Assembly (NCBI GenBank): GCA_937121175.1
Contig: CAKZKD010000039.1
Location: 62,001-126,000 of the forward strand
DNA length: 64,000 nt
Reading direction: 5' to 3'
From: an uncultured Flavobacteriales bacterium
GTDB taxonomy: Bacteria; Bacteroidota; Bacteroidia; Flavobacteriales_G; Salibacteraceae
Shown: one piece after another, positions 1-64,000 of the stretch
Numbering within the stretch: position 1 is the stretch's first letter
Layout of the letters: each line of letters opens with the position of its first letter
Made by a program: the position numbers and the translations under genes
The notes under the pieces: model-generated
Told to the model about the DNA's origin: nothing
The model's database searches: none
Seen by the model: the letters and a program-made list of their open reading frames with translations, nothing else

Positions 1-3000
1 GTTGATCAGTGATGTTAATTTCGGCCACTGCATGCGAGTAACAAAGCGTATCTGAAATCTGATTTCTTCCTCTATACTGGAGTGCCAATTGATACTCTAG
101 GGGGTACTTCCCTTTCTGCAAAGTACAAAATGGATATTCACATTTGTAAGGAGTTATCATCCACGGATTTCCATCCCACTTCGTAAAAACGTCAGACTCA
201 ACAAGTGTATTCCACCCTGTTTGAGATTTATCCGCGGTAATCACATCAACAAAGGTTGACGAATCACTATTATCAATGATTTGATTTGGAAACTTAGCTA
301 TGCGAACCTTTATCAGTCGTTTCCTTTGAGCGGGCGCAATTCCAGAAGCAGGGCAATCACCGGGATTCGAAAAACAAAAATCTTCCGCCAAAATTTGCAC
401 TTCTGGTGGTTTAATAACAGCAATAAAATGAGTGCCCTTTGCACCACAAAACCCATTGTTTTCAACTACCAATTTTACGATTCCACCCTGACCACCATTT
501 ATTAGTCTTGGGTCAAATACACCTATGGTTGAATCTAGAATAGCAATGTTATTTCCTAAAGTATCATCAATACTCCAAACCCCATTTGCGCCTTCAACTA
601 CCAGTGTATCTGGAACATTTGAGGTTGCACAAAAATTACGGGTGTTGTAGATTGCACCATTTGCTTTTATTCCTCGATAACTTGTATCCCATTGTGCAAT
701 TATGGGTACCATGAAAGTAGTATCTCCAAAACAACCATTGAATACGGAATGTCTGATATGAGCCGTATCCGGAACATTTAATTGAGGATTAAATTTAGTT
801 CCGTCGATGAAGTAGTTTACCATTGAGCCGTTGAGAACCGAATCAACTCCATAGCCAGAAAAAACACCGGTGTTAACCCCACTCACCAATTCATGTTCTG
901 GCACATTAGTTAGTGCAACGCATGCTTCGCTGATTGTTTGTACGCTGAGATCAGGCTTTCCAATTATTTTTATTGTAATCGAATCTTTCGAAGCACATGA
1001 ATTTCCAGTAATTTCATAGACAATTACATGATTCCCAGGCCCAGAAACCTTAGGGTTAAACCAACCTAGTGAATCGTTGATAATTCCATTTCCTGTCCAT
1101 TTTCCTCCGGGTCGGATAATATTATAACGAGTGCCCGATTTCAAATACAAAATACCGCTATCAACACACAGAGGTGATACAGAGTCTATCGTGGTATTAT
1201 ATTTCGAAACTAGATTTATTTTTTGGCTAAGTTCTTGGCGGCATAATCCTGAAGTATCGGTAATGCTTACTATAAATTCCTGTGCTGATGCAGTATCAAC
1301 ATACAAATCTATTGTTTGGCTTGTATCATCTCCAAATAAACGCATTGGAGCTGATGCAGGAACAGCAGACCACTTGTACTTAAAATTGGCTTCATCTAAT
1401 CCATAGCACTGAGTAAATACGGTTTTGGGTAGCATATAAAACACTGGTGAATTAGCGCTTTTTTCGGTGCACGCCGGTTTAGGTAAAGAGTTATTCTTAT
1501 ATTGCAGCGCCGCTCCGTAAGATTTTGAATCAAAGGACATTACACTGTTGAACGGTGTTGAATTTCTTCCATTATCAAAACAAACATCTATAATTAAATT
1601 CGACACCCCATCCCAGATGTATGGCTTGTGAAAAACGAATGAATTGATACCAGTACTTGTAAACGTCCTTGTGGAACTATAAACTGGAATCAATCCTTCG
1701 ACAAAAACTCCGTTTGAAAGCGAATTAGTATTTGTACAGGTCATACTAATATTGAAGTTATCGTATGGTACATTACCACGGTTTGCAACGACCTCAAACC
1801 CTATTGAGTTAATAGGCCCTCCTGTCATTCCAAGAGATTTCAGGTCAACGGCTCGATAAAGGAACTGGAGCTTTTTTGCCCTATCCCTGCTACCAAAAAT
1901 TACAGGTTCAGAAGTTGAATTGGCCGTATTCTGAATGTTACCATTCCCAATAAAAAACGAACTATCTACACTCCTACAAGTATCTTCAATAAGTCCACAT
2001 GCATTATAGGTTATTTGACCTAAATCAATCTCCATTTGCACTCTTCCAGAATAACAAATATCCGTGTCAGAGGCTAAAATAGACATGTTTTTCGGAAATG
2101 GATTTGAAACCTTCACCAAGAAAGAATCCACTCTTGAACAACCGGAGTCTGAGGTTACCTTTAGGTAAAATCGCTTCTTAATCCCCAAATCTAACAAAGC
2201 GGTAGAGCTATCAGTTGGGTTTGTAAAATAGCTTGAAGGTGACCAAGAATACGAGTAGCTCTGATTGGTATTGGAAGTGGTGTGATTCAGTTGAAGAGAG
2301 TCTTGGAAACAAATAGTTGTATCAACCGGTGGTACTATACTAAACGACGATGCAACATTAATAATTACAGTGTCCTTTGTTTTACACCCCACAATTGTAT
2401 CGCCGCACAAATTTTGTATGGCCGATACGGTTGTCTCCAAAACGGTAGTGCTACCCGGCGAGAATTTTACCAGACTATTTAATGTATCCTCCGGAAACCA
2501 GTTAATGCCTGGTCGAATTGTGTCACCTGACAACACTCTCCAAGAATAAGAAAAACCACCCCCACTTCTTAAGTTAGCCGTATCACCAAAACAAATAATT
2601 GTGTCTTCGCCTGCTACAGCACCCTGATTTACTTTTATATCGTAATACCTGTAAATAGAGGCTGGAAGATCACAATTATCATCCGCATATCGCAGAAAGA
2701 ACCTTTTTATATGGCCAACTCCTATTTGTGCACGCCAACTATAGCGCGCTACTACAGTATTGCTTTGCGCTGATCTGATTTCGGTAATGGTGGCTCCGGG
2801 CAATACATCCGCAATATTTGTCAATAGTATTAGTGAATCATTGACATCAGGATCAGACAAAGTGTCTTCCCAAACAAGTAAATCCCCTTCGCATACTTCT
2901 AGTTGGTTGCTTGTGTTTACAAATGCACCAGGAGACAGATTACCTATTCTTGAAGAATCTACTGGAGTTTGATTGGTGCAACTGCCAATACTAATTTGTA

Positions 3001-3931
3001 TCTCGCCGTAAGTTCGCCCTTTCAGCGCTCCTGTACATCGTTCATATTCATTTATATAATATGGCACAAGAAAGTTGCCTTGTGTTTGAGCGGTAAAAGA
3101 TAAAAGCCCTGAATTTCTATCGAATATTAACCCGGGTATAAGTGTATCACAGCTGTAACCGACATTCGGTGTCATTTTAAACAATCTAGGGCGATTAACA
3201 GTGCCTCTAGTATCCCAGGGGCAACTAGGCTCATAAGTTAAACTATCTCCATCTTTGTCGTGAGCAACAATTGCATAGTTCACATGTTGACCGATACAGG
3301 CTGAAATAAATGGTTTCAATTTTGCATTCAAGACTGGGGAGCTATTGTCAGGCTCCCCTTGTGCATTATTATAGGCTCTCCAATCTGTGTTGACAAAGGT
3401 TTCCATTCCCATGTTAATCCCGCCAGTAAAATTCTGAACTACATTTCTGGCTACGGCACAGGTTTGATAAGTAAGCTTCCAACTATCACAACGAGGTAGG
3501 TCAATATACCCCACTAAAGTTTGCATTTCATAACCAATTGATACCTGACCATTACCTTGACATTGTGATTGTAAAGAAGTACATAAATCACTTATATCTT
3601 TTGCGCCTCGGGTATTAACCCTCCCACCGAGTTTAGACACGTAAGGAATTGAGTCTAAACTATAAGGTCCTAATTGAGTTCCTGTTGCGGTACATTCCGC
3701 ATAAAACTCTGCATTTCTATTTATACAATTGTACAAGATACCAGTGCAATCGCGAACTATTTTTACAGTAATCTTATATCGCCAAGAATTTGTAATTCCA
3801 GGTGTGGGGCCTATGTATTCGTAGGACATATTGCCACCGGATAAATGAGAAGCGCTGGCACTGATTACAAACAGAATTAAAAGACAACCTAAGGATAAAC
3901 TCTTAATATTATTCAATTGATATGAAGACAT
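1..3931 (-). CDS. Giant T9SS-type secreted surface protein, array copy 1 (C-terminus cut by window edge)
   Basis: The reading frame opens at an ATG at 3931 and stays open to base 1, so about 1,310 codons are present. The N-terminus begins MSSYQLNNIK, has a hydrophobic signal-peptide core, and then SHLSGG, the start of the same domain found in the next four genes (motif HxxGG...Y...RDC). Near the left edge it reads ISDTLCYSHA, which aligns with DSICYFRTDT in the neighbouring paralogue about 130 residues before its end. The missing part should therefore hold the terminal Ig-like unit and the T9SS sorting domain. Many Cys-containing beta-rich, PKD/Ig-like segments fill the body. Role: probably an exported adhesin-like cell-surface protein; the substrate or partner is unknown. 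It lies 94 bases downstream of the next paralogue in the same direction. Export by T9SS is inferred from the paralogues because the sorting tail is outside the window. Confidence 0.85.
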   Translation of the reverse strand, partial: MSSYQLNNIKSLSLGCLLILFVISASASHLSGGNMSYEYIGPTPGITNSWRYKITVKIVRDCTGILYNCINRNAEFYAECTATGTQLGPYSLDSIPYVSKLGGRVNTRGAKDISDLCTSLQSQCQGNGQVSIGYEMQTLVGYIDLPRCDSWKLTYQTCAVARNVVQNFTGGINMGMETFVNTDWRAYNNAQGEPDNSSPVLNAKLKPFISACIGQHVNYAIVAHDKDGDSLTYEPSCPWDTRGTVNRPRLFKMTPNVGYSCDTLIPGLIFDRNSGLLSFTAQTQGNFLVPYYINEYERCTGALKGRTYGEIQISIGSCTNQTPVDSSRIGNLSPGAFVNTSNQLEVCEGDLLVWEDTLSDPDVNDSLILLTNIADVLPGATITEIRSAQSNTVVARYSWRAQIGVGHIKRFFLRYADDNCDLPASIYRYYDIKVNQGAVAGEDTIICFGDTANLRSGGGFSYSWRVLSGDTIRPGINWFPEDTLNSLVKFSPGSTTVLETTVSAIQNLCGDTIVGCKTKDTVIINVASSFSIVPPVDTTICFQDSLQLNHTTSNTNQSYSYSWSPSSYFTNPTDSSTALLDLGIKKRFYLKVTSDSGCSRVDSFLVKVSNPFPKNMSILASDTDICYSGRVQMEIDLGQITYNACGLIEDTCRSVDSSFFIGNGNIQNTANSTSEPVIFGSRDRAKKLQFLYRAVDLKSLGMTGGPINSIGFEVVANRGNVPYDNFNISMTCTNTNSLSNGVFVEGLIPVYSSTRTFTSTGINSFVFHKPYIWDGVSNLIIDVCFDNGRNSTPFNSVMSFDSKSYGAALQYKNNSLPKPACTEKSANSPVFYMLPKTVFTQCYGLDEANFKYKWSAVPASAPMRLFGDDTSQTIDLYVDTASAQEFIVSITDTSGLCRQELSQKINLVSKYNTTIDSVSPLCVDSGILYLKSGTRYNIIRPGGKWTGNGIINDSLGWFNPKVSGPGNHVIVYEITGNSCASKDSITIKIIGKPDLSVQTISEACVALTNVPEHELVSGVNTGVFSGYGVDSVLNGSMVNYFIDGTKFNPQLNVPDTAHIRHSVFNGCFGDTTFMVPIIAQWDTSYRGIKANGAIYNTRNFCATSNVPDTLVVEGANGVWSIDDTLGNNIAILDSTIGVFDPRLINGGQGGIVKLVVENNGFCGAKGTHFIAVIKPPEVQILAEDFCFSNPGDCPASGIAPAQRKRLIKVRIAKFPNQIIDNSDSSTFVDVITADKSQTGWNTLVESDVFTKWDGNPWMITPYKCEYPFCTLQKGKYPLEYQLALQYRGRNQISDTLCYSHAVAEINITDQ

Positions 3932-4025
3932 ACAGGTCAATTTTAGATTATTACTTTCCAAAAATGATCATAATTTATAATGCTTGTACATCTACGCCCG
4001 TATTTAAGAGCGCTTTTGCGGATGA

Positions 4026-7000
4026 TCATTCAATCACCACCCGATACGTATTCGATTCCTGACCAGAAAGCAGCTCAAATATGTAAACGCCTTTTGGTAA
4101 TTCGCGCACGTCTATTTGTACTTCTAATTTTCCTTGTACGGTATTGAATTCATTTTGCGAAATGAGCTGTCCTGCAGTATTAGTCACATTTAACGTGATT
4201 TTTGAAAAGGTATTCGATGAAGAAACAAAGACTTTATCTCTCGCCGGGTTTGGATAAACATTTGCCTCAAATGAAGTATTAAGCTCCTCCAAACTTGTGC
4301 AATGCAAAACAGATATGGAATCTACCGAAGCGCAATACGGATCTGAAACAGTTACTACAAACGTTCCTTGCTGGCTTCTAGTAATTGTGCCCGATGTTGA
4401 TCCATCATTCCAAAGGTAAGTGTACTTGCTTCCCTTTGGAAATGCATTAATGTCAACCGTTGAATTAGCGCATAAATCTCCATCAGCTATCACTAAACTC
4501 TGAATCTTATCACTCACTTGAATGGACGTGTCGGTTCTGAAATAGCAAATAGAATCCGGTGCTTGAGCCTGTAGCCTATACTTTAGAGCAATTTGATAGC
4601 TCAATGGGTACTTACCCTTTACTAAGCTACAAAAGGGAAATTCGGCTTTGTATGGGAAAATCATCCACGGATTGCCATCCCATTTAGTGTGTAAATCGGA
4701 CTCCACCAAATCCTGCCAACCAGTTTGAGAGATGTCTGCCGTAATAACGTCAACATAAGTGTTAGGGTCTGAATCAACAATAAGTTTGTTTGGAAATTTT
4801 GCAACTCTTACCCTAATAATGTTTTTACGTTTCGCCGCAGGTACCTGAGAACTTGCGCAGTCTCCTGGGTCTGAAAAACAAAAATCTTCTGCCAATATTC
4901 TGGCTTCAGGAGCTCTTATAACATCTAACCTATACGTCCCTTTGGTGCCACAGAAATCTTTGTTTTCAACTTCAATTTGAACTGGACCTCCATTTCCATT
5001 ATTAACTGCGGCAGGGTTAAATATCCCTAGGATTGAGTCGGTAATTGCCCCATTATTTGAGGGTTGTCCAATAATCCGCCAAACACCATTAGCTCCAGCT
5101 ACCGAAAGCGTATCTGACCTTCCATTTACACAAAACTGAGTTGTATTATACACCACGCCGTTAATAAATACTCCTTGGTAAGTAGAGTCCCAAGACGCTA
5201 CAACAGGTATTTTAATCAATGTATCGTTTATACAGCCATATTCAACAATATGACGCACATAAGCAGTATCAGGAATTGTTACTGTTGGACTGAACTTTGT
5301 CCCATCTAGAAAATAATTCACGTTTGTTCCATTAACCACTGAATCGACACCAAAGCCATAAAATTTTCCAGTATTCACAGCTCCCTTCAGTTCGTGCTCG
5401 GCAATCGAACTAAAGGAATTACAGGCAGCATCTATTCTTGAAATTGAAGCATTTGGTTTGTCCACAATTTCTATTGTACTAGAATCTTTTGAAGCACAGT
5501 TGTTTCCAGTAATTTCGTAATAAATCGTTCTATTTCCTGGCCCGGCTATCGTTGGATCGAACCAGCCTAAAGAATCGTTTATTATTCCTGCACCTGACCA
5601 ACGTCCTCCTGGAGAAGTAATGTTGTATGGAGTAGGTGCTTTTAAAAAGACTATACCATTCGTGACGCAAGTTAAACCAACAGAATCAGGCTTAGTATTG
5701 TACTTGGTAGTCACTTTTACATCTTGATGGAGTTCTCTAAAACAAAGTCCAGCAGTATCAGTTATGTGAACTACATAGCGAAAAGCCGTTAAGGGAGTCG
5801 AAACAGACTTAAGCTTTTTGTTTACCGTACTCCCTAAAATAATAGAGGGCGAGGAATTAGGTAATGTTGACCAGCTAAAGTTAAAATTGGAAGAATCAAC
5901 TCCAGAGCATTGTGTAAATGTCGTTTTAGGTAATAAAAACATTGAGGTACCGGCAATGGCTACACTTGAGCATAAAGGCTGGGTATTGCTAAAATTATGC
6001 GCAGCAGATGCATAGAGCATGCGATCAAATAACATGATATCATTTGAATTTTGCCTGTTCGTACCATTATCGTAGCAAATTTCTACCACCAAATTTGAGC
6101 TTCCGTCCCATACGAATTCGCTATCGAGGACATGCGTATTAATTCCAGCAGCAGTAAATATTGGTTTTGGATTAAAGACTGTGGTGTTCCCAGCAATTAG
6201 ACTCGTTCCGATAACCGAATCTTGTGTACATCCCATTTTGATAGTAAAACCGTCAATTGGTGCTCCTGCATTGTTGAGCTGAGCTATTTCGAAACCTATG
6301 GATTTAATTGCACCCGAAGTCATTCCCAAAGCCCTCAGGTAATTAGCCCTATAGAGAAATTGTGTTTTTTTCTTCGAAAACCTGTGTTCGTACACTGAAG
6401 GAGTATTTTGAGAAGTAACGGTGTTCCTAATACCCCCGCTGCCAAGTACAAAATCCTTATTATATCCGACGCATTTTTGTGGCTTAACACCACATGAACT
6501 ATATGAGATGGACCCTAAGTTCACGTCAAAATTCAACGTATCTGACTGACAAATAATAGAATCAGAAACTGTTATTCTCATATTATTTGGAAACGGGTTA
6601 GAAACCGAAACTTCAAACGTTCCTTCACGAGTACACCCAGAGCTAGCCTCTACTTTATAGGATAATCGCTGTTTGTCTTGTAGCCCATTAAGGTTTGAAA
6701 TACTATCCATTGGGCTTTGGAAAAAAGATGCTGGTGACCAAGAATAGGAGTAGGTTAAGTTAGGGTTGGAAACATACAACCCTAGTTCGACATCAGTATC
6801 AAAACAAATTGTTGTGTCGGAAGGTGCCGATAAGGTAAATGGAGTACCAACCTTTACTTCAATCGTATCTTTACGGCTGCAACCCATAGAATTGGCTCCA
6901 CAAATATTGGTAATTGAAGGAATGGTTACTTCTAGCAACGTGGTTTGGCTTGGTACAAAACGGACTTCAGTATTATTGGCATTGACCGGGAACCAATTTA

Positions 7001-8462
7001 TTCCGGGTTGTATTGCATCACCCGAAATCGAATTCCAGCTATAAACATTACCACCAGTTGGTAATAAAGTCGCGGTGTCCCCTGCACATAAAGAAATATC
7101 TTCACCAGCAGAGGCTCCTTTTTTTACCAATATATTGTACATGTGGTATGATGTTCCGGGAACAGGGCAGTTATCGTCGGTATATGCCAAAAAGAAATTT
7201 TTATTTGGATTTCCGCTATAAACGGCTTTCCAACTATAGCGGGCTATTACGGTATTGTTCTGAGAGTTACGGATTTCGTTTAGTGTTGCACCTGGTAATA
7301 CAGAAGTAACGTTACTAGAAAGCTGCAGAACATCATTTACGTCAGGGTCTGATAAGGTATCATTCCAACTCAAAATCTTGCCTTCACATATTTCCAAGGC
7401 ACCGTTGGAATTAATAAATCCGTCGCTTGAGGTTATGCCTAGTCTGCTGGCGATCGCAGGTTTGTTATTTGCATTTGGACAGGATTCAACCCTAAATTGA
7501 ATTTCACGATAGGTTTTTCCTTTGAGTATTCCTGAGCATTTTTCATACTCCGAAACATAAAAAGCAACAATCCAAGCTCCTTGAGTTGTTGCCTTAAAAG
7601 AGATTAGACCCGTTTGACTATCCATTGTTAATCCTGGAATTGGGACAGCACATGTTGCTCCATTTCTTGGAGTCATAGGCACTAAATTTGGTGTTCCCGT
7701 ACTTGAACCTGTGGCCCAAGGACAAGTGGTTTCATAAACCAAACTATCACCTTCATCATCATGGGCACCAATGGAGTAATTTACGTCTTGACCTACACAT
7801 GCCGAAGGAAACGGTTTGTCATTGGCAAATTTTGGTGCACTGTTCGCTGGTGCACCGGAGGGTTTAGCTCTTGGAGACCAACCAGTGTTTATAAAAGTTT
7901 CGAGCGCAACATTGTATCCTCCCGTGAAATTGGTGACAGCATTTCTTGCATTAGTACATGTTTGGTAGGTAATTCTCCACGAATTACAGCGTGGTAAATC
8001 GATAGTAGCCTCATGAAAATACAACTCGTAACCTGATAAAGCTTGATTGTTTCCTTGACACCTCGACTGTACGGAACTACACAAATCTGAAACGTCTTTT
8101 GCCCCTCGAGGATTCGATCTTTCTCCTGGTTTTGGAACATAAGGTACTGGGGTTAAGGAAACCGGCCCAATTGTAGAGCCACTAGTTGTGCAAGTTGCAT
8201 AAAAAACGTGAGGAGTAGAACCACAAGTAAGACTAATTCCTCTACAATCTCGTGCCATAGACACTGTAATCTTGTAACGCCATAATGATGTTGAACCAGG
8301 GGTTGGACCAACGTAATCGTATCTAATTGTGCCTCCAGCCAAATGGGAAGCCTTAACTTCAGAAGTAAAAACTAACGCGACCATAATTGCGATTGTTGCA
8401 AAAATTGTTGAGTTGATTTTATCTTGATTAAAAATGTTCCTTGCGTCGATTAATCTTATCAT
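4026..8462 (-). CDS. Giant T9SS-sorted secreted surface protein, array copy 2
   Basis: The product has 1,478 residues. Residues 1-38 form a signal peptide ending near VKA-SH. The N-terminal domain starts SHLAGG (39-44) and has RDC at 71-73. CVGQ (222-225) precedes an acidic DDEGDS loop (235-240) that may bind calcium. The body is a chain of Cys-rich beta-sandwich units, including a TSPGGRWSGAGI segment. The last 80 or so residues are a T9SS type A sorting domain (YPNPARDKVFV ... VYIFELLSG). The family resembles large Bacteroidota adhesin-like or gliding-associated surface proteins; no catalytic motif was seen. The gene is 180 bases downstream of copy 3, so it could have its own promoter, but I found no convincing one. 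Closest relative in the window is copy 1. Confidence 0.9.
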   Translation of the reverse strand: MIRLIDARNIFNQDKINSTIFATIAIMVALVFTSEVKASHLAGGTIRYDYVGPTPGSTSLWRYKITVSMARDCRGISLTCGSTPHVFYATCTTSGSTIGPVSLTPVPYVPKPGERSNPRGAKDVSDLCSSVQSRCQGNNQALSGYELYFHEATIDLPRCNSWRITYQTCTNARNAVTNFTGGYNVALETFINTGWSPRAKPSGAPANSAPKFANDKPFPSACVGQDVNYSIGAHDDEGDSLVYETTCPWATGSSTGTPNLVPMTPRNGATCAVPIPGLTMDSQTGLISFKATTQGAWIVAFYVSEYEKCSGILKGKTYREIQFRVESCPNANNKPAIASRLGITSSDGFINSNGALEICEGKILSWNDTLSDPDVNDVLQLSSNVTSVLPGATLNEIRNSQNNTVIARYSWKAVYSGNPNKNFFLAYTDDNCPVPGTSYHMYNILVKKGASAGEDISLCAGDTATLLPTGGNVYSWNSISGDAIQPGINWFPVNANNTEVRFVPSQTTLLEVTIPSITNICGANSMGCSRKDTIEVKVGTPFTLSAPSDTTICFDTDVELGLYVSNPNLTYSYSWSPASFFQSPMDSISNLNGLQDKQRLSYKVEASSGCTREGTFEVSVSNPFPNNMRITVSDSIICQSDTLNFDVNLGSISYSSCGVKPQKCVGYNKDFVLGSGGIRNTVTSQNTPSVYEHRFSKKKTQFLYRANYLRALGMTSGAIKSIGFEIAQLNNAGAPIDGFTIKMGCTQDSVIGTSLIAGNTTVFNPKPIFTAAGINTHVLDSEFVWDGSSNLVVEICYDNGTNRQNSNDIMLFDRMLYASAAHNFSNTQPLCSSVAIAGTSMFLLPKTTFTQCSGVDSSNFNFSWSTLPNSSPSIILGSTVNKKLKSVSTPLTAFRYVVHITDTAGLCFRELHQDVKVTTKYNTKPDSVGLTCVTNGIVFLKAPTPYNITSPGGRWSGAGIINDSLGWFDPTIAGPGNRTIYYEITGNNCASKDSSTIEIVDKPNASISRIDAACNSFSSIAEHELKGAVNTGKFYGFGVDSVVNGTNVNYFLDGTKFSPTVTIPDTAYVRHIVEYGCINDTLIKIPVVASWDSTYQGVFINGVVYNTTQFCVNGRSDTLSVAGANGVWRIIGQPSNNGAITDSILGIFNPAAVNNGNGGPVQIEVENKDFCGTKGTYRLDVIRAPEARILAEDFCFSDPGDCASSQVPAAKRKNIIRVRVAKFPNKLIVDSDPNTYVDVITADISQTGWQDLVESDLHTKWDGNPWMIFPYKAEFPFCSLVKGKYPLSYQIALKYRLQAQAPDSICYFRTDTSIQVSDKIQSLVIADGDLCANSTVDINAFPKGSKYTYLWNDGSTSGTITRSQQGTFVVTVSDPYCASVDSISVLHCTSLEELNTSFEANVYPNPARDKVFVSSSNTFSKITLNVTNTAGQLISQNEFNTVQGKLEVQIDVRELPKGVYIFELLSGQESNTYRVVIE

Positions 8463-8642
8463 GGCAGTGTTCTTAATGATTATTACTAAAAATATTAGAA
8501 GAATTTATTTCCCTTACTGTATTTGAATTAGACTGGTATAAATCAATTTGGTTGCCTCTTTTGGAGTTTCCAGATACAAATATGAAGATAATACTCAAAC
8601 GCTAAGCAAGTTAAATTGAGCAAACACTTAAGTACTTGAGCA

Positions 8643-11600
8643 TCAATCGACAATTACCTTAAATGTTTCTACTTTAGCTCCTGAAATGAGCTTAAAAAAA
8701 TAGACCCCTTGGCTCCATTCTCGCACATCTAATTCAACAATTAAACCTTCATGTTTGGAGATTAAATCATAGTCAGCAACCTGCTGAGCAGAAGCGTTGG
8801 TGACATTCAACCTGGCTTGGCTAAATGGCTCCTCTATAGAAACAAAAATTCTGTCTCGCGCAGGATTAGGATAAACCTTCGCCTTGAAACCAGACTCAAT
8901 TTCTACTAGGCTGGAACAAAATGAAACGGATATCGAATCCATTGATTCACAATAGGATTGTTTAATTGTAACCGCATAAACACCTTGGTCGGTTACATCT
9001 ATATTATCAGTGGTTTCACCAGTACTCCACTCAAATCCGTAGCCGCTACCTGTTGGCTGTGCTTGTATATTGACCAAACTATTTTTACACAAGTCTCCCT
9101 CCGCAGTCAATTGTAGATTTATTTTATCTGAAATATTTAGAGCAGAGGTATCATAAGAATAACAAATCGTATCACTATTTTGTAAGCCACTGCGATATCC
9201 CATGCCTAATTGATACCTGACTGGATATTTTCCAACTGGTAATGAACAAAAAGAGGCCTCACACTTATTTGAAAATCCCATCCATGGACTTCCATCCCAT
9301 TTGGTGAAGCTATTCGATTCAATAAGGTTTGGCCATTGGGTTTGAGGTTTAGTAGCAGTTACTACATCCACATAACTAGAAGGGTTAGCATCATTGATAT
9401 CTCGAAAAGGAAACTTGGCCACTCTTACCAGAATTTTCTTGGTTTGTTCATTTGCTGGCACCCCTGATGCCGCACAATCTCCTGGTTTATTAAAACAAAA
9501 ATCTTCGGTTAATATTTTCACTTCGGGTGGTGCTGTTATTGACGCTTGTATCGTTTTTATACCTCCACAAAAGCCTTTCTTTTCGGCTATAATGGCGACT
9601 TGTCCACCTCTTCCGCTATTAACCAATCTAAAGTCAATAATGCCAGCGGATGTATCAAGCATTCCTTCTTGATTAAACGGACCTCCATCCAGTCGCCATG
9701 CAGCATCAGCGCCTGCAACTACTAGAGTATCAGGCCCGGTTGTTGCGCAGAATTCATTTGTAAATATTGGGGTTCCATTGCTCAATACTCCCAAATAAGT
9801 GGAGTCCCAGGGCGCACGCACCGGAATTTTTAAGAGTGTGTCATTTGTGCATGAATTAACCCTCACAACGTGTCTTATTAGTGCAGTATCAGGTGTTAAT
9901 ACAGTTGGATTGTATCTTGTTCCATCTATCCAAAACTGACCGTTTTGGTCAATATTGATTCCAACTCCTGCAAAATAACCACCAGGGGTAATGCCAATAA
10001 GTCTGTGCTCGGGAACATTACCTTCATTTCCACACAAATAATCTATTGGGTGAATTCCTCCAAACGGCAAGTTGTGGATTGTAATTTCAATGGAATCCTT
10101 TGATGCACATGAATTACCTGTTATTTCGTAATACACCATAAAGGTTCCGGCTCCAGATTGAGAAACATCCCACCTTCCTTGTTGGCTGTTGGTGATACCT
10201 GCTCCTGACCAACTTCCCCCCGGACTAGTTACATTAGCAGGCGTTGGGGCGGTAAGGTTTACAAATCCGTCGTTAGCACAAATTGGTGCTAAAGAATCGG
10301 GTTTAGTATTGTACTTAGCAATTATCGAAATGGTAGTGTCTATCGTTTCTGAGCATGCCAAAAGCGTGTCCGAAATGGTTACCGAATAGCGCGCACTTGA
10401 GTTATTTGCAATTACTTGCACAGAATCAACATTTGCAGCCGAAATAATACCACCTGTTGAAGGTGGATTTACACTCCATTGATAACTATAATTTGAAGGG
10501 TCGGTGGCACAACTCCCAAACTGAACATAGGGTAACAGAGAGCTTGTAGAACCGTTGACTTGAGAGCAGACAGATGATTGTGTAGTACTCGTGAAATATT
10601 TTGATGCGATATATTGAGGGTCGAAAAGTTGCAAAACAGGATGACTATTGCGCACTGTGTCATTTGTCCAGCATATTTCAACTACAATATTTGATTGACC
10701 ATCCCAAGCAAAATCATTATTAAATTGGTGGACATTCCAGCCCAACACAGGAGTGAAACTTTGAGTCGAATACACTTCATAGAGCGTATCGAGCGCATAG
10801 TTCACCAAATCATTGGTACCCGAGCAACCCATCCTGATGGTAAAATCCGTAAAGGTTGTATTTACACTGGGTAATTGGTCAATAGAAAATGCAATAGAGG
10901 TTAATAAGCCTTTAGTTAAATTGAAATTAGCTAGAGTCGATTTTTTGTACAACAACTGAATTTTTCCACTTTTTTGGGTCGCAGAATAAACAATGGGTTG
11001 ATTTAGCCCAGTACTGTTGCTATTTAGTAAACTAGAGCCAACATTAACATGTTGCGGAATACCACTGCAAGGCACACTGGATATCTCGCAATTACCGTAA
11101 TCAATTTCACCGCTGTTGAGGTTTAAATTAACGGTATCGCCTGCACAAATAAAGTTTCCAGCCTGATGAATTGACCATCCCCTAGGAAATAATGGTGCAG
11201 CTTTTACTTCTACTTTTCCAATTCGAGCACATCCAGAATCTGAAGTTACTGTAACGTAAAAATCTTGGTCAGTTTTTAAACCAATTAGATTCGGATTGAC
11301 CACGTTATTTGAATCTAAATAAAACGATGGCGACCACTTGTATGAGTAGTTTCCAGCGGGTTTCGAGATTGGAACTTCCAACCAATTATTTTCCGATAAA
11401 CAGAAGGCACTGTCTAAAATATTAGAAACCGAAAAACTATCGTTGGCCCAAATAACAATAGTATCTTTTAGCAGATTTATTGGCGCGAGGCCACCACAAA
11501 ACCTATCGTAATTTCCTAAAGTAAGTTCTATAACGGTGGTCTGCGAAACCACAAACTTACCTGTTCCATTGGTATCAATACCAGGGTTTGTATCTGGAAA

Positions 11601-13037
11601 CCAATTCGAACCCGTTTGCAATACTGCACCACTTATGCTCTGCCAACTGTAATTTGTAGCACCAACAGCCGTTAGTTCAACCGTATCACCAATGCAATAC
11701 CAAAGCGTATCGTTTGTGCCGCTTCTTGTGTTTTTACGTGTGGTTATTCCTCCGCGCTGCCCAATAACTTTAACCTGTGCAGCAGATGCTGATTGACCAA
11801 TATTTTGACAATAGTTGTCGTGAAATATGGTAGCGTAGTTATAGTTCTTTACCGAGAGATTTGTGGGTTTCCAATTGTATCTGACGATTACTGAATCGTT
11901 GTTAACAGTTGGGACAATAGTATATGTTGCGCCCGGAAGTGCAGCAGCAATGTTAGAATTCACAACTAAAGAGTCCGATGCGTTGATGTCAACAATGGTT
12001 TCCTCCCAAGAAACGGCAGAACCCTTTTCAATACAAACTACTCCATTCGTATCACGAGTTACTTTTCCGGTTGGATTAGTGAATGCAGATACTACTCTTG
12101 GAAGGGTATTGTTGCAGACACCAACTTCAATGCGTACCTCTCTTTGAGTTTTTGCTTTAAGGATACCGCAACGATCAAATTCCTTAACCCAGTATGCGAT
12201 ATAATAGGTACCCGAAGCAGTAGGTAAGCACGAAAATAATCCCGTTGCCGAATCGAGAACTGCTCCTGGAATTGGCGATTGTGCTGAATAATTAACGGCA
12301 TAATTCGCACAAGTATTGGTATCGACCTTTGCACATGTCAATTCAAACCTCAAACTGTCTAAGTCAGGGTCTATGGCTCCGTACGACAAGGAGATTTTCT
12401 GACCAATACACGCCGAAACTGTCGTTTTGTATTCATCATTAAAAAGAGGCCCACTATTATTCGGAAAATCCAAGGAATTGATAAACATTTCAGTGTAAAA
12501 CTGCGCCGAGGTTAGGTTTGTATAACCTCCACGAATAGCGACATACATACCAATTTCCCATGAATCACAAGGTGATAAAGTAATGATTTTTGAATACTTC
12601 AACTTTATATTACTTAATGCTCCTGCACCGTTTCCTCTACATCTAGAGTTTGGCAAAACTGACGGGTTCAATATCTGACTACACAATGCCGCAAGCTCAA
12701 CTCCAACCTCATTATTGTGTGCTAAAATTGTATGTAGCTCATTATCAAAAGGATGTAAACCCGCCACGTAAGGAGTAGCCAAGAGCGTATCAACACCAAC
12801 TCCCAAAGTGGTATTTGAAGTACAACTCGAGTGTATGGTTTTTACAGGATTGTTAAAATGAACACCTTGACAAGACTCCATAATAGACATCTCTACATAA
12901 TACTGATTGTTGCCAAGCGACTTGTAGGTAAGGCCACCTAGTGTATGAGTAGCTGCAGCATTGAAGCTTACACAAATACTACATACAGCAAGAAGTAGCT
13001 TTAAATTCCCAATGTTATTCCGGTTAATTCTGTTCAT
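8643..13037 (-). CDS. Giant T9SS-sorted secreted surface protein, array copy 3
   Basis: The product has 1,464 residues. A signal peptide covers about residues 1-29, followed by THTLGG and the shared N-terminal domain. An acidic DPDLDSLRFELTC stretch follows the conserved CIGQ. The second half is strongly similar to copies 4 and 5 (for example NVTSPGGSWSGAGITNSQQG with few changes), roughly 80% identical at the DNA level by eye in the stretch compared. The C-terminus is a T9SS type A sorting domain (YPNPARDRIFV ... VYFFKLISG). The start is 23 bases after the stop of copy 4, so the two are probably co-transcribed behind rsmI. Role is inferred to be a surface adhesin-like protein; no enzyme motif is visible. 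Confidence 0.9.
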   Translation of the reverse strand: MNRINRNNIGNLKLLLAVCSICVSFNAAATHTLGGLTYKSLGNNQYYVEMSIMESCQGVHFNNPVKTIHSSCTSNTTLGVGVDTLLATPYVAGLHPFDNELHTILAHNNEVGVELAALCSQILNPSVLPNSRCRGNGAGALSNIKLKYSKIITLSPCDSWEIGMYVAIRGGYTNLTSAQFYTEMFINSLDFPNNSGPLFNDEYKTTVSACIGQKISLSYGAIDPDLDSLRFELTCAKVDTNTCANYAVNYSAQSPIPGAVLDSATGLFSCLPTASGTYYIAYWVKEFDRCGILKAKTQREVRIEVGVCNNTLPRVVSAFTNPTGKVTRDTNGVVCIEKGSAVSWEETIVDINASDSLVVNSNIAAALPGATYTIVPTVNNDSVIVRYNWKPTNLSVKNYNYATIFHDNYCQNIGQSASAAQVKVIGQRGGITTRKNTRSGTNDTLWYCIGDTVELTAVGATNYSWQSISGAVLQTGSNWFPDTNPGIDTNGTGKFVVSQTTVIELTLGNYDRFCGGLAPINLLKDTIVIWANDSFSVSNILDSAFCLSENNWLEVPISKPAGNYSYKWSPSFYLDSNNVVNPNLIGLKTDQDFYVTVTSDSGCARIGKVEVKAAPLFPRGWSIHQAGNFICAGDTVNLNLNSGEIDYGNCEISSVPCSGIPQHVNVGSSLLNSNSTGLNQPIVYSATQKSGKIQLLYKKSTLANFNLTKGLLTSIAFSIDQLPSVNTTFTDFTIRMGCSGTNDLVNYALDTLYEVYSTQSFTPVLGWNVHQFNNDFAWDGQSNIVVEICWTNDTVRNSHPVLQLFDPQYIASKYFTSTTQSSVCSQVNGSTSSLLPYVQFGSCATDPSNYSYQWSVNPPSTGGIISAANVDSVQVIANNSSARYSVTISDTLLACSETIDTTISIIAKYNTKPDSLAPICANDGFVNLTAPTPANVTSPGGSWSGAGITNSQQGRWDVSQSGAGTFMVYYEITGNSCASKDSIEITIHNLPFGGIHPIDYLCGNEGNVPEHRLIGITPGGYFAGVGINIDQNGQFWIDGTRYNPTVLTPDTALIRHVVRVNSCTNDTLLKIPVRAPWDSTYLGVLSNGTPIFTNEFCATTGPDTLVVAGADAAWRLDGGPFNQEGMLDTSAGIIDFRLVNSGRGGQVAIIAEKKGFCGGIKTIQASITAPPEVKILTEDFCFNKPGDCAASGVPANEQTKKILVRVAKFPFRDINDANPSSYVDVVTATKPQTQWPNLIESNSFTKWDGSPWMGFSNKCEASFCSLPVGKYPVRYQLGMGYRSGLQNSDTICYSYDTSALNISDKINLQLTAEGDLCKNSLVNIQAQPTGSGYGFEWSTGETTDNIDVTDQGVYAVTIKQSYCESMDSISVSFCSSLVEIESGFKAKVYPNPARDRIFVSIEEPFSQARLNVTNASAQQVADYDLISKHEGLIVELDVREWSQGVYFFKLISGAKVETFKVIVD

Positions 13038-13060
13038 CGTTAATTGTTTAATTGTCAGTT

Positions 13061-16000
13061 CTACTCAATAACAAAGCTATAAGTACCGGACTGTTGTTCC
13101 GAAAATACTTTCACCAAATACACCCCTGCTGGAACTGCTGAAATATCCAGATTTAGTTCCAACTTACCGTGGTTTGTACCTACTTCAAATTGCTCTACTT
13201 CTGCTCCAGTTACTGTTAGTAATTGCACCGTAACTTCTGCTCCTAATCCTTGTGCATATATGTTCACTTTGTCCTTCGCTGGGTTCGGGAATATGCTTGC
13301 ATTCAGGTTTGAGGCTACTTCTTCAATACCTACACAGTTGCTTACTACTACTTTAGCCGAGTCTCTACAATATTTGTACGAAGCTGCCACAGAATATTTT
13401 CCTACTGTGGTTGCACTCGTTGCAGTTCCTGCCGTTCCGTCACTCCACAAAAATCCTGTGGTAAATGGACTACTCGTAGCATTCATCTGTACCGTTCCAT
13501 CGTTGCACAATGAACCTGTTTGGGTGGCACTCACCTTAAAGTTTTTGTCCATAAACACGGCAGTGTCCATTCGTGAATAACATAAACTGTCTCCATTTCT
13601 GCCGCCTACGGCTAATGCCAGTTGGTAACCTATTGGGTATCTGCCTGCTGGCAGGCTACAAAAATCGTGTGAACCTCTATCTGCATGGTTCATCCAGAAG
13701 TAGCCGTCCCATTTGGTGTGCGATAGGCTTATATTTAAATTGGCCCAACCTGTATTTGCGGGTGTGGCTTGCACTACATCTACATAAGTTGCTGGGTCGT
13801 TCACGTCTATTTTTATATTCGGATATTTGGCTACGCGCACTAAAAGTGTATCCGTTCTTTTGTTTGCTGGTACATTAGAACCTACACAGTTCCCCGGAAC
13901 TCCAAAGCAGTAATCTTCGGTGAGTATGTGTACTTCGGGGGCTATAAATAGTTCTAGCTCATACCGACCGGTGTCTCCACAAAATCCTCCGTTTCTGGCT
14001 TCTACTGGTACTTTTCCGCCTTGTCCGTTATTGTACAGGTTTGGATGGAATACGCCTAATGTGGTGTCTATCATCGCTGCTCGATTATTTGGGTCAGTGT
14101 CGATGATTTTCCAAATGGCATTTCCTCCTGCTACTACTAAGGTATCGGTACCGCCTGTTGCACAAAACTGTTTGGTTAGTATTGGTTGGCCATTATTCAG
14201 TACGCCTAAGTAAGTTGTATCCCATGACGCTTGTACTGGTATTTTAAGAATGGTATCGTTAGTACATTTTCCATTGCTTACTACTCGCCTGAGTACTGCG
14301 GTATCGGGTTGTGTTCGCGTTGGAGCGTACTTTCTACCGTCTATCCAGTATTGGGTGTTTCCTGCTACGGTATGGGTATCTACTCCGGTTCCGATAAAAA
14401 TACCGCCTGGGGTTAGTCCTACCAATTGATGCTCGGGTACATTCCCTGCTTTGCCACACAAATAGCTTATGGGTTGTATGCCGCCCAGTGGAAGAGGGTT
14501 AATGGTAAGTTCTGTCGAGTCTTTTGAAGCACAGTTGTTTCCGGTTATTTCATAGTAAACCATAAAGGTGCCGGATCCGGACTGAGCTACATCCCATCTG
14601 CCTTGTTGACTATTGGTAATACCTGCTCCTGACCAACTTCCGCCTGGAGTGGTAACATTGGCTGGTGTGGGTGCTGTGAGGTTGATAGGTCCGCCATTGG
14701 CACATATTGGTGCTAAGGAGTCGGGTTTGGTGTTGTACTTCGTAAGTACTGTAATAGTAGTGTCTATGCTTTGAGAACATGCGCCTAATGTATCGGAGAT
14801 AGTGAGTGCATACGTCACTGGTCCTGCGCTGGCTATAAACTGAACGGAGGTGTCGTTCGTGGGTGACAACAGACCACCTGTACTGCTTGGAACAGTGTTC
14901 CACTGATAATTGTAGTCTGCAAAACTTGTTGTACAAAAACCAAATTGGGTTTGGGGTAAGACGCTTGTGCTAAGACCAATAAAGGTCTCTGAACAGGAAT
15001 TATTTGAAACTGGATTTACATAAGTCTTTGAGCTTACATAAGCGGTTCGGTCAAACTTCATCTTCGGAAGTGAACCTCTATGGCTGTTGTTTACCCAGCA
15101 AATTTCTACTATGATATTGGTGTTACCATCCCATACAAATCCTGAATCGAATACATGGGTATTCCATCCTATTGTGGGGGTATAACCAGTGTCAAAATAA
15201 ACTTGGTATAACGTGTCTGTTGCGTAGGTGTTCAGAAAGCTTTTGTTCGTACAGTTAATTTTAATGGTGAAATCGCTATAAGTTGTATTTACTGCAGGCA
15301 AGGCATCTACGTTAAATCCTATTGAGGTTATTAGGCCTTTGCTTACATTGTTTGCGGTTAGATAGTTCCTCTCGTAAAGCAACTGCATTTTTCCACTCTT
15401 ACGGGAGGAATAGTAAACTACAGGGAGGTTAGTTGTTGCCAACGTATCGTTTAGCAACGTGCCTGCACCTATCGTTTTATTCGTTAGGGTCGTTCTACAT
15501 TGTACGTTCGATAATCCGCATGACCCATAATCTATCTCACCTAAATTCAATTCTATTTTTCCGGTATCGCCTGCACATAAAAATGCTTTTGGACCAGAGA
15601 TAAAGGAACCAACAGGTAGTTCTGGCGCAGCCAAAACACCAAACTTCCCTTCTCGTACACACCCTCCTGAAGACGTAACCGTTACATCAAAATCTTGGTC
15701 GGTGGTCAGTCCGACTAGTCTTGGGTTGGCAATTGTATCGTAGTCTAAATAGTTTTTAGGTGACCACTGATAGCTGTAGCTTAAACTGGAGTTGCTGACT
15801 GGTAACGATAAAATATTGGTGTCGGACAAGCATAAATTACTGTCTAATACGCTGGGTAATCTAAAACTGTCCGTGGCTACTACCACAACCGTATCTACAT
15901 TACCAACTCCAGTTATTCGTCTTCCGCAGAAGTCAACATAACCAGCCCCGGTTAACTCAATCATTGTGGTTTGGGTAACTACAAATTTTCCTGTTTTGGC

Positions 16001-17461
16001 AGTGTCAACTCCAATGTTAGTATCAGGAAACCAGTTGATGCCTTCTCTTAATGTATCACCAGATATAGTCCTCCATGAAAACCGAGTGGAGCCTGTTGCT
16101 TGCAACGACACCGAGTCTCCGGTGCAAGCGAAAATTGTATCTGCCAAAGTTGTTCCTGTAGTAATGCCAATGAAATTCCCAAGTCTAATTTTCATTGAAA
16201 CGGCTGATTGGCCAACATGACTGCAGAAATCATCGTTGAAAATTGTGGTAAATACCAGTGGCCAGCCATAAATATTGGGGTTGGCTGTAAAAGTGTATCT
16301 TACTTTGACTTCATTTCTAATACCTGTGTTTAAAACCTGAAAACTAGCGCCAGGATGACTATCAAAATTACTTTGTATTTTGATGGTATCCGTCACGTTG
16401 GAATCTGCGAATACTTGTTCCCATGAAATCGTATTCCCAGGATTAACCCATATTGTGCCCGTTGTATCCCTTAAGGCAGTTCCTTGTAGGTTGTTAAACT
16501 CATTCTTCACATATGGGATAGAATTGGTGCAAACTGCAACATCTACCATTGCAATTCTAGAAGTTTGGGCTAGTAGAACTCCCGTACAGGGATCATACTC
16601 TTTGACTAAATAACCAACAATTTTTTTTCCTGATGTAGCAGGGGTAAAGGTCAATAGGCCAGTAATTGAGTCTAAAACAGCTCCGTTAATAGGGCTACTA
16701 GCAGAATATCCGCTACCAAAAGTCATACATCTGGTACTATCCACTTGTGGGCAAGATAATTCATATCGTAGTTTAGAGTTGGACTTATATGCTCCTAGCG
16801 AAAACGAGGATTGTTGGCCAACACATCCAATAACTACAGTTTTGTGCTCATCGTTGAAATCCGGTGATGAATAGGTAGTAGTTCCTGAATATACCTCAAC
16901 TTCCGAGTAAGCCGTGCCTGATGAAGAAATGTTAGAGCCTGGAGGAGTAAATAAATCTGGAACAATTCCAACTCGCATAGGTTGGCATGAAGCAATAGAT
17001 ACAATTGCAGAGTATCTAAATTTAACATAAGATTGAGGGCCACTTGTATTATTGCAATTTGATTTAGTTCCAGTTGGATTAAGTACACTATCGCAAATAA
17101 CTATAATCTCTTCTCCTAGCAATGTATTGGTACCATTGGTGACCGATACTGGTGGATAATTAGTTTCAAAGCCCTTGGGTGTACCAGTGCCTGGAGGTGC
17201 TACATACGCAAGATTATTTAACGTTCTAGTACTGACCATGCCAGAATTATTACATCTAACTGTTATTAATTCGGTGAGGCTCGGTGTCCAAGAACCACAT
17301 CGTACCATTTTAAAGCTTTCTATGTAATACTGATTATTTCCGAGTGACTTTACCTTTATGCCAGGATAATATGTATGTGCAGCAAACCCAAGATTAGAAA
17401 ACAACGCAACAATTACTATTGCTAATAAACCTTTAAAATCAATTGTAAAACGTCCTTTCAT
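13061..17461 (-). CDS. Giant T9SS-sorted secreted surface protein, array copy 4
   Basis: The product has 1,466 residues. Residues 1-28 are a signal peptide (MKGRFTIDFKGLLAIV...), then a divergent N-terminal domain in which the usual RDC reads VRC. Residues from about 473 to 1449 appear identical to copy 5 (18400-22812), and the DNA there also looks identical, whereas residues 1-472 differ widely. The C-terminal T9SS type A sorting domain contains FPNPAKDKVNIY, and the last 17 residues differ slightly from copy 5 (VFSEQQSGTYSFVIE against VLSEQQCGTYRVVIE). The gene starts 31 bases after the rsmI stop and is followed after 23 bases by copy 3, suggesting an rsmI-copy 4-copy 3 transcript. Function beyond surface exposure is not known. 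Confidence 0.9.
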   Translation of the reverse strand: MKGRFTIDFKGLLAIVIVALFSNLGFAAHTYYPGIKVKSLGNNQYYIESFKMVRCGSWTPSLTELITVRCNNSGMVSTRTLNNLAYVAPPGTGTPKGFETNYPPVSVTNGTNTLLGEEIIVICDSVLNPTGTKSNCNNTSGPQSYVKFRYSAIVSIASCQPMRVGIVPDLFTPPGSNISSSGTAYSEVEVYSGTTTYSSPDFNDEHKTVVIGCVGQQSSFSLGAYKSNSKLRYELSCPQVDSTRCMTFGSGYSASSPINGAVLDSITGLLTFTPATSGKKIVGYLVKEYDPCTGVLLAQTSRIAMVDVAVCTNSIPYVKNEFNNLQGTALRDTTGTIWVNPGNTISWEQVFADSNVTDTIKIQSNFDSHPGASFQVLNTGIRNEVKVRYTFTANPNIYGWPLVFTTIFNDDFCSHVGQSAVSMKIRLGNFIGITTGTTLADTIFACTGDSVSLQATGSTRFSWRTISGDTLREGINWFPDTNIGVDTAKTGKFVVTQTTMIELTGAGYVDFCGRRITGVGNVDTVVVVATDSFRLPSVLDSNLCLSDTNILSLPVSNSSLSYSYQWSPKNYLDYDTIANPRLVGLTTDQDFDVTVTSSGGCVREGKFGVLAAPELPVGSFISGPKAFLCAGDTGKIELNLGEIDYGSCGLSNVQCRTTLTNKTIGAGTLLNDTLATTNLPVVYYSSRKSGKMQLLYERNYLTANNVSKGLITSIGFNVDALPAVNTTYSDFTIKINCTNKSFLNTYATDTLYQVYFDTGYTPTIGWNTHVFDSGFVWDGNTNIIVEICWVNNSHRGSLPKMKFDRTAYVSSKTYVNPVSNNSCSETFIGLSTSVLPQTQFGFCTTSFADYNYQWNTVPSSTGGLLSPTNDTSVQFIASAGPVTYALTISDTLGACSQSIDTTITVLTKYNTKPDSLAPICANGGPINLTAPTPANVTTPGGSWSGAGITNSQQGRWDVAQSGSGTFMVYYEITGNNCASKDSTELTINPLPLGGIQPISYLCGKAGNVPEHQLVGLTPGGIFIGTGVDTHTVAGNTQYWIDGRKYAPTRTQPDTAVLRRVVSNGKCTNDTILKIPVQASWDTTYLGVLNNGQPILTKQFCATGGTDTLVVAGGNAIWKIIDTDPNNRAAMIDTTLGVFHPNLYNNGQGGKVPVEARNGGFCGDTGRYELELFIAPEVHILTEDYCFGVPGNCVGSNVPANKRTDTLLVRVAKYPNIKIDVNDPATYVDVVQATPANTGWANLNISLSHTKWDGYFWMNHADRGSHDFCSLPAGRYPIGYQLALAVGGRNGDSLCYSRMDTAVFMDKNFKVSATQTGSLCNDGTVQMNATSSPFTTGFLWSDGTAGTATSATTVGKYSVAASYKYCRDSAKVVVSNCVGIEEVASNLNASIFPNPAKDKVNIYAQGLGAEVTVQLLTVTGAEVEQFEVGTNHGKLELNLDISAVPAGVYLVKVFSEQQSGTYSFVIE
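13116..16046. repeat. 2.93-kb direct repeat, copy A (within array copy 4)
   Basis: This segment matches 18455-21385 with a constant offset of 5,339 bases. I saw no mismatch where I compared lines, and incidental open frames in other reading frames are also identical, so the match is at the DNA level and not only in the protein. The last mismatches outside it are at 13115 and 16047. The block lies wholly inside coding sequence and ends abruptly on the N-terminal side. Confidence 0.93.
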
Positions 17462-17492
17462 AATCAGTAGTTATTTGGTTTTGTTGTAGGCT

Positions 17493-18158
17493 TTAATTTT
17501 TCCCACTAACGATTAATACTATCTCTCCTTTGGGAGGATGTTCTCCGTAGTGCTTTGCAACTTCAGAACACAATCCTCTTCTATTTTCTTCGTAAACTTT
17601 TGTCAATTCTCTGGAAACACAAACCAGTCGGTCTTCTTCAAAAAACTCAATAAGTTGGTTTAATGTTTTCACCAATCGGTGTGGCGATTCGTAAAAAACT
17701 ATAGTTCGTTCCTCTTGAGCTAAGTTTTTAAGTTTGGTTTGCCTGCCTTTTTTGTGTGGTAAAAAACCTTCGAATACAAACCGGTCGCAAGGCAAGCCGC
17801 TGTTTACCAAAGCTGGAACAAAAGCTGTTGCTCCGGGTAAAGTTTCGACTTCTATTTCATGTTTAATACACTCACGAACCAATAAAAATCCCGGGTCAGA
17901 AATCCCTGGCGTACCTGCATCGCTTACTAAAGCCAATGTCTCGCCGTTTTTCATACGTTCAATTACTCGACTTAATGCCTTGTGTTCGTTGTGCTGGTGA
18001 AAAGCTGCCACTGGTTTCGAAATTTCGTAATGCTTTAACAGCTTTGCAGTTTGTCTTGTGTCTTCTGCCAGAATACCATCGACTTCTTCCAATACACGCA
18101 CACATCTGTATGTCATGTCATCCAAATTTCCGATAGGTGTAGGTACTAATTTCAACAT
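17493..18158 (-). CDS. rsmI: 16S rRNA (cytidine-1402-2'-O)-methyltransferase RsmI
   Basis: RsmI uses S-adenosylmethionine to 2'-O-methylate C1402 in the 16S rRNA decoding centre in the cytoplasm. The frame is open to 18206, but the family's start, MLKLVPTPIGNLDD, lies at 18158 and gives 221 residues, so that start is preferred. Tetrapyrrole-methylase-fold motifs seen are PTPIGNLDD, AEDTRQT, SDAGTPGISDPG, LPGATAFVPAL, FEGFLPHKKGRQ and YESPHRL. It lacks the extra C-terminal domain of longer proteobacterial homologues. It is the only non-paralogue inside the giant-gene array and precedes copy 4 by 31 bases. Upstream lies a 122-base segment duplicated upstream of copy 5. Confidence 0.93.
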   Translation of the reverse strand: MLKLVPTPIGNLDDMTYRCVRVLEEVDGILAEDTRQTAKLLKHYEISKPVAAFHQHNEHKALSRVIERMKNGETLALVSDAGTPGISDPGFLLVRECIKHEIEVETLPGATAFVPALVNSGLPCDRFVFEGFLPHKKGRQTKLKNLAQEERTIVFYESPHRLVKTLNQLIEFFEEDRLVCVSRELTKVYEENRRGLCSEVAKHYGEHPPKGEIVLIVSGKN

Positions 18159-18181
18159 TTTAATTTTATTTCTGGCAAACC

Positions 18182-18303
18182 TAGAGAAAGCTACCTGCTC
18201 GCTCAATGATTACTCTAAACTAAATCAGATGTTTCTGAAATAGGTGGTGTAGTTTGCAAAGGTGAATTCTCGATTTGTGCGAATAGGCAACCCATAAATT
18301 GTA
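18182..18303. repeat. Intergenic duplicated segment R (upstream of rsmI)
   Basis: This segment aligns without gaps to 22885-23006 at roughly 88% identity by eye, with a perfect core GCTCAATGATTACTCTAAAC. Similarity fades further out. It lies upstream of rsmI on the minus strand, and its partner lies upstream of array copy 5. It probably holds promoter sequence, but I could not assign a clear TAnnTTTG element. Confidence 0.85.
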
Positions 18304-18399
18304 TAAGGAGGTTGGTAAAAAGCAGATGAATTACCGACTCCAAACGCTACATTTTATATCAATTCAATTGTTGCGTTCAAAATCAGCAGTGGTCGCACT

Positions 18400-21300
18400 C
18401 TACTCGATAACCACTCTGTAAGTACCGCACTGTTGTTCCGATAATACTTTCACTAAATACACCCCTGCTGGAACTGCTGAAATATCCAGATTTAGTTCCA
18501 ACTTACCGTGGTTTGTACCTACTTCAAATTGCTCTACTTCTGCTCCAGTTACTGTTAGTAATTGCACCGTAACTTCTGCTCCTAATCCTTGTGCATATAT
18601 GTTCACTTTGTCCTTCGCTGGGTTCGGGAATATGCTTGCATTCAGGTTTGAGGCTACTTCTTCAATACCTACACAGTTGCTTACTACTACTTTAGCCGAG
18701 TCTCTACAATATTTGTACGAAGCTGCCACAGAATATTTTCCTACTGTGGTTGCACTCGTTGCAGTTCCTGCCGTTCCGTCACTCCACAAAAATCCTGTGG
18801 TAAATGGACTACTCGTAGCATTCATCTGTACCGTTCCATCGTTGCACAATGAACCTGTTTGGGTGGCACTCACCTTAAAGTTTTTGTCCATAAACACGGC
18901 AGTGTCCATTCGTGAATAACATAAACTGTCTCCATTTCTGCCGCCTACGGCTAATGCCAGTTGGTAACCTATTGGGTATCTGCCTGCTGGCAGGCTACAA
19001 AAATCGTGTGAACCTCTATCTGCATGGTTCATCCAGAAGTAGCCGTCCCATTTGGTGTGCGATAGGCTTATATTTAAATTGGCCCAACCTGTATTTGCGG
19101 GTGTGGCTTGCACTACATCTACATAAGTTGCTGGGTCGTTCACGTCTATTTTTATATTCGGATATTTGGCTACGCGCACTAAAAGTGTATCCGTTCTTTT
19201 GTTTGCTGGTACATTAGAACCTACACAGTTCCCCGGAACTCCAAAGCAGTAATCTTCGGTGAGTATGTGTACTTCGGGGGCTATAAATAGTTCTAGCTCA
19301 TACCGACCGGTGTCTCCACAAAATCCTCCGTTTCTGGCTTCTACTGGTACTTTTCCGCCTTGTCCGTTATTGTACAGGTTTGGATGGAATACGCCTAATG
19401 TGGTGTCTATCATCGCTGCTCGATTATTTGGGTCAGTGTCGATGATTTTCCAAATGGCATTTCCTCCTGCTACTACTAAGGTATCGGTACCGCCTGTTGC
19501 ACAAAACTGTTTGGTTAGTATTGGTTGGCCATTATTCAGTACGCCTAAGTAAGTTGTATCCCATGACGCTTGTACTGGTATTTTAAGAATGGTATCGTTA
19601 GTACATTTTCCATTGCTTACTACTCGCCTGAGTACTGCGGTATCGGGTTGTGTTCGCGTTGGAGCGTACTTTCTACCGTCTATCCAGTATTGGGTGTTTC
19701 CTGCTACGGTATGGGTATCTACTCCGGTTCCGATAAAAATACCGCCTGGGGTTAGTCCTACCAATTGATGCTCGGGTACATTCCCTGCTTTGCCACACAA
19801 ATAGCTTATGGGTTGTATGCCGCCCAGTGGAAGAGGGTTAATGGTAAGTTCTGTCGAGTCTTTTGAAGCACAGTTGTTTCCGGTTATTTCATAGTAAACC
19901 ATAAAGGTGCCGGATCCGGACTGAGCTACATCCCATCTGCCTTGTTGACTATTGGTAATACCTGCTCCTGACCAACTTCCGCCTGGAGTGGTAACATTGG
20001 CTGGTGTGGGTGCTGTGAGGTTGATAGGTCCGCCATTGGCACATATTGGTGCTAAGGAGTCGGGTTTGGTGTTGTACTTCGTAAGTACTGTAATAGTAGT
20101 GTCTATGCTTTGAGAACATGCGCCTAATGTATCGGAGATAGTGAGTGCATACGTCACTGGTCCTGCGCTGGCTATAAACTGAACGGAGGTGTCGTTCGTG
20201 GGTGACAACAGACCACCTGTACTGCTTGGAACAGTGTTCCACTGATAATTGTAGTCTGCAAAACTTGTTGTACAAAAACCAAATTGGGTTTGGGGTAAGA
20301 CGCTTGTGCTAAGACCAATAAAGGTCTCTGAACAGGAATTATTTGAAACTGGATTTACATAAGTCTTTGAGCTTACATAAGCGGTTCGGTCAAACTTCAT
20401 CTTCGGAAGTGAACCTCTATGGCTGTTGTTTACCCAGCAAATTTCTACTATGATATTGGTGTTACCATCCCATACAAATCCTGAATCGAATACATGGGTA
20501 TTCCATCCTATTGTGGGGGTATAACCAGTGTCAAAATAAACTTGGTATAACGTGTCTGTTGCGTAGGTGTTCAGAAAGCTTTTGTTCGTACAGTTAATTT
20601 TAATGGTGAAATCGCTATAAGTTGTATTTACTGCAGGCAAGGCATCTACGTTAAATCCTATTGAGGTTATTAGGCCTTTGCTTACATTGTTTGCGGTTAG
20701 ATAGTTCCTCTCGTAAAGCAACTGCATTTTTCCACTCTTACGGGAGGAATAGTAAACTACAGGGAGGTTAGTTGTTGCCAACGTATCGTTTAGCAACGTG
20801 CCTGCACCTATCGTTTTATTCGTTAGGGTCGTTCTACATTGTACGTTCGATAATCCGCATGACCCATAATCTATCTCACCTAAATTCAATTCTATTTTTC
20901 CGGTATCGCCTGCACATAAAAATGCTTTTGGACCAGAGATAAAGGAACCAACAGGTAGTTCTGGCGCAGCCAAAACACCAAACTTCCCTTCTCGTACACA
21001 CCCTCCTGAAGACGTAACCGTTACATCAAAATCTTGGTCGGTGGTCAGTCCGACTAGTCTTGGGTTGGCAATTGTATCGTAGTCTAAATAGTTTTTAGGT
21101 GACCACTGATAGCTGTAGCTTAAACTGGAGTTGCTGACTGGTAACGATAAAATATTGGTGTCGGACAAGCATAAATTACTGTCTAATACGCTGGGTAATC
21201 TAAAACTGTCCGTGGCTACTACCACAACCGTATCTACATTACCAACTCCAGTTATTCGTCTTCCGCAGAAGTCAACATAACCAGCCCCGGTTAACTCAAT

Positions 21301-22812
21301 CATTGTGGTTTGGGTAACTACAAATTTTCCTGTTTTGGCAGTGTCAACTCCAATGTTAGTATCAGGAAACCAGTTGATGCCTTCTTTTAACGTATCGCCA
21401 ATAACCGTGGTTCTCCAAGTAAATCGTGATGAACCCGTTGCTCTTAAAGGGACGGTATCTCCAATACATGCCCAGATTGAATCTTTGGAAGTGTTTCCAG
21501 TCGTTATGCCAACGTACTTCCCTAATTTTATCTTGGTGGAAGTTGCAGATTGGCCTATAAAATTGCAAACATCATCATTGAATAGGGTCGAGAAAACTCG
21601 CTCGTCAGTATTGCGTTGGACAGCCGTCCAAGTATATCTCACTCTTGTCTCGTTTCTTATTCCTGTTGGTATTATCGAAAAGCTTGCGCCAGGCAACGCT
21701 TGGGCAATGTTGCATTGGATTTTAACAGAATCGGTAAAGTTAGAGTCTGCGAAAACCTGCTCCCATGATATTGTCGCGCCCTCGTTTACGCGTATGGTTC
21801 CGTCTGGGTCTCTTGTGGCCGAACCTTGAAGGTTTGTAAAATCGTTTTTTACATAAGGAATGCGGTTGGAACAAACACTTGAGGTAATACAAACATCACG
21901 TCTAGTCTGAGCAATTAGCCTTCCTGTACAACGTTCATATTCCTTTACCCAATAGCCTATAAACCTTTTACCAGATGTTGCAGGAGTAAATGTGAGTAAC
22001 CCTGTTAAAGAATCCATTACCGCTCCACCAATAGGGTTTGCTGGCGAAAACCCAATATTATAATTGGCACACACTCCAGTGAATCCAGCATTCGCATTAA
22101 TACAAGTTAACTCATACCTCAAGCTATCACCATCCATATCGGTTGCACCGGCAGAAAATGTTGATGTCTGGCCCACACATGCATTAGAATAAATTTTGTG
22201 TTCATCATTAAAACTTGGTGAGCTGTTTAGGGGAAAATCTTGATTGTTTAAAAAGCGTTCTACAGTTAAATTAGACGAGCTAATGTTTGAAGATCCAGTA
22301 TTTCTGGGCCCTGGCATACCGAAACTTAGTCTAAGCCACGCACAAGTAGGCAAGGTCACTATACCTGAATAATTGAATTTCATATAGCCTTGTGCGCCAG
22401 CAGGATTGGTTCTACACCTTGATGAAGGGAAAATATTAGGATTAAGAATGCTATCGCACAAACCTCCAATCTCTTCTGCCTCCAATGTATTTTGGCCCGA
22501 GGTAACTGTTATTCCTGCGTAAGGACTGGCAAATGGTTCACTAACCGATGAAATATAAGGTGTATGTGTAATGGTTCGTTGTGAAACTGTTCCCGATCCA
22601 CATCGCAACGAAAAGATGTCAGTAAATGCACTATGCTGTGCACCTGAACAATCTCTCATGACGAATGTTTCAACATAATATTGATTACTCCCAAGGGATT
22701 TCACTTTAATTCCTGCTCCTGCATGGTGAGCAGGAAATGCGCAAACTGAAATCAATAACATAAATACTGTTGCTAATAACCCTTTTAAATCAATGGTAAA
22801 ACGTTCTTTCAT
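18400..22812 (-). CDS. Giant T9SS-sorted secreted surface protein, array copy 5
   Basis: The product has 1,470 residues. A signal peptide (MKERFTIDLKGLLATVF...) ends near residue 28, followed by HHAGAGIKVKSLG and MRDCSG of the shared N-terminal domain. An acidic DMDGDSLRYELTC loop follows CVGQ. Residues of about 477-1453 are identical to copy 4, and only the N-terminal third and the last 17 residues differ. A T9SS type A sorting domain with FPNPAKDKVNIY ends the protein. It is the first gene of the array in the transcription direction, and its upstream region carries the duplicated segment also found before rsmI. An adhesin-like surface role is inferred; the mosaic structure suggests the N-terminal part is what varies. 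Confidence 0.9.
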   Translation of the reverse strand: MKERFTIDLKGLLATVFMLLISVCAFPAHHAGAGIKVKSLGSNQYYVETFVMRDCSGAQHSAFTDIFSLRCGSGTVSQRTITHTPYISSVSEPFASPYAGITVTSGQNTLEAEEIGGLCDSILNPNIFPSSRCRTNPAGAQGYMKFNYSGIVTLPTCAWLRLSFGMPGPRNTGSSNISSSNLTVERFLNNQDFPLNSSPSFNDEHKIYSNACVGQTSTFSAGATDMDGDSLRYELTCINANAGFTGVCANYNIGFSPANPIGGAVMDSLTGLLTFTPATSGKRFIGYWVKEYERCTGRLIAQTRRDVCITSSVCSNRIPYVKNDFTNLQGSATRDPDGTIRVNEGATISWEQVFADSNFTDSVKIQCNIAQALPGASFSIIPTGIRNETRVRYTWTAVQRNTDERVFSTLFNDDVCNFIGQSATSTKIKLGKYVGITTGNTSKDSIWACIGDTVPLRATGSSRFTWRTTVIGDTLKEGINWFPDTNIGVDTAKTGKFVVTQTTMIELTGAGYVDFCGRRITGVGNVDTVVVVATDSFRLPSVLDSNLCLSDTNILSLPVSNSSLSYSYQWSPKNYLDYDTIANPRLVGLTTDQDFDVTVTSSGGCVREGKFGVLAAPELPVGSFISGPKAFLCAGDTGKIELNLGEIDYGSCGLSNVQCRTTLTNKTIGAGTLLNDTLATTNLPVVYYSSRKSGKMQLLYERNYLTANNVSKGLITSIGFNVDALPAVNTTYSDFTIKINCTNKSFLNTYATDTLYQVYFDTGYTPTIGWNTHVFDSGFVWDGNTNIIVEICWVNNSHRGSLPKMKFDRTAYVSSKTYVNPVSNNSCSETFIGLSTSVLPQTQFGFCTTSFADYNYQWNTVPSSTGGLLSPTNDTSVQFIASAGPVTYALTISDTLGACSQSIDTTITVLTKYNTKPDSLAPICANGGPINLTAPTPANVTTPGGSWSGAGITNSQQGRWDVAQSGSGTFMVYYEITGNNCASKDSTELTINPLPLGGIQPISYLCGKAGNVPEHQLVGLTPGGIFIGTGVDTHTVAGNTQYWIDGRKYAPTRTQPDTAVLRRVVSNGKCTNDTILKIPVQASWDTTYLGVLNNGQPILTKQFCATGGTDTLVVAGGNAIWKIIDTDPNNRAAMIDTTLGVFHPNLYNNGQGGKVPVEARNGGFCGDTGRYELELFIAPEVHILTEDYCFGVPGNCVGSNVPANKRTDTLLVRVAKYPNIKIDVNDPATYVDVVQATPANTGWANLNISLSHTKWDGYFWMNHADRGSHDFCSLPAGRYPIGYQLALAVGGRNGDSLCYSRMDTAVFMDKNFKVSATQTGSLCNDGTVQMNATSSPFTTGFLWSDGTAGTATSATTVGKYSVAASYKYCRDSAKVVVSNCVGIEEVASNLNASIFPNPAKDKVNIYAQGLGAEVTVQLLTVTGAEVEQFEVGTNHGKLELNLDISAVPAGVYLVKVLSEQQCGTYRVVIE
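18455..21385. repeat. 2.93-kb direct repeat, copy B (within array copy 5)
   Basis: This is the partner of 13116-16046 in the same orientation, about 2.4 kb away, with rsmI between the two copies. Identity stops within the codons following EGINWFPDTN when read from the N-terminal side, after which the paralogues are only moderately similar. That is the pattern expected of recent gene conversion or unequal crossing-over. Confidence 0.93.
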
Positions 22813-22884
22813 AATCTTAGTTATTTGGTTTTATTGTGGGCTTTTACGTTCACCTACATAAAATTTATTTTAATAAAACGTGAC

Positions 22885-23006
22885 TAGATAAAGCTAGCTG
22901 CTCGCTCAATGATTACTCTAAACTAAATCAGATGTTACTGAAATAGGTGGTGTAGTTTATAGATGTTAATTTTCGATTTGTGTGCCGAGGCAACCTACAA
23001 ATTGTA
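22885..23006. repeat. Intergenic duplicated segment R' (upstream of array copy 5)
   Basis: This is the partner of 18182-18303. On the side towards the gene, the 5' leader of copy 5 also resembles the leader of copy 4 (both contain AGTTATTTGGTTTT close to the start codon). In the copy 4 arrangement rsmI lies between segment R and that leader; here it is absent and only about 40 bases of AT-rich sequence remain. Confidence 0.85.
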
Positions 23007-23047
23007 ATGTCGGATTTGCAAAAAGAAGGGGCTCAGATTGCTTCTAA

Positions 23048-23707
23048 CTAACTGTACCGCCTTTTTATCATTGTAACGAATTCAATAACGACCTCATTGT
23101 CTTCTTTCCAACCGAACTGAGGAATGTATTTAGCCTCAATAAGTCGAGTGGCGTCTTCAAATGAACCTAAGTGATTAAACTCGTTTACGGCACGGATAAA
23201 CTCTTGGCCGTCACCTTTAAACAATTCGTTGGTAAAGTAAAATCGTTCGTTTAAGCCAAAAGCACTTTTCAAATCGCTAATCGCATGGTTAGCCAACATT
23301 TCTGCTACCTCCAAATCACCTTCGGCTGAAGGTTGAGCTGAAGAAGACTGTTTTTGAGTTGGTTTTGTAGATTCAACCTTTTGAACTATTATTTCTGGTT
23401 CCTCAGGTGCTTCAATAGGTTGCTGAATAGCACTTTCTAGAATCCCGAATTCGGGCTTAGTTTTAGGTTCGTCAATTGGCTCCATCTTTTGCTCGATCGG
23501 TTCACTTGGTTTGTCTAAATCCGACGATGCCTCCTCAACATTCTGAATAACCTGCAAACCAGCTACCGCTTTCATGAGCTCAGTAGAAATTTTTAGATAC
23601 AACTGCAAATCTTCGATTCCAGACTTTTCTTCAACCGACGGCAAGGCAATTAATTCTTGCTTTAACGCCTCTATCTGTTGTTTTAATTCTTCGATTTTCT
23701 GTTGCAT
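23048..23707 (-). CDS. Conserved Bacteroidota hypothetical protein with coiled coil
   Basis: The product has 219 residues. The first 25 or so form a coiled coil (IEELKQQIEALKQEL), the middle is a low-complexity acidic Pro/Glu/Gln linker, and the last 80 form a compact domain containing SDLKSAFGLNERFYFTNELF and ending in FVTMIKRRYS. That terminal domain recurs in Bacteroidota proteins of unknown function; I do not know a name for it. No signal peptide or membrane segment is visible, so it is probably cytoplasmic. It is divergent from the thymidine kinase gene, with about 110 bases between them. No function is proposed. Confidence 0.75.
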   Translation of the reverse strand: MQQKIEELKQQIEALKQELIALPSVEEKSGIEDLQLYLKISTELMKAVAGLQVIQNVEEASSDLDKPSEPIEQKMEPIDEPKTKPEFGILESAIQQPIEAPEEPEIIVQKVESTKPTQKQSSSAQPSAEGDLEVAEMLANHAISDLKSAFGLNERFYFTNELFKGDGQEFIRAVNEFNHLGSFEDATRLIEAKYIPQFGWKEDNEVVIEFVTMIKRRYS

Positions 23708-23802
23708 AGCTTTATCAACGCTGAGTGTAACAAATTTATTTTAATTATTAAGATAGTTAATGCTTTCTGTGGTCAAAAATGCGGGCAGTTTTGATAGTTG
23801 AT

Positions 23803-23810
23803 TAGCTTTG
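23803..23810 (+). promoter_or_regulatory. Candidate Bacteroidota -7 element for tdk
   Basis: TAGCTTTG fits the TAnnTTTG consensus and lies 9 bases before the tdk ATG at 23820, implying a very short leader. No good TTTG -33 element is seen at the right distance, so the assignment is tentative. It overlaps an alternative TTG start at 23808, which argues for the ATG. Confidence 0.4.
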
Positions 23811-23819
23811 TGTCGGTCT

Positions 23820-24425
23820 ATGTTTTTAGAGAATAAAATAGAGCGGGAAAACAAAGTTGGGTGGATAGAAGTTGTCTGTGGATCTATGTTTTCGGGCAAA
23901 ACAGAGGAACTAATTCGTCGAATGAAGCGTGCCCAGTTTGCGAAACAGCGCGTCGAGATTTTTAAGCCTCAAATAGATACACGTTACTCAGATGAGGAAG
24001 TCGTTTCTCATGATTCGAACGCTATTCACAGCACCCCTGTTCCAAGTTCGAACAACATTTTATTGCTTGCAGACAATGTGGAAGTAGTTGGGATTGATGA
24101 AGCGCAATTTTTTGACGATAACCTACCCAACGTTTGTAATCAATTGGCAAACTCAGGAATTCGAGTAATTGTTGCTGGTTTAGATATGGACTTTCAGGGA
24201 AAACCATTTGGCCCAATGCCTCACCTTATGGCAATTGCAGAATACGTAACCAAGGTACACGCCATTTGCGTAAAAACTGGAACATTAGCTAATTATTCTC
24301 ACCGCCTCACCAATAATGATGGACTGGTGGAATTAGGTGCGACAGAAAACTATCAGCCCTTGTCTCGAGAGGCTTATTTTGGTGCTATTCGGAAAGACGA
24401 AGAACAAACCAAGAAAGAAAATTAA
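23820..24425 (+). CDS. tdk: Thymidine kinase (TK1 family)
   Basis: This cytoplasmic enzyme phosphorylates thymidine with ATP in the pyrimidine salvage pathway. The product has 201 residues from the ATG at 23820; the frame can be read from a TTG at 23808. Motifs seen are the P-loop [11 protein letters not shown], the Walker-B-like [27 protein letters not shown] and the C-terminal substrate lasso. The zinc-binding cysteines usual in TK1 enzymes are mostly absent: the first pair reads CVKT in place of CxxC, and the second reads SREA. I believe this variant also occurs in other Bacteroidota. The stop codon is followed immediately by the ATG of alr, so the two genes are very likely co-transcribed. 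Confidence 0.93.
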
Positions 24426-25517
24426 ATGGGTGGTTTTAGAAACTCCATTTTAGAAATCAACACTTCTGCACTTATCCACAATTTGAGCTGTTTTCTGAAT
24501 AAAATTGATGCACGTGACAACCTTATTTTAGTTCTTAAAGCAAACGCGTACGGCGCAGGCGCAATTGAAGTAGCACGGTTATTCGAAAATGAACCGCGGG
24601 TTGAGTATTATGCTGTAGCCAGTATTTCTGAAGGCGCAGAACTTCGGGAAGCTGGAATTCTAAAGCGAATTATTGTTCTTTCCCCGTCTTTTGACGAACT
24701 CAACCTACTAACAAAACACCAACTTGAACCTGTAATATTTAATCCCAATTTGTTGTCTCAGATTGCTTTGGAAAGCCAGAATTCAAAACCAACAAACATT
24801 CACCTCAACCTTGATACGGGCATGCATCGTGTTGGCTTTTCGAAGAATGAATTGGGAGAACTCATTAGGGTATTAAAATCGAACTCAAGTATCAAGGTCG
24901 CAACAGCATTTTCCCATTATTCGGCGTCGGGACGTGAATCCTTCGATGAATTTTCAAACCTACAATCCAACGCTTTTAGTGAGATGGTTACAGAACTAAC
25001 ATCAGCACTTTCGTATCCAATAAAAACGCACTTAAACAACAGTGGAGGTATAGAGCGTTTTGGAAACGATGGCCAACCACTGCATCGCCTCGGAATTGGC
25101 TTATATGGCATTTCATCAATTGCAGAAAACTTAAAAAGTGTATTTACTTGGAAAGTTACTGTAAGCCATATTCAATGGGTGAAAAAGGGAGAATCTGTTA
25201 GTTACAATCGCTCTTGGGTTGCTCCTGAAAAACGTAAAATAGCAACCGTATTTGTTGGTTATGCCGATGGACTTAATCGCAGACTATCGAATGGTAAATG
25301 GGCGTTGAAATTCGAAAATAACAACCTACCCATAGTTGGTAATATTTGTATGGACTTATGTATGGTTGATGCCACAAATTGTGACATTCAACTAGGAGAT
25401 ATATTAACTATTCTGAATTCTATTGAAGATGTCAATACGCTGGCTGCCAAATTGGAAACCATCAGTTACGAAGTGTTTACTTCATTTTCTCGAAGCACAA
25501 AAAGAGTTTATACTTAG
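24426..25517 (+). CDS. alr: Alanine racemase
   Basis: The PLP-dependent enzyme interconverts L- and D-alanine, supplying D-alanine for peptidoglycan. The product has 363 residues, the normal family length. The PLP lysine is K38 in VLKANAYGAG, and the second catalytic base is probably Y260 in VSYNRSW. Other family signatures are VATAFSHYSASG, NNSGGIERF, GYADGLNR and VGNICMDLCMVD. It starts directly at the tdk stop, with no intergenic base. The last four bases overlap the stop of the convergent gene at 25514-26275. Confidence 0.95.
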   Translation: MGGFRNSILEINTSALIHNLSCFLNKIDARDNLILVLKANAYGAGAIEVARLFENEPRVEYYAVASISEGAELREAGILKRIIVLSPSFDELNLLTKHQLEPVIFNPNLLSQIALESQNSKPTNIHLNLDTGMHRVGFSKNELGELIRVLKSNSSIKVATAFSHYSASGRESFDEFSNLQSNAFSEMVTELTSALSYPIKTHLNNSGGIERFGNDGQPLHRLGIGLYGISSIAENLKSVFTWKVTVSHIQWVKKGESVSYNRSWVAPEKRKIATVFVGYADGLNRRLSNGKWALKFENNNLPIVGNICMDLCMVDATNCDIQLGDILTILNSIEDVNTLAAKLETISYEVFTSFSRSTKRVYT

Positions 25518-26275
25518 CCTTGCGCTATCTCCAAGTCAAACTCACTCTCCAATTGCTCTTGTTGTTTGTCCGTTAGAATTGGTGAAACATCTTCCAGTAC
25601 AGATTGCACGAGTTCATTTTGATTCATTTCAATAAGTTCAATGGCACAAGCTCGGATTAGGTAAAAAATCATTTCCAATTCTTTTTCCAAAAGCTCTTCG
25701 TCCTTGTCGGCAGGCTCAGCTGACAGGTTATTTAAACCCTCTGTAACATTAGCTTTTCCTTCACGGGTATTTCTTCTGGTTAGCTGCGCCAAACCCAGCA
25801 GTAATTGATTTCTTGGGTCTTCTGGAGCTAGTTGGTAAACTTTTTTTGCATAGTACGCGGCTTTTCGGAATTTACTCTCGTGGTAATAATACTCCGCTTC
25901 ATCTAACCCTTTTAATCTCAGCATTTCGATATCTTCAGCATAATACAAATCGTAATCCTCAGGGTTGTCTGTTTTGTTTTTGTACTTAACGTACTTACTT
26001 CCGTACCGAATGGCCTCTTTCAAGGTGAGTGGAAACTCATTTAGATATTCTTGGTTATCCATTAATTTTATGGAAGAACGAGCCGCGTATATATAGGGTT
26101 TGGGGCTTTTACGATACTTGTCTTTTTCCATCTTCTTTAAGGATTGGAATAAACAATCTTCGTGTTTGTCCATTATATAGAGGTCAAACAACTTTTGAAA
26201 ATCAGACTCAACGACCTGAGCGTTTAAGTGAAAAGCCATGCTAAAGGCGACAATACAAGATGTAATAATTCGCAT
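25514..26275 (-). CDS. Exported TPR-like protein of unknown function
   Basis: The product has 253 residues. An N-terminal signal peptide (MRIITSCIVAFSMAFHLNAQ) predicts export to the periplasm. The rest is helical, with a TPR-like pair around residues 125-170 (LDEAEYYYHESKFRKAAYYA, KKVYQLAPEDPRNQLLLGLA). The C-terminus is acidic. TPR proteins of this type usually scaffold protein complexes, but nothing here identifies a partner. It is convergent with alr, overlapping it by four bases, so the two genes share no terminator that I can see. A region of about 270 bases without genes separates it from the divergent DUF3108 gene. Confidence 0.75.
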   Translation of the reverse strand: MRIITSCIVAFSMAFHLNAQVVESDFQKLFDLYIMDKHEDCLFQSLKKMEKDKYRKSPKPYIYAARSSIKLMDNQEYLNEFPLTLKEAIRYGSKYVKYKNKTDNPEDYDLYYAEDIEMLRLKGLDEAEYYYHESKFRKAAYYAKKVYQLAPEDPRNQLLLGLAQLTRRNTREGKANVTEGLNNLSAEPADKDEELLEKELEMIFYLIRACAIELIEMNQNELVQSVLEDVSPILTDKQQEQLESEFDLEIAQG

Positions 26276-26494
26276 TTGAATAAAATTTAAAATGAAGTAA
26301 TGAAAGAAAGATTGTACCTGACGTCGTATCAGAAACTACTGTGATAATTCATGTAATGAATATCTGCGGATTGTCTTGGCAACAATCTCAACTCGTTTAT
26401 AGAAAATTGGTTTCTTCTCACGTTTTACAAAGATAATAGATTGCTTTAGCAAGCAAAATGGAATGCGTTAAAGTCCATTAAAGCAGTATATTTT

Positions 26495-26502
26495 TACATT
26501 TG
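26495..26502 (+). promoter_or_regulatory. Candidate -7 element upstream of the DUF3108 gene
   Basis: TACATTTG matches TAnnTTTG and lies 45 bases before the ATG at 26548. A matching -33 TTTG at about 19 bases upstream was not found, so confidence is low. Confidence 0.35.
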
Positions 26503-26547
26503 GCACAGTATTCGATTACGTACACCTGAACATTTTAACTTACAGTT

Positions 26548-27384
26548 ATGAAAGCACTTAAAAAACCTTTATTAGGACTAGCAGTTTTAGCGCTTTTCGC
26601 ATTTGACAAAAGACTAGTTCTAGAAGAAAAGCCTACAAGTTTTGCACACCAAAAGTTGTCTAAGGTAAAGCCGTTTAAAGAAGGAGAAAAAATTTCTTAC
26701 CGAGCCCATTACGGATGGTTGGACGCTGGTACTGCGGACTTAACTATTAAAAAACAAGACACAGCGATTGACGGAAAACCTGTTTTTCATGCAGTTGGAG
26801 AGGGTAAAACTTTGAGCGTTTTTGAATGGTTTTACAAGGTTAGAGATGTTTACGAAACTTATATGGATGAGCAGACCTTGGCTCCTAGAAAATTTGTAAG
26901 AAGAGTAAACGAAGGCGGGTATATCATAAACAGAGATTATCACTTTGAGCCAGAACAAGAACAAGTAAACACTCTTGCAAAAGGAACCATAAAAACACCG
27001 AGTGATGTCCAGGATATGTTAAGCAGTTTTTACTACTTAAGAGCATTAGATTTTAGTAACGCTAAACCAGGGCAAATCTTCAGAATCAATGCTTTTATGG
27101 ATTACGAAATGTGGCCTTTTTATGTTAAGTACAAAGGCATTGAAGAAGTGAAGGTTGATTTAGGAACTTTCAAATGTCACAAGTTTGTACCAGTGGTGCA
27201 AGAAGGTAGAGTATTTAGCAGCGAAGAAGACATGAATGTGTGGGTAACTGCAGACGCTAACAAAGTTCCGATATTACTAGAAAGTAAGATTTTGGTAGGA
27301 AGCGTTAAGATGGAAATTAGTGGATACAGCAACCTTGTAGCTCCAATTGCCAAGGTAGAAAAGAAAAAAAGAGGCTGGTTCTAA
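26548..27384 (+). CDS. DUF3108 domain exported protein
   Basis: The product has 278 residues. A short N-terminal hydrophobic stretch (LLGLAVLALFAF) suggests a signal peptide or anchor. The core begins FKEGEKISYRAHYGWLDAG and includes WFYKVRDVYETYMD and the later CHKFVPVVQEGRVFS, all typical of the DUF3108 family of envelope-associated beta-rich proteins with no established reaction. The basic tail is EKKKRGWF. It stands alone, followed after about 25 bases by a strong hairpin terminator. A related but separate small exported protein is encoded at 28551-29180. Confidence 0.82.
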   Translation: MKALKKPLLGLAVLALFAFDKRLVLEEKPTSFAHQKLSKVKPFKEGEKISYRAHYGWLDAGTADLTIKKQDTAIDGKPVFHAVGEGKTLSVFEWFYKVRDVYETYMDEQTLAPRKFVRRVNEGGYIINRDYHFEPEQEQVNTLAKGTIKTPSDVQDMLSSFYYLRALDFSNAKPGQIFRINAFMDYEMWPFYVKYKGIEEVKVDLGTFKCHKFVPVVQEGRVFSSEEDMNVWVTADANKVPILLESKILVGSVKMEISGYSNLVAPIAKVEKKKRGWF

Positions 27385-27409
27385 ACGACTAATTTTCAAG
27401 TGAAAATAT

Positions 27410-27440
27410 AAAGCGGCTCATAGGTGAGCCGCTTTTTTTT
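27410..27440 (+). terminator. Intrinsic terminator of the DUF3108 gene
   Basis: A perfect stem AAAGCGGCTC/GAGCCGCTTT with an ATAGGT-like loop is followed by a run of eight T bases. It lies just after the DUF3108 stop and before the permease start at 27469. Confidence 0.88.
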
Positions 27441-27468
27441 ATTGCCTTTATTTTCTTATTTTCATGCC

Positions 27469-28554
27469 ATGGAACAAAAAATTCACTGGAGACAAATTTG
27501 GAGCTTGGTAGCTTTAAATGCAGCCATAATAATTTCATGGATTGCCTATCACAACTATCAGCCGCAACTACTTGAACAATTTAATTACGAACATTACGAA
27601 GGCTTCCTCAAAAAAGCCAAATTGATTATATTATTAATCGTACCTCCTTTAGCGGGTTATGCAGCCGATCGTTTTTTTAAGCCTGGTGATAAACGAGTTC
27701 CGTTGGTTACTGCCGGCGTTAGTTTCACGGCTCTAGTATTTATGATTGTGGCCAGTACTCTTGGTCAAAACCCTTTGTTTGACCTCAGTGCATACTTGCC
27801 TGTTATGATTGTCATTTGGTTAATTTCCATGAATCTATTTTACGCACCAGCTCTTGCTATGCTTGAAAAATTTGTGCCTGTAGCACAATTTGCTGTAGTA
27901 ATGGGCATTTACATTTTGGTAAGTGACATGATTTATGCACTTGAGCCTGCTATTGTGATTTTAGTTGAGTTTTTTGGCGCACCTTTTACTTTCATTTTTG
28001 GTGGGGCCATAGTGCTTGGGGCCGGAATTTGGTTTAGCAATTCCTACAAAAAATGGTCGGACGAAAAAGAAAAAGAAGCAGCTACCGACACTTCTGAAAA
28101 AGAACAAATTAACCCAATAAAAATTTGGGGAATAGCCTTTCTTTTCGGTGTGGCGTTTGCTTATTTAATCAATGTACTTCCTGAGCAAGTAGAAGGCAAA
28201 CTTATTCGTGCCGACCTTGGAGAATACACGGGCGAAATTATGGTTAGTGGACTGCTCTTTTTAACAGCAATAGCAGCTTGGGCACTTTCAAAAAGAGTAG
28301 TTCCTGAAAACATCAAAAACGTATTTACATTTTCTTTTATTGGCGTAATGGCCTTATTTATAATCAGTGCATACATGGGTGAAGTTTCTGCATTATTTCC
28401 TCTAATATTGGTTATTCCAACATTGGCGTTACTTTCAATCAGCGCATTTCCGATGGCAATGGCTAAGGCAACATTGAGACACAAAATGCTGGCAGCAGGT
28501 TTGTTTATTTCCGGTGCAGAATTCCCAGATAGTTTATTGGAGTTGCTTCTCTAA
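27469..28554 (+). CDS. MFS-like inner-membrane permease
   Basis: The frame opens at 27424 within the preceding terminator, so the ATG at 27469 (MEQKIHWRQIW) is the better start, giving 361 residues. There are about 11 hydrophobic segments, and PPLAGYAADRFF between the second and third resembles MFS motif A (GxxaDr). A charged cytoplasmic loop (SDEKEKEAATDTSEKEQ) separates the two halves, as in the major facilitator superfamily. The substrate cannot be inferred. It is convergent with the gene at 28551-29180, overlapping by four bases. Confidence 0.75.
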   Translation: MEQKIHWRQIWSLVALNAAIIISWIAYHNYQPQLLEQFNYEHYEGFLKKAKLIILLIVPPLAGYAADRFFKPGDKRVPLVTAGVSFTALVFMIVASTLGQNPLFDLSAYLPVMIVIWLISMNLFYAPALAMLEKFVPVAQFAVVMGIYILVSDMIYALEPAIVILVEFFGAPFTFIFGGAIVLGAGIWFSNSYKKWSDEKEKEAATDTSEKEQINPIKIWGIAFLFGVAFAYLINVLPEQVEGKLIRADLGEYTGEIMVSGLLFLTAIAAWALSKRVVPENIKNVFTFSFIGVMALFIISAYMGEVSALFPLILVIPTLALLSISAFPMAMAKATLRHKMLAAGLFISGAEFPDSLLELLL

Positions 28555-29180
28555 TCTTTAACCCTAGTAAGGCCAAAGGTCATCAATGGATAGTCAATGT
28601 CTGTTGACACAACCGCTCCTTTTTTGTACGAATAGGTTGTTTTTCGGCCAGTTTTTTTGTCAATAATATCATAGCTGTTCTTATCAGATTTTACGATTTT
28701 ATTGAAAAACCCATAAAGCTCTGCATAATTCTGAGCATAATATTCCGATTCGTATGGTTCATTGAAAAACAACATAGAAGAAGTAACAAAGATGGCCGGA
28801 ACGTCCAAGAATTCATCGCGCACATTTTCATCTTCATCTACCCTATGAATCTTGTAATTCCCACCTGTATAAACAGTTTGGTTTGATTCTCTTAACTTGC
28901 CATTTACAATTACATCAACATGGCACAAAATCATAGTGTCGTTATAAAATTTGGAATCGGTAATGAACTGCACCTTGTACTTACTAAAAAGGTACGGAAC
29001 TACTACATCGCTTACGGCGCTATAAAACGAACTGTCTCCATCTATTTTTTGGGTTACGGTATAGGTTCCAATATCAAAAAAAGCCGCTCCAATTGTATAG
29101 TGCAATGTAGTAGTTTGAGCACTTGAATTCCACCCAAATCCTAAAGCCAAGACAATTAATAAAAGACGTGATTTTAGCAT
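28551..29180 (-). CDS. Exported beta-rich protein, DUF6134-like
   Basis: The product has 209 residues with a signal peptide (MLKSRLLLIVLALGFGWNSSAQ). The mature part begins TTLHYTIGAAFFDIG and continues as alternating beta strands, reminiscent of the DUF3108 fold; in Bacteroidota such proteins are often placed in DUF6134, but I am recalling this and have not searched. No catalytic residues are evident. It is divergent from the M23 peptidase gene, with about 78 bases between them, and convergent with the permease gene. Confidence 0.72.
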   Translation of the reverse strand: MLKSRLLLIVLALGFGWNSSAQTTTLHYTIGAAFFDIGTYTVTQKIDGDSSFYSAVSDVVVPYLFSKYKVQFITDSKFYNDTMILCHVDVIVNGKLRESNQTVYTGGNYKIHRVDEDENVRDEFLDVPAIFVTSSMLFFNEPYESEYYAQNYAELYGFFNKIVKSDKNSYDIIDKKTGRKTTYSYKKGAVVSTDIDYPLMTFGLTRVKD

Positions 29181-29258
29181 AAATCAAAATAAACAGATTT
29201 CTGTTTACAAGAAGCCGACCAAAGTAAATTCACCCAAGTATTTATCAGCATTTTTGAA

Positions 29259-30524
29259 ATGATGCTGAAAAACGTAAAATACTTGCTATTACTACTGGTA
29301 CCAACGCTACTTTACTCTTGTGGTGGCGATGACAATATTGCTGACGTGGCAATTCCAACCGATACTGTACCAGCTCCTAAAGTAAATATGGCTTACGGAC
29401 TCAACCTCGATTCATTTATTGTGAAAGAAGGAAAAATCAAAAAGAACCAAGTGATTTCTGAAATCCTCTTGCTGAATCATGTGCCGTGGCCTGAAATTGA
29501 CCACTTATCTAAAAAGGCAAAAGAAGTGTACAGTCTTCGTAAACTTAGAAGTGGCAAGAATTATACGGTGTTATGCAAAAACGATAGCACGGAGAAAGCC
29601 CAGTACTTTATTTACGAAGCCAATGCAATTGACTACGTGGTATTTGATTTGCGTGATACCATGACAGTAACCATTGCCCAAAAAGAAGTAACCGAAAAAA
29701 GAAGAGAAGTTGCTGGTGTCATCAATTCCTCACTTTACCAAACACTTATCGATATTAATTGTAGTGCTGGTCTGGCCATGGAACTTTCTGAAATTTATGC
29801 TTGGAGCATCGATTTCTATCGCATTCAAAAAGGCGATAAATTCAAAGTGATTTTTAATGAAAAATGGGTAGAAGACACCAAAGTTGGCGTTGGTGAAATT
29901 GAGTGTGCTCTCTTTGTTCACCACAGCGAGAATTTTTATGCATTTCCATTCGAACAAAACCATGTAATAGACTATTTCGATGAAAACGCGAAAAGCCTGA
30001 GAAAGGCTTTCTTAAAATCTCCTTTAAAATTTGGGCGCATTAGTTCTAGCTTTACTATGAGACGATACCATCCTGTACAAAAAAGATGGAAAGCGCACTT
30101 AGGCACCGACTATGCTGCTCCGAAAGGAACTCCAATTTTAGCAGTCGGCGACGGAAAAGTTATTGAAGCTCGCTACAAGAAATTCAATGGAAATTATGTG
30201 AAAATTAAGCACAACGGAACTTACACAACTCAGTATTTACACATGTCGAAATTTGCATCCGGAATTCGGTCTGGAAAATATGTGAGACAAGGAGATGTTA
30301 TTGGTTATGTTGGAAGTACTGGATTAGCCACTGGCCCACACGTTTGTTTCCGGTTTTGGAAAAACGGAAAACAGGTAAACCATAGAACTCAAAAATTACC
30401 CTCATCCTTACCTGTAAAAAAAGAACTAATGCAAGATTACCAATCGGTTATGGATACGCTGAAAATGCAACTGGATGGCATTCCCTTTTCAGACGGAAAC
30501 GAGGTAGAAGGTCAAATTAGCTAA
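29259..30524 (+). CDS. Lipoprotein M23-family peptidase (LytM-type)
   Basis: The product has 421 residues. The N-terminus has a lipobox-like LLYSCGGDD, so it is probably anchored to a membrane from the periplasmic side. Residues 45-240 hold two MepM/OapA-like regulatory domains (KIKKNQVISEILL, YRIQKGDKFKVIFNEK). The C-terminal M23 domain contains HLGTDYAAPKGTPI, with the expected H-x3-D, then TTQYLHMSKF and TGPHVCFRFWKNG. The last motif is normally HxH; here the second His is Cys (HVC). The family cleaves peptidoglycan cross-links or activates amidases, but zinc binding may be altered. Two ATG codons (29259 and 29262) are adjacent. Confidence 0.88.
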   Translation: MMLKNVKYLLLLLVPTLLYSCGGDDNIADVAIPTDTVPAPKVNMAYGLNLDSFIVKEGKIKKNQVISEILLLNHVPWPEIDHLSKKAKEVYSLRKLRSGKNYTVLCKNDSTEKAQYFIYEANAIDYVVFDLRDTMTVTIAQKEVTEKRREVAGVINSSLYQTLIDINCSAGLAMELSEIYAWSIDFYRIQKGDKFKVIFNEKWVEDTKVGVGEIECALFVHHSENFYAFPFEQNHVIDYFDENAKSLRKAFLKSPLKFGRISSSFTMRRYHPVQKRWKAHLGTDYAAPKGTPILAVGDGKVIEARYKKFNGNYVKIKHNGTYTTQYLHMSKFASGIRSGKYVRQGDVIGYVGSTGLATGPHVCFRFWKNGKQVNHRTQKLPSSLPVKKELMQDYQSVMDTLKMQLDGIPFSDGNEVEGQIS

Positions 30525-30555
30525 TTAGACCTTCTGCGGTTTGAAATTGTTTGAG

Positions 30556-30662
30556 CTGTCATTTCGAGTGAATTTCGAAGAAATTAGCATCGAGCAAGAC
30601 AAGTTATTTGGCTATTTCTCGAAGCATTTTGTTCATTCTTCACAAAACACTCGAAATGACAG
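30556..30662. repeat. Long imperfect hairpin with GTCATTTCGA arms (REP-like element)
   Basis: Perfect 15-base arms CTGTCATTTCGAGTG and CACTCGAAATGACAG enclose a 77-base interior that also pairs partially (CGAAGAAATTAGC against GCTATTTCTCG). Elements with GTCATTTCGA ends are common dispersed intergenic palindromes in Bacteroidota. It lies between the M23 gene and the convergent deformylase gene and may help end transcription. Confidence 0.8.
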
Positions 30663-30709
30663 GTCTAATTTTCACCACACATATCCTACAACTCGACGAT
30701 TATTTTGCC

Positions 30710-31366
30710 CTATTCAGACTTTAAATGGTCGATAAATAAGATACCATTCAAGTGGTCTATTTCATGCTGAAATATCACTGAGGTAAAACCACTGACTTCC
30801 TCGATATGTTTTTTTCCGTCTAGGTCTAGGTATTCAATTGTAATTGAAATTGGCCGGAATACTTCCGCTGTGTAATTAGGAATGGAAAGACAACCTTCTT
30901 TTCCTTTTTTCGTCTCCTCTGAGCAACTGGTTATTCTTGGATTAATATAAATTTCGAAGGGTTCATTCTCTTTATCGAAACGCTGAACGGCTATTACCTG
31001 TCTTCGCAAACCCACTTGAGGAGCGGCAATTCCGACCCCCATTTGTTTTGGGTCTTGAACCGTTTTCAATAAGCGTTTAGAGAAATATACGATGTCCGTG
31101 CCGTTCTTATCAAGGTGAACTTTTTTGGCGGGTTTTCTTAAAAATATGGAGTCCTTTTTGTTGTTAATTGTCCAAACACGCATGGGTTCATTTGGCAATC
31201 CGTTTTCAATAAACTGTAGTTCCTTGCGTTTAAGTTTTTTGACTCTTTGCGCATTAGCATCAAGCACACCCACCGAGAACAAACCGGTAAGAAACAATAA
31301 GAATAGAATCCGCTTAGTCAAGAACAAACTCCGTAGTGCCAATTTCGTGCTGATCGGCATAGGCAT
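30710..31366 (-). CDS. def: Peptide deformylase with an N-terminal signal peptide
   Basis: The product has 218 residues. All three deformylase motifs are intact: GVGIAAPQVG, EGCLSI and the metal-binding QHEIDHLNG. The usual enzyme removes formyl groups from nascent N-formylmethionine in the cytoplasm. This one has a hydrophobic stretch (KRILFLLFLTGLFSVGVL) ending in DANAQ, which looks like a cleavable signal peptide, followed by about 50 extra residues before the catalytic domain. It may act in the periplasm. The only in-frame ATG codons overlap the upstream gene by up to 53 bases; a TTG at the gene junction is an alternative start. It is probably translationally coupled to the upstream coiled-coil gene. 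Confidence 0.85.
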   Translation of the reverse strand: MPMPISTKLALRSLFLTKRILFLLFLTGLFSVGVLDANAQRVKKLKRKELQFIENGLPNEPMRVWTINNKKDSIFLRKPAKKVHLDKNGTDIVYFSKRLLKTVQDPKQMGVGIAAPQVGLRRQVIAVQRFDKENEPFEIYINPRITSCSEETKKGKEGCLSIPNYTAEVFRPISITIEYLDLDGKKHIEEVSGFTSVIFQHEIDHLNGILFIDHLKSE

Positions 31367-32219
31367 AAACTACATACTTACCGGGTTCGGCTTCTGTTTT
31401 TACGTCCCAATACAAACACACATCAATTTCTTTGTTTTCGTAGGTAATTTCTTTCTTTACAGAATATAATCCGCGCACACCATCAAATTCGAACATGTTT
31501 GATTGGTCTTCGCTCATGGTGAGCACCTTACCCGATGGCCCAATTATTCGCACATAAACCATCTTTTTTCCTGCCTTGGCTAAGTCGTTTTCACCTACAG
31601 TAACGCAGGTTTTAATTTTTTCTACCGAACGTGCTTTATCCGTTTGCTTATGCAGGTTATTGTATTTTACTTTTTGCCCAAAAGACTCGATTGAAACCGC
31701 CTGTAATTGCTCTCCTATTTTCACTTTTTCAGCCAGCTTACTTTTTTCAGATTCTAATTGAGAAGCCTTTTCACGTTCTTTTCCGAGCTCACCTTTTATC
31801 GATTGATTTTCTGTCATCAATTCAATGTTCGCGGTGTTCAGAGAATCGATGGTATGCACAAATCCTTTCATTATTTTTCTGAGGCTTTCGGTTTCTTTTT
31901 TCAACTTGTAAATCGTCCAGTTGCCACTTTTTACCTTTTGAATCAGCTCTTCTACCCTAGCTCGCTCACTAGCCAATTTTTCATTAAGGGTGTCGTTAGT
32001 CGATGAAAGTGTGTCGTACTGCGCCAACATATCGTTCAATTCTACAGTAAGGTTTTCTTTCTCTTCCGTTATCTCTGTGTTTTGCCCGGTCAGTTGATTG
32101 GTTTTACTCTTTTCATCAAAAAGCATAAACATCAAAATCACATTAGCAACAATAGAAAACGTCAGCAGGCCAATAATGACTTTTTGCGACGTGTTGTTCT
32201 TTTCTGGAATGTCAGACAT
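31314..32219 (-). CDS. Membrane-anchored coiled-coil protein
   Basis: The product has 301 residues. A single membrane segment (IIGLLTFSIVANVILMFMLF) lies near the N-terminus, giving a short cytoplasmic head and a periplasmic body. Residues 40-170 are a long coiled coil, and the last 100 form a beta-sandwich-like domain (MVYVRIIGPSGKVLTMSED ... YVVYAYADQHEIGTTEFVLD). I do not recognise a named family beyond this layout, which recurs in Bacteroidota. It overlaps the start of the exported deformylase, and the two are likely one operon. It is divergent from the ComF gene. Confidence 0.75.
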   Translation of the reverse strand: MSDIPEKNNTSQKVIIGLLTFSIVANVILMFMLFDEKSKTNQLTGQNTEITEEKENLTVELNDMLAQYDTLSSTNDTLNEKLASERARVEELIQKVKSGNWTIYKLKKETESLRKIMKGFVHTIDSLNTANIELMTENQSIKGELGKEREKASQLESEKSKLAEKVKIGEQLQAVSIESFGQKVKYNNLHKQTDKARSVEKIKTCVTVGENDLAKAGKKMVYVRIIGPSGKVLTMSEDQSNMFEFDGVRGLYSVKKEITYENKEIDVCLYWDVKTEAEPGKYVVYAYADQHEIGTTEFVLD

Positions 32220-32251
32220 ATCGTGAGATTTTGTATTTTTATAGTGTTCAA

Positions 32252-32259
32252 CAAAGCTA
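32252..32259 (-). promoter_or_regulatory. Candidate -7 element for the coiled-coil/deformylase operon
   Basis: Read on the minus strand, TAGCTTTG lies about 32 bases before the start at 32219. The same octamer occurs before tdk and before the gene at 55399. No clear -33 TTTG is visible. Confidence 0.4.
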
Positions 32260-32284
32260 GGAAACCACTTACTTGAACTAACCT

Positions 32285-32965
32285 ATGCTCAAAGAAATTA
32301 TTTCACTATTCTATCCACAAAACTGCGCAGGCTGTAAAAAACCAGTTCACAAGTCGGAATGGGCAATTTGCTTGACATGTCGAATAAAAATGCCACAAAC
32401 TAAATATCTCAAATCGGAGGAGAACCCGGTAAAACAACTTTTACTCGGAAAATGTGATGTTGAACACGCTTTTTCATTTTACAATTATCAGAAAGGCCAA
32501 CGAGTTCAAGACTTGATGTATGCGTTAAAGTACCAAGGAGTAACGCAAGTTGGAGATGAGTTTGGTCAAATTATAGGACAGCACATAAAGAAAGAGAAAC
32601 GATATTCCAATATTGATTTTGTTATTCCTCTTCCTCTACATATTTCTAAACAACGAATAAGAGGGTACAACCAGTGCGATAGCATTGCACGAAACATTGC
32701 CGCCATAATTTCAGCTACTTATGCACCAAAGTTCGTAAAACGAATTCGAGCTACAGAAAGTCAGACCAAAAAATCTCATTTCGAAAGACATCAAAACTCC
32801 GTGCAAATATTTAAAATTAAAAAGCCTGTAAAGTTCGAAGGAAAATCTGTGTTACTAGTTGATGATGTAATAACCACAGGCTCTACATTGGCTTCATTAG
32901 CACAAGAATTCAATTCGGTGGACAAGTGCAAAGTTTTTATTGTAACGGTTGCAATTGCCACGTAG
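32285..32965 (+). CDS. ComF-family phosphoribosyltransferase-like protein
   Basis: The product has 226 residues. The N-terminal zinc-finger-like pair (CAGC ... CLTC) and the C-terminal PRTase loop VLLVDDVITTGSTL are the two hallmarks of ComFC/GntX proteins. FVIPLPLHISKQRIRGYNQC is a further family signature. In naturally competent bacteria ComFC helps take up transforming DNA; in others its role is unclear, and nothing in this window points to competence. It is followed after about 65 bases by the hybrid kinase gene in the same direction. Confidence 0.88.
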   Translation: MLKEIISLFYPQNCAGCKKPVHKSEWAICLTCRIKMPQTKYLKSEENPVKQLLLGKCDVEHAFSFYNYQKGQRVQDLMYALKYQGVTQVGDEFGQIIGQHIKKEKRYSNIDFVIPLPLHISKQRIRGYNQCDSIARNIAAIISATYAPKFVKRIRATESQTKKSHFERHQNSVQIFKIKKPVKFEGKSVLLVDDVITTGSTLASLAQEFNSVDKCKVFIVTVAIAT

Positions 32966-33032
32966 CGATAATTTCATTTTTGTAGCAGCGATTTTAGCGG
33001 AGGATTGTAAATTAGCAACCTGTTCATAGACT

Positions 33033-35930
33033 ATGCTTAAAGATTTCGCCAAAACAAGCCCAGTAACATTTTTCGCATTACCGATTATCATTATCGGGAT
33101 GCTAGTACTGAGCTACTTTTTGTATAGTACTTTAATCACCAACCAAATTGATTCGAGACAGAAATACGTTTCAAAACAACTTGAACTATCTACGCAACAA
33201 CTTGAAGGTCAGATTGTACGATTTAAAAAGGAATTCCCTTACTTGGCCGACCTCGATGACTTTGGTGCCGTCTTTAATCAAGAAGACCCAAACAGTGGTA
33301 AGCTACGATATCGTTTAAAGCGAATTGTGAACCGCTATAATTTGTTTGTTGATACCTTGTTTATTTACACTGCAGACCAATACTATTTTATCAGCTGCGA
33401 TAAAAAAGGGTTTATTGAAGAGGGTTATGGAGCGCTTGAAACCAAGCAACTGCCCCTACAATTTACCAATAAACCAAAAATGCTTCACCTTGAAGGCAGT
33501 AAAATGTTATTGATGAGTCCGTTGCGAATCGGGGGTGAAAACGAAGTATATCTTGGCGCTGTAATGGATATGATTGCTATGATTAGTGACGAAGCCAATC
33601 GACAATACACCGGTGAATTCAGTTCGAAGATTGTATTTACAGAGAACCTGGGGTTCTCGTGCTTAAATCGAGGAAAATCGTTTGATTCTGAATTCAATTT
33701 ATTACCACAAAACAAAAAAACTGTAATCAACAATTTATTAGAAAATCAATCCGGATTTTTACTCCATTCGCTCCCAAAAAGTTCAAAAATTTATCTCTCT
33801 TGTTACCAGCCGTTCAAAATATTTAAGGAACGTTTCGGATTAATTTTTGTCCTTTCCGAAGACGATTTTGTTGCACCAATTAAGGTAAAACTGCAAGTTA
33901 TTTTCATCTCATTTTTTACCATGATTGCAATCATCCTTATTGTGTTTATAATAAGCCTTAAAGATATTTCAAGAAATACTGACGAATTGTATCAGAGTAA
34001 AAAGAGCCTATCGCAAACACTCGCCCAACAACGTCTAATTTTAGAGCATGGAGAAACGTTTTCGTTTACCTTAAACAAAAATCGCAAGCCGATTTATGTG
34101 ACTGATAATTTGGAACTAATAACGGGGTACAGTCATACAGAATGGTTTGAACTATTGCCCGAATTACTCGAAAAAAACAATTTAAACCATAAATTACCGA
34201 TTCTGCAACAACAGCAAGTAAATCAAAAAGACCCAAGCAATAAGTACATTCTGGAGGTTATTAAGCCGAATGGTAAAACGTCGATTATTGAATTTAAAGA
34301 AAGAACTCTAGAAGACAAACGAGGAAAAGTTGAAGCAATAACTTGCACCGGAAAAGATATTACAGAAGCATTTTTTAGACGCTTAGAATTACGGCAAACA
34401 CTCTCGATACTTGAGGCACAACAAGAGGCTGTAAAAGATGGAATATTTATCACCGATGAGTTCAAGTCAATTATTTCATGCAACACTAGGTTAGTAAATA
34501 TGTTTGCTCTTGGCCAAAAACCTTCGGCTGATGATACCGCAAGCAGTGTTTTAGAAGAAATAGTTGCCTTTTCCTCAGAAAAAAATGAGCTTAAAAAGCT
34601 AATCGATGACGCTATAAAAAACCCCCATAGACAAGTTCAGTACACGTTTTCTACGGTTAATGGCCACTTCTATGATTTTTACTCGGCTCCCATATTAGAA
34701 CCAGAAAGCCCAGTGGCGGGAAGAATTTGGACATTTAGAAACGTGTCCGAACAAAAAAGACAAATTGAAGAGCTAACACTTGCCAACGAAAGAGCCAAAG
34801 AGGGAGCGAGAGAAAAAGAAAACTTCTTGAGCACCATGTCTCATGAAATTAGAACACCACTAAACTCCATTTTAGGATTTACTAACCTTCTCATTCAAGG
34901 AAAACCACGCTCGGATCAAGAAGAACTTATTACACCATTAAAGTATTCTGCAGATTCGTTGTTGGGTTTAATCAATGACATTCTGGACCTTACCAAAATC
35001 GATGGTGGAAACATTCAGTTTGAAAACATCCCCTTCAATACGAATGAAAAAATGATACGAGCTCGTGAAGTCTTTTTGCAGAAAGCGGAAGAAAAAAACG
35101 TGGGTATTCAATTAAGCCTAGATGAAACCATTCCTTCGGTGCTTCTGGGAGATTACAATAGATTAAACCAAATCATTTACAACTTGCTAAGTAATGCGGT
35201 GAAATTCACCGAAACGGGCATGATTGAACTTGGAACCAAAGCGAAAGGAAGTAACTCTACAGGAAGTAAAATTCAATTTTGGATTAAAGATTCTGGTATT
35301 GGCATCGCTCCAAAAAACCACAAACGGATATTCGAGAGTTTTTCGCAAGCAGACTCAAATACAACTCGAGAATACGGTGGCACTGGACTTGGGCTGGCTA
35401 TTACCAAAAAGTTGGTGGAACTTCAGGGCGGAGGAATATGGGTTGAAAGTGAATTAGGAAAAGGTGCTACCTTTTTTGTTGAATTATTTTTTGGAAAAAC
35501 TAGTAAGAAAGCGGAGCAAGAAGCTAATGTGCTTTCTAAAGACGAATTAACTGCATTGTCAGATTATAACGTATTAGTTGTGGAAGACAATCCGTTCAAT
35601 CAGAAAGTGGTGGAAAAATTTCTATCAAATTGGGAGGTTGACACCACACTTGTCGATAGCGGAGAAGAAGCACTAGAAGTAATCACTTCTCAAAAATTTG
35701 ACCTTATACTTATGGACCTTCAAATGCCAGGAATGGACGGCTACGAAACCTCACAGTCTATACGGTCTATGAAAGGTGCTTACTACACCAATCTACCTAT
35801 TATTGCTATGTCTGCTGATGCCTTAGGAGATGTTAAAGAAAAGGTTGCAAATGCTGGTATGAATAGCTACCTATCTAAACCATTTGACCCTGCAGAACTT
35901 TACAACCTAATTGCAAGTATTACAAAATAA
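33033..35930 (+). CDS. Hybrid sensor histidine kinase/response regulator
   Basis: The product has 965 residues. Two membrane segments (about residues 12-36 and 288-311) flank a periplasmic sensor region of about 250 residues that may be Cache-like. A PAS-like region at about 340-450 and a second at 455-570 follow, joined to the kinase by a short coiled coil. The HisKA motif MSHEIRTPL gives phospho-His H604. ATP-binding boxes are NLLSNAVKF, DSGIGIAPK and GGTGLGLAI. The C-terminal receiver domain has D895 in LMDLQMPGMDG as phospho-acceptor. There is no output domain, so an unlinked phosphotransfer partner is expected. The gene is monocistronic and ends at a shared hairpin. Confidence 0.93.
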   Translation: MLKDFAKTSPVTFFALPIIIIGMLVLSYFLYSTLITNQIDSRQKYVSKQLELSTQQLEGQIVRFKKEFPYLADLDDFGAVFNQEDPNSGKLRYRLKRIVNRYNLFVDTLFIYTADQYYFISCDKKGFIEEGYGALETKQLPLQFTNKPKMLHLEGSKMLLMSPLRIGGENEVYLGAVMDMIAMISDEANRQYTGEFSSKIVFTENLGFSCLNRGKSFDSEFNLLPQNKKTVINNLLENQSGFLLHSLPKSSKIYLSCYQPFKIFKERFGLIFVLSEDDFVAPIKVKLQVIFISFFTMIAIILIVFIISLKDISRNTDELYQSKKSLSQTLAQQRLILEHGETFSFTLNKNRKPIYVTDNLELITGYSHTEWFELLPELLEKNNLNHKLPILQQQQVNQKDPSNKYILEVIKPNGKTSIIEFKERTLEDKRGKVEAITCTGKDITEAFFRRLELRQTLSILEAQQEAVKDGIFITDEFKSIISCNTRLVNMFALGQKPSADDTASSVLEEIVAFSSEKNELKKLIDDAIKNPHRQVQYTFSTVNGHFYDFYSAPILEPESPVAGRIWTFRNVSEQKRQIEELTLANERAKEGAREKENFLSTMSHEIRTPLNSILGFTNLLIQGKPRSDQEELITPLKYSADSLLGLINDILDLTKIDGGNIQFENIPFNTNEKMIRAREVFLQKAEEKNVGIQLSLDETIPSVLLGDYNRLNQIIYNLLSNAVKFTETGMIELGTKAKGSNSTGSKIQFWIKDSGIGIAPKNHKRIFESFSQADSNTTREYGGTGLGLAITKKLVELQGGGIWVESELGKGATFFVELFFGKTSKKAEQEANVLSKDELTALSDYNVLVVEDNPFNQKVVEKFLSNWEVDTTLVDSGEEALEVITSQKFDLILMDLQMPGMDGYETSQSIRSMKGAYYTNLPIIAMSADALGDVKEKVANAGMNSYLSKPFDPAELYNLIASITK

Positions 35931-35976
35931 AAAAAGCCATTCCTAGTATTCGAAATGTCACTACTAAAGGCTTTTC
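35931..35976. terminator. Candidate shared terminator between convergent genes
   Basis: AAAAAAGCC and AGGCTTTT form a short stem around a 28-base loop between the kinase stop and the stop of the SBBP gene. Poly-A and poly-T on opposite sides make it usable in both directions, but the large loop weakens the case. Confidence 0.5.
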
Positions 35977-38900
35977 TTAATTGGCAATAATTATTCGTTT
36001 AGTTGCCTGAATGTTTCCGTCTTCATCAAGAATCCGCAATTGGTAAGTCCCTGGCACATTTAAATGAAACTGATTCACTTCATTTGTTTTAAACTCTAAG
36101 GGTAAATTATAGATAGCTTGTCCCGTTACGTTAAATACTTTTCCGAAATATAATTTTTGTTGTTCACTTGATTGAATCTCGACAAATACTGCACCTGACG
36201 AAGGTATAGGATATGCGTTTAGATAGGACTGGCCATCTAACAACTCTACTGAAACATCCGGATTTGGATCTATAATTTCTTCCTCATCCTCGATTACAAC
36301 AGTAATCGAAGTATCGCTTTCACAATTGCCCTTGGTGACATTTAGGTTCCATAATCCTGCATGACTTTTATCGACAGTTGGAATATTTTGCACCATTCCA
36401 AAAAAACCTCTCGAAGGCCCACTCCAAAAATATGACGAGCCACCAGAACCATTAAGAATTAAATCATCCCCAACTTTTATTGGCGAATTACTTGTTGCAA
36501 TTGGATCTACATAGTTAATAACTGCGGTTGCTGTCCTTGTTGTTTTGCAACCGCCAGCTGATGTACCCACTACAGTGTATGTTCCATTGTCGCTTCTTTG
36601 AGCATTGCTTAGTCTCCAAGAAGGAAACGTAAAATTTGATCCGGTGGGGCTTGTCCAAACGTACGAACTAGCTCCAGTTATGCTCATTGTAAGATCATCT
36701 CCTTCACAGACGGGGCTATTATTTTGAAGGCTTAGCCGAGGCTCATCCAAAATTCGTGCTTGAACAGATTTTGATGCTATACAGCCAAATTGATTTGTAA
36801 CAGAAACAGTATACGTTCCAATATTAGCACGAGATGCGTTAAATATACTAGGGTTTTGAATTGTTCTAGTAAAACCTGCAGGTCCAGACCATTTATATGA
36901 AACACCACCGTTCGAATTGAAATACATTACCCCTCCCGGGCACGGACTATTTCCAGTACCGACTGTCACTATTGGCTTTGGACGAACCGTGACATGCACA
37001 CTTGCCGTATCTCGACACCAATTAGAATCAGCATAGTACAAAAAGTATAGCCCACTGTCAGATAGGTTCATCTGTTGAGCAAACATGGTGTCCTGCGAAA
37101 TAGTTCTAGATTTAGAAACTGAAAACCATTCAAATTTCAACCCATCGATTGGGTTTGCTTTGAAATAGGCGACATCTCCTTCACATAGAATAGGAATAGT
37201 ATCAATTTCAACGTTCGTATGACTTACAAATACCCTAGTCCAAAGACTGTCTTTACAACCGCTACTATTTTGGACTTTAACACCATAGTACCCGCTATCT
37301 GAATGTTGTATAAATGGAAATCTAAGTCGATTATTAGTATCTATTGATCCATTTGGCAAATGCCAAGTTTGTTTTGAGGTATTAAACACCGACAAATTGA
37401 AGTTTTGGTTTTTACATCTATTATATGAAGTGGGCAATGATGCGTTAACACTATCTAACCGAACAACTGTTTTATAGCTTTCCTGACATCCATTTACATC
37501 TGTTACCGTCACATTGTAAATTCCTCCGTCGGGAGTTTTAAGCGAATCAAAGGATACTGTACCACCTGTATCTGAAAAGTTGTTTGGACCCGACCAAGCA
37601 TAGGATGTTCCTGAGCCGGAATAAATTTTTAACGATAAAGTATCGTCAATACACCTTTTGTATTGTGTTTGTAAAAATCGAGATGTAAAACGAGGAGGGC
37701 ATTCCATGTACTTAGATAATCTGGCATAAACACCTCCTGGCGATACGGACCTTTCTCCCCCGACATAAATCTTACCTTGAGAGCTTGATCGCACTCCATG
37801 ACTTTCCGTTTGCTCACTCAAGTCTGTGGCTATTTTCAATTTCCCTTTTGCGTTAAATTTTAAAATAAAGCCTCTGTCTTCATTTCCTGAATAATTATGG
37901 TAAAAGCCAAATGTCAGTTCTCTTATTCCTCCGTCAGCCTCGCCAGACACAAAAATTGAGGTGTCATTTTTCACATAAACATCTAGAGGCGTCACAGCAT
38001 AACCGTCACCGTGCACGTACGTGGACCAATCTACTATTCCATTTAAACTAAATTTTGTTACAAATCCGTCATATGTACTATTTGTACTTTTTATAGGTCG
38101 TCGAGAATTAGGAGTTGAAATGCCAGAACTTGAATTCGTAGTACCAACCATATAAATTGATGTATCACTATCCGCAAAAATCGAGTAGATATAGTCGAAT
38201 GACGTTCCTCCAAAATAAGATGACCATATTTGAGTTCCAGAGCTATTAAATTTGGCAAATACGCCATCTCTAGTACCTCCTGAATGGGTGGCTTGGTGAC
38301 TACCAGTAGTGGATATTCCTGTGGTGCTCCTCGATGACCCTACAACGTAAATATTATTTAATTTATCCAAAGTTATCTCTTCCAATTCGTCCAGACTGGT
38401 CGAGCCATAATATGTAGACCAAACGCGTCCACCAGAAGTATTAAACTTAGCCACATAACCATCCCACACGCCACCGAAACTTGATTTAAATGCTCCAGCA
38501 GAGGCAATAGTATCAGTTGAATTAGTTTTTCCTGTGAAATAAATATTATTACTTGTATCCGTTAAAAGAGCGGTCCCGTAGTCGTCATTTGTACCTCCAA
38601 AGTAACTTCCCCATTTACGAGTACCTGAAGAATCAAATTTCACAAGAATAACATCAGTTCCTCCACCAGAATTGGATTGAAATGTACCTGTCGTGGTTAA
38701 ACCTGCTGTTGTTATTGTATGACCGACAACAACAAGTTGTGTGTCTCCCATCAATGCAACATCATGAAATTCGGTTCCTGAGAGACCTCCTGAGCCATAA
38801 TAAGTTCCCCATATTTGGTTTCCATTTTTATCCGTTTTAATAGCAAACCCAACTGTTTTAGCACCCAGAAGAGTTGATTCATGTGCTCCAGCGGTCGCTA

Positions 38901-39777
38901 TATTATTGCTAGAATTTGTCCACCCTACCGAGTATACTTCCGAAAGTGAGTTTAGTTCTATCGATTTTGTTTGACTAAGCCTCCAAGGAGAATCCCCAAA
39001 AGATTTGTTCCATTCTAATTGAGGATTAGGGTCTATAGTAAGATGTTTCCAATCATTGCTTTGATCAAGCAATTCAAACGAAAGTATATTGCCCTTTATT
39101 CTATATTCAACCTGAACATTCTGTTCCTTATTTTCGTTGGTCGTAATAAAACTCAAGGGTATATGCTCCGTAATTTTACCATTTTTAGTTTTAAAATGAA
39201 GTTCATTGTCAATTAACCGGACATTATCTGCCCCATAAATTCCAAAAGCTATTTGACTCAATTGGCTTGGAGATTCAACATGAATATTGTATTTGGGCTT
39301 ATCATCAACCACAACAAATTCAACATTAACTCCATCCCAAACATTAAGATATTCCACCTTCGAGTAAGACTTAACGGCTTTTATACCATCACTTGAAAAG
39401 TGCTCTCCATAATAATTGAACTCAGGACCAACTTTATTCCGGGAAGTGATCGAAATATTATTCGATGGATTAATAAAGTTGAAGTCAACCCTTGAAATAT
39501 TGGTGATACTTTCTAAAGAGTTACTGTTTTCCGTTTTAAAGGTCTCATAGCTCCATCCTTTCATGCGTATTTGAACATTCAAGTCATGGAATACCCCAAG
39601 AAAATTCACTTGAGAATTATAATTTCCAAATTGATCTAAAATTTGACCTTTGTTTTCAGTAAAGTAAACTGCTTCACTAGATTTTGATTTGATTTGTTCT
39701 ACTGCAGTAAACCCATAAAAGGTTGAAAGGGTAAAAAACAATACTGTAATAGCCTGATAGCAAGTTGATTTGAACAT
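35977..39777 (-). CDS. SBBP-repeat/Ig-like T9SS-sorted secreted protein
   Basis: From the ATG at 39777 the product has 1,266 residues. The frame is open to 39831 but that start would lie in the upstream terminator. A signal peptide (MFKSTCYQAITVLFF...) leads to the ENKGQI domain at about 35-240 (FTENKGQILDQFG), typical of SBBP proteins. Six or more SBBP-like blades follow (WGTYYGSGG, WGSYFGGTNDDYG, WSTYYGSTS), probably one beta-propeller. The second half is a chain of PKD/Ig-like units (SYAWSGPNNFSDTGG, SYKWSGPAGFT, SYVWTSPTGSN). The end has a T9SS sorting domain (AYPIPSSGAVFVEI). Likely a surface or released protein binding polymers; the target is unknown. Confidence 0.9.
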   Translation of the reverse strand: MFKSTCYQAITVLFFTLSTFYGFTAVEQIKSKSSEAVYFTENKGQILDQFGNYNSQVNFLGVFHDLNVQIRMKGWSYETFKTENSNSLESITNISRVDFNFINPSNNISITSRNKVGPEFNYYGEHFSSDGIKAVKSYSKVEYLNVWDGVNVEFVVVDDKPKYNIHVESPSQLSQIAFGIYGADNVRLIDNELHFKTKNGKITEHIPLSFITTNENKEQNVQVEYRIKGNILSFELLDQSNDWKHLTIDPNPQLEWNKSFGDSPWRLSQTKSIELNSLSEVYSVGWTNSSNNIATAGAHESTLLGAKTVGFAIKTDKNGNQIWGTYYGSGGLSGTEFHDVALMGDTQLVVVGHTITTAGLTTTGTFQSNSGGGTDVILVKFDSSGTRKWGSYFGGTNDDYGTALLTDTSNNIYFTGKTNSTDTIASAGAFKSSFGGVWDGYVAKFNTSGGRVWSTYYGSTSLDELEEITLDKLNNIYVVGSSRSTTGISTTGSHQATHSGGTRDGVFAKFNSSGTQIWSSYFGGTSFDYIYSIFADSDTSIYMVGTTNSSSGISTPNSRRPIKSTNSTYDGFVTKFSLNGIVDWSTYVHGDGYAVTPLDVYVKNDTSIFVSGEADGGIRELTFGFYHNYSGNEDRGFILKFNAKGKLKIATDLSEQTESHGVRSSSQGKIYVGGERSVSPGGVYARLSKYMECPPRFTSRFLQTQYKRCIDDTLSLKIYSGSGTSYAWSGPNNFSDTGGTVSFDSLKTPDGGIYNVTVTDVNGCQESYKTVVRLDSVNASLPTSYNRCKNQNFNLSVFNTSKQTWHLPNGSIDTNNRLRFPFIQHSDSGYYGVKVQNSSGCKDSLWTRVFVSHTNVEIDTIPILCEGDVAYFKANPIDGLKFEWFSVSKSRTISQDTMFAQQMNLSDSGLYFLYYADSNWCRDTASVHVTVRPKPIVTVGTGNSPCPGGVMYFNSNGGVSYKWSGPAGFTRTIQNPSIFNASRANIGTYTVSVTNQFGCIASKSVQARILDEPRLSLQNNSPVCEGDDLTMSITGASSYVWTSPTGSNFTFPSWRLSNAQRSDNGTYTVVGTSAGGCKTTRTATAVINYVDPIATSNSPIKVGDDLILNGSGGSSYFWSGPSRGFFGMVQNIPTVDKSHAGLWNLNVTKGNCESDTSITVVIEDEEEIIDPNPDVSVELLDGQSYLNAYPIPSSGAVFVEIQSSEQQKLYFGKVFNVTGQAIYNLPLEFKTNEVNQFHLNVPGTYQLRILDEDGNIQATKRIIIAN

Positions 39778-39791
39778 AATTAGTTTTGATA

Positions 39792-39799
39792 CAAAGTTA
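39792..39799 (-). promoter_or_regulatory. Candidate -7 element of the SBBP gene
   Basis: On the minus strand TAACTTTG (TAnnTTTG) lies 14 bases upstream of the ATG at 39777 and just downstream of the DUF2795 terminator. Position -33 reads TTTT in place of TTTG. Confidence 0.45.
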
Positions 39800-39820
39800 G
39801 GAAATAAAAATAGCGTATAA

Positions 39821-39848
39821 AAAAAAGCCACGATTAACGTGGCTTTTT
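39821..39848 (-). terminator. Intrinsic terminator of the DUF2795 gene
   Basis: The stem AAAAAGCCACG/CGTGGCTTTTT with a short loop is followed on the minus strand by a T run. It ends the small gene at 39875-40096 and rules out the longer start of the SBBP gene. Confidence 0.85.
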
Positions 39849-39874
39849 AATATTCTAAATTCTTTCTTAAGTAG

Positions 39875-40096
39875 CTAATACTCATCTTCATTGAAGAAGA
39901 AGTCTTCCTTTGAGGGGTAGTCTGGCCAAATGTCTTCAATGCTATCGTAAGAATCGCCTTCGTCTTCAATTTCTTGTAGGTTTTCAACCACCTCGAGTGG
40001 TGCGCCTCTTCTTAGTGCGTAGTCGATTAGTTCCTCCTTACTTGCTGGCCAAGGAGCGTCTTCCATATACGAAGCTAATTCTAAAGTCCAATACAT
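39875..40096 (-). CDS. DUF2795 domain protein
   Basis: The product has 73 residues. MYWTLELASYMEDAPWPASKEELIDYALRRGA-type sequence with VVENLQEIEDEGDSY marks the short DUF2795 helical domain, common in Bacteroidota. The C-terminal half is very acidic. The function of the family is not established. It has its own promoter, with both -33 and -7 elements at consensus spacing, and its own terminator, so it is an independent transcription unit. Confidence 0.87.
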   Translation of the reverse strand: MYWTLELASYMEDAPWPASKEELIDYALRRGAPLEVVENLQEIEDEGDSYDSIEDIWPDYPSKEDFFFNEDEY

Positions 40097-40126
40097 TTTC
40101 CTAGTGGATTAGGGTTTTAATTTTTG

Positions 40127-40157
40127 CAAATGTAATTTTTTTAGCCACACTTGCAAA
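40127..40157 (-). promoter_or_regulatory. Consensus Bacteroidota promoter of the DUF2795 gene
   Basis: On the minus strand TTTG (40157-40154), a 19-base spacer and TACATTTG (40134-40127) match TTTG-N19-TAnnTTTG exactly. It lies about 30 bases upstream of the ATG at 40096. This is the best promoter match in the window. Confidence 0.75.
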
Positions 40158-40174
40158 TCAAATTATTTTAAGCT

Positions 40175-40723
40175 TTAAACTCTTGGTTTCCACGGGGTTT
40201 CGGGCGCGTTTTTATCCAGCATAATTTTACGAGAAAGCACAAACAAATAATCGCTCAATCTATTCAAGTATTGAATCTCGATGGGATTGACTTTACTTTC
40301 TTCACTTAGCCGAATAACCATGCGCTCGGCCCTTCTGCAAACACATCGAGCTATGTGACAATAAGATACTACTGTATCTCCACCCGGCAGCACAAACGAC
40401 TTCATTGGTGGTAACTCAGCATCCATAGTGTCCATGGCTTTTTCTAAATACTCGATATCTGAAATGTCAACAATAGGAATGTTCTTTAGCGGCTTTTCTG
40501 GGTCGCTAGCCAACATTGAACCCAAGGTAAATAGTCGGTCTTGAATTTCTAGTAGAATAGAAATGTGGGTTTGTAATATATCTTGGTCTCGAATTAATCC
40601 AATCCATGAATTCAATTCATCTACCGTACCGTAGGATTCAATTCTTAAATCGGATTTTGAAATTCGCTTACCTCCAAATAAAGAAGTTTCTCCTTTATCT
40701 CCTGTTTTTGTATAAACCTTCAT
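40175..40723 (-). CDS. Corrinoid adenosyltransferase (PduO type)
   Basis: The enzyme transfers the 5'-deoxyadenosyl group of ATP to cob(I)alamin or cob(I)yrinate diamide to make adenosylcobalamin. The product has 182 residues, the usual length. Family motifs are VYTKTGDKGETSLFGG at the ATP-binding N-terminus, ESYGTVDELNSWIGL, SFVLPGG, and the helix HIARCVCRRAERMV with YLNRLSDYLFVLSR at the end. The ATG directly follows the stop of the upstream SprB-repeat gene without a spacer, so translation is likely coupled. No cobalamin riboswitch-like structure was recognised upstream. The fold and residues identify PduO rather than the unrelated CobA/BtuR type. Confidence 0.92.
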   Translation of the reverse strand: MKVYTKTGDKGETSLFGGKRISKSDLRIESYGTVDELNSWIGLIRDQDILQTHISILLEIQDRLFTLGSMLASDPEKPLKNIPIVDISDIEYLEKAMDTMDAELPPMKSFVLPGGDTVVSYCHIARCVCRRAERMVIRLSEESKVNPIEIQYLNRLSDYLFVLSRKIMLDKNAPETPWKPRV

Positions 40724-43351
40724 CTAATCTGTAAAAACAAGTCGTTTGTACGAAGGTTGCCCTTCGTTCATAATTTTTAGAATGAAAACACCCGAAAACG
40801 GTTTTTGAATAACAACCTCTTCTTGTTCATTGTATGTTTCTTGCATTACCAAACTACCGTTGGGATCAAAGAGTAAAAGTTCTCCGGTAGCCATTTCTGT
40901 AAACCGAATCGTTACCACATCTCTTGACGGGTTCGGGTAAATTTGAATGCGCAATTGAGGTGATATATTGGATGTATTTACAACCCCGGCTACTTCCATG
41001 GTATCTGTTTGAACGCAGTTGTTTTCATCGGTTACAAACAAAATATACTCTCCTCTTATTCTTAGGTTTTCTAAATTTTGGGTCCGCGGGTCTGCAAAAC
41101 CATCTGGGCCTTTCCAAGAATAGTTTAATAGACCGCTTCCTCCGGTTGCTTCAATAGTAATAGTAGCTAGATTAGCAGTATCCAGGACCGTTGATGTAAT
41201 TAAAATCGGTGCCGTCCCTCCAATCGAAGCAGAGTCGTCAATTGAGCATCCATTATCGTCGGTTACGGTAACCTTGTAAATTCCCGATTCCACGCCTGAG
41301 ACTGCATTGGTTTTAAAGCTGGTATCCGCCCATAAAAAATTGTACTCAGGAACGCCTCCAAGCACGTTTGCTCGAAGTTTTCCATTCTTTTCATTGAAAC
41401 AAAAATTATCTGTAATGTCGAATGAAACTGATAAAGGCAATCTAGGCCCTTCCACATTAATCCTTTGTACGGTTTTGCAATTCGCATTATCTGACACGGT
41501 AATCTTATAAATGCCTGCGGACAACCCAGTAATACTGGAATCCGTAGCAGCATTACTCCAAGTTATAGCATAGGGCAATGTCCCTCCTGATATTCCAACA
41601 TCAATTAACCCCGCATTATTGCCAAAGCACGTTTCATCTTGTTTGTTTTTTAGGACTACTTGAGGTGCCCCAATATCATTTACCTCACCGTTTAGGTTAA
41701 TAGTACAACCCAAGGAATCCGATACCACTACGCTATAATTTCCGGCCGAAAGGTTTGAAATCGAACTAGTAGAATCAAATTCTGCTTCTTGACCCCAGCT
41801 GTATTTGTACGGGGCAACACCTTGAGTCATTTGAACCGTTGCTACGCCTGTTGAAGCGCCACAATTGGTATTGGTAACCGAAACCGAGCCTTGAATTGAA
41901 CACGAACGGGGCTGAACGTTTAATCTTACAAACGGCAAATAACTACTTGATGTGTATCCCGTTCCAATATTTACAAACGAAACGCCACTTGCAGCTTCAG
42001 TTTCTGAAACGCCTATTATTACTGAGTCTGTTCTCGACTTAATTCCTACATAGTAGTTGCCAATTGCTAATGGTGTATTTGGAATGGTGAACGTTGACCA
42101 TTTTCCAAGGTGCTCCTGCTTTATTTCAATGTTTTCATTCAACTGCGGAAATGCTTGTGGAATAACTCTGTTTTGGTAAAACTCATTGAGAATAATAACA
42201 TCGAATGTATCTCCAACCGCGGAGTTTTCATGAATAAAAACAGATATAGATGTAGCAGTATCTGGAGTTCGAATTTCTATTAATGATGATAGATCGTACT
42301 GAACCCCTGGCCCGTACCAAAAACCTCGACTTGGTTGCTCGCTGCCAATTCTTGAGAATACAGAATCGGACAAAAACAGTTTTGCTTGCAGCGTATCTCC
42401 TTCGGTAACCGATTCTACCGTATCTGAAATTGCCGTAAGTTCAATTTGATATTCACCAATGCCATTTGACGGAACGTAATTTTTATAAACTTCTAAAACC
42501 GTATCATCATTCGCTATCTGAGTATAAGGAGCACTGGTATTCGAAATATTTCCGTACCCTCCAACTTGCAACTGAATTCTGGTATTTGAAGCGGCAAATT
42601 TTCCAAAATTCACTAGCTCTGTAGCAATGTCAATTGGTAGTAGCGCAGCTTGATGGGTGGGTATGTAATTGTAAAAATTTTCTGGATTCATGCCGTTCAA
42701 CAGCATTCCGTTTTGCTTTAAGTTAACTCCTTCATCTGGCTCACAAATCGAAACATCATCGATAGCCAAACCGGTTCCCCAACGGCCACCATCCGAATAG
42801 GAAAATACAACTTGAACATTTCCACTTAAACCCGTCAGTGGAATACTGTAATCTTGCCAATTGTTTTCGCTTTTTATTGTTGCGAGCAACCTAATTTGAC
42901 CATTGTTTTTTGCAAGAACCATCGTCTTTTCATTGGGACTAATTCTATTGAAATACAACCGAAAATTCAAGTGAAACACCATTGAAGGTGATAGGTTTTG
43001 GACTGGAAGTAAAATACTATCCGCACTTTTGTTGCAATTACAAGCGTCGTCGGAGGTATAAGCAAACTTGGTTCCTGAAGGAACCTTCCACACTTGTCCG
43101 GTATTTGACTGACTTGCATTACCTATTTTAAATCCTCCATCGCTGGCTTTGGTTTTCACGGTTATCCCATTCAACGGAAAACTCGTTCCGGTTTCAAAAT
43201 TCTCTGAAAAAACGGGAGTTCCACTGGCCAAGGTTCCTACTTGCACAGCCGCGGATTTACTTGCCTTGGAAACTATAAATGGACGGTTAACATCTTGCCC
43301 GAATCCGAACAAAACCAAAAATGTAATTAGAATGGTTAGCGCAATTTTCAT
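40724..43351 (-). CDS. SprB-repeat T9SS-sorted secreted protein
   Basis: The product has 875 residues with a signal peptide (MKIALTILITFLVLFGFG). Residues 50-205 look like a jelly-roll domain (PVFSENFETGTSFP ... WGTGLAIDDVSI), a carbohydrate- or matrix-binding type fold (MAM-like). From about 500 to 770 come SprB repeats, each with YKYSWG- or PYAITWSN-like strands and LSAGIYKITVSDNANC. The last 75 residues are a T9SS type A domain (IYPNPSRDVVTIRF). SprB repeats occur in the gliding adhesin SprB and in many other cell-surface proteins of this phylum. The gene is the first of a two-gene unit with the corrinoid adenosyltransferase. Confidence 0.9.
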   Translation of the reverse strand: MKIALTILITFLVLFGFGQDVNRPFIVSKASKSAAVQVGTLASGTPVFSENFETGTSFPLNGITVKTKASDGGFKIGNASQSNTGQVWKVPSGTKFAYTSDDACNCNKSADSILLPVQNLSPSMVFHLNFRLYFNRISPNEKTMVLAKNNGQIRLLATIKSENNWQDYSIPLTGLSGNVQVVFSYSDGGRWGTGLAIDDVSICEPDEGVNLKQNGMLLNGMNPENFYNYIPTHQAALLPIDIATELVNFGKFAASNTRIQLQVGGYGNISNTSAPYTQIANDDTVLEVYKNYVPSNGIGEYQIELTAISDTVESVTEGDTLQAKLFLSDSVFSRIGSEQPSRGFWYGPGVQYDLSSLIEIRTPDTATSISVFIHENSAVGDTFDVIILNEFYQNRVIPQAFPQLNENIEIKQEHLGKWSTFTIPNTPLAIGNYYVGIKSRTDSVIIGVSETEAASGVSFVNIGTGYTSSSYLPFVRLNVQPRSCSIQGSVSVTNTNCGASTGVATVQMTQGVAPYKYSWGQEAEFDSTSSISNLSAGNYSVVVSDSLGCTINLNGEVNDIGAPQVVLKNKQDETCFGNNAGLIDVGISGGTLPYAITWSNAATDSSITGLSAGIYKITVSDNANCKTVQRINVEGPRLPLSVSFDITDNFCFNEKNGKLRANVLGGVPEYNFLWADTSFKTNAVSGVESGIYKVTVTDDNGCSIDDSASIGGTAPILITSTVLDTANLATITIEATGGSGLLNYSWKGPDGFADPRTQNLENLRIRGEYILFVTDENNCVQTDTMEVAGVVNTSNISPQLRIQIYPNPSRDVVTIRFTEMATGELLLFDPNGSLVMQETYNEQEEVVIQKPFSGVFILKIMNEGQPSYKRLVFTD

Positions 43352-43370
43352 GGAGTGAAATTAAAAAAAG

Positions 43371-43398
43371 AAAAAGGGAACGACTCGGTTCCCTTTTT
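43371..43398 (-). terminator. Intrinsic terminator of gcvP
   Basis: An 11-base perfect stem AAAAAGGGAAC/GTTCCCTTTTT encloses a 6-base loop. On the minus strand it follows the gcvP stop codon by a few bases and is trailed by a T-rich run. Confidence 0.87.
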
Positions 43399-43403
43399 AT
43401 TTC

Positions 43404-46265
43404 TTAAAGTGACATATTATGTTCTTGCTCTTCGTATTCTTCCATCGGAGGGCATGCACAAATTAGATTCCTATCTCCATAAGCATCATCTATTCGCGCT
43501 ACCGGAACCCAATACTTCGAATTTCGTACCCATGGCAATGGATATGCTGCATCTTCTCTTGAGTAATTTCTATCCCAGTTGGAATTAATTATCTCTTGAG
43601 CCCTGTGAGGAGCATTTTTAACCACATTGTTTTCTTTAGCCACTTCACCGTTTTCGATTGCTGCAATCTCTTTTCGGATTTGAATCATCGCATCGCAAAA
43701 ACGATCCAATTCAGCTTTGCTTTCACTTTCTGTAGGCTCAATCATTAAGGTTCCAGCAACCGGAAAACTAACCGTTGGCGCATGGAAACCAAAATCAATT
43801 AGACGTTTAGCGATGTCAACTACTTCAACACCTGCCGTTTTTTTGAAGTTTCTACAATCCAAAATCATTTCGTGCGCTACTCTGCCATTTTTACCCAAAT
43901 ACAATACTGGATAGTGTTCTTCCAATCTGTTTTTGATATAATTCGCATTGAGAATAGCGTATTGAGTCGATTCTTTAAGACCTGTTTTACCCAACATTTT
44001 ACAGTAGGCATAAGATATGAGCAAAATAGAAGCAGAACCCCAAGGTGCTGCACTTACCGCAGGTATAGCATCTTCATTTGTATTTAAGCGAACGCTATGT
44101 CCAGGCAAAAATTTAGCTAAATGTTCAGCTACACCGATTGGACCAACACCAGGGCCACCACCACCATGAGGAATAGCGAAGGTTTTGTGCAAATTCAAAT
44201 GACATACATCCGCACCAATGTTACCAGGACTTGTTAATCCAACTTGAGCGTTCATATTGGCACCATCCATATATACTTGACCACCATTCTCATGGAGAAT
44301 ATCCGTCATGGTGATAATCTCTTCCTCGAAAACACCATGGGTAGAAGGGTATGTAACCATTAAACAAGCGAGCGTATCTTTATATTTTTCTGCTTTTTCT
44401 CTAAGGTCATCAACATCGATGTTTCCATTTTCAATGCTTTTTACCACTACAACCTGCATTCCAGCCATAACCGCCGAAGCAGGATTAGTACCGTGAGCAG
44501 ATGAAGGTATTAATGCAATTTTTCGTTCCGGATTTCCATTTGCTCGGTGATAAGCTCTAATCGTTAACAAACCAGCGTATTCACCTTGCGCACCAGAGTT
44601 CGGCTGAAATGAAACAGCTGCAAATCCTGTAATTGCACACAACCATTGCTCTAAGTCTTCGATTACCTGATCGTAACCTGAAGTTTGGTCTGCTGGCACA
44701 AATGGGTGAATATTAGCAAATTCTGGCAACGAAACCGGATACATCTGAGTAGCTGCATTCAGCTTCATGGTACAAGAACCTAAAGATATCATGGAATGAA
44801 CCAAAGAAATATCTTTATTCTCCAACGATTTCAAGTAACGCATCATTTCGCTTTCGGAATGATAGCTATTGAAAGTTGGATGAGTTAAAAACTCGGATGT
44901 TCTATTTAAGTGCGATGGAATTCCTAAGCTACAATCGTCTAATACAACATCCTTTCCTTTTACTTTTGCGAAACCAGTAACCAAATCAGCTAAGTCTTGG
45001 TTCATAACCGTTTCGTCAATACTTACCGTTACAGTTCCTTCTTCGTACCACAGATTAATCTTCTTGTCTTCGAATGTTCTTTTAATCAGGCTTTCTTCTG
45101 CTCTAATAGTAATGGTATCAAACCATGTGTCATTTACTATTTCATAACCTAAATTCTTAACTGCACAGGCCAATCTATTGGTATGGTCGTGAATTCTGGA
45201 CGCAATTTCTTTTAATCCATGTGGACCATGATATACCGCATAAGCACCAGCCATATTTGCAAGCAATGCTTGGGCTGTACAAATGTTAGAAGTTGCACGG
45301 TCTCTTTTAATGTGTTGCTCTCGTGTTTGGAGGGCCATTCTTAGCGCTTTATTACCGTTTCGGTCTTGCGAAACACCAATAATTCTACCCGGAATAAATC
45401 TTTTGTATTCTTCTTTTGTGGCAAAAAACGCTGCGTGTGGTCCGCCAAATCCCATTGGCACACCAAATCGTTGCGAATTTCCAACAACTACATCTGCTCC
45501 CCATTCTCCTGGAGGAGTAAGCTTTACCAATGCCATTAAATCTGACGCTACGGCAACTTTAGCTTCGTTTTGGTGAGCTGCTTCCACAAAGCCAGAGTAA
45601 TCTTCGATTGAACCAATACTATCTGGATACTGCACTAAAGCACCAAACGATTTTTCGTTGAATTTGTAATTTTTCCAATCTCCAACAACCAATTCAATGT
45701 CAAGTGGAATAGAACGGGTTTTGATAACCTCAATGGTTTGGTCAAAACAGTTTTCGTCAACAAAGAATTCCACTTTTCCCGCTTTTACATCTGCACGACT
45801 TCTTGCATGAAACAACAAAATCATAGCTTCAGCAGCAGCAGTGGCTTCATCCAAAAGAGACGCGTTTGCTAATTCCATCCCGGTTAGGTCTGAACAAACG
45901 GTTTGAAAATTTAGCAAGGCTTCTAATCTTCCTTGAGAAATTTCGGCTTGATAGGGTGTATAGGCCGTGTACCAACCTGGATTCTCAAACATATTTCGTT
46001 TGATTACCGAAGGTGTTATTGTACCGTAATATCCTTGACCAATATAAGAACGCAACAATTGATTTCTTGCTGCTACACCGTCAATATGTCTTAGGTATTC
46101 AAATTCACTTATTCCTTCTGGGATGTCCAAATCAGACTTTAATCGAATCTGAGCGGGTATTGTTTCATCAACTAATTGTTCTAATGAATCTGCTCCAACA
46201 ACTCGAAGCATTTCAGCAACATTATTACCTCTAGGACCTATATGTCTTCCTTTAAATTTTTCCAT
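43404..46265 (-). CDS. gcvP: Glycine dehydrogenase (decarboxylating), P-protein of the glycine cleavage system
   Basis: The P-protein decarboxylates glycine with PLP and passes the aminomethyl group to the lipoyl H-protein. The product has 953 residues, the normal length for the single-chain form. The PLP lysine is K694 in LNLHKTFAIPHGGGGPG. Other conserved stretches are RHIGPRG at the start, GTITPSVIKRNM, YQAEISQGRLEAL, NSGAQGEYAGL and SSAHGTNPASAVMAGM. The other glycine cleavage genes are not in the window. It is transcribed alone, with a promoter element at 46300 and a terminator at 43371. Confidence 0.97.
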   Translation of the reverse strand: MEKFKGRHIGPRGNNVAEMLRVVGADSLEQLVDETIPAQIRLKSDLDIPEGISEFEYLRHIDGVAARNQLLRSYIGQGYYGTITPSVIKRNMFENPGWYTAYTPYQAEISQGRLEALLNFQTVCSDLTGMELANASLLDEATAAAEAMILLFHARSRADVKAGKVEFFVDENCFDQTIEVIKTRSIPLDIELVVGDWKNYKFNEKSFGALVQYPDSIGSIEDYSGFVEAAHQNEAKVAVASDLMALVKLTPPGEWGADVVVGNSQRFGVPMGFGGPHAAFFATKEEYKRFIPGRIIGVSQDRNGNKALRMALQTREQHIKRDRATSNICTAQALLANMAGAYAVYHGPHGLKEIASRIHDHTNRLACAVKNLGYEIVNDTWFDTITIRAEESLIKRTFEDKKINLWYEEGTVTVSIDETVMNQDLADLVTGFAKVKGKDVVLDDCSLGIPSHLNRTSEFLTHPTFNSYHSESEMMRYLKSLENKDISLVHSMISLGSCTMKLNAATQMYPVSLPEFANIHPFVPADQTSGYDQVIEDLEQWLCAITGFAAVSFQPNSGAQGEYAGLLTIRAYHRANGNPERKIALIPSSAHGTNPASAVMAGMQVVVVKSIENGNIDVDDLREKAEKYKDTLACLMVTYPSTHGVFEEEIITMTDILHENGGQVYMDGANMNAQVGLTSPGNIGADVCHLNLHKTFAIPHGGGGPGVGPIGVAEHLAKFLPGHSVRLNTNEDAIPAVSAAPWGSASILLISYAYCKMLGKTGLKESTQYAILNANYIKNRLEEHYPVLYLGKNGRVAHEMILDCRNFKKTAGVEVVDIAKRLIDFGFHAPTVSFPVAGTLMIEPTESESKAELDRFCDAMIQIRKEIAAIENGEVAKENNVVKNAPHRAQEIINSNWDRNYSREDAAYPLPWVRNSKYWVPVARIDDAYGDRNLICACPPMEEYEEQEHNMSL

Positions 46266-46299
46266 TTTACGATAAGCTTTTAACTGCCAAAAAAGAGGG

Positions 46300-46307
46300 C
46301 AAATATA
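46300..46307 (-). promoter_or_regulatory. Candidate -7 element of gcvP
   Basis: TATATTTG on the minus strand, 34 bases upstream of the gcvP ATG, fits TAnnTTTG. The -33 position is not TTTG. No glycine riboswitch was recognised in the short leader. Confidence 0.5.
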
Positions 46308-46366
46308 CGTTTAAACCTAGTGTTTCAGGTTATCATACAGAGTCATAAAACAGCGATTTGTTTAGC

Positions 46367-46374
46367 TACTTTTG
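46367..46374 (+). promoter_or_regulatory. Candidate -7 element of the 46398 gene
   Basis: TACTTTTG fits TAnnTTTG and lies 23 bases before the ATG at 46398, divergent from the gcvP element. No -33 element was seen. Confidence 0.4.
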
Positions 46375-46397
46375 ACAATTATTCTAAAAAACAATTC

Positions 46398-47024
46398 ATG
46401 TTAAGAATATTGTGCATTTGCACGTTGTTTGTTGCTTTTTTATCAAGTTTCGCTCAGTCGAAAAAGCAATTTACCCTACTAGGAGGTCAGCAGTTAACGG
46501 GCATACAACTAGACGAATCGCCAGTTGAAATTGTAGTGGAAACCACTAAACATAATCGAAAACCTAAAATTGTAATTTTAGATAAATCAAGTATTTTTTC
46601 TGTAATGGAGAACGGGCATGATTCTATTTGGTACAACCCAGATAGCAGTGAAACAGGCTATTCAATTGAAGAAATGGGCTTTTATGTGCTCGGACAACGA
46701 GAAGGAAGAGAACTACAAAAAACAACCTGGTCATGGGTCGTTTCGATTGCCGTTAGCGGTGGATTATCGGCCTTTTTGGGTAATCGAAAAGCGGCTCTTG
46801 TCATATTATCGCCGATTCCAGGAGCATTATTGGGTAGTGTTAGTTCTAAAAATACCCCACCTAAAAAAAGGGGAACAGGTGGTGAACCCGAAAACCAAGC
46901 TGCCTATATAGCCGGTTACAAACAGGGTGCGCGCATGAAAAAAATCTTCCATAGCATTGCTGGCTCATTAATTGGAACGGTTGTGGGCGGAGTAATTGGT
47001 TTAAGTGCGGCACCCGATTCGTGA
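46398..47024 (+). CDS. Exported protein with glycine-zipper-like segments, unknown function
   Basis: The frame is open from 46320, but the ATG at 46398 starts a good signal peptide (MLRILCICTLFVAFLSSFAQ), giving 208 residues. The mature part begins with a small beta-rich region (KKQFTLLGGQQLTGIQL). After it come two hydrophobic, Gly/Ala/Ser-rich stretches (VSIAVSGGLSAFLG, ILSPIPGALLGSV) and a final one (IAGSLIGTVVGGVIGLSA) reminiscent of glycine-zipper membrane segments. The stop overlaps the GTG start of the next gene by four bases (GTGA), so the two are translationally coupled. I do not recognise the family. Confidence 0.68.
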   Translation: MLRILCICTLFVAFLSSFAQSKKQFTLLGGQQLTGIQLDESPVEIVVETTKHNRKPKIVILDKSSIFSVMENGHDSIWYNPDSSETGYSIEEMGFYVLGQREGRELQKTTWSWVVSIAVSGGLSAFLGNRKAALVILSPIPGALLGSVSSKNTPPKKRGTGGEPENQAAYIAGYKQGARMKKIFHSIAGSLIGTVVGGVIGLSAAPDS

Positions 47025-47878
47025 AAAAATTTGCAGTCCAACTTTTAGATGTTGCCATTTACAGCAACCTGTACGTAGCGCTTCCTGTTAGTGGAATTAG
47101 CGCCGTTGCATATCTTTTAGTTGGTATTCCATTCAATTTTAACTTACTCACATTTATCTATTGTAGCACGTTGTTTATTTATAACATTCATCGCGTAGTA
47201 GGTCTGTCTCAAATCAAAAAAGAAAACCTTAGCCCACGACATATTTGGGCAATAAAAAACAAACCTGTACTTCTTGTTCTTATTGCGCTTTCTGGAAGTA
47301 TTGCAGCTGTATTGGCCATGTTGCTAGACACCGATTTTATTGCTCCAATTTCGGTTCCCGCGCTTATTGCGGTCGGGTATAGTTTACCTCTACTCAAGCG
47401 TAACGGAAAACATTGGCGATTGCGTGATATACCATTTGCTAAAGTGTTTTTAATTAGCCTTACGGTGAGTTATGTTAGTGTGTATTTACCACTGTACGAG
47501 CAGACAGATTTATTCGCTAAACCCGAATTATTTTACTACTTCGCTAGTCGTTTCTTTTTCATTTTTGCGATTACTATACCGTTTGATATTCGTGATTTGG
47601 ATTTTGACCAAGGGAGCTCTCTCAATACTATTCCTATGCTTGTTGGATTGGATAAATCAAAGCAAATTTCGCTATTGAGTTTGGCTTGTTTTTCATTCAT
47701 CGTCCTCATTTTATTTTCTGATAGTGCATATATTACCGTGGCTCATTTGGTTGCCGCTATTTTTGCTGGATGGGTAATTACCCTATGTAAAAAAGATAGT
47801 TCGGAGTATTACTATTCGCTGTTGGTTGAAGGAACCATGTTGGTTCTATTTGGGTTGGTTTGTGTTTCTACCTCTTAA
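47021..47878 (+). CDS. UbiA-like prenyltransferase-fold membrane protein
   Basis: The product has 285 residues from a GTG start and about eight or nine membrane segments. The second half has DIRDLDFDQGSSLNTIPMLVG, matching the second Asp-rich motif of UbiA-superfamily enzymes (DxxDxxxD followed by GxxTxP). The first Asp-rich motif, NDxxDxxxD, is not present; its place has YNIHRVVGLSQI. UbiA enzymes attach prenyl chains to aromatic acceptors, but losing the first motif makes that activity uncertain. It is coupled to the exported protein upstream by a four-base overlap. Confidence 0.68.
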   Translation: MKKFAVQLLDVAIYSNLYVALPVSGISAVAYLLVGIPFNFNLLTFIYCSTLFIYNIHRVVGLSQIKKENLSPRHIWAIKNKPVLLVLIALSGSIAAVLAMLLDTDFIAPISVPALIAVGYSLPLLKRNGKHWRLRDIPFAKVFLISLTVSYVSVYLPLYEQTDLFAKPELFYYFASRFFFIFAITIPFDIRDLDFDQGSSLNTIPMLVGLDKSKQISLLSLACFSFIVLILFSDSAYITVAHLVAAIFAGWVITLCKKDSSEYYYSLLVEGTMLVLFGLVCVSTS

Positions 47879-47993
47879 GCTCATACATCCATAGCCACGG
47901 TTATTAAATTCAAATATTGGATTTATAAAAAGGCCGGTTTTAACGGTTGACTTTTCAAGGATTCTGGAGTCTAAAAATCTGTAATCTGCTTCT

Positions 47994-49466
47994 TTGAAAC
48001 GTAAAATTTTACCTCTTACAGCATTTCTTGTTGCTACACTTGTCACGCTTATGCTGTTATTGATAGGTTGGGCTCAGCAATCTATTGAACTAAGACAGTC
48101 TTTGTTTATCGATCAATTGAACAAATCTCTAGGTGAAAAAATCAAGCAATATGAGTCGACTTATTATTGCTTCGAATTTGAGGCCAATTCCTATTTTACT
48201 GAACCTAATTCATTTGGATTAATCAATCCGTTTCGTAAAAAAAACGACACCGTTGACCTTTCTGAGATTCAAATTCAACACAAGTCTTCAGACGGTGAGA
48301 AACGCATGTATGACAAAATTCCGGTGTATTCTGCGGGTAGAATAAATATGAAAATACTTATGGAATTTGAAATGATTCCCGAGGTGAAACACGACTCTGA
48401 ATTAACTGGGGCAGAGAAATTTATCCGGAATTATTATAAAAATTGTCTTGTAGATTCAAATGGTAAGCGGCTTGCAGACCCAATAATCTTAGACTCTTTG
48501 ATAAATCAATCTATAATAGAAATTAATCCAGAAGCTGAATACGTTTATACCTTGGCAAAGCAAGGTGAAGCTCAGCCTTTTTTCGAAAGTGCTACAACGA
48601 ACCAACAAATCGCAAATCTCGATTTCGTACTCTACACTCACGATGAGAAAGTAGATAACCTTGTTCTTTCAGTGTTCATTCCAAATTTGGAAAAATTATT
48701 TTCGAACCAATCTTGGAATGTCTATTTAAGCTCTGGAATTCTCATTTTCATTGCCTTACTGCTCATTGGGTATTTGGTTTGGATGCAAATTCAGCAACGC
48801 AAAATGATTATTGCACAGCAAAATTTTGTGCACAGTATGACCCATGAGTTTAATACACCCCTGACTAGTATAAAACTAATCGCTCAAAAATTATTGAATT
48901 CACCAGAAGAACCTTTTTTCAAGTCGGGTAAGATTTTGAAAGAAGAAGGCAATCGACTGCAGACTGGAATTAATCTAGTATTAACCACTGCCCTAATTGA
49001 GAAGGATGAACTTCTGTTGCAAAAAGAGGATATTGATATCAATGCAATTCTGTTAAAACTAGCAGATAGGAACGAAGAATTGTTCAGGCTTAAAAACATT
49101 GAACTAGAGTTGATGCTTACTGAAAAAAGTGTGCTGTTTTTTGGTGATGAATTTCATTTAGAAAACGTATTCCAAAATGTATTAAACAACGCCCTAAAGC
49201 ATAGTGATGGAAGTATGGTTATTATTCGAACCTTGAGGTCTGAAAAAGAAATTATTCTTCAGATAGCTGATGATGGCAAAGGAATTCCCAAACAAAATAG
49301 ATCAACAATATTCCAAAAATTTGGAGGAAGAACCAGTAAGAGCGGTAAGAATGGATTTGGACTAGGATTATTCTATTCCAAAACCATTATTGATATGCAT
49401 AAAGGCTCAATTGTATTGTTGAGCCCAGAAAAGGGAACCGAATTCGAAATACGCTTAAAAACATGA
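47994..49466 (+). CDS. Sensor histidine kinase
   Basis: The product has 490 residues from a TTG start (no ATG fits better). One membrane segment lies at about 7-28 and the second at about 243-264; the roughly 215 residues between them form a periplasmic sensor of no recognised family. The HisKA motif VHSMTHEFNTPL gives phospho-His H284. The HATPase boxes are FQNVLNNALKHS, ADDGKGIPKQ and GFGLGLFYS. The last four bases overlap the start of the response regulator gene, so the two form an operon and should be cognate partners. Confidence 0.93.
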   Translation: MKRKILPLTAFLVATLVTLMLLLIGWAQQSIELRQSLFIDQLNKSLGEKIKQYESTYYCFEFEANSYFTEPNSFGLINPFRKKNDTVDLSEIQIQHKSSDGEKRMYDKIPVYSAGRINMKILMEFEMIPEVKHDSELTGAEKFIRNYYKNCLVDSNGKRLADPIILDSLINQSIIEINPEAEYVYTLAKQGEAQPFFESATTNQQIANLDFVLYTHDEKVDNLVLSVFIPNLEKLFSNQSWNVYLSSGILIFIALLLIGYLVWMQIQQRKMIIAQQNFVHSMTHEFNTPLTSIKLIAQKLLNSPEEPFFKSGKILKEEGNRLQTGINLVLTTALIEKDELLLQKEDIDINAILLKLADRNEELFRLKNIELELMLTEKSVLFFGDEFHLENVFQNVLNNALKHSDGSMVIIRTLRSEKEIILQIADDGKGIPKQNRSTIFQKFGGRTSKSGKNGFGLGLFYSKTIIDMHKGSIVLLSPEKGTEFEIRLKT

Positions 49467-50152
49467 TTACAGACAAAAAAATATTGTTGGTTGAAGATGA
49501 CGCGAATTTAGCTTACCTCATTGAAAACGAATTAAACGAGAAAAATGCTAAAACTACAGTTTGCAAAAACGCTACAGAGGGGCTTGACAATTTTAAAACC
49601 ACAATTTTTGACCTCTGTATTTTTGATATTCAATTGCCTGACTATGATGGTATTCAACTGGCAAGAAAAGTAAAAATGATTGACCAAAAAATTCCATTAA
49701 TTTTTTTGACATCCAGAAATTTAAAAAGTGATCAACTAAAAGGATATGCGGTTGGAGCAGACGATTATGTGACAAAGCCATTCGATGCTGAGCTTTTATT
49801 GGTTAAGATTAAAGCAATATTACAACGCTGTAATCCAGAACTCGACACCAAAATTGAAGAAATAAAGGTGAATGACTTCTCCATAAATTCCATTCGTAAA
49901 ACGCTAAATACACCTAAGCAAAAAATTGGAATGAGTAAGACTGAAATTGGAATTTTGTTTCTGCTGTTTAGCGAGTTTAAACAACCCGTTTCAAGAGAAA
50001 GACTCATGAAAGAAGTTTGGGGCAGAAGTGATTTTTACATTTCAAAATGCCTTGATGTATATATCAATAGAGTGCGTAAAGTATTGCACCAAGAAACGAA
50101 TTTGGTTCTGCGAACCATACATGCTTTTGGTTTCACCTTAGAGAACAAATAA
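49463..50152 (+). CDS. OmpR/PhoB-type response regulator
   Basis: The product has 229 residues. The receiver domain (about 1-120) has the acidic pair in VEDD, phospho-acceptor D55 in FDIQLPDYDG and the conserved K105 in YVTKPF. The C-terminal winged helix (about 130-228) shows KTEIGILFLLFSE, RERLMKEVW and VYINRVRKVLHQET, all typical of the OmpR/PhoB output domain. Such domains bind tandem direct repeats with about 11-base spacing. Three T9SS cargo genes next door have upstream TTAA-N7-TTAA repeats with that spacing and are candidate targets; this is inference. Confidence 0.94.
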   Translation: MITDKKILLVEDDANLAYLIENELNEKNAKTTVCKNATEGLDNFKTTIFDLCIFDIQLPDYDGIQLARKVKMIDQKIPLIFLTSRNLKSDQLKGYAVGADDYVTKPFDAELLLVKIKAILQRCNPELDTKIEEIKVNDFSINSIRKTLNTPKQKIGMSKTEIGILFLLFSEFKQPVSRERLMKEVWGRSDFYISKCLDVYINRVRKVLHQETNLVLRTIHAFGFTLENK

Positions 50153-50269
50153 AAACCAACTTCTTGAAACGAACCAAGACCTTGCAATTAAAATAGATTC
50201 TTGAATAGCCTCCTCGATTAATTTTAAATTCACCATCAGCAGTCTTTGATCTACGAACTCTTTTCAATT

Positions 50270-50285
50270 CTTAAATGTTTCTTAA
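50270..50285 (+). promoter_or_regulatory. Candidate OmpR-type direct-repeat site (site 1)
   Basis: CTTAA occurs at 50270 and again at 50281, an 11-base period, within CTTAAATGTTTCTTAA. It lies 72 bases before the ATG at 50358. About 16 of 20 positions agree with site 2 by eye, and the following 25 bases (TTG-N3-AT-N-AGGCA-N-CTATGA) are also shared with site 2. Confidence 0.55.
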
Positions 50286-50357
50286 TGAATTGATAATAAG
50301 GCAACTATGAGCGCCCTGTACAGTCTTTCAATTATTGATAACTTAAAATTAATAATC

Positions 50358-51473
50358 ATGAAAAAAATGTATTTAGTTGCCATATCGGCATTGGTAGGAA
50401 CATTTGCACCTAGCCTTCAAGCCCAAGAATATGCAGATCTTCCCAAACTTGGAGATGAATATAAAATGAATGTATTTGATGCCTCTGGTATCACGCTTTC
50501 AGGCAAAGGTGAAGACCAAATTTGGGATTATTCTACTTATACAAATTACACCAACACATTTAGTTTAAAGGTGGTCGACCCAAAACTTCAGCCCGAAGGA
50601 AATAGTTTTGCAAATGCTGACATTGCTATAGTTAATAATTATTACGGTAGTGATGGCTTTAGCTCAAACGACCACACTATTCATTACTTCAAAGTAGAAA
50701 CAGGTGGCATAACAAAATTAGGGCGAGTAGATAAAAGCACCGGGCCCAATCCTTCTGTAGTATTAATTAACGCCTTTAGTACTGACACAGAAACCTATCT
50801 TAAACTACCCCTAAAATTCGGTGAATCCAACACCGATACATGGACTGGTGATGGGTTCGTTTCTATAGGTATGACAGTAAAGTGGGTTAATGGAAAAAAC
50901 TCATACGAAGTCGATGGTTCTGGCACATTGAAACTTCCAGGAAAAACAGTAAAAAACGTATTGAGAATAAAGCGAACAAGAGAATACGTTAACGACAACT
51001 CCCGTCTGGGGGCAACACAAAGAAAAAGAGTAATGTACGAATGGTATGTAGCTTCTATTGCAGCTCCAATATTGACCATTGTTGAAGAAATCCCAGAAGG
51101 GCCTACTCCGACCTCAAGTTTCGAAGGGTTTGTAATGGACGCGGAAGCTCTAAATACCATTGTGGAAAAAGACACGACAAAAGATGACGCTACTGCTGTA
51201 AACGAAGAATCATTCACAAACTCCGTAACCACATTTCCTAACCCCACCATCGACTTTTTGAACGTGAGACTTAATGGTGATAATTCTTCGGCCCTAAAAA
51301 TTTCAATAACCGATATTTTGGGAAAAACTGTGTATCAAGCAAAAATCCCAAGTGGGTCAGGAAATGAAATTAAAACCATAGATGTGAGAAAATTGGATGC
51401 TGGGATATATTATTTACAGGTAGAAGATAATGAGAGAATACTGTCAAATGACAAAATAATAGTTGGTTCATAG
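50358..51473 (+). CDS. T9SS-sorted secreted protein (paralogue of 52106-53200)
   Basis: The frame opens at 50307, but the ATG at 50358 starts the signal peptide (MKKMYLVAISALVGTF...LQAQ), giving 371 residues. The mature N-terminal domain (about 20-255) has YADLPKLGDEYKMNVFDASG and GEDQIWDYSTY, repeated in the paralogue as FSDIPKIGDVYTMHNFDASG and GEDQVWDYSNL. I do not know a name for this domain. The C-terminal 85 residues are a T9SS type A domain (TFPNPTIDFLNVRL ... GIYYLQVED). It follows the kinase/regulator operon by about 205 bases and has direct-repeat site 1 upstream. Confidence 0.88.
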   Translation: MKKMYLVAISALVGTFAPSLQAQEYADLPKLGDEYKMNVFDASGITLSGKGEDQIWDYSTYTNYTNTFSLKVVDPKLQPEGNSFANADIAIVNNYYGSDGFSSNDHTIHYFKVETGGITKLGRVDKSTGPNPSVVLINAFSTDTETYLKLPLKFGESNTDTWTGDGFVSIGMTVKWVNGKNSYEVDGSGTLKLPGKTVKNVLRIKRTREYVNDNSRLGATQRKRVMYEWYVASIAAPILTIVEEIPEGPTPTSSFEGFVMDAEALNTIVEKDTTKDDATAVNEESFTNSVTTFPNPTIDFLNVRLNGDNSSALKISITDILGKTVYQAKIPSGSGNEIKTIDVRKLDAGIYYLQVEDNERILSNDKIIVGS

Positions 51474-51496
51474 CGTAGGTTCGCTTCCTCGATGTA

Positions 51497-51530
51497 AAGC
51501 TTCAATGGATTTCCATTGAGGCTTTTTTTT
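51497..51530 (+). terminator. Intrinsic terminator of the 50358 gene
   Basis: The stem GCTTCAATGGA/TCCATTGAGGC (one G-T pair) with a short loop is followed by eight T bases, 23 bases after the stop codon. Confidence 0.87.
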
Positions 51531-51557
51531 GGCAGTGTTGTAAAATAATGGGGGAAT

Positions 51558-51623
51558 GTCATTATTCCAGCGCAGGCAGGAATCTTATAGATTTCTACAG
51601 ATTCCCGCTTTCGGAGGAATGAC
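51558..51623. repeat. Imperfect palindrome with GTCATT/GAATGAC ends
   Basis: GTCATTATTCCAGCGCAGG and its imperfect inverse near 51601-51623 (CCCGCTTTCGGAGGAATGAC) form a hairpin around AATCTTATAGATTTCTACAG. Such GTCATTCC elements are frequent dispersed intergenic repeats in many genomes. It lies inside the 500-base gap between two convergent genes. Confidence 0.7.
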
Positions 51624-52043
51624 GATACTGTAAAAAAGCCATATTACTCTGCAACTCTGCATTTTTATATTCGTTCTTATTGAGGAATTTAGAAACTCCC
51701 GAGTGTCCAATTCTTGCATTCATTCTGAACTAGGTTGAACATCTTAAATAGCTTGTTAAACTCAGTAAAAATTGGAACAATTGCCATTACAATGGTACGC
51801 TGTAAAAAGAACTAGAAGAAAATTTAGATTCACAAAAACAAGTTCTTGGAAAACGTCGATATTCTGACCAGAATTTGATCTTAGGTATTCAGAATAACTT
51901 TTCTAGATGTATTGTCTCTGGTTCCCCTCCTTATTGATACGCTGCATTTTTAAAATAGGAGACTTATTATCAAACTTTATGGATTAAACCAATTCCGCAC
52001 TGCACAAAACACCCTACCGAAGAATAACCAAATTACTTAAAGT
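51624..52043. other. Non-coding gap between convergent T9SS genes
   Basis: No open frame, tRNA or clear hairpin is visible in these 420 bases. They may be decayed sequence; I see no similarity to the rest of the window. Confidence 0.5.
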
Positions 52044-52077
52044 CAAAAAAAGCCACAACATTTAAATGTTGTGGCTT
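52044..52077 (-). terminator. Intrinsic terminator of the 52106 gene
   Basis: The 26-base perfect palindrome AGCCACAACATTT/AAATGTTGTGGCT, preceded by a run of A bases that reads as T on the minus strand, lies 29 bases after the stop. Confidence 0.85.
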
Positions 52078-52105
52078 ACCCAAATAATCGAACTCTTCGT
52101 TAACC

Positions 52106-53200
52106 CTACATTGGATTAAGAATAAGTTTTTTAGTGTATTCCATATTATTTTCAGTTATTACTTTCAGGTAATAGAATCCTGGCTGGAATCCATCTAAAT
52201 TTAATACAAGTTCATTTTCACGTTCCAATTCCAAAGAAGGGTTACGAATCATTTCCTTTCCGCCTACTTCCACTACACTTAGAAGTTTAATTTTCTCATT
52301 GTTACCCACCAGAATACGAACGTTATCAGTAGCTGGGTTAGGGTAAATTTCCAAAGAATTATTTCTGGAATGGTATTCCTCAGAACTCGGTTTTTCTTCA
52401 GGTTCTTTTTCTACTCCAACTACATCCTTATACTCTTCCTCCGCCATTATATAACCAACAAAATAATTTGCGCCTCCGCCGGAGTTAATATTCTCTTCTA
52501 TTGCCAAAACTGGAAACGGAATTGTTGGAACATACCATTCGTAAATAACTCGTTCCACTACTCCACTACTAGCTCCTCGGATTCTAATGTATTTTCTTGT
52601 CCTTTTTACACGAATAACATTCATTGTTTTGCCAGGAAGTTTCAAAGTACCAGTGGCCTCCACTTCGTACGCATTTTGACCCGCACTCCATGTAATTAAG
52701 CCTAGGCCACCAGCGGTGTAAGAGGTGTTCCAGGCATCTGTATTTTTTGACCCAAATTCCAGAGGCAACTTCATATGAACTTCATCATCTGTAAACTTAT
52801 TGATGTAAATAATGGAACCCCCTGTTGGTTGAACTTTATCTACCCGTCCAAGTTTTGTGAGGGTAGATGATTCCGTTTTGTAGTAGTGCGTATTGTATGC
52901 GCTAATTCTGCTTGCACCAATAAAATACTTTACCACAGCAATGTCGGCATCGGTAAAATTATTTCCCTCCGGTTCATTTTTGGGATCTACCACGCTAATA
53001 TCAAAAGTGTCTGTGTTAATTAGGTTAGAATAATCCCACACCTGATCTTCCCCAACGCTAGAAATGGTTACCCCAGATGCATCGAAATTGTGCATGGTAT
53101 AAACGTCTCCTATTTTCGGTATATCAGAAAACTTCGTTTGAGCGTCAAGATGAACCGTGCTAATAACGCAAGTAAGAGCTGCTAAATACAGTTTTTTCAT
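52106..53200 (-). CDS. T9SS-sorted secreted protein (paralogue of 50358-51473)
   Basis: The product has 364 residues. A signal peptide (MKKLYLAALTCVISTVHLDAQ) precedes a domain clearly homologous to the 50358 product (GDVYTMHNFDASGVTISS, NFTDADIAVVKY, LKLPGKTMNVIRVKRTRKY). An acidic linker (EKEPEEKPSSEEY) leads to a T9SS type A domain (IYPNPATDNVRILV ... GFYYLKVITE). The gene is convergent with its paralogue, each having its own terminator. Upstream it has direct-repeat site 2. No enzyme motif is visible. Confidence 0.88.
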   Translation of the reverse strand: MKKLYLAALTCVISTVHLDAQTKFSDIPKIGDVYTMHNFDASGVTISSVGEDQVWDYSNLINTDTFDISVVDPKNEPEGNNFTDADIAVVKYFIGASRISAYNTHYYKTESSTLTKLGRVDKVQPTGGSIIYINKFTDDEVHMKLPLEFGSKNTDAWNTSYTAGGLGLITWSAGQNAYEVEATGTLKLPGKTMNVIRVKRTRKYIRIRGASSGVVERVIYEWYVPTIPFPVLAIEENINSGGGANYFVGYIMAEEEYKDVVGVEKEPEEKPSSEEYHSRNNSLEIYPNPATDNVRILVGNNEKIKLLSVVEVGGKEMIRNPSLELERENELVLNLDGFQPGFYYLKVITENNMEYTKKLILNPM

Positions 53201-53280
53201 AATATCAATTTTAAGTTTAGTAATCTATTATCAATACCTTGACGTAAACTGATTATCATAGATGCCTGATATACAAAATG

Positions 53281-53296
53281 TTAAGTAAGTTTTAAG
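53281..53296 (-). promoter_or_regulatory. Candidate OmpR-type direct-repeat site (site 2)
   Basis: On the minus strand, CTTAA at 53296 and at 53285 gives an 11-base period (CTTAAAACTTACTTAA). It lies 80 bases before the ATG at 53200. The 13 bases AATCTTAAAACTT are identical at site 3. Confidence 0.55.
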
Positions 53297-53416
53297 ATTT
53301 GATCGATAAAATTGTAGCTGTATAATGTTCTAAGTAATTCATTCTTTTAGCAACAGGCTACCCATAAGGCAAATGTTCTTGTCACCGAATGAAGTAATCC
53401 CAACTAAAATGGAATC

Positions 53417-53431
53417 TTAAAACTTTATTAA
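53417..53431 (+). promoter_or_regulatory. Candidate OmpR-type direct-repeat site (site 3)
   Basis: TTAA at 53417 and 53428 has the same 11-base period. The preceding AATCTTAAAACTT is identical to site 2, which faces the other way 120 bases off. It lies 97 bases before the ATG at 53529. Sequence further downstream does not match the other two sites. Confidence 0.45.
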
Positions 53432-53528
53432 AGTTCTGATTTTCAATAGTTAAAAATCGAATTAGTCCTCATATTTGAATTACTAAAACATGGAGATCGA
53501 AACGATTTTCCTCGAAATAGCTCTACTT

Positions 53529-54245
53529 ATGAAGGCAACTGCAATTACGGTTTTAATATGGTTTATATCTCAAGCTCTTTATGCGCAATGTACACCGAAT
53601 GCATCGTTCAATGCTCCCGGTAATCATACCACAGCTGGAGAAGGAAAAATGAATAGTGCCGAAATTAATTCGGACTATTCTGAAACGATTACAGTGATTC
53701 CTCCAGTCTCTTATGATACGTTTGGGCTGCCAATTGCGGTGGATTCTATTAGAATAAACGGGGTACTTAATTTACCGGATGGATTAAGTTTCAGTATTGG
53801 AAAAAAACTGATTAAAAGGGGTAAAAAAAGTTGCATTTCAATCGTTGGAAAACCTACCTCCAATAATAACCTAGGAGAGCAAACAATAACTTTGGATCTG
53901 ACCTACTTTGCCAATCGCGGAAGTAGTATCAAGCATCCAAAAAACATGAGCTTAGAGCTAAAGAAAGAACCTGAAGATACCACTACTGGGATATTACAAA
54001 GCCCAGTTTTAAAGCAGGATATCCGTGTTTTTCCAAACCCTAACAATGGAAATTTCATTGTTGATGTTGGTGACCTAAAAGAGGCTACTTCTCTTGAAAT
54101 ACTAGACTTACGGGGGATGATTGTATTTGAATCAACTATTGAAAGCCAAAAAATTGTAGTGAAGTTGGATCAACCAGCCGGTGCATACTTTCTTAGAATG
54201 TACTTAAGTCAAAGTTTCATTACACAACGCATACTAATTCAATAA
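53529..54245 (+). CDS. Small T9SS-sorted secreted protein
   Basis: The frame opens at 53490; the ATG at 53529 starts the signal peptide (MKATAITVLIWFISQALYAQ), giving 238 residues. The mature part begins CTPNASFNAPGNHTTAGEG and forms one beta-rich domain of about 130 residues, with no family recognised. The last 80 residues are a T9SS type A domain (VFPNPNNGNFIVDVGDLKEA ... GAYFLRMYLS) whose sequence resembles the end of the gene at 55399 more than the others. It is divergent from the 52106 gene and is the third gene with a TTAA-N7-TTAA repeat upstream. A hairpin terminator follows the stop. Confidence 0.82.
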   Translation: MKATAITVLIWFISQALYAQCTPNASFNAPGNHTTAGEGKMNSAEINSDYSETITVIPPVSYDTFGLPIAVDSIRINGVLNLPDGLSFSIGKKLIKRGKKSCISIVGKPTSNNNLGEQTITLDLTYFANRGSSIKHPKNMSLELKKEPEDTTTGILQSPVLKQDIRVFPNPNNGNFIVDVGDLKEATSLEILDLRGMIVFESTIESQKIVVKLDQPAGAYFLRMYLSQSFITQRILIQ

Positions 54246-54272
54246 GCGATTATACGATTCTTTTTGAATAAC

Positions 54273-54299
54273 TGGCTAACCGAAAGGTTGGCCATTTTT
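54273..54299 (+). terminator. Intrinsic terminator of the 53529 gene
   Basis: The stem TGGCTAACC/GGTTGGCCA (one G-T pair) around GAAA is followed by five T bases. A closely related hairpin, with similar sequence upstream (CTTTTTGAxTAAC), occurs at 55323. Confidence 0.85.
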
Positions 54300-54331
54300 G
54301 TTGGGGTTGAGTGGAGGGTTGTTGGTTATAA

Positions 54332-54506
54332 AACCCCTTCCGACCAATCCTTCGCACCTCCGGATTGCTCACCTTCACGAAAGGGAAGGACACGAATACT
54401 AGGTAAAGTACTTTTAACAATTGTGATTCACGAAGTAAGATTTTGCTAATTAACGTTCTTCAATCCTTTCCTTTGGGGAAGGTGTCACATAGCGACGGAA
54501 GGGGTT
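54332..54506. repeat. Inverted pair of AACCCCTTCCG elements upstream of the toxin-antitoxin module
   Basis: AACCCCTTCCG at 54332-54342 and CGGAAGGGGTT at 54496-54506 are exact inverses about 150 bases apart. Further short GGGAAGG/CCTTCCC-type pieces lie between. No gene is seen in this stretch. Confidence 0.65.
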
Positions 54507-54508
54507 AT
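54425..54508 (+). repeat. Direct repeat D1 left of the toxin-antitoxin module
   Basis: This 84-base segment (containing TTTTGCTAA and GACGGAAGGGG) aligns with 55136-55218 at about three quarters identity by eye, in the same orientation. Together the two bracket the toxin-antitoxin genes. Confidence 0.7.
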
Positions 54509-54536
54509 TGTGTAATATAATTATGTTTTATATTTG
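54508..54536 (+). promoter_or_regulatory. Promoter of the toxin-antitoxin operon
   Basis: TTG at 54508-54510, an 18-base spacer and TATATTTG at 54529-54536 fit the Bacteroidota promoter form. The antitoxin ATG is 17 bases beyond. The -33 element overlaps the end of direct repeat D1. Confidence 0.6.
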
Positions 54537-54553
54537 TATTTTATATTTCTATT

Positions 54554-54787
54554 ATGACAACATTCACAAGTACTCTTCCCGATGAGCTTTTGCAACAATT
54601 GCAAGAAAAAGCTCAATTGCTTAAGCTTCCTAAAAACAAACTGATAGAAAAAGCATTGAGAATTTATTTGAACCAAATAACCCGAGCAGAATACATCAAA
54701 TCGTACAAGGCCATGGAAGAAGATACCAACATTGCTGCAATTGCAGAAGAAGGCATGACAGATTATCTGAAACAAACCGATGCCTAA
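54554..54787 (+). CDS. Antitoxin, ribbon-helix-helix type
   Basis: The product has 77 residues. The N-terminal FTSTLPDELLQQLQEKA and LPKNKLIEKALRIYL show the strand-helix-helix pattern of RHH DNA-binding proteins. The C-terminal part (MEEDTNIAAIAEEGMTDYL) is acidic and probably wraps the toxin. Such antitoxins bind their own promoter and repress the operon. The stop overlaps the first ATG of the toxin gene by eight bases. Confidence 0.88.
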   Translation: MTTFTSTLPDELLQQLQEKAQLLKLPKNKLIEKALRIYLNQITRAEYIKSYKAMEEDTNIAAIAEEGMTDYLKQTDA

Positions 54788-55124
54788 CATGCAAAAAGGC
54801 GAGATATGGTTGGTTAACCTCAACCCAACAAAGGGCAGCGAGCAGGCAGGAACTCGACCAGTAGTAATTGTTTCTGGTAATTTACTGAACAACTTCGCTC
54901 CGGTAGTGTGGATATGTCCCATTACATCTAAGATTAAAAACTACAAGGGAAATCTGGTTCTAAAACCAACTAAAAAGAATGGACTTACCGAAAAATCTGA
55001 AGTACTTAACCTTCATTTACGGTCAGTTGCAAAAGAGCGACTGATTAAAAAACTGGGAGTGATTTCAGCTACCGAATTAACTCATACTAGAAGAGGTTTA
55101 AGCGAAATTATGCAGTTGGATTAA
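54780..55124 (+). CDS. MazF/PemK-family toxin (endoribonuclease)
   Basis: The product has 114 residues from the ATG at 54780, or 111 from a second at 54789. GEIWLVNLNPTKGSEQAGTR, PVVIVSGNLLN, VWICPITSKIK and LHLRSVAKERL are the standard MazF/PemK features, including the Arg of the TRPV motif thought to act in RNA cleavage. The toxin cuts mRNA at short sites; the specificity cannot be read from sequence. It follows its RHH antitoxin with overlap, a normal type II arrangement. The module lies between direct repeats, suggesting it was acquired as a unit. Confidence 0.92.
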   Translation: MPNMQKGEIWLVNLNPTKGSEQAGTRPVVIVSGNLLNNFAPVVWICPITSKIKNYKGNLVLKPTKKNGLTEKSEVLNLHLRSVAKERLIKKLGVISATELTHTRRGLSEIMQLD

Positions 55125-55135
55125 TCCCTTATCCA

Positions 55136-55218
55136 GATTCGCAAAGTAACATTTTGCTAACTAACTTATTCCAATCCTTCCCAATTGGGCAGGTAGCGCG
55201 CAAGGACGGAAGGGGTAT
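55136..55218 (+). repeat. Direct repeat D2 right of the toxin-antitoxin module
   Basis: This is the partner of 54425-54508, starting 11 bases after the toxin stop. It shares GATTC, AAGTAA, TTTTGCTAA and GACGGAAGGGG in the same order. Confidence 0.7.
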
Positions 55219-55322
55219 TTGCACTTTTGCTTTATGACAGCTACACTGGTCTATAATTAAATTGATTACTAGTTTCCCTAATGAGCGAAAAATGATAATT
55301 GATTGTCTTCTTTTTGAGTAAC

Positions 55323-55346
55323 GGCTGACCGAAGGGTTAGCCTTTT
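55323..55346 (+). terminator. Intrinsic terminator before the 55399 gene
   Basis: The stem GGCTGACC/GGTTAGCC (one G-T pair) around GAAG is followed by TTTT. It resembles the hairpin at 54273 and lies 200 bases after the toxin stop. Confidence 0.72.
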
Positions 55347-55373
55347 AACTTCTTTTATCGTAGAGTAAATCCT

Positions 55374-55381
55374 TAGCTTTG
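55374..55381 (+). promoter_or_regulatory. Candidate -7 element of the 55399 gene
   Basis: TAGCTTTG fits TAnnTTTG and lies 17 bases before the ATG at 55399. No TTTG was found 19 bases upstream. Confidence 0.4.
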
Positions 55382-55398
55382 AGCTTTAATCACAGCTC

Positions 55399-58269
55399 AT
55401 GAAAAACTTATTTTACGCCTTCTTTGCTATTTTCATTTTCTTAATTCCATCTTTAAGTTTTGCTCAACTTTCAGGGAATTACACCATTAATTCTTCCGCT
55501 CCGACAAGTGGTACAAACTTTATCTCATTTACGTCTGCAATAAATTCCTTAAGTACCTCTGGCGTGTCAGGAAGCGTAAACTTTCAGGTCCAAAACGGCA
55601 CTTACACCGAACAAATATCAATTCCAAACATTACCGGCGCCAGTGCCACCAACACTATTACGTTCAAAGGAAAAGGTGCGTTAACTAAACTAATCGCCGC
55701 ACCTTCTACATCTAAATTACCTGTGTTAAGTATAAATGGTGGGAGTCATATTGTGATAGATAGCCTTGATATTTCTGCAACTGGTAGTAGGGGCTGGGCT
55801 GTGCACTTTATGGGTGAATCGGATTCGAATACAATTACTAATTGCATTCTTAGTGCTCCGAAAATGTCCAATAGCTACGGAATTATTACTTCAAGTTCCG
55901 CAACTTCTACCTCGGTATCGAAAAATGAAGCGGAATTCGTAACTATTTCGAACAACACAATCAACGGTGGAACAGATGGAATTTTAATTAAAGGAGCTAC
56001 TTCTCCGTTAACTTCTCCTTCCCGAAAAGTAAATTACGGAACTAACATCCACATTGTTGGAAATACAATACAAAATTTTACTTCCAAAGGTATGGATCTA
56101 AGCAACAATCACAAAGTTTCGATAATATCGAACACCGTAAAATCTTCTGAATCTACTGCCGCATATTGTGTTCGATACTGGGATGCTGGTGATAGTTCGC
56201 AAATTATTGGTAACGATTTTTATATCTCGTCCAACGTAGCACACACCCGAGTTGTTGCCTTATCTATGGCGCCGGCCAATGGAGACCCCGGGTCTGCCTC
56301 AAAACCAATCATAATCGCCAATAACTTTATTCAATATCGTGGTTCAAATACAACTACCCCTACTGGTTTATTACTTAAAAACAAAGCTCATATAAAGGTG
56401 TACAACAACACAATTAGTATTAAAAATCAAGGTTCATCTGCAAATTGCATTTGGTTTGATGCCAATAACTCAAGGTCATTGAACGGAATTGAGGTAAAAA
56501 ACAATGTGCTCGTTTTGGAAAATAGCGGTTCTGGACATTTTATATTCAATGCTGCCAATGGAGCGTCTTTTAAAAATATGGCAATAGACCACAACAACTT
56601 CTATGCACCGGCCAATTACTTTAGTGTAAGAGTACCTAACGGGACAACCGGAACCGCCAACCTATCATCTTTTGCGGCATACACTGGAAGCGCATATGGT
56701 ACTGGGGCACTCAACGTTGATCCATTATTTTTGGGAACAACTAAACTGCACGCTACGAGCGCACTCATGAACGATAGCGGGGTAGTTATTTCTTCAATTA
56801 CCGATGATATTGACGGCGATGTTAGAAGTACCACCTCACCAGACATGGGAGCAGATGAATACACTCCGGGGCAAATAATTTGCCCTGGTTCTCAAACCAT
56901 TCATTCGTGTAACACGGTAAACGTAACCGTGGGTACTAGTACATACACAATGGCTGGAACTTACACCGATACGCTTATTGGGTCTCGAGGATGTGATTCG
57001 GTGGTGACCACAACCATTGCGCTAGGGTCTTCTTCCTCATCAATTGATACTGTTGTAGCTTGTGACACCTACACTTGGATAAACGGATTAACTTATTCTT
57101 CCTCTAACAATACGGCAACTGACACGTTGCTAAATGCGGGAGGTTGTGATTCAATAATTACACTATACTTGACTATTCTTAATAGTTCTAGAAGCATTGA
57201 TACCATTGTAGCATGCGAAAGTCATACATGGATAAATGGACTTACCTATCGAGCTAGTACGTCAACCGTAACTCACAAATTGGTAAACAGGGCTGGATGT
57301 GATTCCATTATAACGCTAAATCTGACGATTAATAAAAATAGTATAGGAGTTGACCTTCAGTCTGCATGCGATTCACTAAAGTGGATTGATGGAAATACAT
57401 ATACAAAGGACACTACCAGTGCTACGCATACCATACTGAATTCCGCAGGTTGTGACTCCCTTGTTTTTCTCAACCTGACAATTAATACTGAAACGTTTGG
57501 CAGCGATATTCAGACTGCCTGTGGCGCATACAAATGGTTAGATGGAAACACTTACACGAGCAATAATAATTCTGCTACACACCTCTTAACCAATTCAAAA
57601 GGTTGTGACTCCACGGTAACGCTAAATCTAACCGTTTTACCGCGCTTAAGCGGAACCGATACACAAGTACACTGTGATAGCTATACGTGGAGAAACGGAA
57701 CTACCTATACTACCAATAATAATTCAGCAACTGACACGCTAACCGGTTCTAATGGTTGCGATTCTGTGGTAACACTTGATTTGACCATCAATACTGTTGA
57801 TACTACAATCGTTCAAGCTATTTCGGCTGCAAGCTTAAGTTCAGCAGCTTTAAATGGGACTTACCAGTGGATTGACTGTGATGACAAAAGCCCAATCAAG
57901 AGTGAAACTAACATTGGCTTTACACCAACTTCAAATGGAAGCTTTGCTGTGATTGTAACTCAAAACAACTGTACTGATACAAGTTCATGTGTTGAAATAA
58001 CCGGAGTTGGAGTTGGTAATGTGAAAACATCTGAAAGCATTAGTGTTTTCCCGAACCCAAGTAATGGAAGTTTCACCATTGATTTTGGTAACCTTCATGA
58101 AGTAACTTCTTTCGATATTTTGAATTTACAAGGGCAAATTATTTACCAATCAGACATTACAAAGGATAAAATGGATGTAAACCTTAGTCAATCTCAATCT
58201 GTTGGCTCTTATGTGCTAAGAATAAAGGGACGTGAATTTTCCTATATCGAACAGATTGTAATTCAATAA
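55399..58269 (+). CDS. Beta-helix T9SS-sorted secreted protein with C-terminal repeats
   Basis: The product has 956 residues with a signal peptide (MKNLFYAFFAIFIFLIPSLSFAQ). Residues 25-490 look like a right-handed parallel beta-helix: runs such as SNTITNCILS, VTISNNTINGGTDG, IHIVGNTIQNF and VSIISNTVKSS are typical of pectate-lyase or surface-binding folds. Residues 498-800 hold six Cys-rich repeats of about 47-50 residues. A T9SS type A domain (VFPNPSNGSFTIDFGNL) ends the protein. The product may bind or cleave polysaccharide, but no lyase residues could be assigned. Confidence 0.9.
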   Translation: MKNLFYAFFAIFIFLIPSLSFAQLSGNYTINSSAPTSGTNFISFTSAINSLSTSGVSGSVNFQVQNGTYTEQISIPNITGASATNTITFKGKGALTKLIAAPSTSKLPVLSINGGSHIVIDSLDISATGSRGWAVHFMGESDSNTITNCILSAPKMSNSYGIITSSSATSTSVSKNEAEFVTISNNTINGGTDGILIKGATSPLTSPSRKVNYGTNIHIVGNTIQNFTSKGMDLSNNHKVSIISNTVKSSESTAAYCVRYWDAGDSSQIIGNDFYISSNVAHTRVVALSMAPANGDPGSASKPIIIANNFIQYRGSNTTTPTGLLLKNKAHIKVYNNTISIKNQGSSANCIWFDANNSRSLNGIEVKNNVLVLENSGSGHFIFNAANGASFKNMAIDHNNFYAPANYFSVRVPNGTTGTANLSSFAAYTGSAYGTGALNVDPLFLGTTKLHATSALMNDSGVVISSITDDIDGDVRSTTSPDMGADEYTPGQIICPGSQTIHSCNTVNVTVGTSTYTMAGTYTDTLIGSRGCDSVVTTTIALGSSSSSIDTVVACDTYTWINGLTYSSSNNTATDTLLNAGGCDSIITLYLTILNSSRSIDTIVACESHTWINGLTYRASTSTVTHKLVNRAGCDSIITLNLTINKNSIGVDLQSACDSLKWIDGNTYTKDTTSATHTILNSAGCDSLVFLNLTINTETFGSDIQTACGAYKWLDGNTYTSNNNSATHLLTNSKGCDSTVTLNLTVLPRLSGTDTQVHCDSYTWRNGTTYTTNNNSATDTLTGSNGCDSVVTLDLTINTVDTTIVQAISAASLSSAALNGTYQWIDCDDKSPIKSETNIGFTPTSNGSFAVIVTQNNCTDTSSCVEITGVGVGNVKTSESISVFPNPSNGSFTIDFGNLHEVTSFDILNLQGQIIYQSDITKDKMDVNLSQSQSVGSYVLRIKGREFSYIEQIVIQ
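56893..57795 (+). repeat. Six-unit protein repeat region in the 55399 gene
   Basis: Units of about 47-50 codons carry the pattern CDxYTWxxGxTYTxxNNxATxTLxNxxGCDSxVTLxLTI. The first unit is degenerate and the other five are clear. The DNA copies differ at many positions, so they are old rather than newly amplified. Confidence 0.85.
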
Positions 58270-58418
58270 GACTCACCATTTAATTCGAAAAACAAAGGAT
58301 AAATGAAGGATTAGTTGAAATCCGCTGAATCAATACCAAAAACATTGTGACGTGTAATAATCAAGCCTATACTTGCTTCGGTACACTTCCAATGCGACGA
58401 TTTAACTCATGATTACAA

Positions 58419-58778
58419 CTAGAACTCTGGCCCAAACGCATCTTCGACATGATTGATGTCTGGTTGTTGGTTTTCGTTTAGAATTCCAATAATATCAAAT
58501 CGGAATTCCTTGTCAATTTCGAACTGTTCAATGTACGCCTCGGCTGCATCAATCAAATTCTGCTGTTGCTTGTTAGAAACAGATTGAATAGGGTCTCCGA
58601 AATAACCATTTGAGCGCGTTTTTACCTCTACAAAAACGATTTCTTTTTCGGTTTCGCAAATAATATCTACTTCTAAGTAAGAATGTCTCCAGTTAGTTGC
58701 CTTAATGGTATAACCCTTGGAAATCAAAAGTTTCTTCGCTATTGCTTCGCCTTTTTTTCCGGTTGATTTATTGTCCAT
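58419..58778 (-). CDS. YraN/UPF0102-family protein
   Basis: The product has 119 residues. GKKGEAIAKKLLISKGY, the HSYLEVDIICE strand with the conserved Glu-x-Asp, and IVFVEVKTRS form the nuclease-like fold of the UPF0102 (YraN) family, related to Holliday-junction resolvase-like folds. No biochemical role is firmly known. It follows the CHAT gene by two bases and is its operon partner. About 150 bases without any recognised feature lie between it and the 55399 gene. Confidence 0.9.
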   Translation of the reverse strand: MDNKSTGKKGEAIAKKLLISKGYTIKATNWRHSYLEVDIICETEKEIVFVEVKTRSNGYFGDPIQSVSNKQQQNLIDAAEAYIEQFEIDKEFRFDIIGILNENQQPDINHVEDAFGPEF

Positions 58779-58780
58779 AA

Positions 58781-61700
58781 TTACATGCCAATAAGCACGA
58801 AACTACCCCAATAAACCGGCTTCTGATACTTCTCCTTTATTTTGAGTTTAGCATTCTGAAAGGCCGTTCTTTTGTCGCCTGTTTCAAGCCACTGGGTGTA
58901 AAAGTCGTTCATCAATTCTTGAGTTACTTCATCATTTACTTTAAATAGAGTCATTATTACGTTTTGTGCTCCTGCCACAATAAACGAACGTTGTAATCCA
59001 TAAACACCCTCACCAGATTTAATTTCACCAACACCAGTTTCACAAGCACTTAACACAACCAACTCAGTATGATCTAAGTTTAGATTCATTGCTTCATAAG
59101 CGGTTAGAATTCCATCTTTTTTGTTGAAATCGTAAATGTTGTTGTTTGCCAATAATTCCCCAGCGCCAGTGAATAAAAGTCCTGAACGAAGAAGTGGGTT
59201 GTCAGCAAAGTCTCCTGTAATCTCATTCTTTTTGTCGCTGTCTTTAGCTTCTTGCATAAAAAACCCGTGCGTTGCAATATGGCAGACTCTTGGTGAGTTC
59301 ATTTTTTTCAAAGCACTTTCTGTTGCTTCAGCTTGCACCATTACTTGTGTACTCCAATCTTCCTTTTTCAGTAATTCTCCAACTTTTTTTATCTCTTCTT
59401 CTGCACCGGGTAACGATTCTATTGAACTCACCTTGTTACTCATGTCTATATTAGCGTCCTGCTCTGCAAAGCTTGGATTACCCATGAGCATCGCTGTGGA
59501 CTTATCGTACGTTTCTTCATAATCATCGCTACGCGCAATCACCAAATCTTTAGTGTTACTTAGATTATAGATTTCATTTTTCTCAATAACATATTTACCA
59601 TTTTCATCTTTCAAGGTTTCTATGTTCACCTGATTAAAAACACCATCAGCAGAAACAAACACTTTAGAGCCATCTTCAATCTTTTGATCTATCGCTTTCC
59701 AAAAGTTAGGGTAGCTATACTTGTCCTTGTTTACTTTATATTTTATTAGATTTCGGTAACCTTTAAAATACTTTTTTTCAAGTTTATTACCGTTGTTAAG
59801 TAACACCAATTCTGGCCCCTTCGATTTTTTATTTAGAATTAATGCAGCGTATAAAACACTGTCAGAAAACTGCTTATCGAAATGTCTGAATCGAATAATT
59901 TCTATGGCATATTCGTTTTCATTTAAACTCTTCTTTACGTCTTTCCACGTGTATTGCTTGCTGTCAAATGCATTGGCAAAATCTTCAGATTCTTCACTAA
60001 GCTCTTTTTCAATGGCATTTATTTCCTTGCTCAATTTATTCATGTCAATGCCGTTAACCGCTCTTTCCTGCGGCGACATTGCTAGCCCTTTTGTAAGCTG
60101 GTCTTTCTTTTCATTATATACATCAAAACGATAAATTAAGTCCCCATCATTTGAATTTACAATTCTCGATTTCAGTTTGGTAGAACTACTCTGTAAAATA
60201 GCCTTTGTCGATAATTTGAAATTATAAACACTGCGCAGAGCTTTATTATTTTTCTCGTATGTAGCCAAGGCAAGCGAATTGTAAATTTCGAAATCACGCT
60301 TTATGGAGTTCCAGTATTTTCCTTTTTCCGACTCTGACAAAGCAGGAAAATAATCTCGGATATACCCTAAGTAACTCTCGGTAGTTTCATCATAAATAGT
60401 TTTAGCCTTAGTTAGGTTTCCATCTGCATAGTGACTTTTTGCCAACTTACTTTTTGCCTCGAGGTAACCCGGGTGTTTTTCATCAAACAAGTTTTTGTAA
60501 GACTGAGATGCTCCGCTGTAACTGCCTTGGGCCTCTCGGTATTTTTCTTGGAGATACTTTAGGTCTCCAACCAACATTTCGTTTTTAGCCGTGTGGATAT
60601 CGTTCCGCCCAAATTTATCAATCCAAATTCTCTGTGCGTCCTTAAGCATTAGATCTGCCTCAGAATATTTACCGAATAGCATAAACACGCGCCCCTGATA
60701 CTCTAATAACTCTGCATAATCTGGATGTGAAGAACTAAAACTTGTTATTACAATATCTTTTGCCTGACCTAAATAAAGGTTTATAGTTTCAAGATTCGCA
60801 TCTTCGGAACGAAAATTTGCATCTGCCAGTGCTTTTAGAATACCCGCTTCTCTAATGTTTTCTTCTCCGAATTTTTTTCGAGTAAGTTCGAGTGCATTTT
60901 CATAAATCTTTTTAGCATCCTCGTAGTTACCCATAGCAATGTACACTTGACCTAACAACATCAAATTATCCATGTACGAAACAGAAGTATCACCTAAGCT
61001 GTTTTCGGCTATTTCAAGGGAACGACTTGCGCTTTTTTCAGCCTCGACATATTCTCCCAATATTAGGTACAATTCTGCGTAGAGACTAAGAGGTTTAACC
61101 AATCGATAATGGTCTTCACCAAATTTCTTTTCATTGGCTTCAATAGACTGTTTAATGATGGTTTCAGCTGCCTTGTACCTACCTGTAGTCATATAATACT
61201 CAGCCATATCCTCAGAGGATTTGATATCCGTTCCGCCACCTTCTCCCGATTTTTTGAGCAATCGATTGGCTTTTTTATAAGCTTCTTTTGCCTCGCTGTA
61301 TTTGCCGTTAATCATATACAGGTTACCAAGGTTCCTTAGAGATAATGCGTAATCCTTACTCTTTTTACTGCCTTCATCTTTAATGATTTCCGATGCAACT
61401 TCCAATTGAGATTCTGCCTGGTCGAACTGGCCCTTGAGCACATTAATGTCGCTCAACTGAATCATAGCCAGTGCATATTGAACATGACTAGGGCCAAATT
61501 TTTCATTGGCAATGGCTAGCCGTTCTCCAGCTAATCTGTATGCTTCATCATATTCATCTGTATAAGCCTTTAGGTTACTGTATGAGCCTAAAAACTCCGT
61601 GTAAATGGGGTGATGGGAGTGGTATTGTTTGCGAAATACACCTTCAAAATGTTTTTCAAAAACTGTTTTAGAATCGGAAAATTTATCTTGATTCTGAATG

Positions 61701-63130
61701 TTAAATTGGGCAAGTTTTATTTTTTCAATAGAGTAGTTTGGCGCATCTTTCCCTAAGTTCAAACCGGCTATCCATTCGTTAGTTTCTCGTTCTATTCTGG
61801 CTTCTTCTACGCGATTGTTTTTAGCATAAAAATCATAAAAATGATCGTTAAACTTAAGATGAGCAAGGTTGTCGGTAGGAATTGATTTCTCTATACCTTC
61901 TCTTAATTTTATTTCTCTTTTAAGCGCTTTTTTGTAACGTAAACGTTGCGAATAGTATTCGTTTTCAAGCATCATTGCTCTCAAATAGTAAACACTGTTG
62001 TTGCCGTATTTGTGCCCATTATCGAGTTTATATTTTAGGTATAAATCTTTTGCTTTGTTGTCTTTATCTTCCTCAATAAAAGATTCTATTTCCTTCTCTA
62101 CTACCTCGTTATAGAGTTTATGGTAATTTGATATTCTATTACTTTTTACAATTTGCTTCTTCACATCTTGGTATCGCTTGTATGGACGTTCTATTTTACC
62201 ATCACTTTCGGCCATTAACGTTTTACCAAAACTGTTTTTAACAAAAGGTAAACTCTTCTTGGAAACCCCTTTTTTGAAAACCTCTTCATTGCTGTAATAG
62301 AGTGAAGCCGCCTTTTGATAATTACCTGATAGTCTAAAAAAATCTGCCTTTAGTACGTATAAATCTGCAAGGTCAACTTGACGTTTTTCGTAGAGCTTTT
62401 TCTTAATTTTTATTTCTTTTTTCTTTGCCGTAGTGTCTCTGTTCGGAAATTTTCGTTGAGTAATACTTGCCTGATATTTCACAAGTTTTTCAGCGTCGCC
62501 AGCGGCTTCATTAAACAGCCCCTTTTTTAATTCTACCAGTAATCGCTTTTTAAGAATATGCTGATACAACAACGAATCTGCATTATTTGCTGGGTCGGAA
62601 ATAAATGCGGCTCTTTTTTTACGCGCTTTCTTTTCCAACGAATCGGGAATAGTGAATGGTGTAGCTTTGTCCAATTGGACTTTAACCAATTCTTCAGCTT
62701 GCTTCAGGTAAATATCGGCTTCAACCGTATTGTTGTTTTCTAGGTGAGATTCACCTAATGCTAAAATCGATTTTATGTATAGCGAACTATCCGGTTTTAC
62801 AAACTGATTAAAATAAAACTCCGCATTTTCCAGACTATCTCTAACTTCTGCCAGCCTTCCTAATCCTTCAATGTATCGACAATTCAGAATGGAAATATAG
62901 GTGTAATATTGACTCTGGGCTTGCCCTTTTCGGCTTAGCTTTTTTAGCCAACGTTTTGCTCTTAGGTGTGCCGTTAGGTAGTCTCCGGTTTCAAAGTCTG
63001 CTTCATTTTTTTCAATAACATCTTCATTCTTTTTCACCCATTTATCTTGAGCAAATGTTGTATTGAAAACAGAAAGTAAAGCCAACACAGCTGTTACCTT
63101 CCAAACTTTAGATATCAATTGCATTTTCAT
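58781..63130 (-). CDS. Exported TPR-CHAT protease-like protein
   Basis: The product has 1,449 residues with a signal peptide (MKMQLISKVWKVTAVLALLS...TFAQ), so the body lies outside the cytoplasm. From about 30 to 930 it is a long series of TPR-like helical repeats (for example GKYSEAKEAYKKANRLLKK, GNYEDAKKIYENALELTRK). The last 400 residues form a CHAT domain, a caspase-like cysteine peptidase fold, with the catalytic pair apparently intact: His1288 in IATHGFF and Cys1363 in LSACETG, followed by GVYGLQRSFIVAG and VYWGSFVLIG. CHAT proteases usually cut specific partner proteins when their repeat domain is triggered. It lies between the DUF5723 and YraN genes with 2-base gaps. Confidence 0.92.
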   Translation of the reverse strand: MKMQLISKVWKVTAVLALLSVFNTTFAQDKWVKKNEDVIEKNEADFETGDYLTAHLRAKRWLKKLSRKGQAQSQYYTYISILNCRYIEGLGRLAEVRDSLENAEFYFNQFVKPDSSLYIKSILALGESHLENNNTVEADIYLKQAEELVKVQLDKATPFTIPDSLEKKARKKRAAFISDPANNADSLLYQHILKKRLLVELKKGLFNEAAGDAEKLVKYQASITQRKFPNRDTTAKKKEIKIKKKLYEKRQVDLADLYVLKADFFRLSGNYQKAASLYYSNEEVFKKGVSKKSLPFVKNSFGKTLMAESDGKIERPYKRYQDVKKQIVKSNRISNYHKLYNEVVEKEIESFIEEDKDNKAKDLYLKYKLDNGHKYGNNSVYYLRAMMLENEYYSQRLRYKKALKREIKLREGIEKSIPTDNLAHLKFNDHFYDFYAKNNRVEEARIERETNEWIAGLNLGKDAPNYSIEKIKLAQFNIQNQDKFSDSKTVFEKHFEGVFRKQYHSHHPIYTEFLGSYSNLKAYTDEYDEAYRLAGERLAIANEKFGPSHVQYALAMIQLSDINVLKGQFDQAESQLEVASEIIKDEGSKKSKDYALSLRNLGNLYMINGKYSEAKEAYKKANRLLKKSGEGGGTDIKSSEDMAEYYMTTGRYKAAETIIKQSIEANEKKFGEDHYRLVKPLSLYAELYLILGEYVEAEKSASRSLEIAENSLGDTSVSYMDNLMLLGQVYIAMGNYEDAKKIYENALELTRKKFGEENIREAGILKALADANFRSEDANLETINLYLGQAKDIVITSFSSSHPDYAELLEYQGRVFMLFGKYSEADLMLKDAQRIWIDKFGRNDIHTAKNEMLVGDLKYLQEKYREAQGSYSGASQSYKNLFDEKHPGYLEAKSKLAKSHYADGNLTKAKTIYDETTESYLGYIRDYFPALSESEKGKYWNSIKRDFEIYNSLALATYEKNNKALRSVYNFKLSTKAILQSSSTKLKSRIVNSNDGDLIYRFDVYNEKKDQLTKGLAMSPQERAVNGIDMNKLSKEINAIEKELSEESEDFANAFDSKQYTWKDVKKSLNENEYAIEIIRFRHFDKQFSDSVLYAALILNKKSKGPELVLLNNGNKLEKKYFKGYRNLIKYKVNKDKYSYPNFWKAIDQKIEDGSKVFVSADGVFNQVNIETLKDENGKYVIEKNEIYNLSNTKDLVIARSDDYEETYDKSTAMLMGNPSFAEQDANIDMSNKVSSIESLPGAEEEIKKVGELLKKEDWSTQVMVQAEATESALKKMNSPRVCHIATHGFFMQEAKDSDKKNEITGDFADNPLLRSGLLFTGAGELLANNNIYDFNKKDGILTAYEAMNLNLDHTELVVLSACETGVGEIKSGEGVYGLQRSFIVAGAQNVIMTLFKVNDEVTQELMNDFYTQWLETGDKRTAFQNAKLKIKEKYQKPVYWGSFVLIGM

Positions 63131-63132
63131 AT

Positions 63133-64000
63133 TTAATTCTGGCTGAAGTTGTTACCGAATGTGAGATTTATTCCGAACCTGAGATGAACGTTTTTACTTT
63201 TTTCTGGCAGTAGAAATGCAATAACATTATCTGTAACCGTGTAAAATTGAACAGGACCACCATTTATAGTGAACCCAGCACCAACATTTGCCGCACTATT
63301 ACCATAAATACTATAGTTGACAGTAGCCATTAAAAAATTACGGACTTTTTGAGTGACCGCTACACGAAGCGATGTTTTAAATCTTCCGTTGTAATATTCA
63401 TTGTAAGTTAACGCACTTAAATTAGTCTTAGGTAATATTCTGTAATCTCCTCCTAAGTATATTTTAACTGGTAATAGTGTGGTAAATGATTCTTCTTTTT
63501 CATCAAACTCAATGTTTGAAACAAGTGTATCCAAAGTTCCAATCAGGTTTTCAGGTTCAGCAGACCCTTCGCTAAAATCAGTGAGCGGCAGACCATCGTA
63601 CGTATAAGAAATAGGCTTAGATGTTTTGGTTTTTGCAGATGCAGACCAATTTATAAGGCCTACATCTAACACTGAAGCACTTGCAGACAATACTTCGTTG
63701 ATTTTATAGGTTATTCCTAAATCTATTGCCCCTCCGTGATTGCCGGTTCCTGAAGTAATAATTTGATCACCCAATTCATCAATTCCTAACCCACCAAAAC
63801 CAAGTAAGGAGTCTATTAAAACACCTGGAATTCCTGCAGCTTGAACCGCCAATTGACCATCCAAGGTTATAGCGTAGTTATCGGCATTGGTTGAAATGCC
63901 AAGAGTACTTTCTGTGGTTCTCAAAAAACCTTGACCACTCAAGTACTTTGCTTTTAGTCCTACTGTCCACTTGTCATTAAAATCACGAGCGTAACCAAAA
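63133..64000 (-). CDS. DUF5723-type outer-membrane-like protein (N-terminus cut by window edge)
   Basis: The frame runs to the end of the window without a stop; the first visible residues are FGYARDFNDKWTVGLKAKYLSGQGF. An ORF start could be called at a TTG at 63942, but the frame is open beyond it, so the true start is outside the window. The 289 visible residues alternate hydrophobic and polar residues and read like a beta-barrel (ALTYNEYYNGRFKTSLRVAVT, VHLRFGINLTFG), consistent with the DUF5723 family of Bacteroidota outer-membrane proteins. The stop is two bases before the start of the exported TPR-CHAT gene. Confidence 0.8.
   Translation of the reverse strand, partial: FGYARDFNDKWTVGLKAKYLSGQGFLRTTESTLGISTNADNYAITLDGQLAVQAAGIPGVLIDSLLGFGGLGIDELGDQIITSGTGNHGGAIDLGITYKINEVLSASASVLDVGLINWSASAKTKTSKPISYTYDGLPLTDFSEGSAEPENLIGTLDTLVSNIEFDEKEESFTTLLPVKIYLGGDYRILPKTNLSALTYNEYYNGRFKTSLRVAVTQKVRNFLMATVNYSIYGNSAANVGAGFTINGGPVQFYTVTDNVIAFLLPEKSKNVHLRFGINLTFGNNFSQN

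Follow-up and report, generated by a model that had tools for sequence, protein, structure and literature searches.

A putative two-component switch for a three-gene set of type IX-secreted surface proteins in an uncultured Flavobacteriales bacterium

A stretch of 64,000 nucleotides from an uncultured marine Flavobacteriales bacterium (here called the window) encodes a histidine kinase and an OmpR/PhoB-family response regulator beside three genes for cargo proteins of the type IX secretion system (T9SS), and each cargo gene is preceded by a direct repeat of the form TCTTAAA-N4-TCTTAAA. Comparison across related genomes makes it highly likely that this dedicated two-component system directly controls the three genes as a surface-protein regulon. 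The pair and the repeat would together probably form a small dedicated sensor-to-surface-protein switch, because the cargo genes bear a rare tag that also precedes their counterparts in other genera. The initial annotation had proposed such a local circuit from kinase and regulator to secreted proteins, and the proposal gained support from the conservation of neighborhood and repeat in another genus, from a distant ortholog of the third cargo gene in that genus, and from a tripled repeat in a further genome. The features concerned are as follows.

47994..49466, + strand: sensor histidine kinase of 490 aa with a TTG start, HisKA and HATPase_c domains
49463..50152, + strand: OmpR/PhoB-family response regulator, 229 aa, Response_reg and Trans_reg_C domains
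50269..50285, + strand: predicted operator A, TCTTAAATGTTTCTTAA, 89 bp upstream of A
50358..51473, + strand: cargo gene A, secreted protein of 371 aa, T9SS type A C-terminal domain
52106..53200, - strand: cargo gene B, 364 aa, paralog of A, T9SS type A domain
53281..53297, - strand: predicted operator B, TCTTAAAACTTACTTAA, 97 bp upstream of B
53415..53431, + strand: predicted operator C, TCTTAAAACTTTATTAA, 114 bp upstream of C
53529..54245, + strand: cargo gene C, T9SS type A protein of 238 aa

The start of the regulator gene overlaps the stop of the kinase gene by 4 bases, and the pair is one operon. Domain searches confirmed that this operon encodes an OmpR/PhoB-type regulator with its own kinase: both HisKA and HATPase_c exceeded the Pfam cut-off in the kinase, as did PF00072 (82.5 bits) and PF00486 (52.3 bits) in the regulator. 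The kinase consists of a transmembrane helix, a periplasmic sensor of about 215 residues, a second transmembrane helix, HisKA, and HATPase_c. No Pfam model matched the sensor; its structure prediction was weak (mean pLDDT, 57.5), and a Foldseek search with that model returned nothing useful. The best NCBIfam model for the regulator was RprY (NF051850), but the score of 177.7 bits fell well short of the 370 bits required for an equivalog, and an identification as RprY itself was rejected. A separate RprY-like regulator is encoded elsewhere in the same genome (C18).

All three cargo genes carry the T9SS type A C-terminal domain, with TIGR04183 scores of 43.0, 36.5, and 39.3 bits for A, B, and C, respectively (cut-off, 23 bits), and with PF18962 likewise above the Pfam cut-off. 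By eye, the N termini look like signal peptides; in gene C, an in-frame ATG is present at 53490, but the signal peptide begins at 53529. A and B are 39 to 41% identical to each other, whereas C shows no relationship to B outside the sorting domain. The genome encodes SprA (2,342 bits) and contains at least 150 T9SS tail-domain matches. To our knowledge, no regulation is known for individual T9SS cargo in such genomes, and the functions of these proteins are mostly unknown. The structure prediction for cargo A was weak (mean pLDDT, 60.7), and Foldseek with that model found only the Ig-like sorting domain; a search of viral contigs for relatives of the cargo proteins found none. Other genes were noticed in the window. 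At about 4000 to 18700 (C39:57012-80633), six T9SS tail matches lie on the minus strand, 4 to 5 kb apart, in frames (1,469 to 1,492 aa of open-frame length) that resemble a tandem array of large secreted paralogs. Just past gene C (54780 to 55124) is a 114-aa protein that by eye is MazF/PemK-toxin-like, and after the cluster (55399 to 58269) is a 956-aa T9SS protein with repeats of the form CDS..TL.LTI...D...CD.YTW..G.TY.

The element first noticed upstream of the three genes was TTAA-N7-TTAA. It was found at 50271 to 50285, 53281 to 53295, and 53417 to 53431, so that the coordinates given in the initial annotation held to within one base, the first start (50270) being off by one. A 13-mer reported as common to the last two sites, AATCTTAAAACTT, was indeed identical at 53287 to 53299 (minus strand) and 53413 to 53425 (plus strand) and was absent from the rest of the 3.73-Mb genome. 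As the definition of an element, however, TTAA-N7-TTAA proved too loose: the sites are real, but the true operator appears to be a 7-mer repeat. Composition statistics were taken from 1.38 Mb of stretches of this genome, and motif searches covered all 3.73 Mb. The loose motif occurred 5 times in the window, compared to 6.5 in shuffles, and at 200 places genome-wide, with a rate of 0.25 per kb between genes and 0.04 per kb within genes in the 1.38-Mb sample. At the intergenic rate, one match in the gap before A together with two in the gap between B and C has a P value of about 1e-4. An enrichment upstream of T9SS genes failed to appear in the 1.38-Mb sample, in which the motif preceded 1 of 50 T9SS-like genes (a count that leaves out A, B, and C themselves) compared to 16 of 333 other genes. 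This ratio and the 200 places genome-wide rule out a general T9SS promoter signal. Thus, clustering at the three genes was significant, although the frequency in the window was not above that in shuffles and general enrichment at T9SS genes was not seen.

Comparison between genomes gave a more exact element, TCTTAAA-N4-TCTTAA(A), i.e., a 7-mer direct repeat with a 4-base spacer. A 17-mer, TCTTAAAACTTTCTTAA, was defined from two cargo promoters of Crocinitomicaceae bacterium SAT141 (PAVO01000055; G005), which belongs to the same family but to another genus, and was then searched in the genome under study. At up to 2 mismatches, it occurred at exactly three places in 3.73 Mb, and these were the promoters of A (2 mismatches), B (1 mismatch), and C (1 mismatch); the reversed control pattern occurred at 10 places. 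At three mismatches, the 1.38-Mb sample yielded 15 further matches, of which 13 were inside genes, the only ones between genes being L096:14400 and window position 39854. Across 42 genomes of the order, 9 places matched at up to 1 mismatch, and 5 of these were the cargo promoters of this genome and G005. On this sequence evidence, the clustering of repeat-bearing sites is very unlikely to be due to chance, and the refined 17-mer is decisive on the point.

The TCTTAA units lie 11 bp apart upstream of the predicted targets in three genera, which fits the suggestion that a direct repeat of this period would suit an OmpR/PhoB-type protein. All seven predicted operators have one orientation and are placed between -85 and -114 relative to the start codon. 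Upstream of orthologous genes, the motif keeps 15 or 16 of 17 bases, compared to 8 to 14 of the preceding 35 bases. No recognizable Bacteroidota -7 box (TAnnTTTG) was seen in the seven operator-bearing promoters; since only 28% of genes here show this box, its absence weighs little either way. No repeat was found upstream of the kinase gene in three of the four genomes (the one under study, G005, and G014), and autoregulation of the operon was rejected for these. In the fourth (G025), the repeat stands between the kinase gene and a divergent cargo gene and could serve both.

In G005, the kinase, the regulator, and two A/B-type cargo genes follow one another on a single strand, with identities to the genes described here of 65% for the regulator, 43 to 45% for the cargo, and 56% for the kinase sensor. 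The 17-mer is present in both kinase-linked cargo promoters of G005, at -93 and -90, and in that genome only three exact copies exist. The third is on another contig, at -111 of the gene C ortholog (200 residues aligned at 49% identity), so a gene that is not homologous to A or B keeps the site away from the kinase-regulator pair. Gene C therefore carries the site in both genomes, and between its two upstream regions 16 of 17 motif bases agree, compared to 11 of the 35 bases preceding the motif. The G005 ortholog is preceded by what we take to be glycine dehydrogenase (named from sequence recognition), a small gene, and a UbiA-like gene. In the window, the order is glycine dehydrogenase, small gene, UbiA-like gene, kinase, regulator, A, B, and C. 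The same genes stand upstream in both; therefore, the block that lies between the UbiA-like gene and C in the window lies elsewhere in G005. A different kinase-regulator pair was observed beside another T9SS cargo gene at G005 C41 (L161:4813-9713), with a 1-mismatch 17-mer nearby; it is possibly a second example of kinase-cargo linkage.

The kinase sensor domain was found in 4 of 42 genomes of the order, namely, the genome under study (G000), G005, G014, and, weakly, G025; no additional ones turned up in 395 genomes sampled from the class. The G014 kinase is an ortholog (33% identity), and that of G025 is a distant relative. The T9SS gene adjoining the pair in these two genomes encodes a GEVED-domain protein, 29% identical between them. 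In the G025 gap between kinase and cargo genes, three units follow one another at 11 bp, TCTTAAG-TTTT-TCTTAGC-GAGA-TCTTAAG, 85 bp before the ATG of the divergent cargo gene. Dinucleotide shuffles of this gap produced the double repeat in 0.035% of cases (P = 3.5e-4) and the triple repeat in none of 20,000, although this figure is not blind because the repeat was noticed on inspecting the gap. The stronger point is that TCTTAR-N5-TCTTAR occurs at a single place in the 3.1-Mb G025 genome. No clear copy precedes the cargo gene of G014, where a degenerate TTTTAAG-N4-TGTTAGG at -92 is all that was seen, and the G014 regulator (L062:9380-9474) appears frameshifted near its C terminus, where similarity is lost and the expected ending is in another frame, owing either to a sequencing error or to a broken regulator. 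For these two reasons, G014 neither supports nor refutes the proposal. Directly after the kinase-regulator operon of G025, on the same strand, a secreted-looking protein of 1,530 aa is encoded (L163:3515-8107); no confident domain match was obtained for it.

Close orthologs of the pair were found in two genomes plus G014 only. Control homologs were scored for the 17-mer within 180 bp upstream. Neither the homologs of gene C (about 10 to 11, from ten other genomes including G014) nor 11 A/B-family homologs lacking a close copy of the pair had the motif, the best matches in each set showing 5 to 10 mismatches.

Some additional sites may belong to the regulon. At C2:314400-314416 (L096:14400-14416) of the genome under study, TCTTAAATTTATCTTAA stands 26 bp before the gene for a 246-aa T9SS protein, within the interval separating that gene from a divergently oriented one that also encodes a T9SS protein, and may be a fourth target with unusual spacing or may be chance. 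Chance may also account for each of the further candidates, which are the 1-mismatch 17-mer at G005 C41, between a reductase-like gene and a secreted protein gene, and the sites at 1841092 and 4049631 of G014. A site at C5:120071 of the genome under study was rejected because it is inside a gene.

In the proposed mechanism, the kinase would sense a periplasmic or envelope signal and phosphorylate its operon partner. The phosphorylated regulator would then bind TCTTAAA-N4-TCTTAAA as a tandem dimer, with one monomer per 7-mer and the two 11 bp apart, and binding at 50269 to 50285, 53281 to 53297, and 53415 to 53431 would control, and most likely activate, A, B, and C, whose products would be exported via the T9SS as surface or secreted proteins. 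We infer that this regulator is the binder, that it activates, that the cargo is delivered to the surface, and that the kinase senses a signal. On comparative grounds, the support for a predicted operator is strong, and that for its assignment to the linked regulator is good.

Coincidence would be a natural reading of an AT-rich pattern found after looking, and TTAA-N7-TTAA, with 200 places in the genome and no over-representation in the window, would fit it. The refined motif, however, was defined in another genome and then matched this one at exactly three promoters, which leaves coincidence hardly credible. The motif might instead be a remnant of a promoter that was copied when the cargo genes duplicated, with no special regulator attached to it. 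Indeed, A, B, and the two G005 cargo genes are paralogs, and their upstream regions can still be aligned; therefore, part of the motif sharing among these four is due to descent. Yet gene C is not homologous to them and its G005 ortholog has the exact motif on another contig, the motif has been kept while its flanks have diverged, and G025 has the repeat at an unrelated type of cargo (GEVED). We consider descent as the whole explanation very improbable.

A more serious alternative, although still an unlikely one, is that the operator, although genuine, is recognized by another OmpR/PhoB regulator of the cell, the neighboring pair being incidental. The genome provides 21 matches to the regulator at E values of ≤0.001, several with 36 to 38% identity, and direct repeats with an 11-bp period suit the whole OmpR/PhoB family. 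However, the pair is linked with motif-bearing cargo genes in three genera, and where genomes encode RprY-type regulators but lack the pair, their cargo homologs are without the motif. Moreover, the four linked regulators have in common a distinct stretch of the recognition helix, [IV]SK[SC]LDV; at this position, the four RprY-type paralogs in the alignment read LGR or NSR and then SMDV or SLDV. The reading that we prefer thus remains control of A, B, and C by the adjacent pair. Beyond it, we tentatively raise the somewhat less than even possibility of a family of Crocinitomicaceae-type two-component systems, each devoted to a single T9SS surface protein or a small number of them. Such a portable module would exchange its cargo type (A/B/C in two genera and GEVED in two others) and keep the kinase, the TCTTAA repeat at 11 bp, and a position near -90.

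No paper joining Crocinitomicaceae, two-component regulation, and type IX secretion was found among the open-access papers searched, and the system appears to be made of parts of known kinds in a regulon undescribed there. Genomes like this one have 150 or more T9SS cargo genes, for which a regulator-operator-cargo unit with a defined site would offer a concrete handle, and the conserved kinase sensor points to a signal for which the surface proteins are made.

Among known systems, the TCTTAAA-ACTT-TCTTAAA layout equals that of the site of Mycobacterium tuberculosis PhoP, a regulator of the same family whose tandem dimer recognizes 7-bp direct repeats set strictly 4 bp apart (PMC4832192). In the operators of M. 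tuberculosis PhoP, Escherichia coli PhoB, and KdpE, a tandem regulator dimer likewise reads direct repeats, but the half-site sequences and targets differ from those predicted here. RprX/RprY of Bacteroides and Porphyromonas is likewise a Bacteroidota kinase with an OmpR/PhoB-family regulator. The regulator described here differs from RprY in its score below the equivalog cut-off, in its recognition helix, and in its coexistence with a separate RprY-like regulator. RprY in Porphyromonas gingivalis has been linked to oxidative and sodium stress (PMC3646045) rather than to a private cargo set such as that proposed here. In P. gingivalis, the type IX secretion pathway is under the two-component control of PorX/PorY-SigP (PMC4800418, PMC8050853), which acts on secretion machinery genes partly via an ECF sigma factor; the porX and porY genes are nonadjacent (PMC4800418), and a consensus site had yet to be defined (PMC8050853). 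In contrast, the pair described here is an operon, and its predicted targets are cargo genes with a repeat of their own, which suggests that the cargo side of the T9SS, and not just the machinery, can have its own two-component control.
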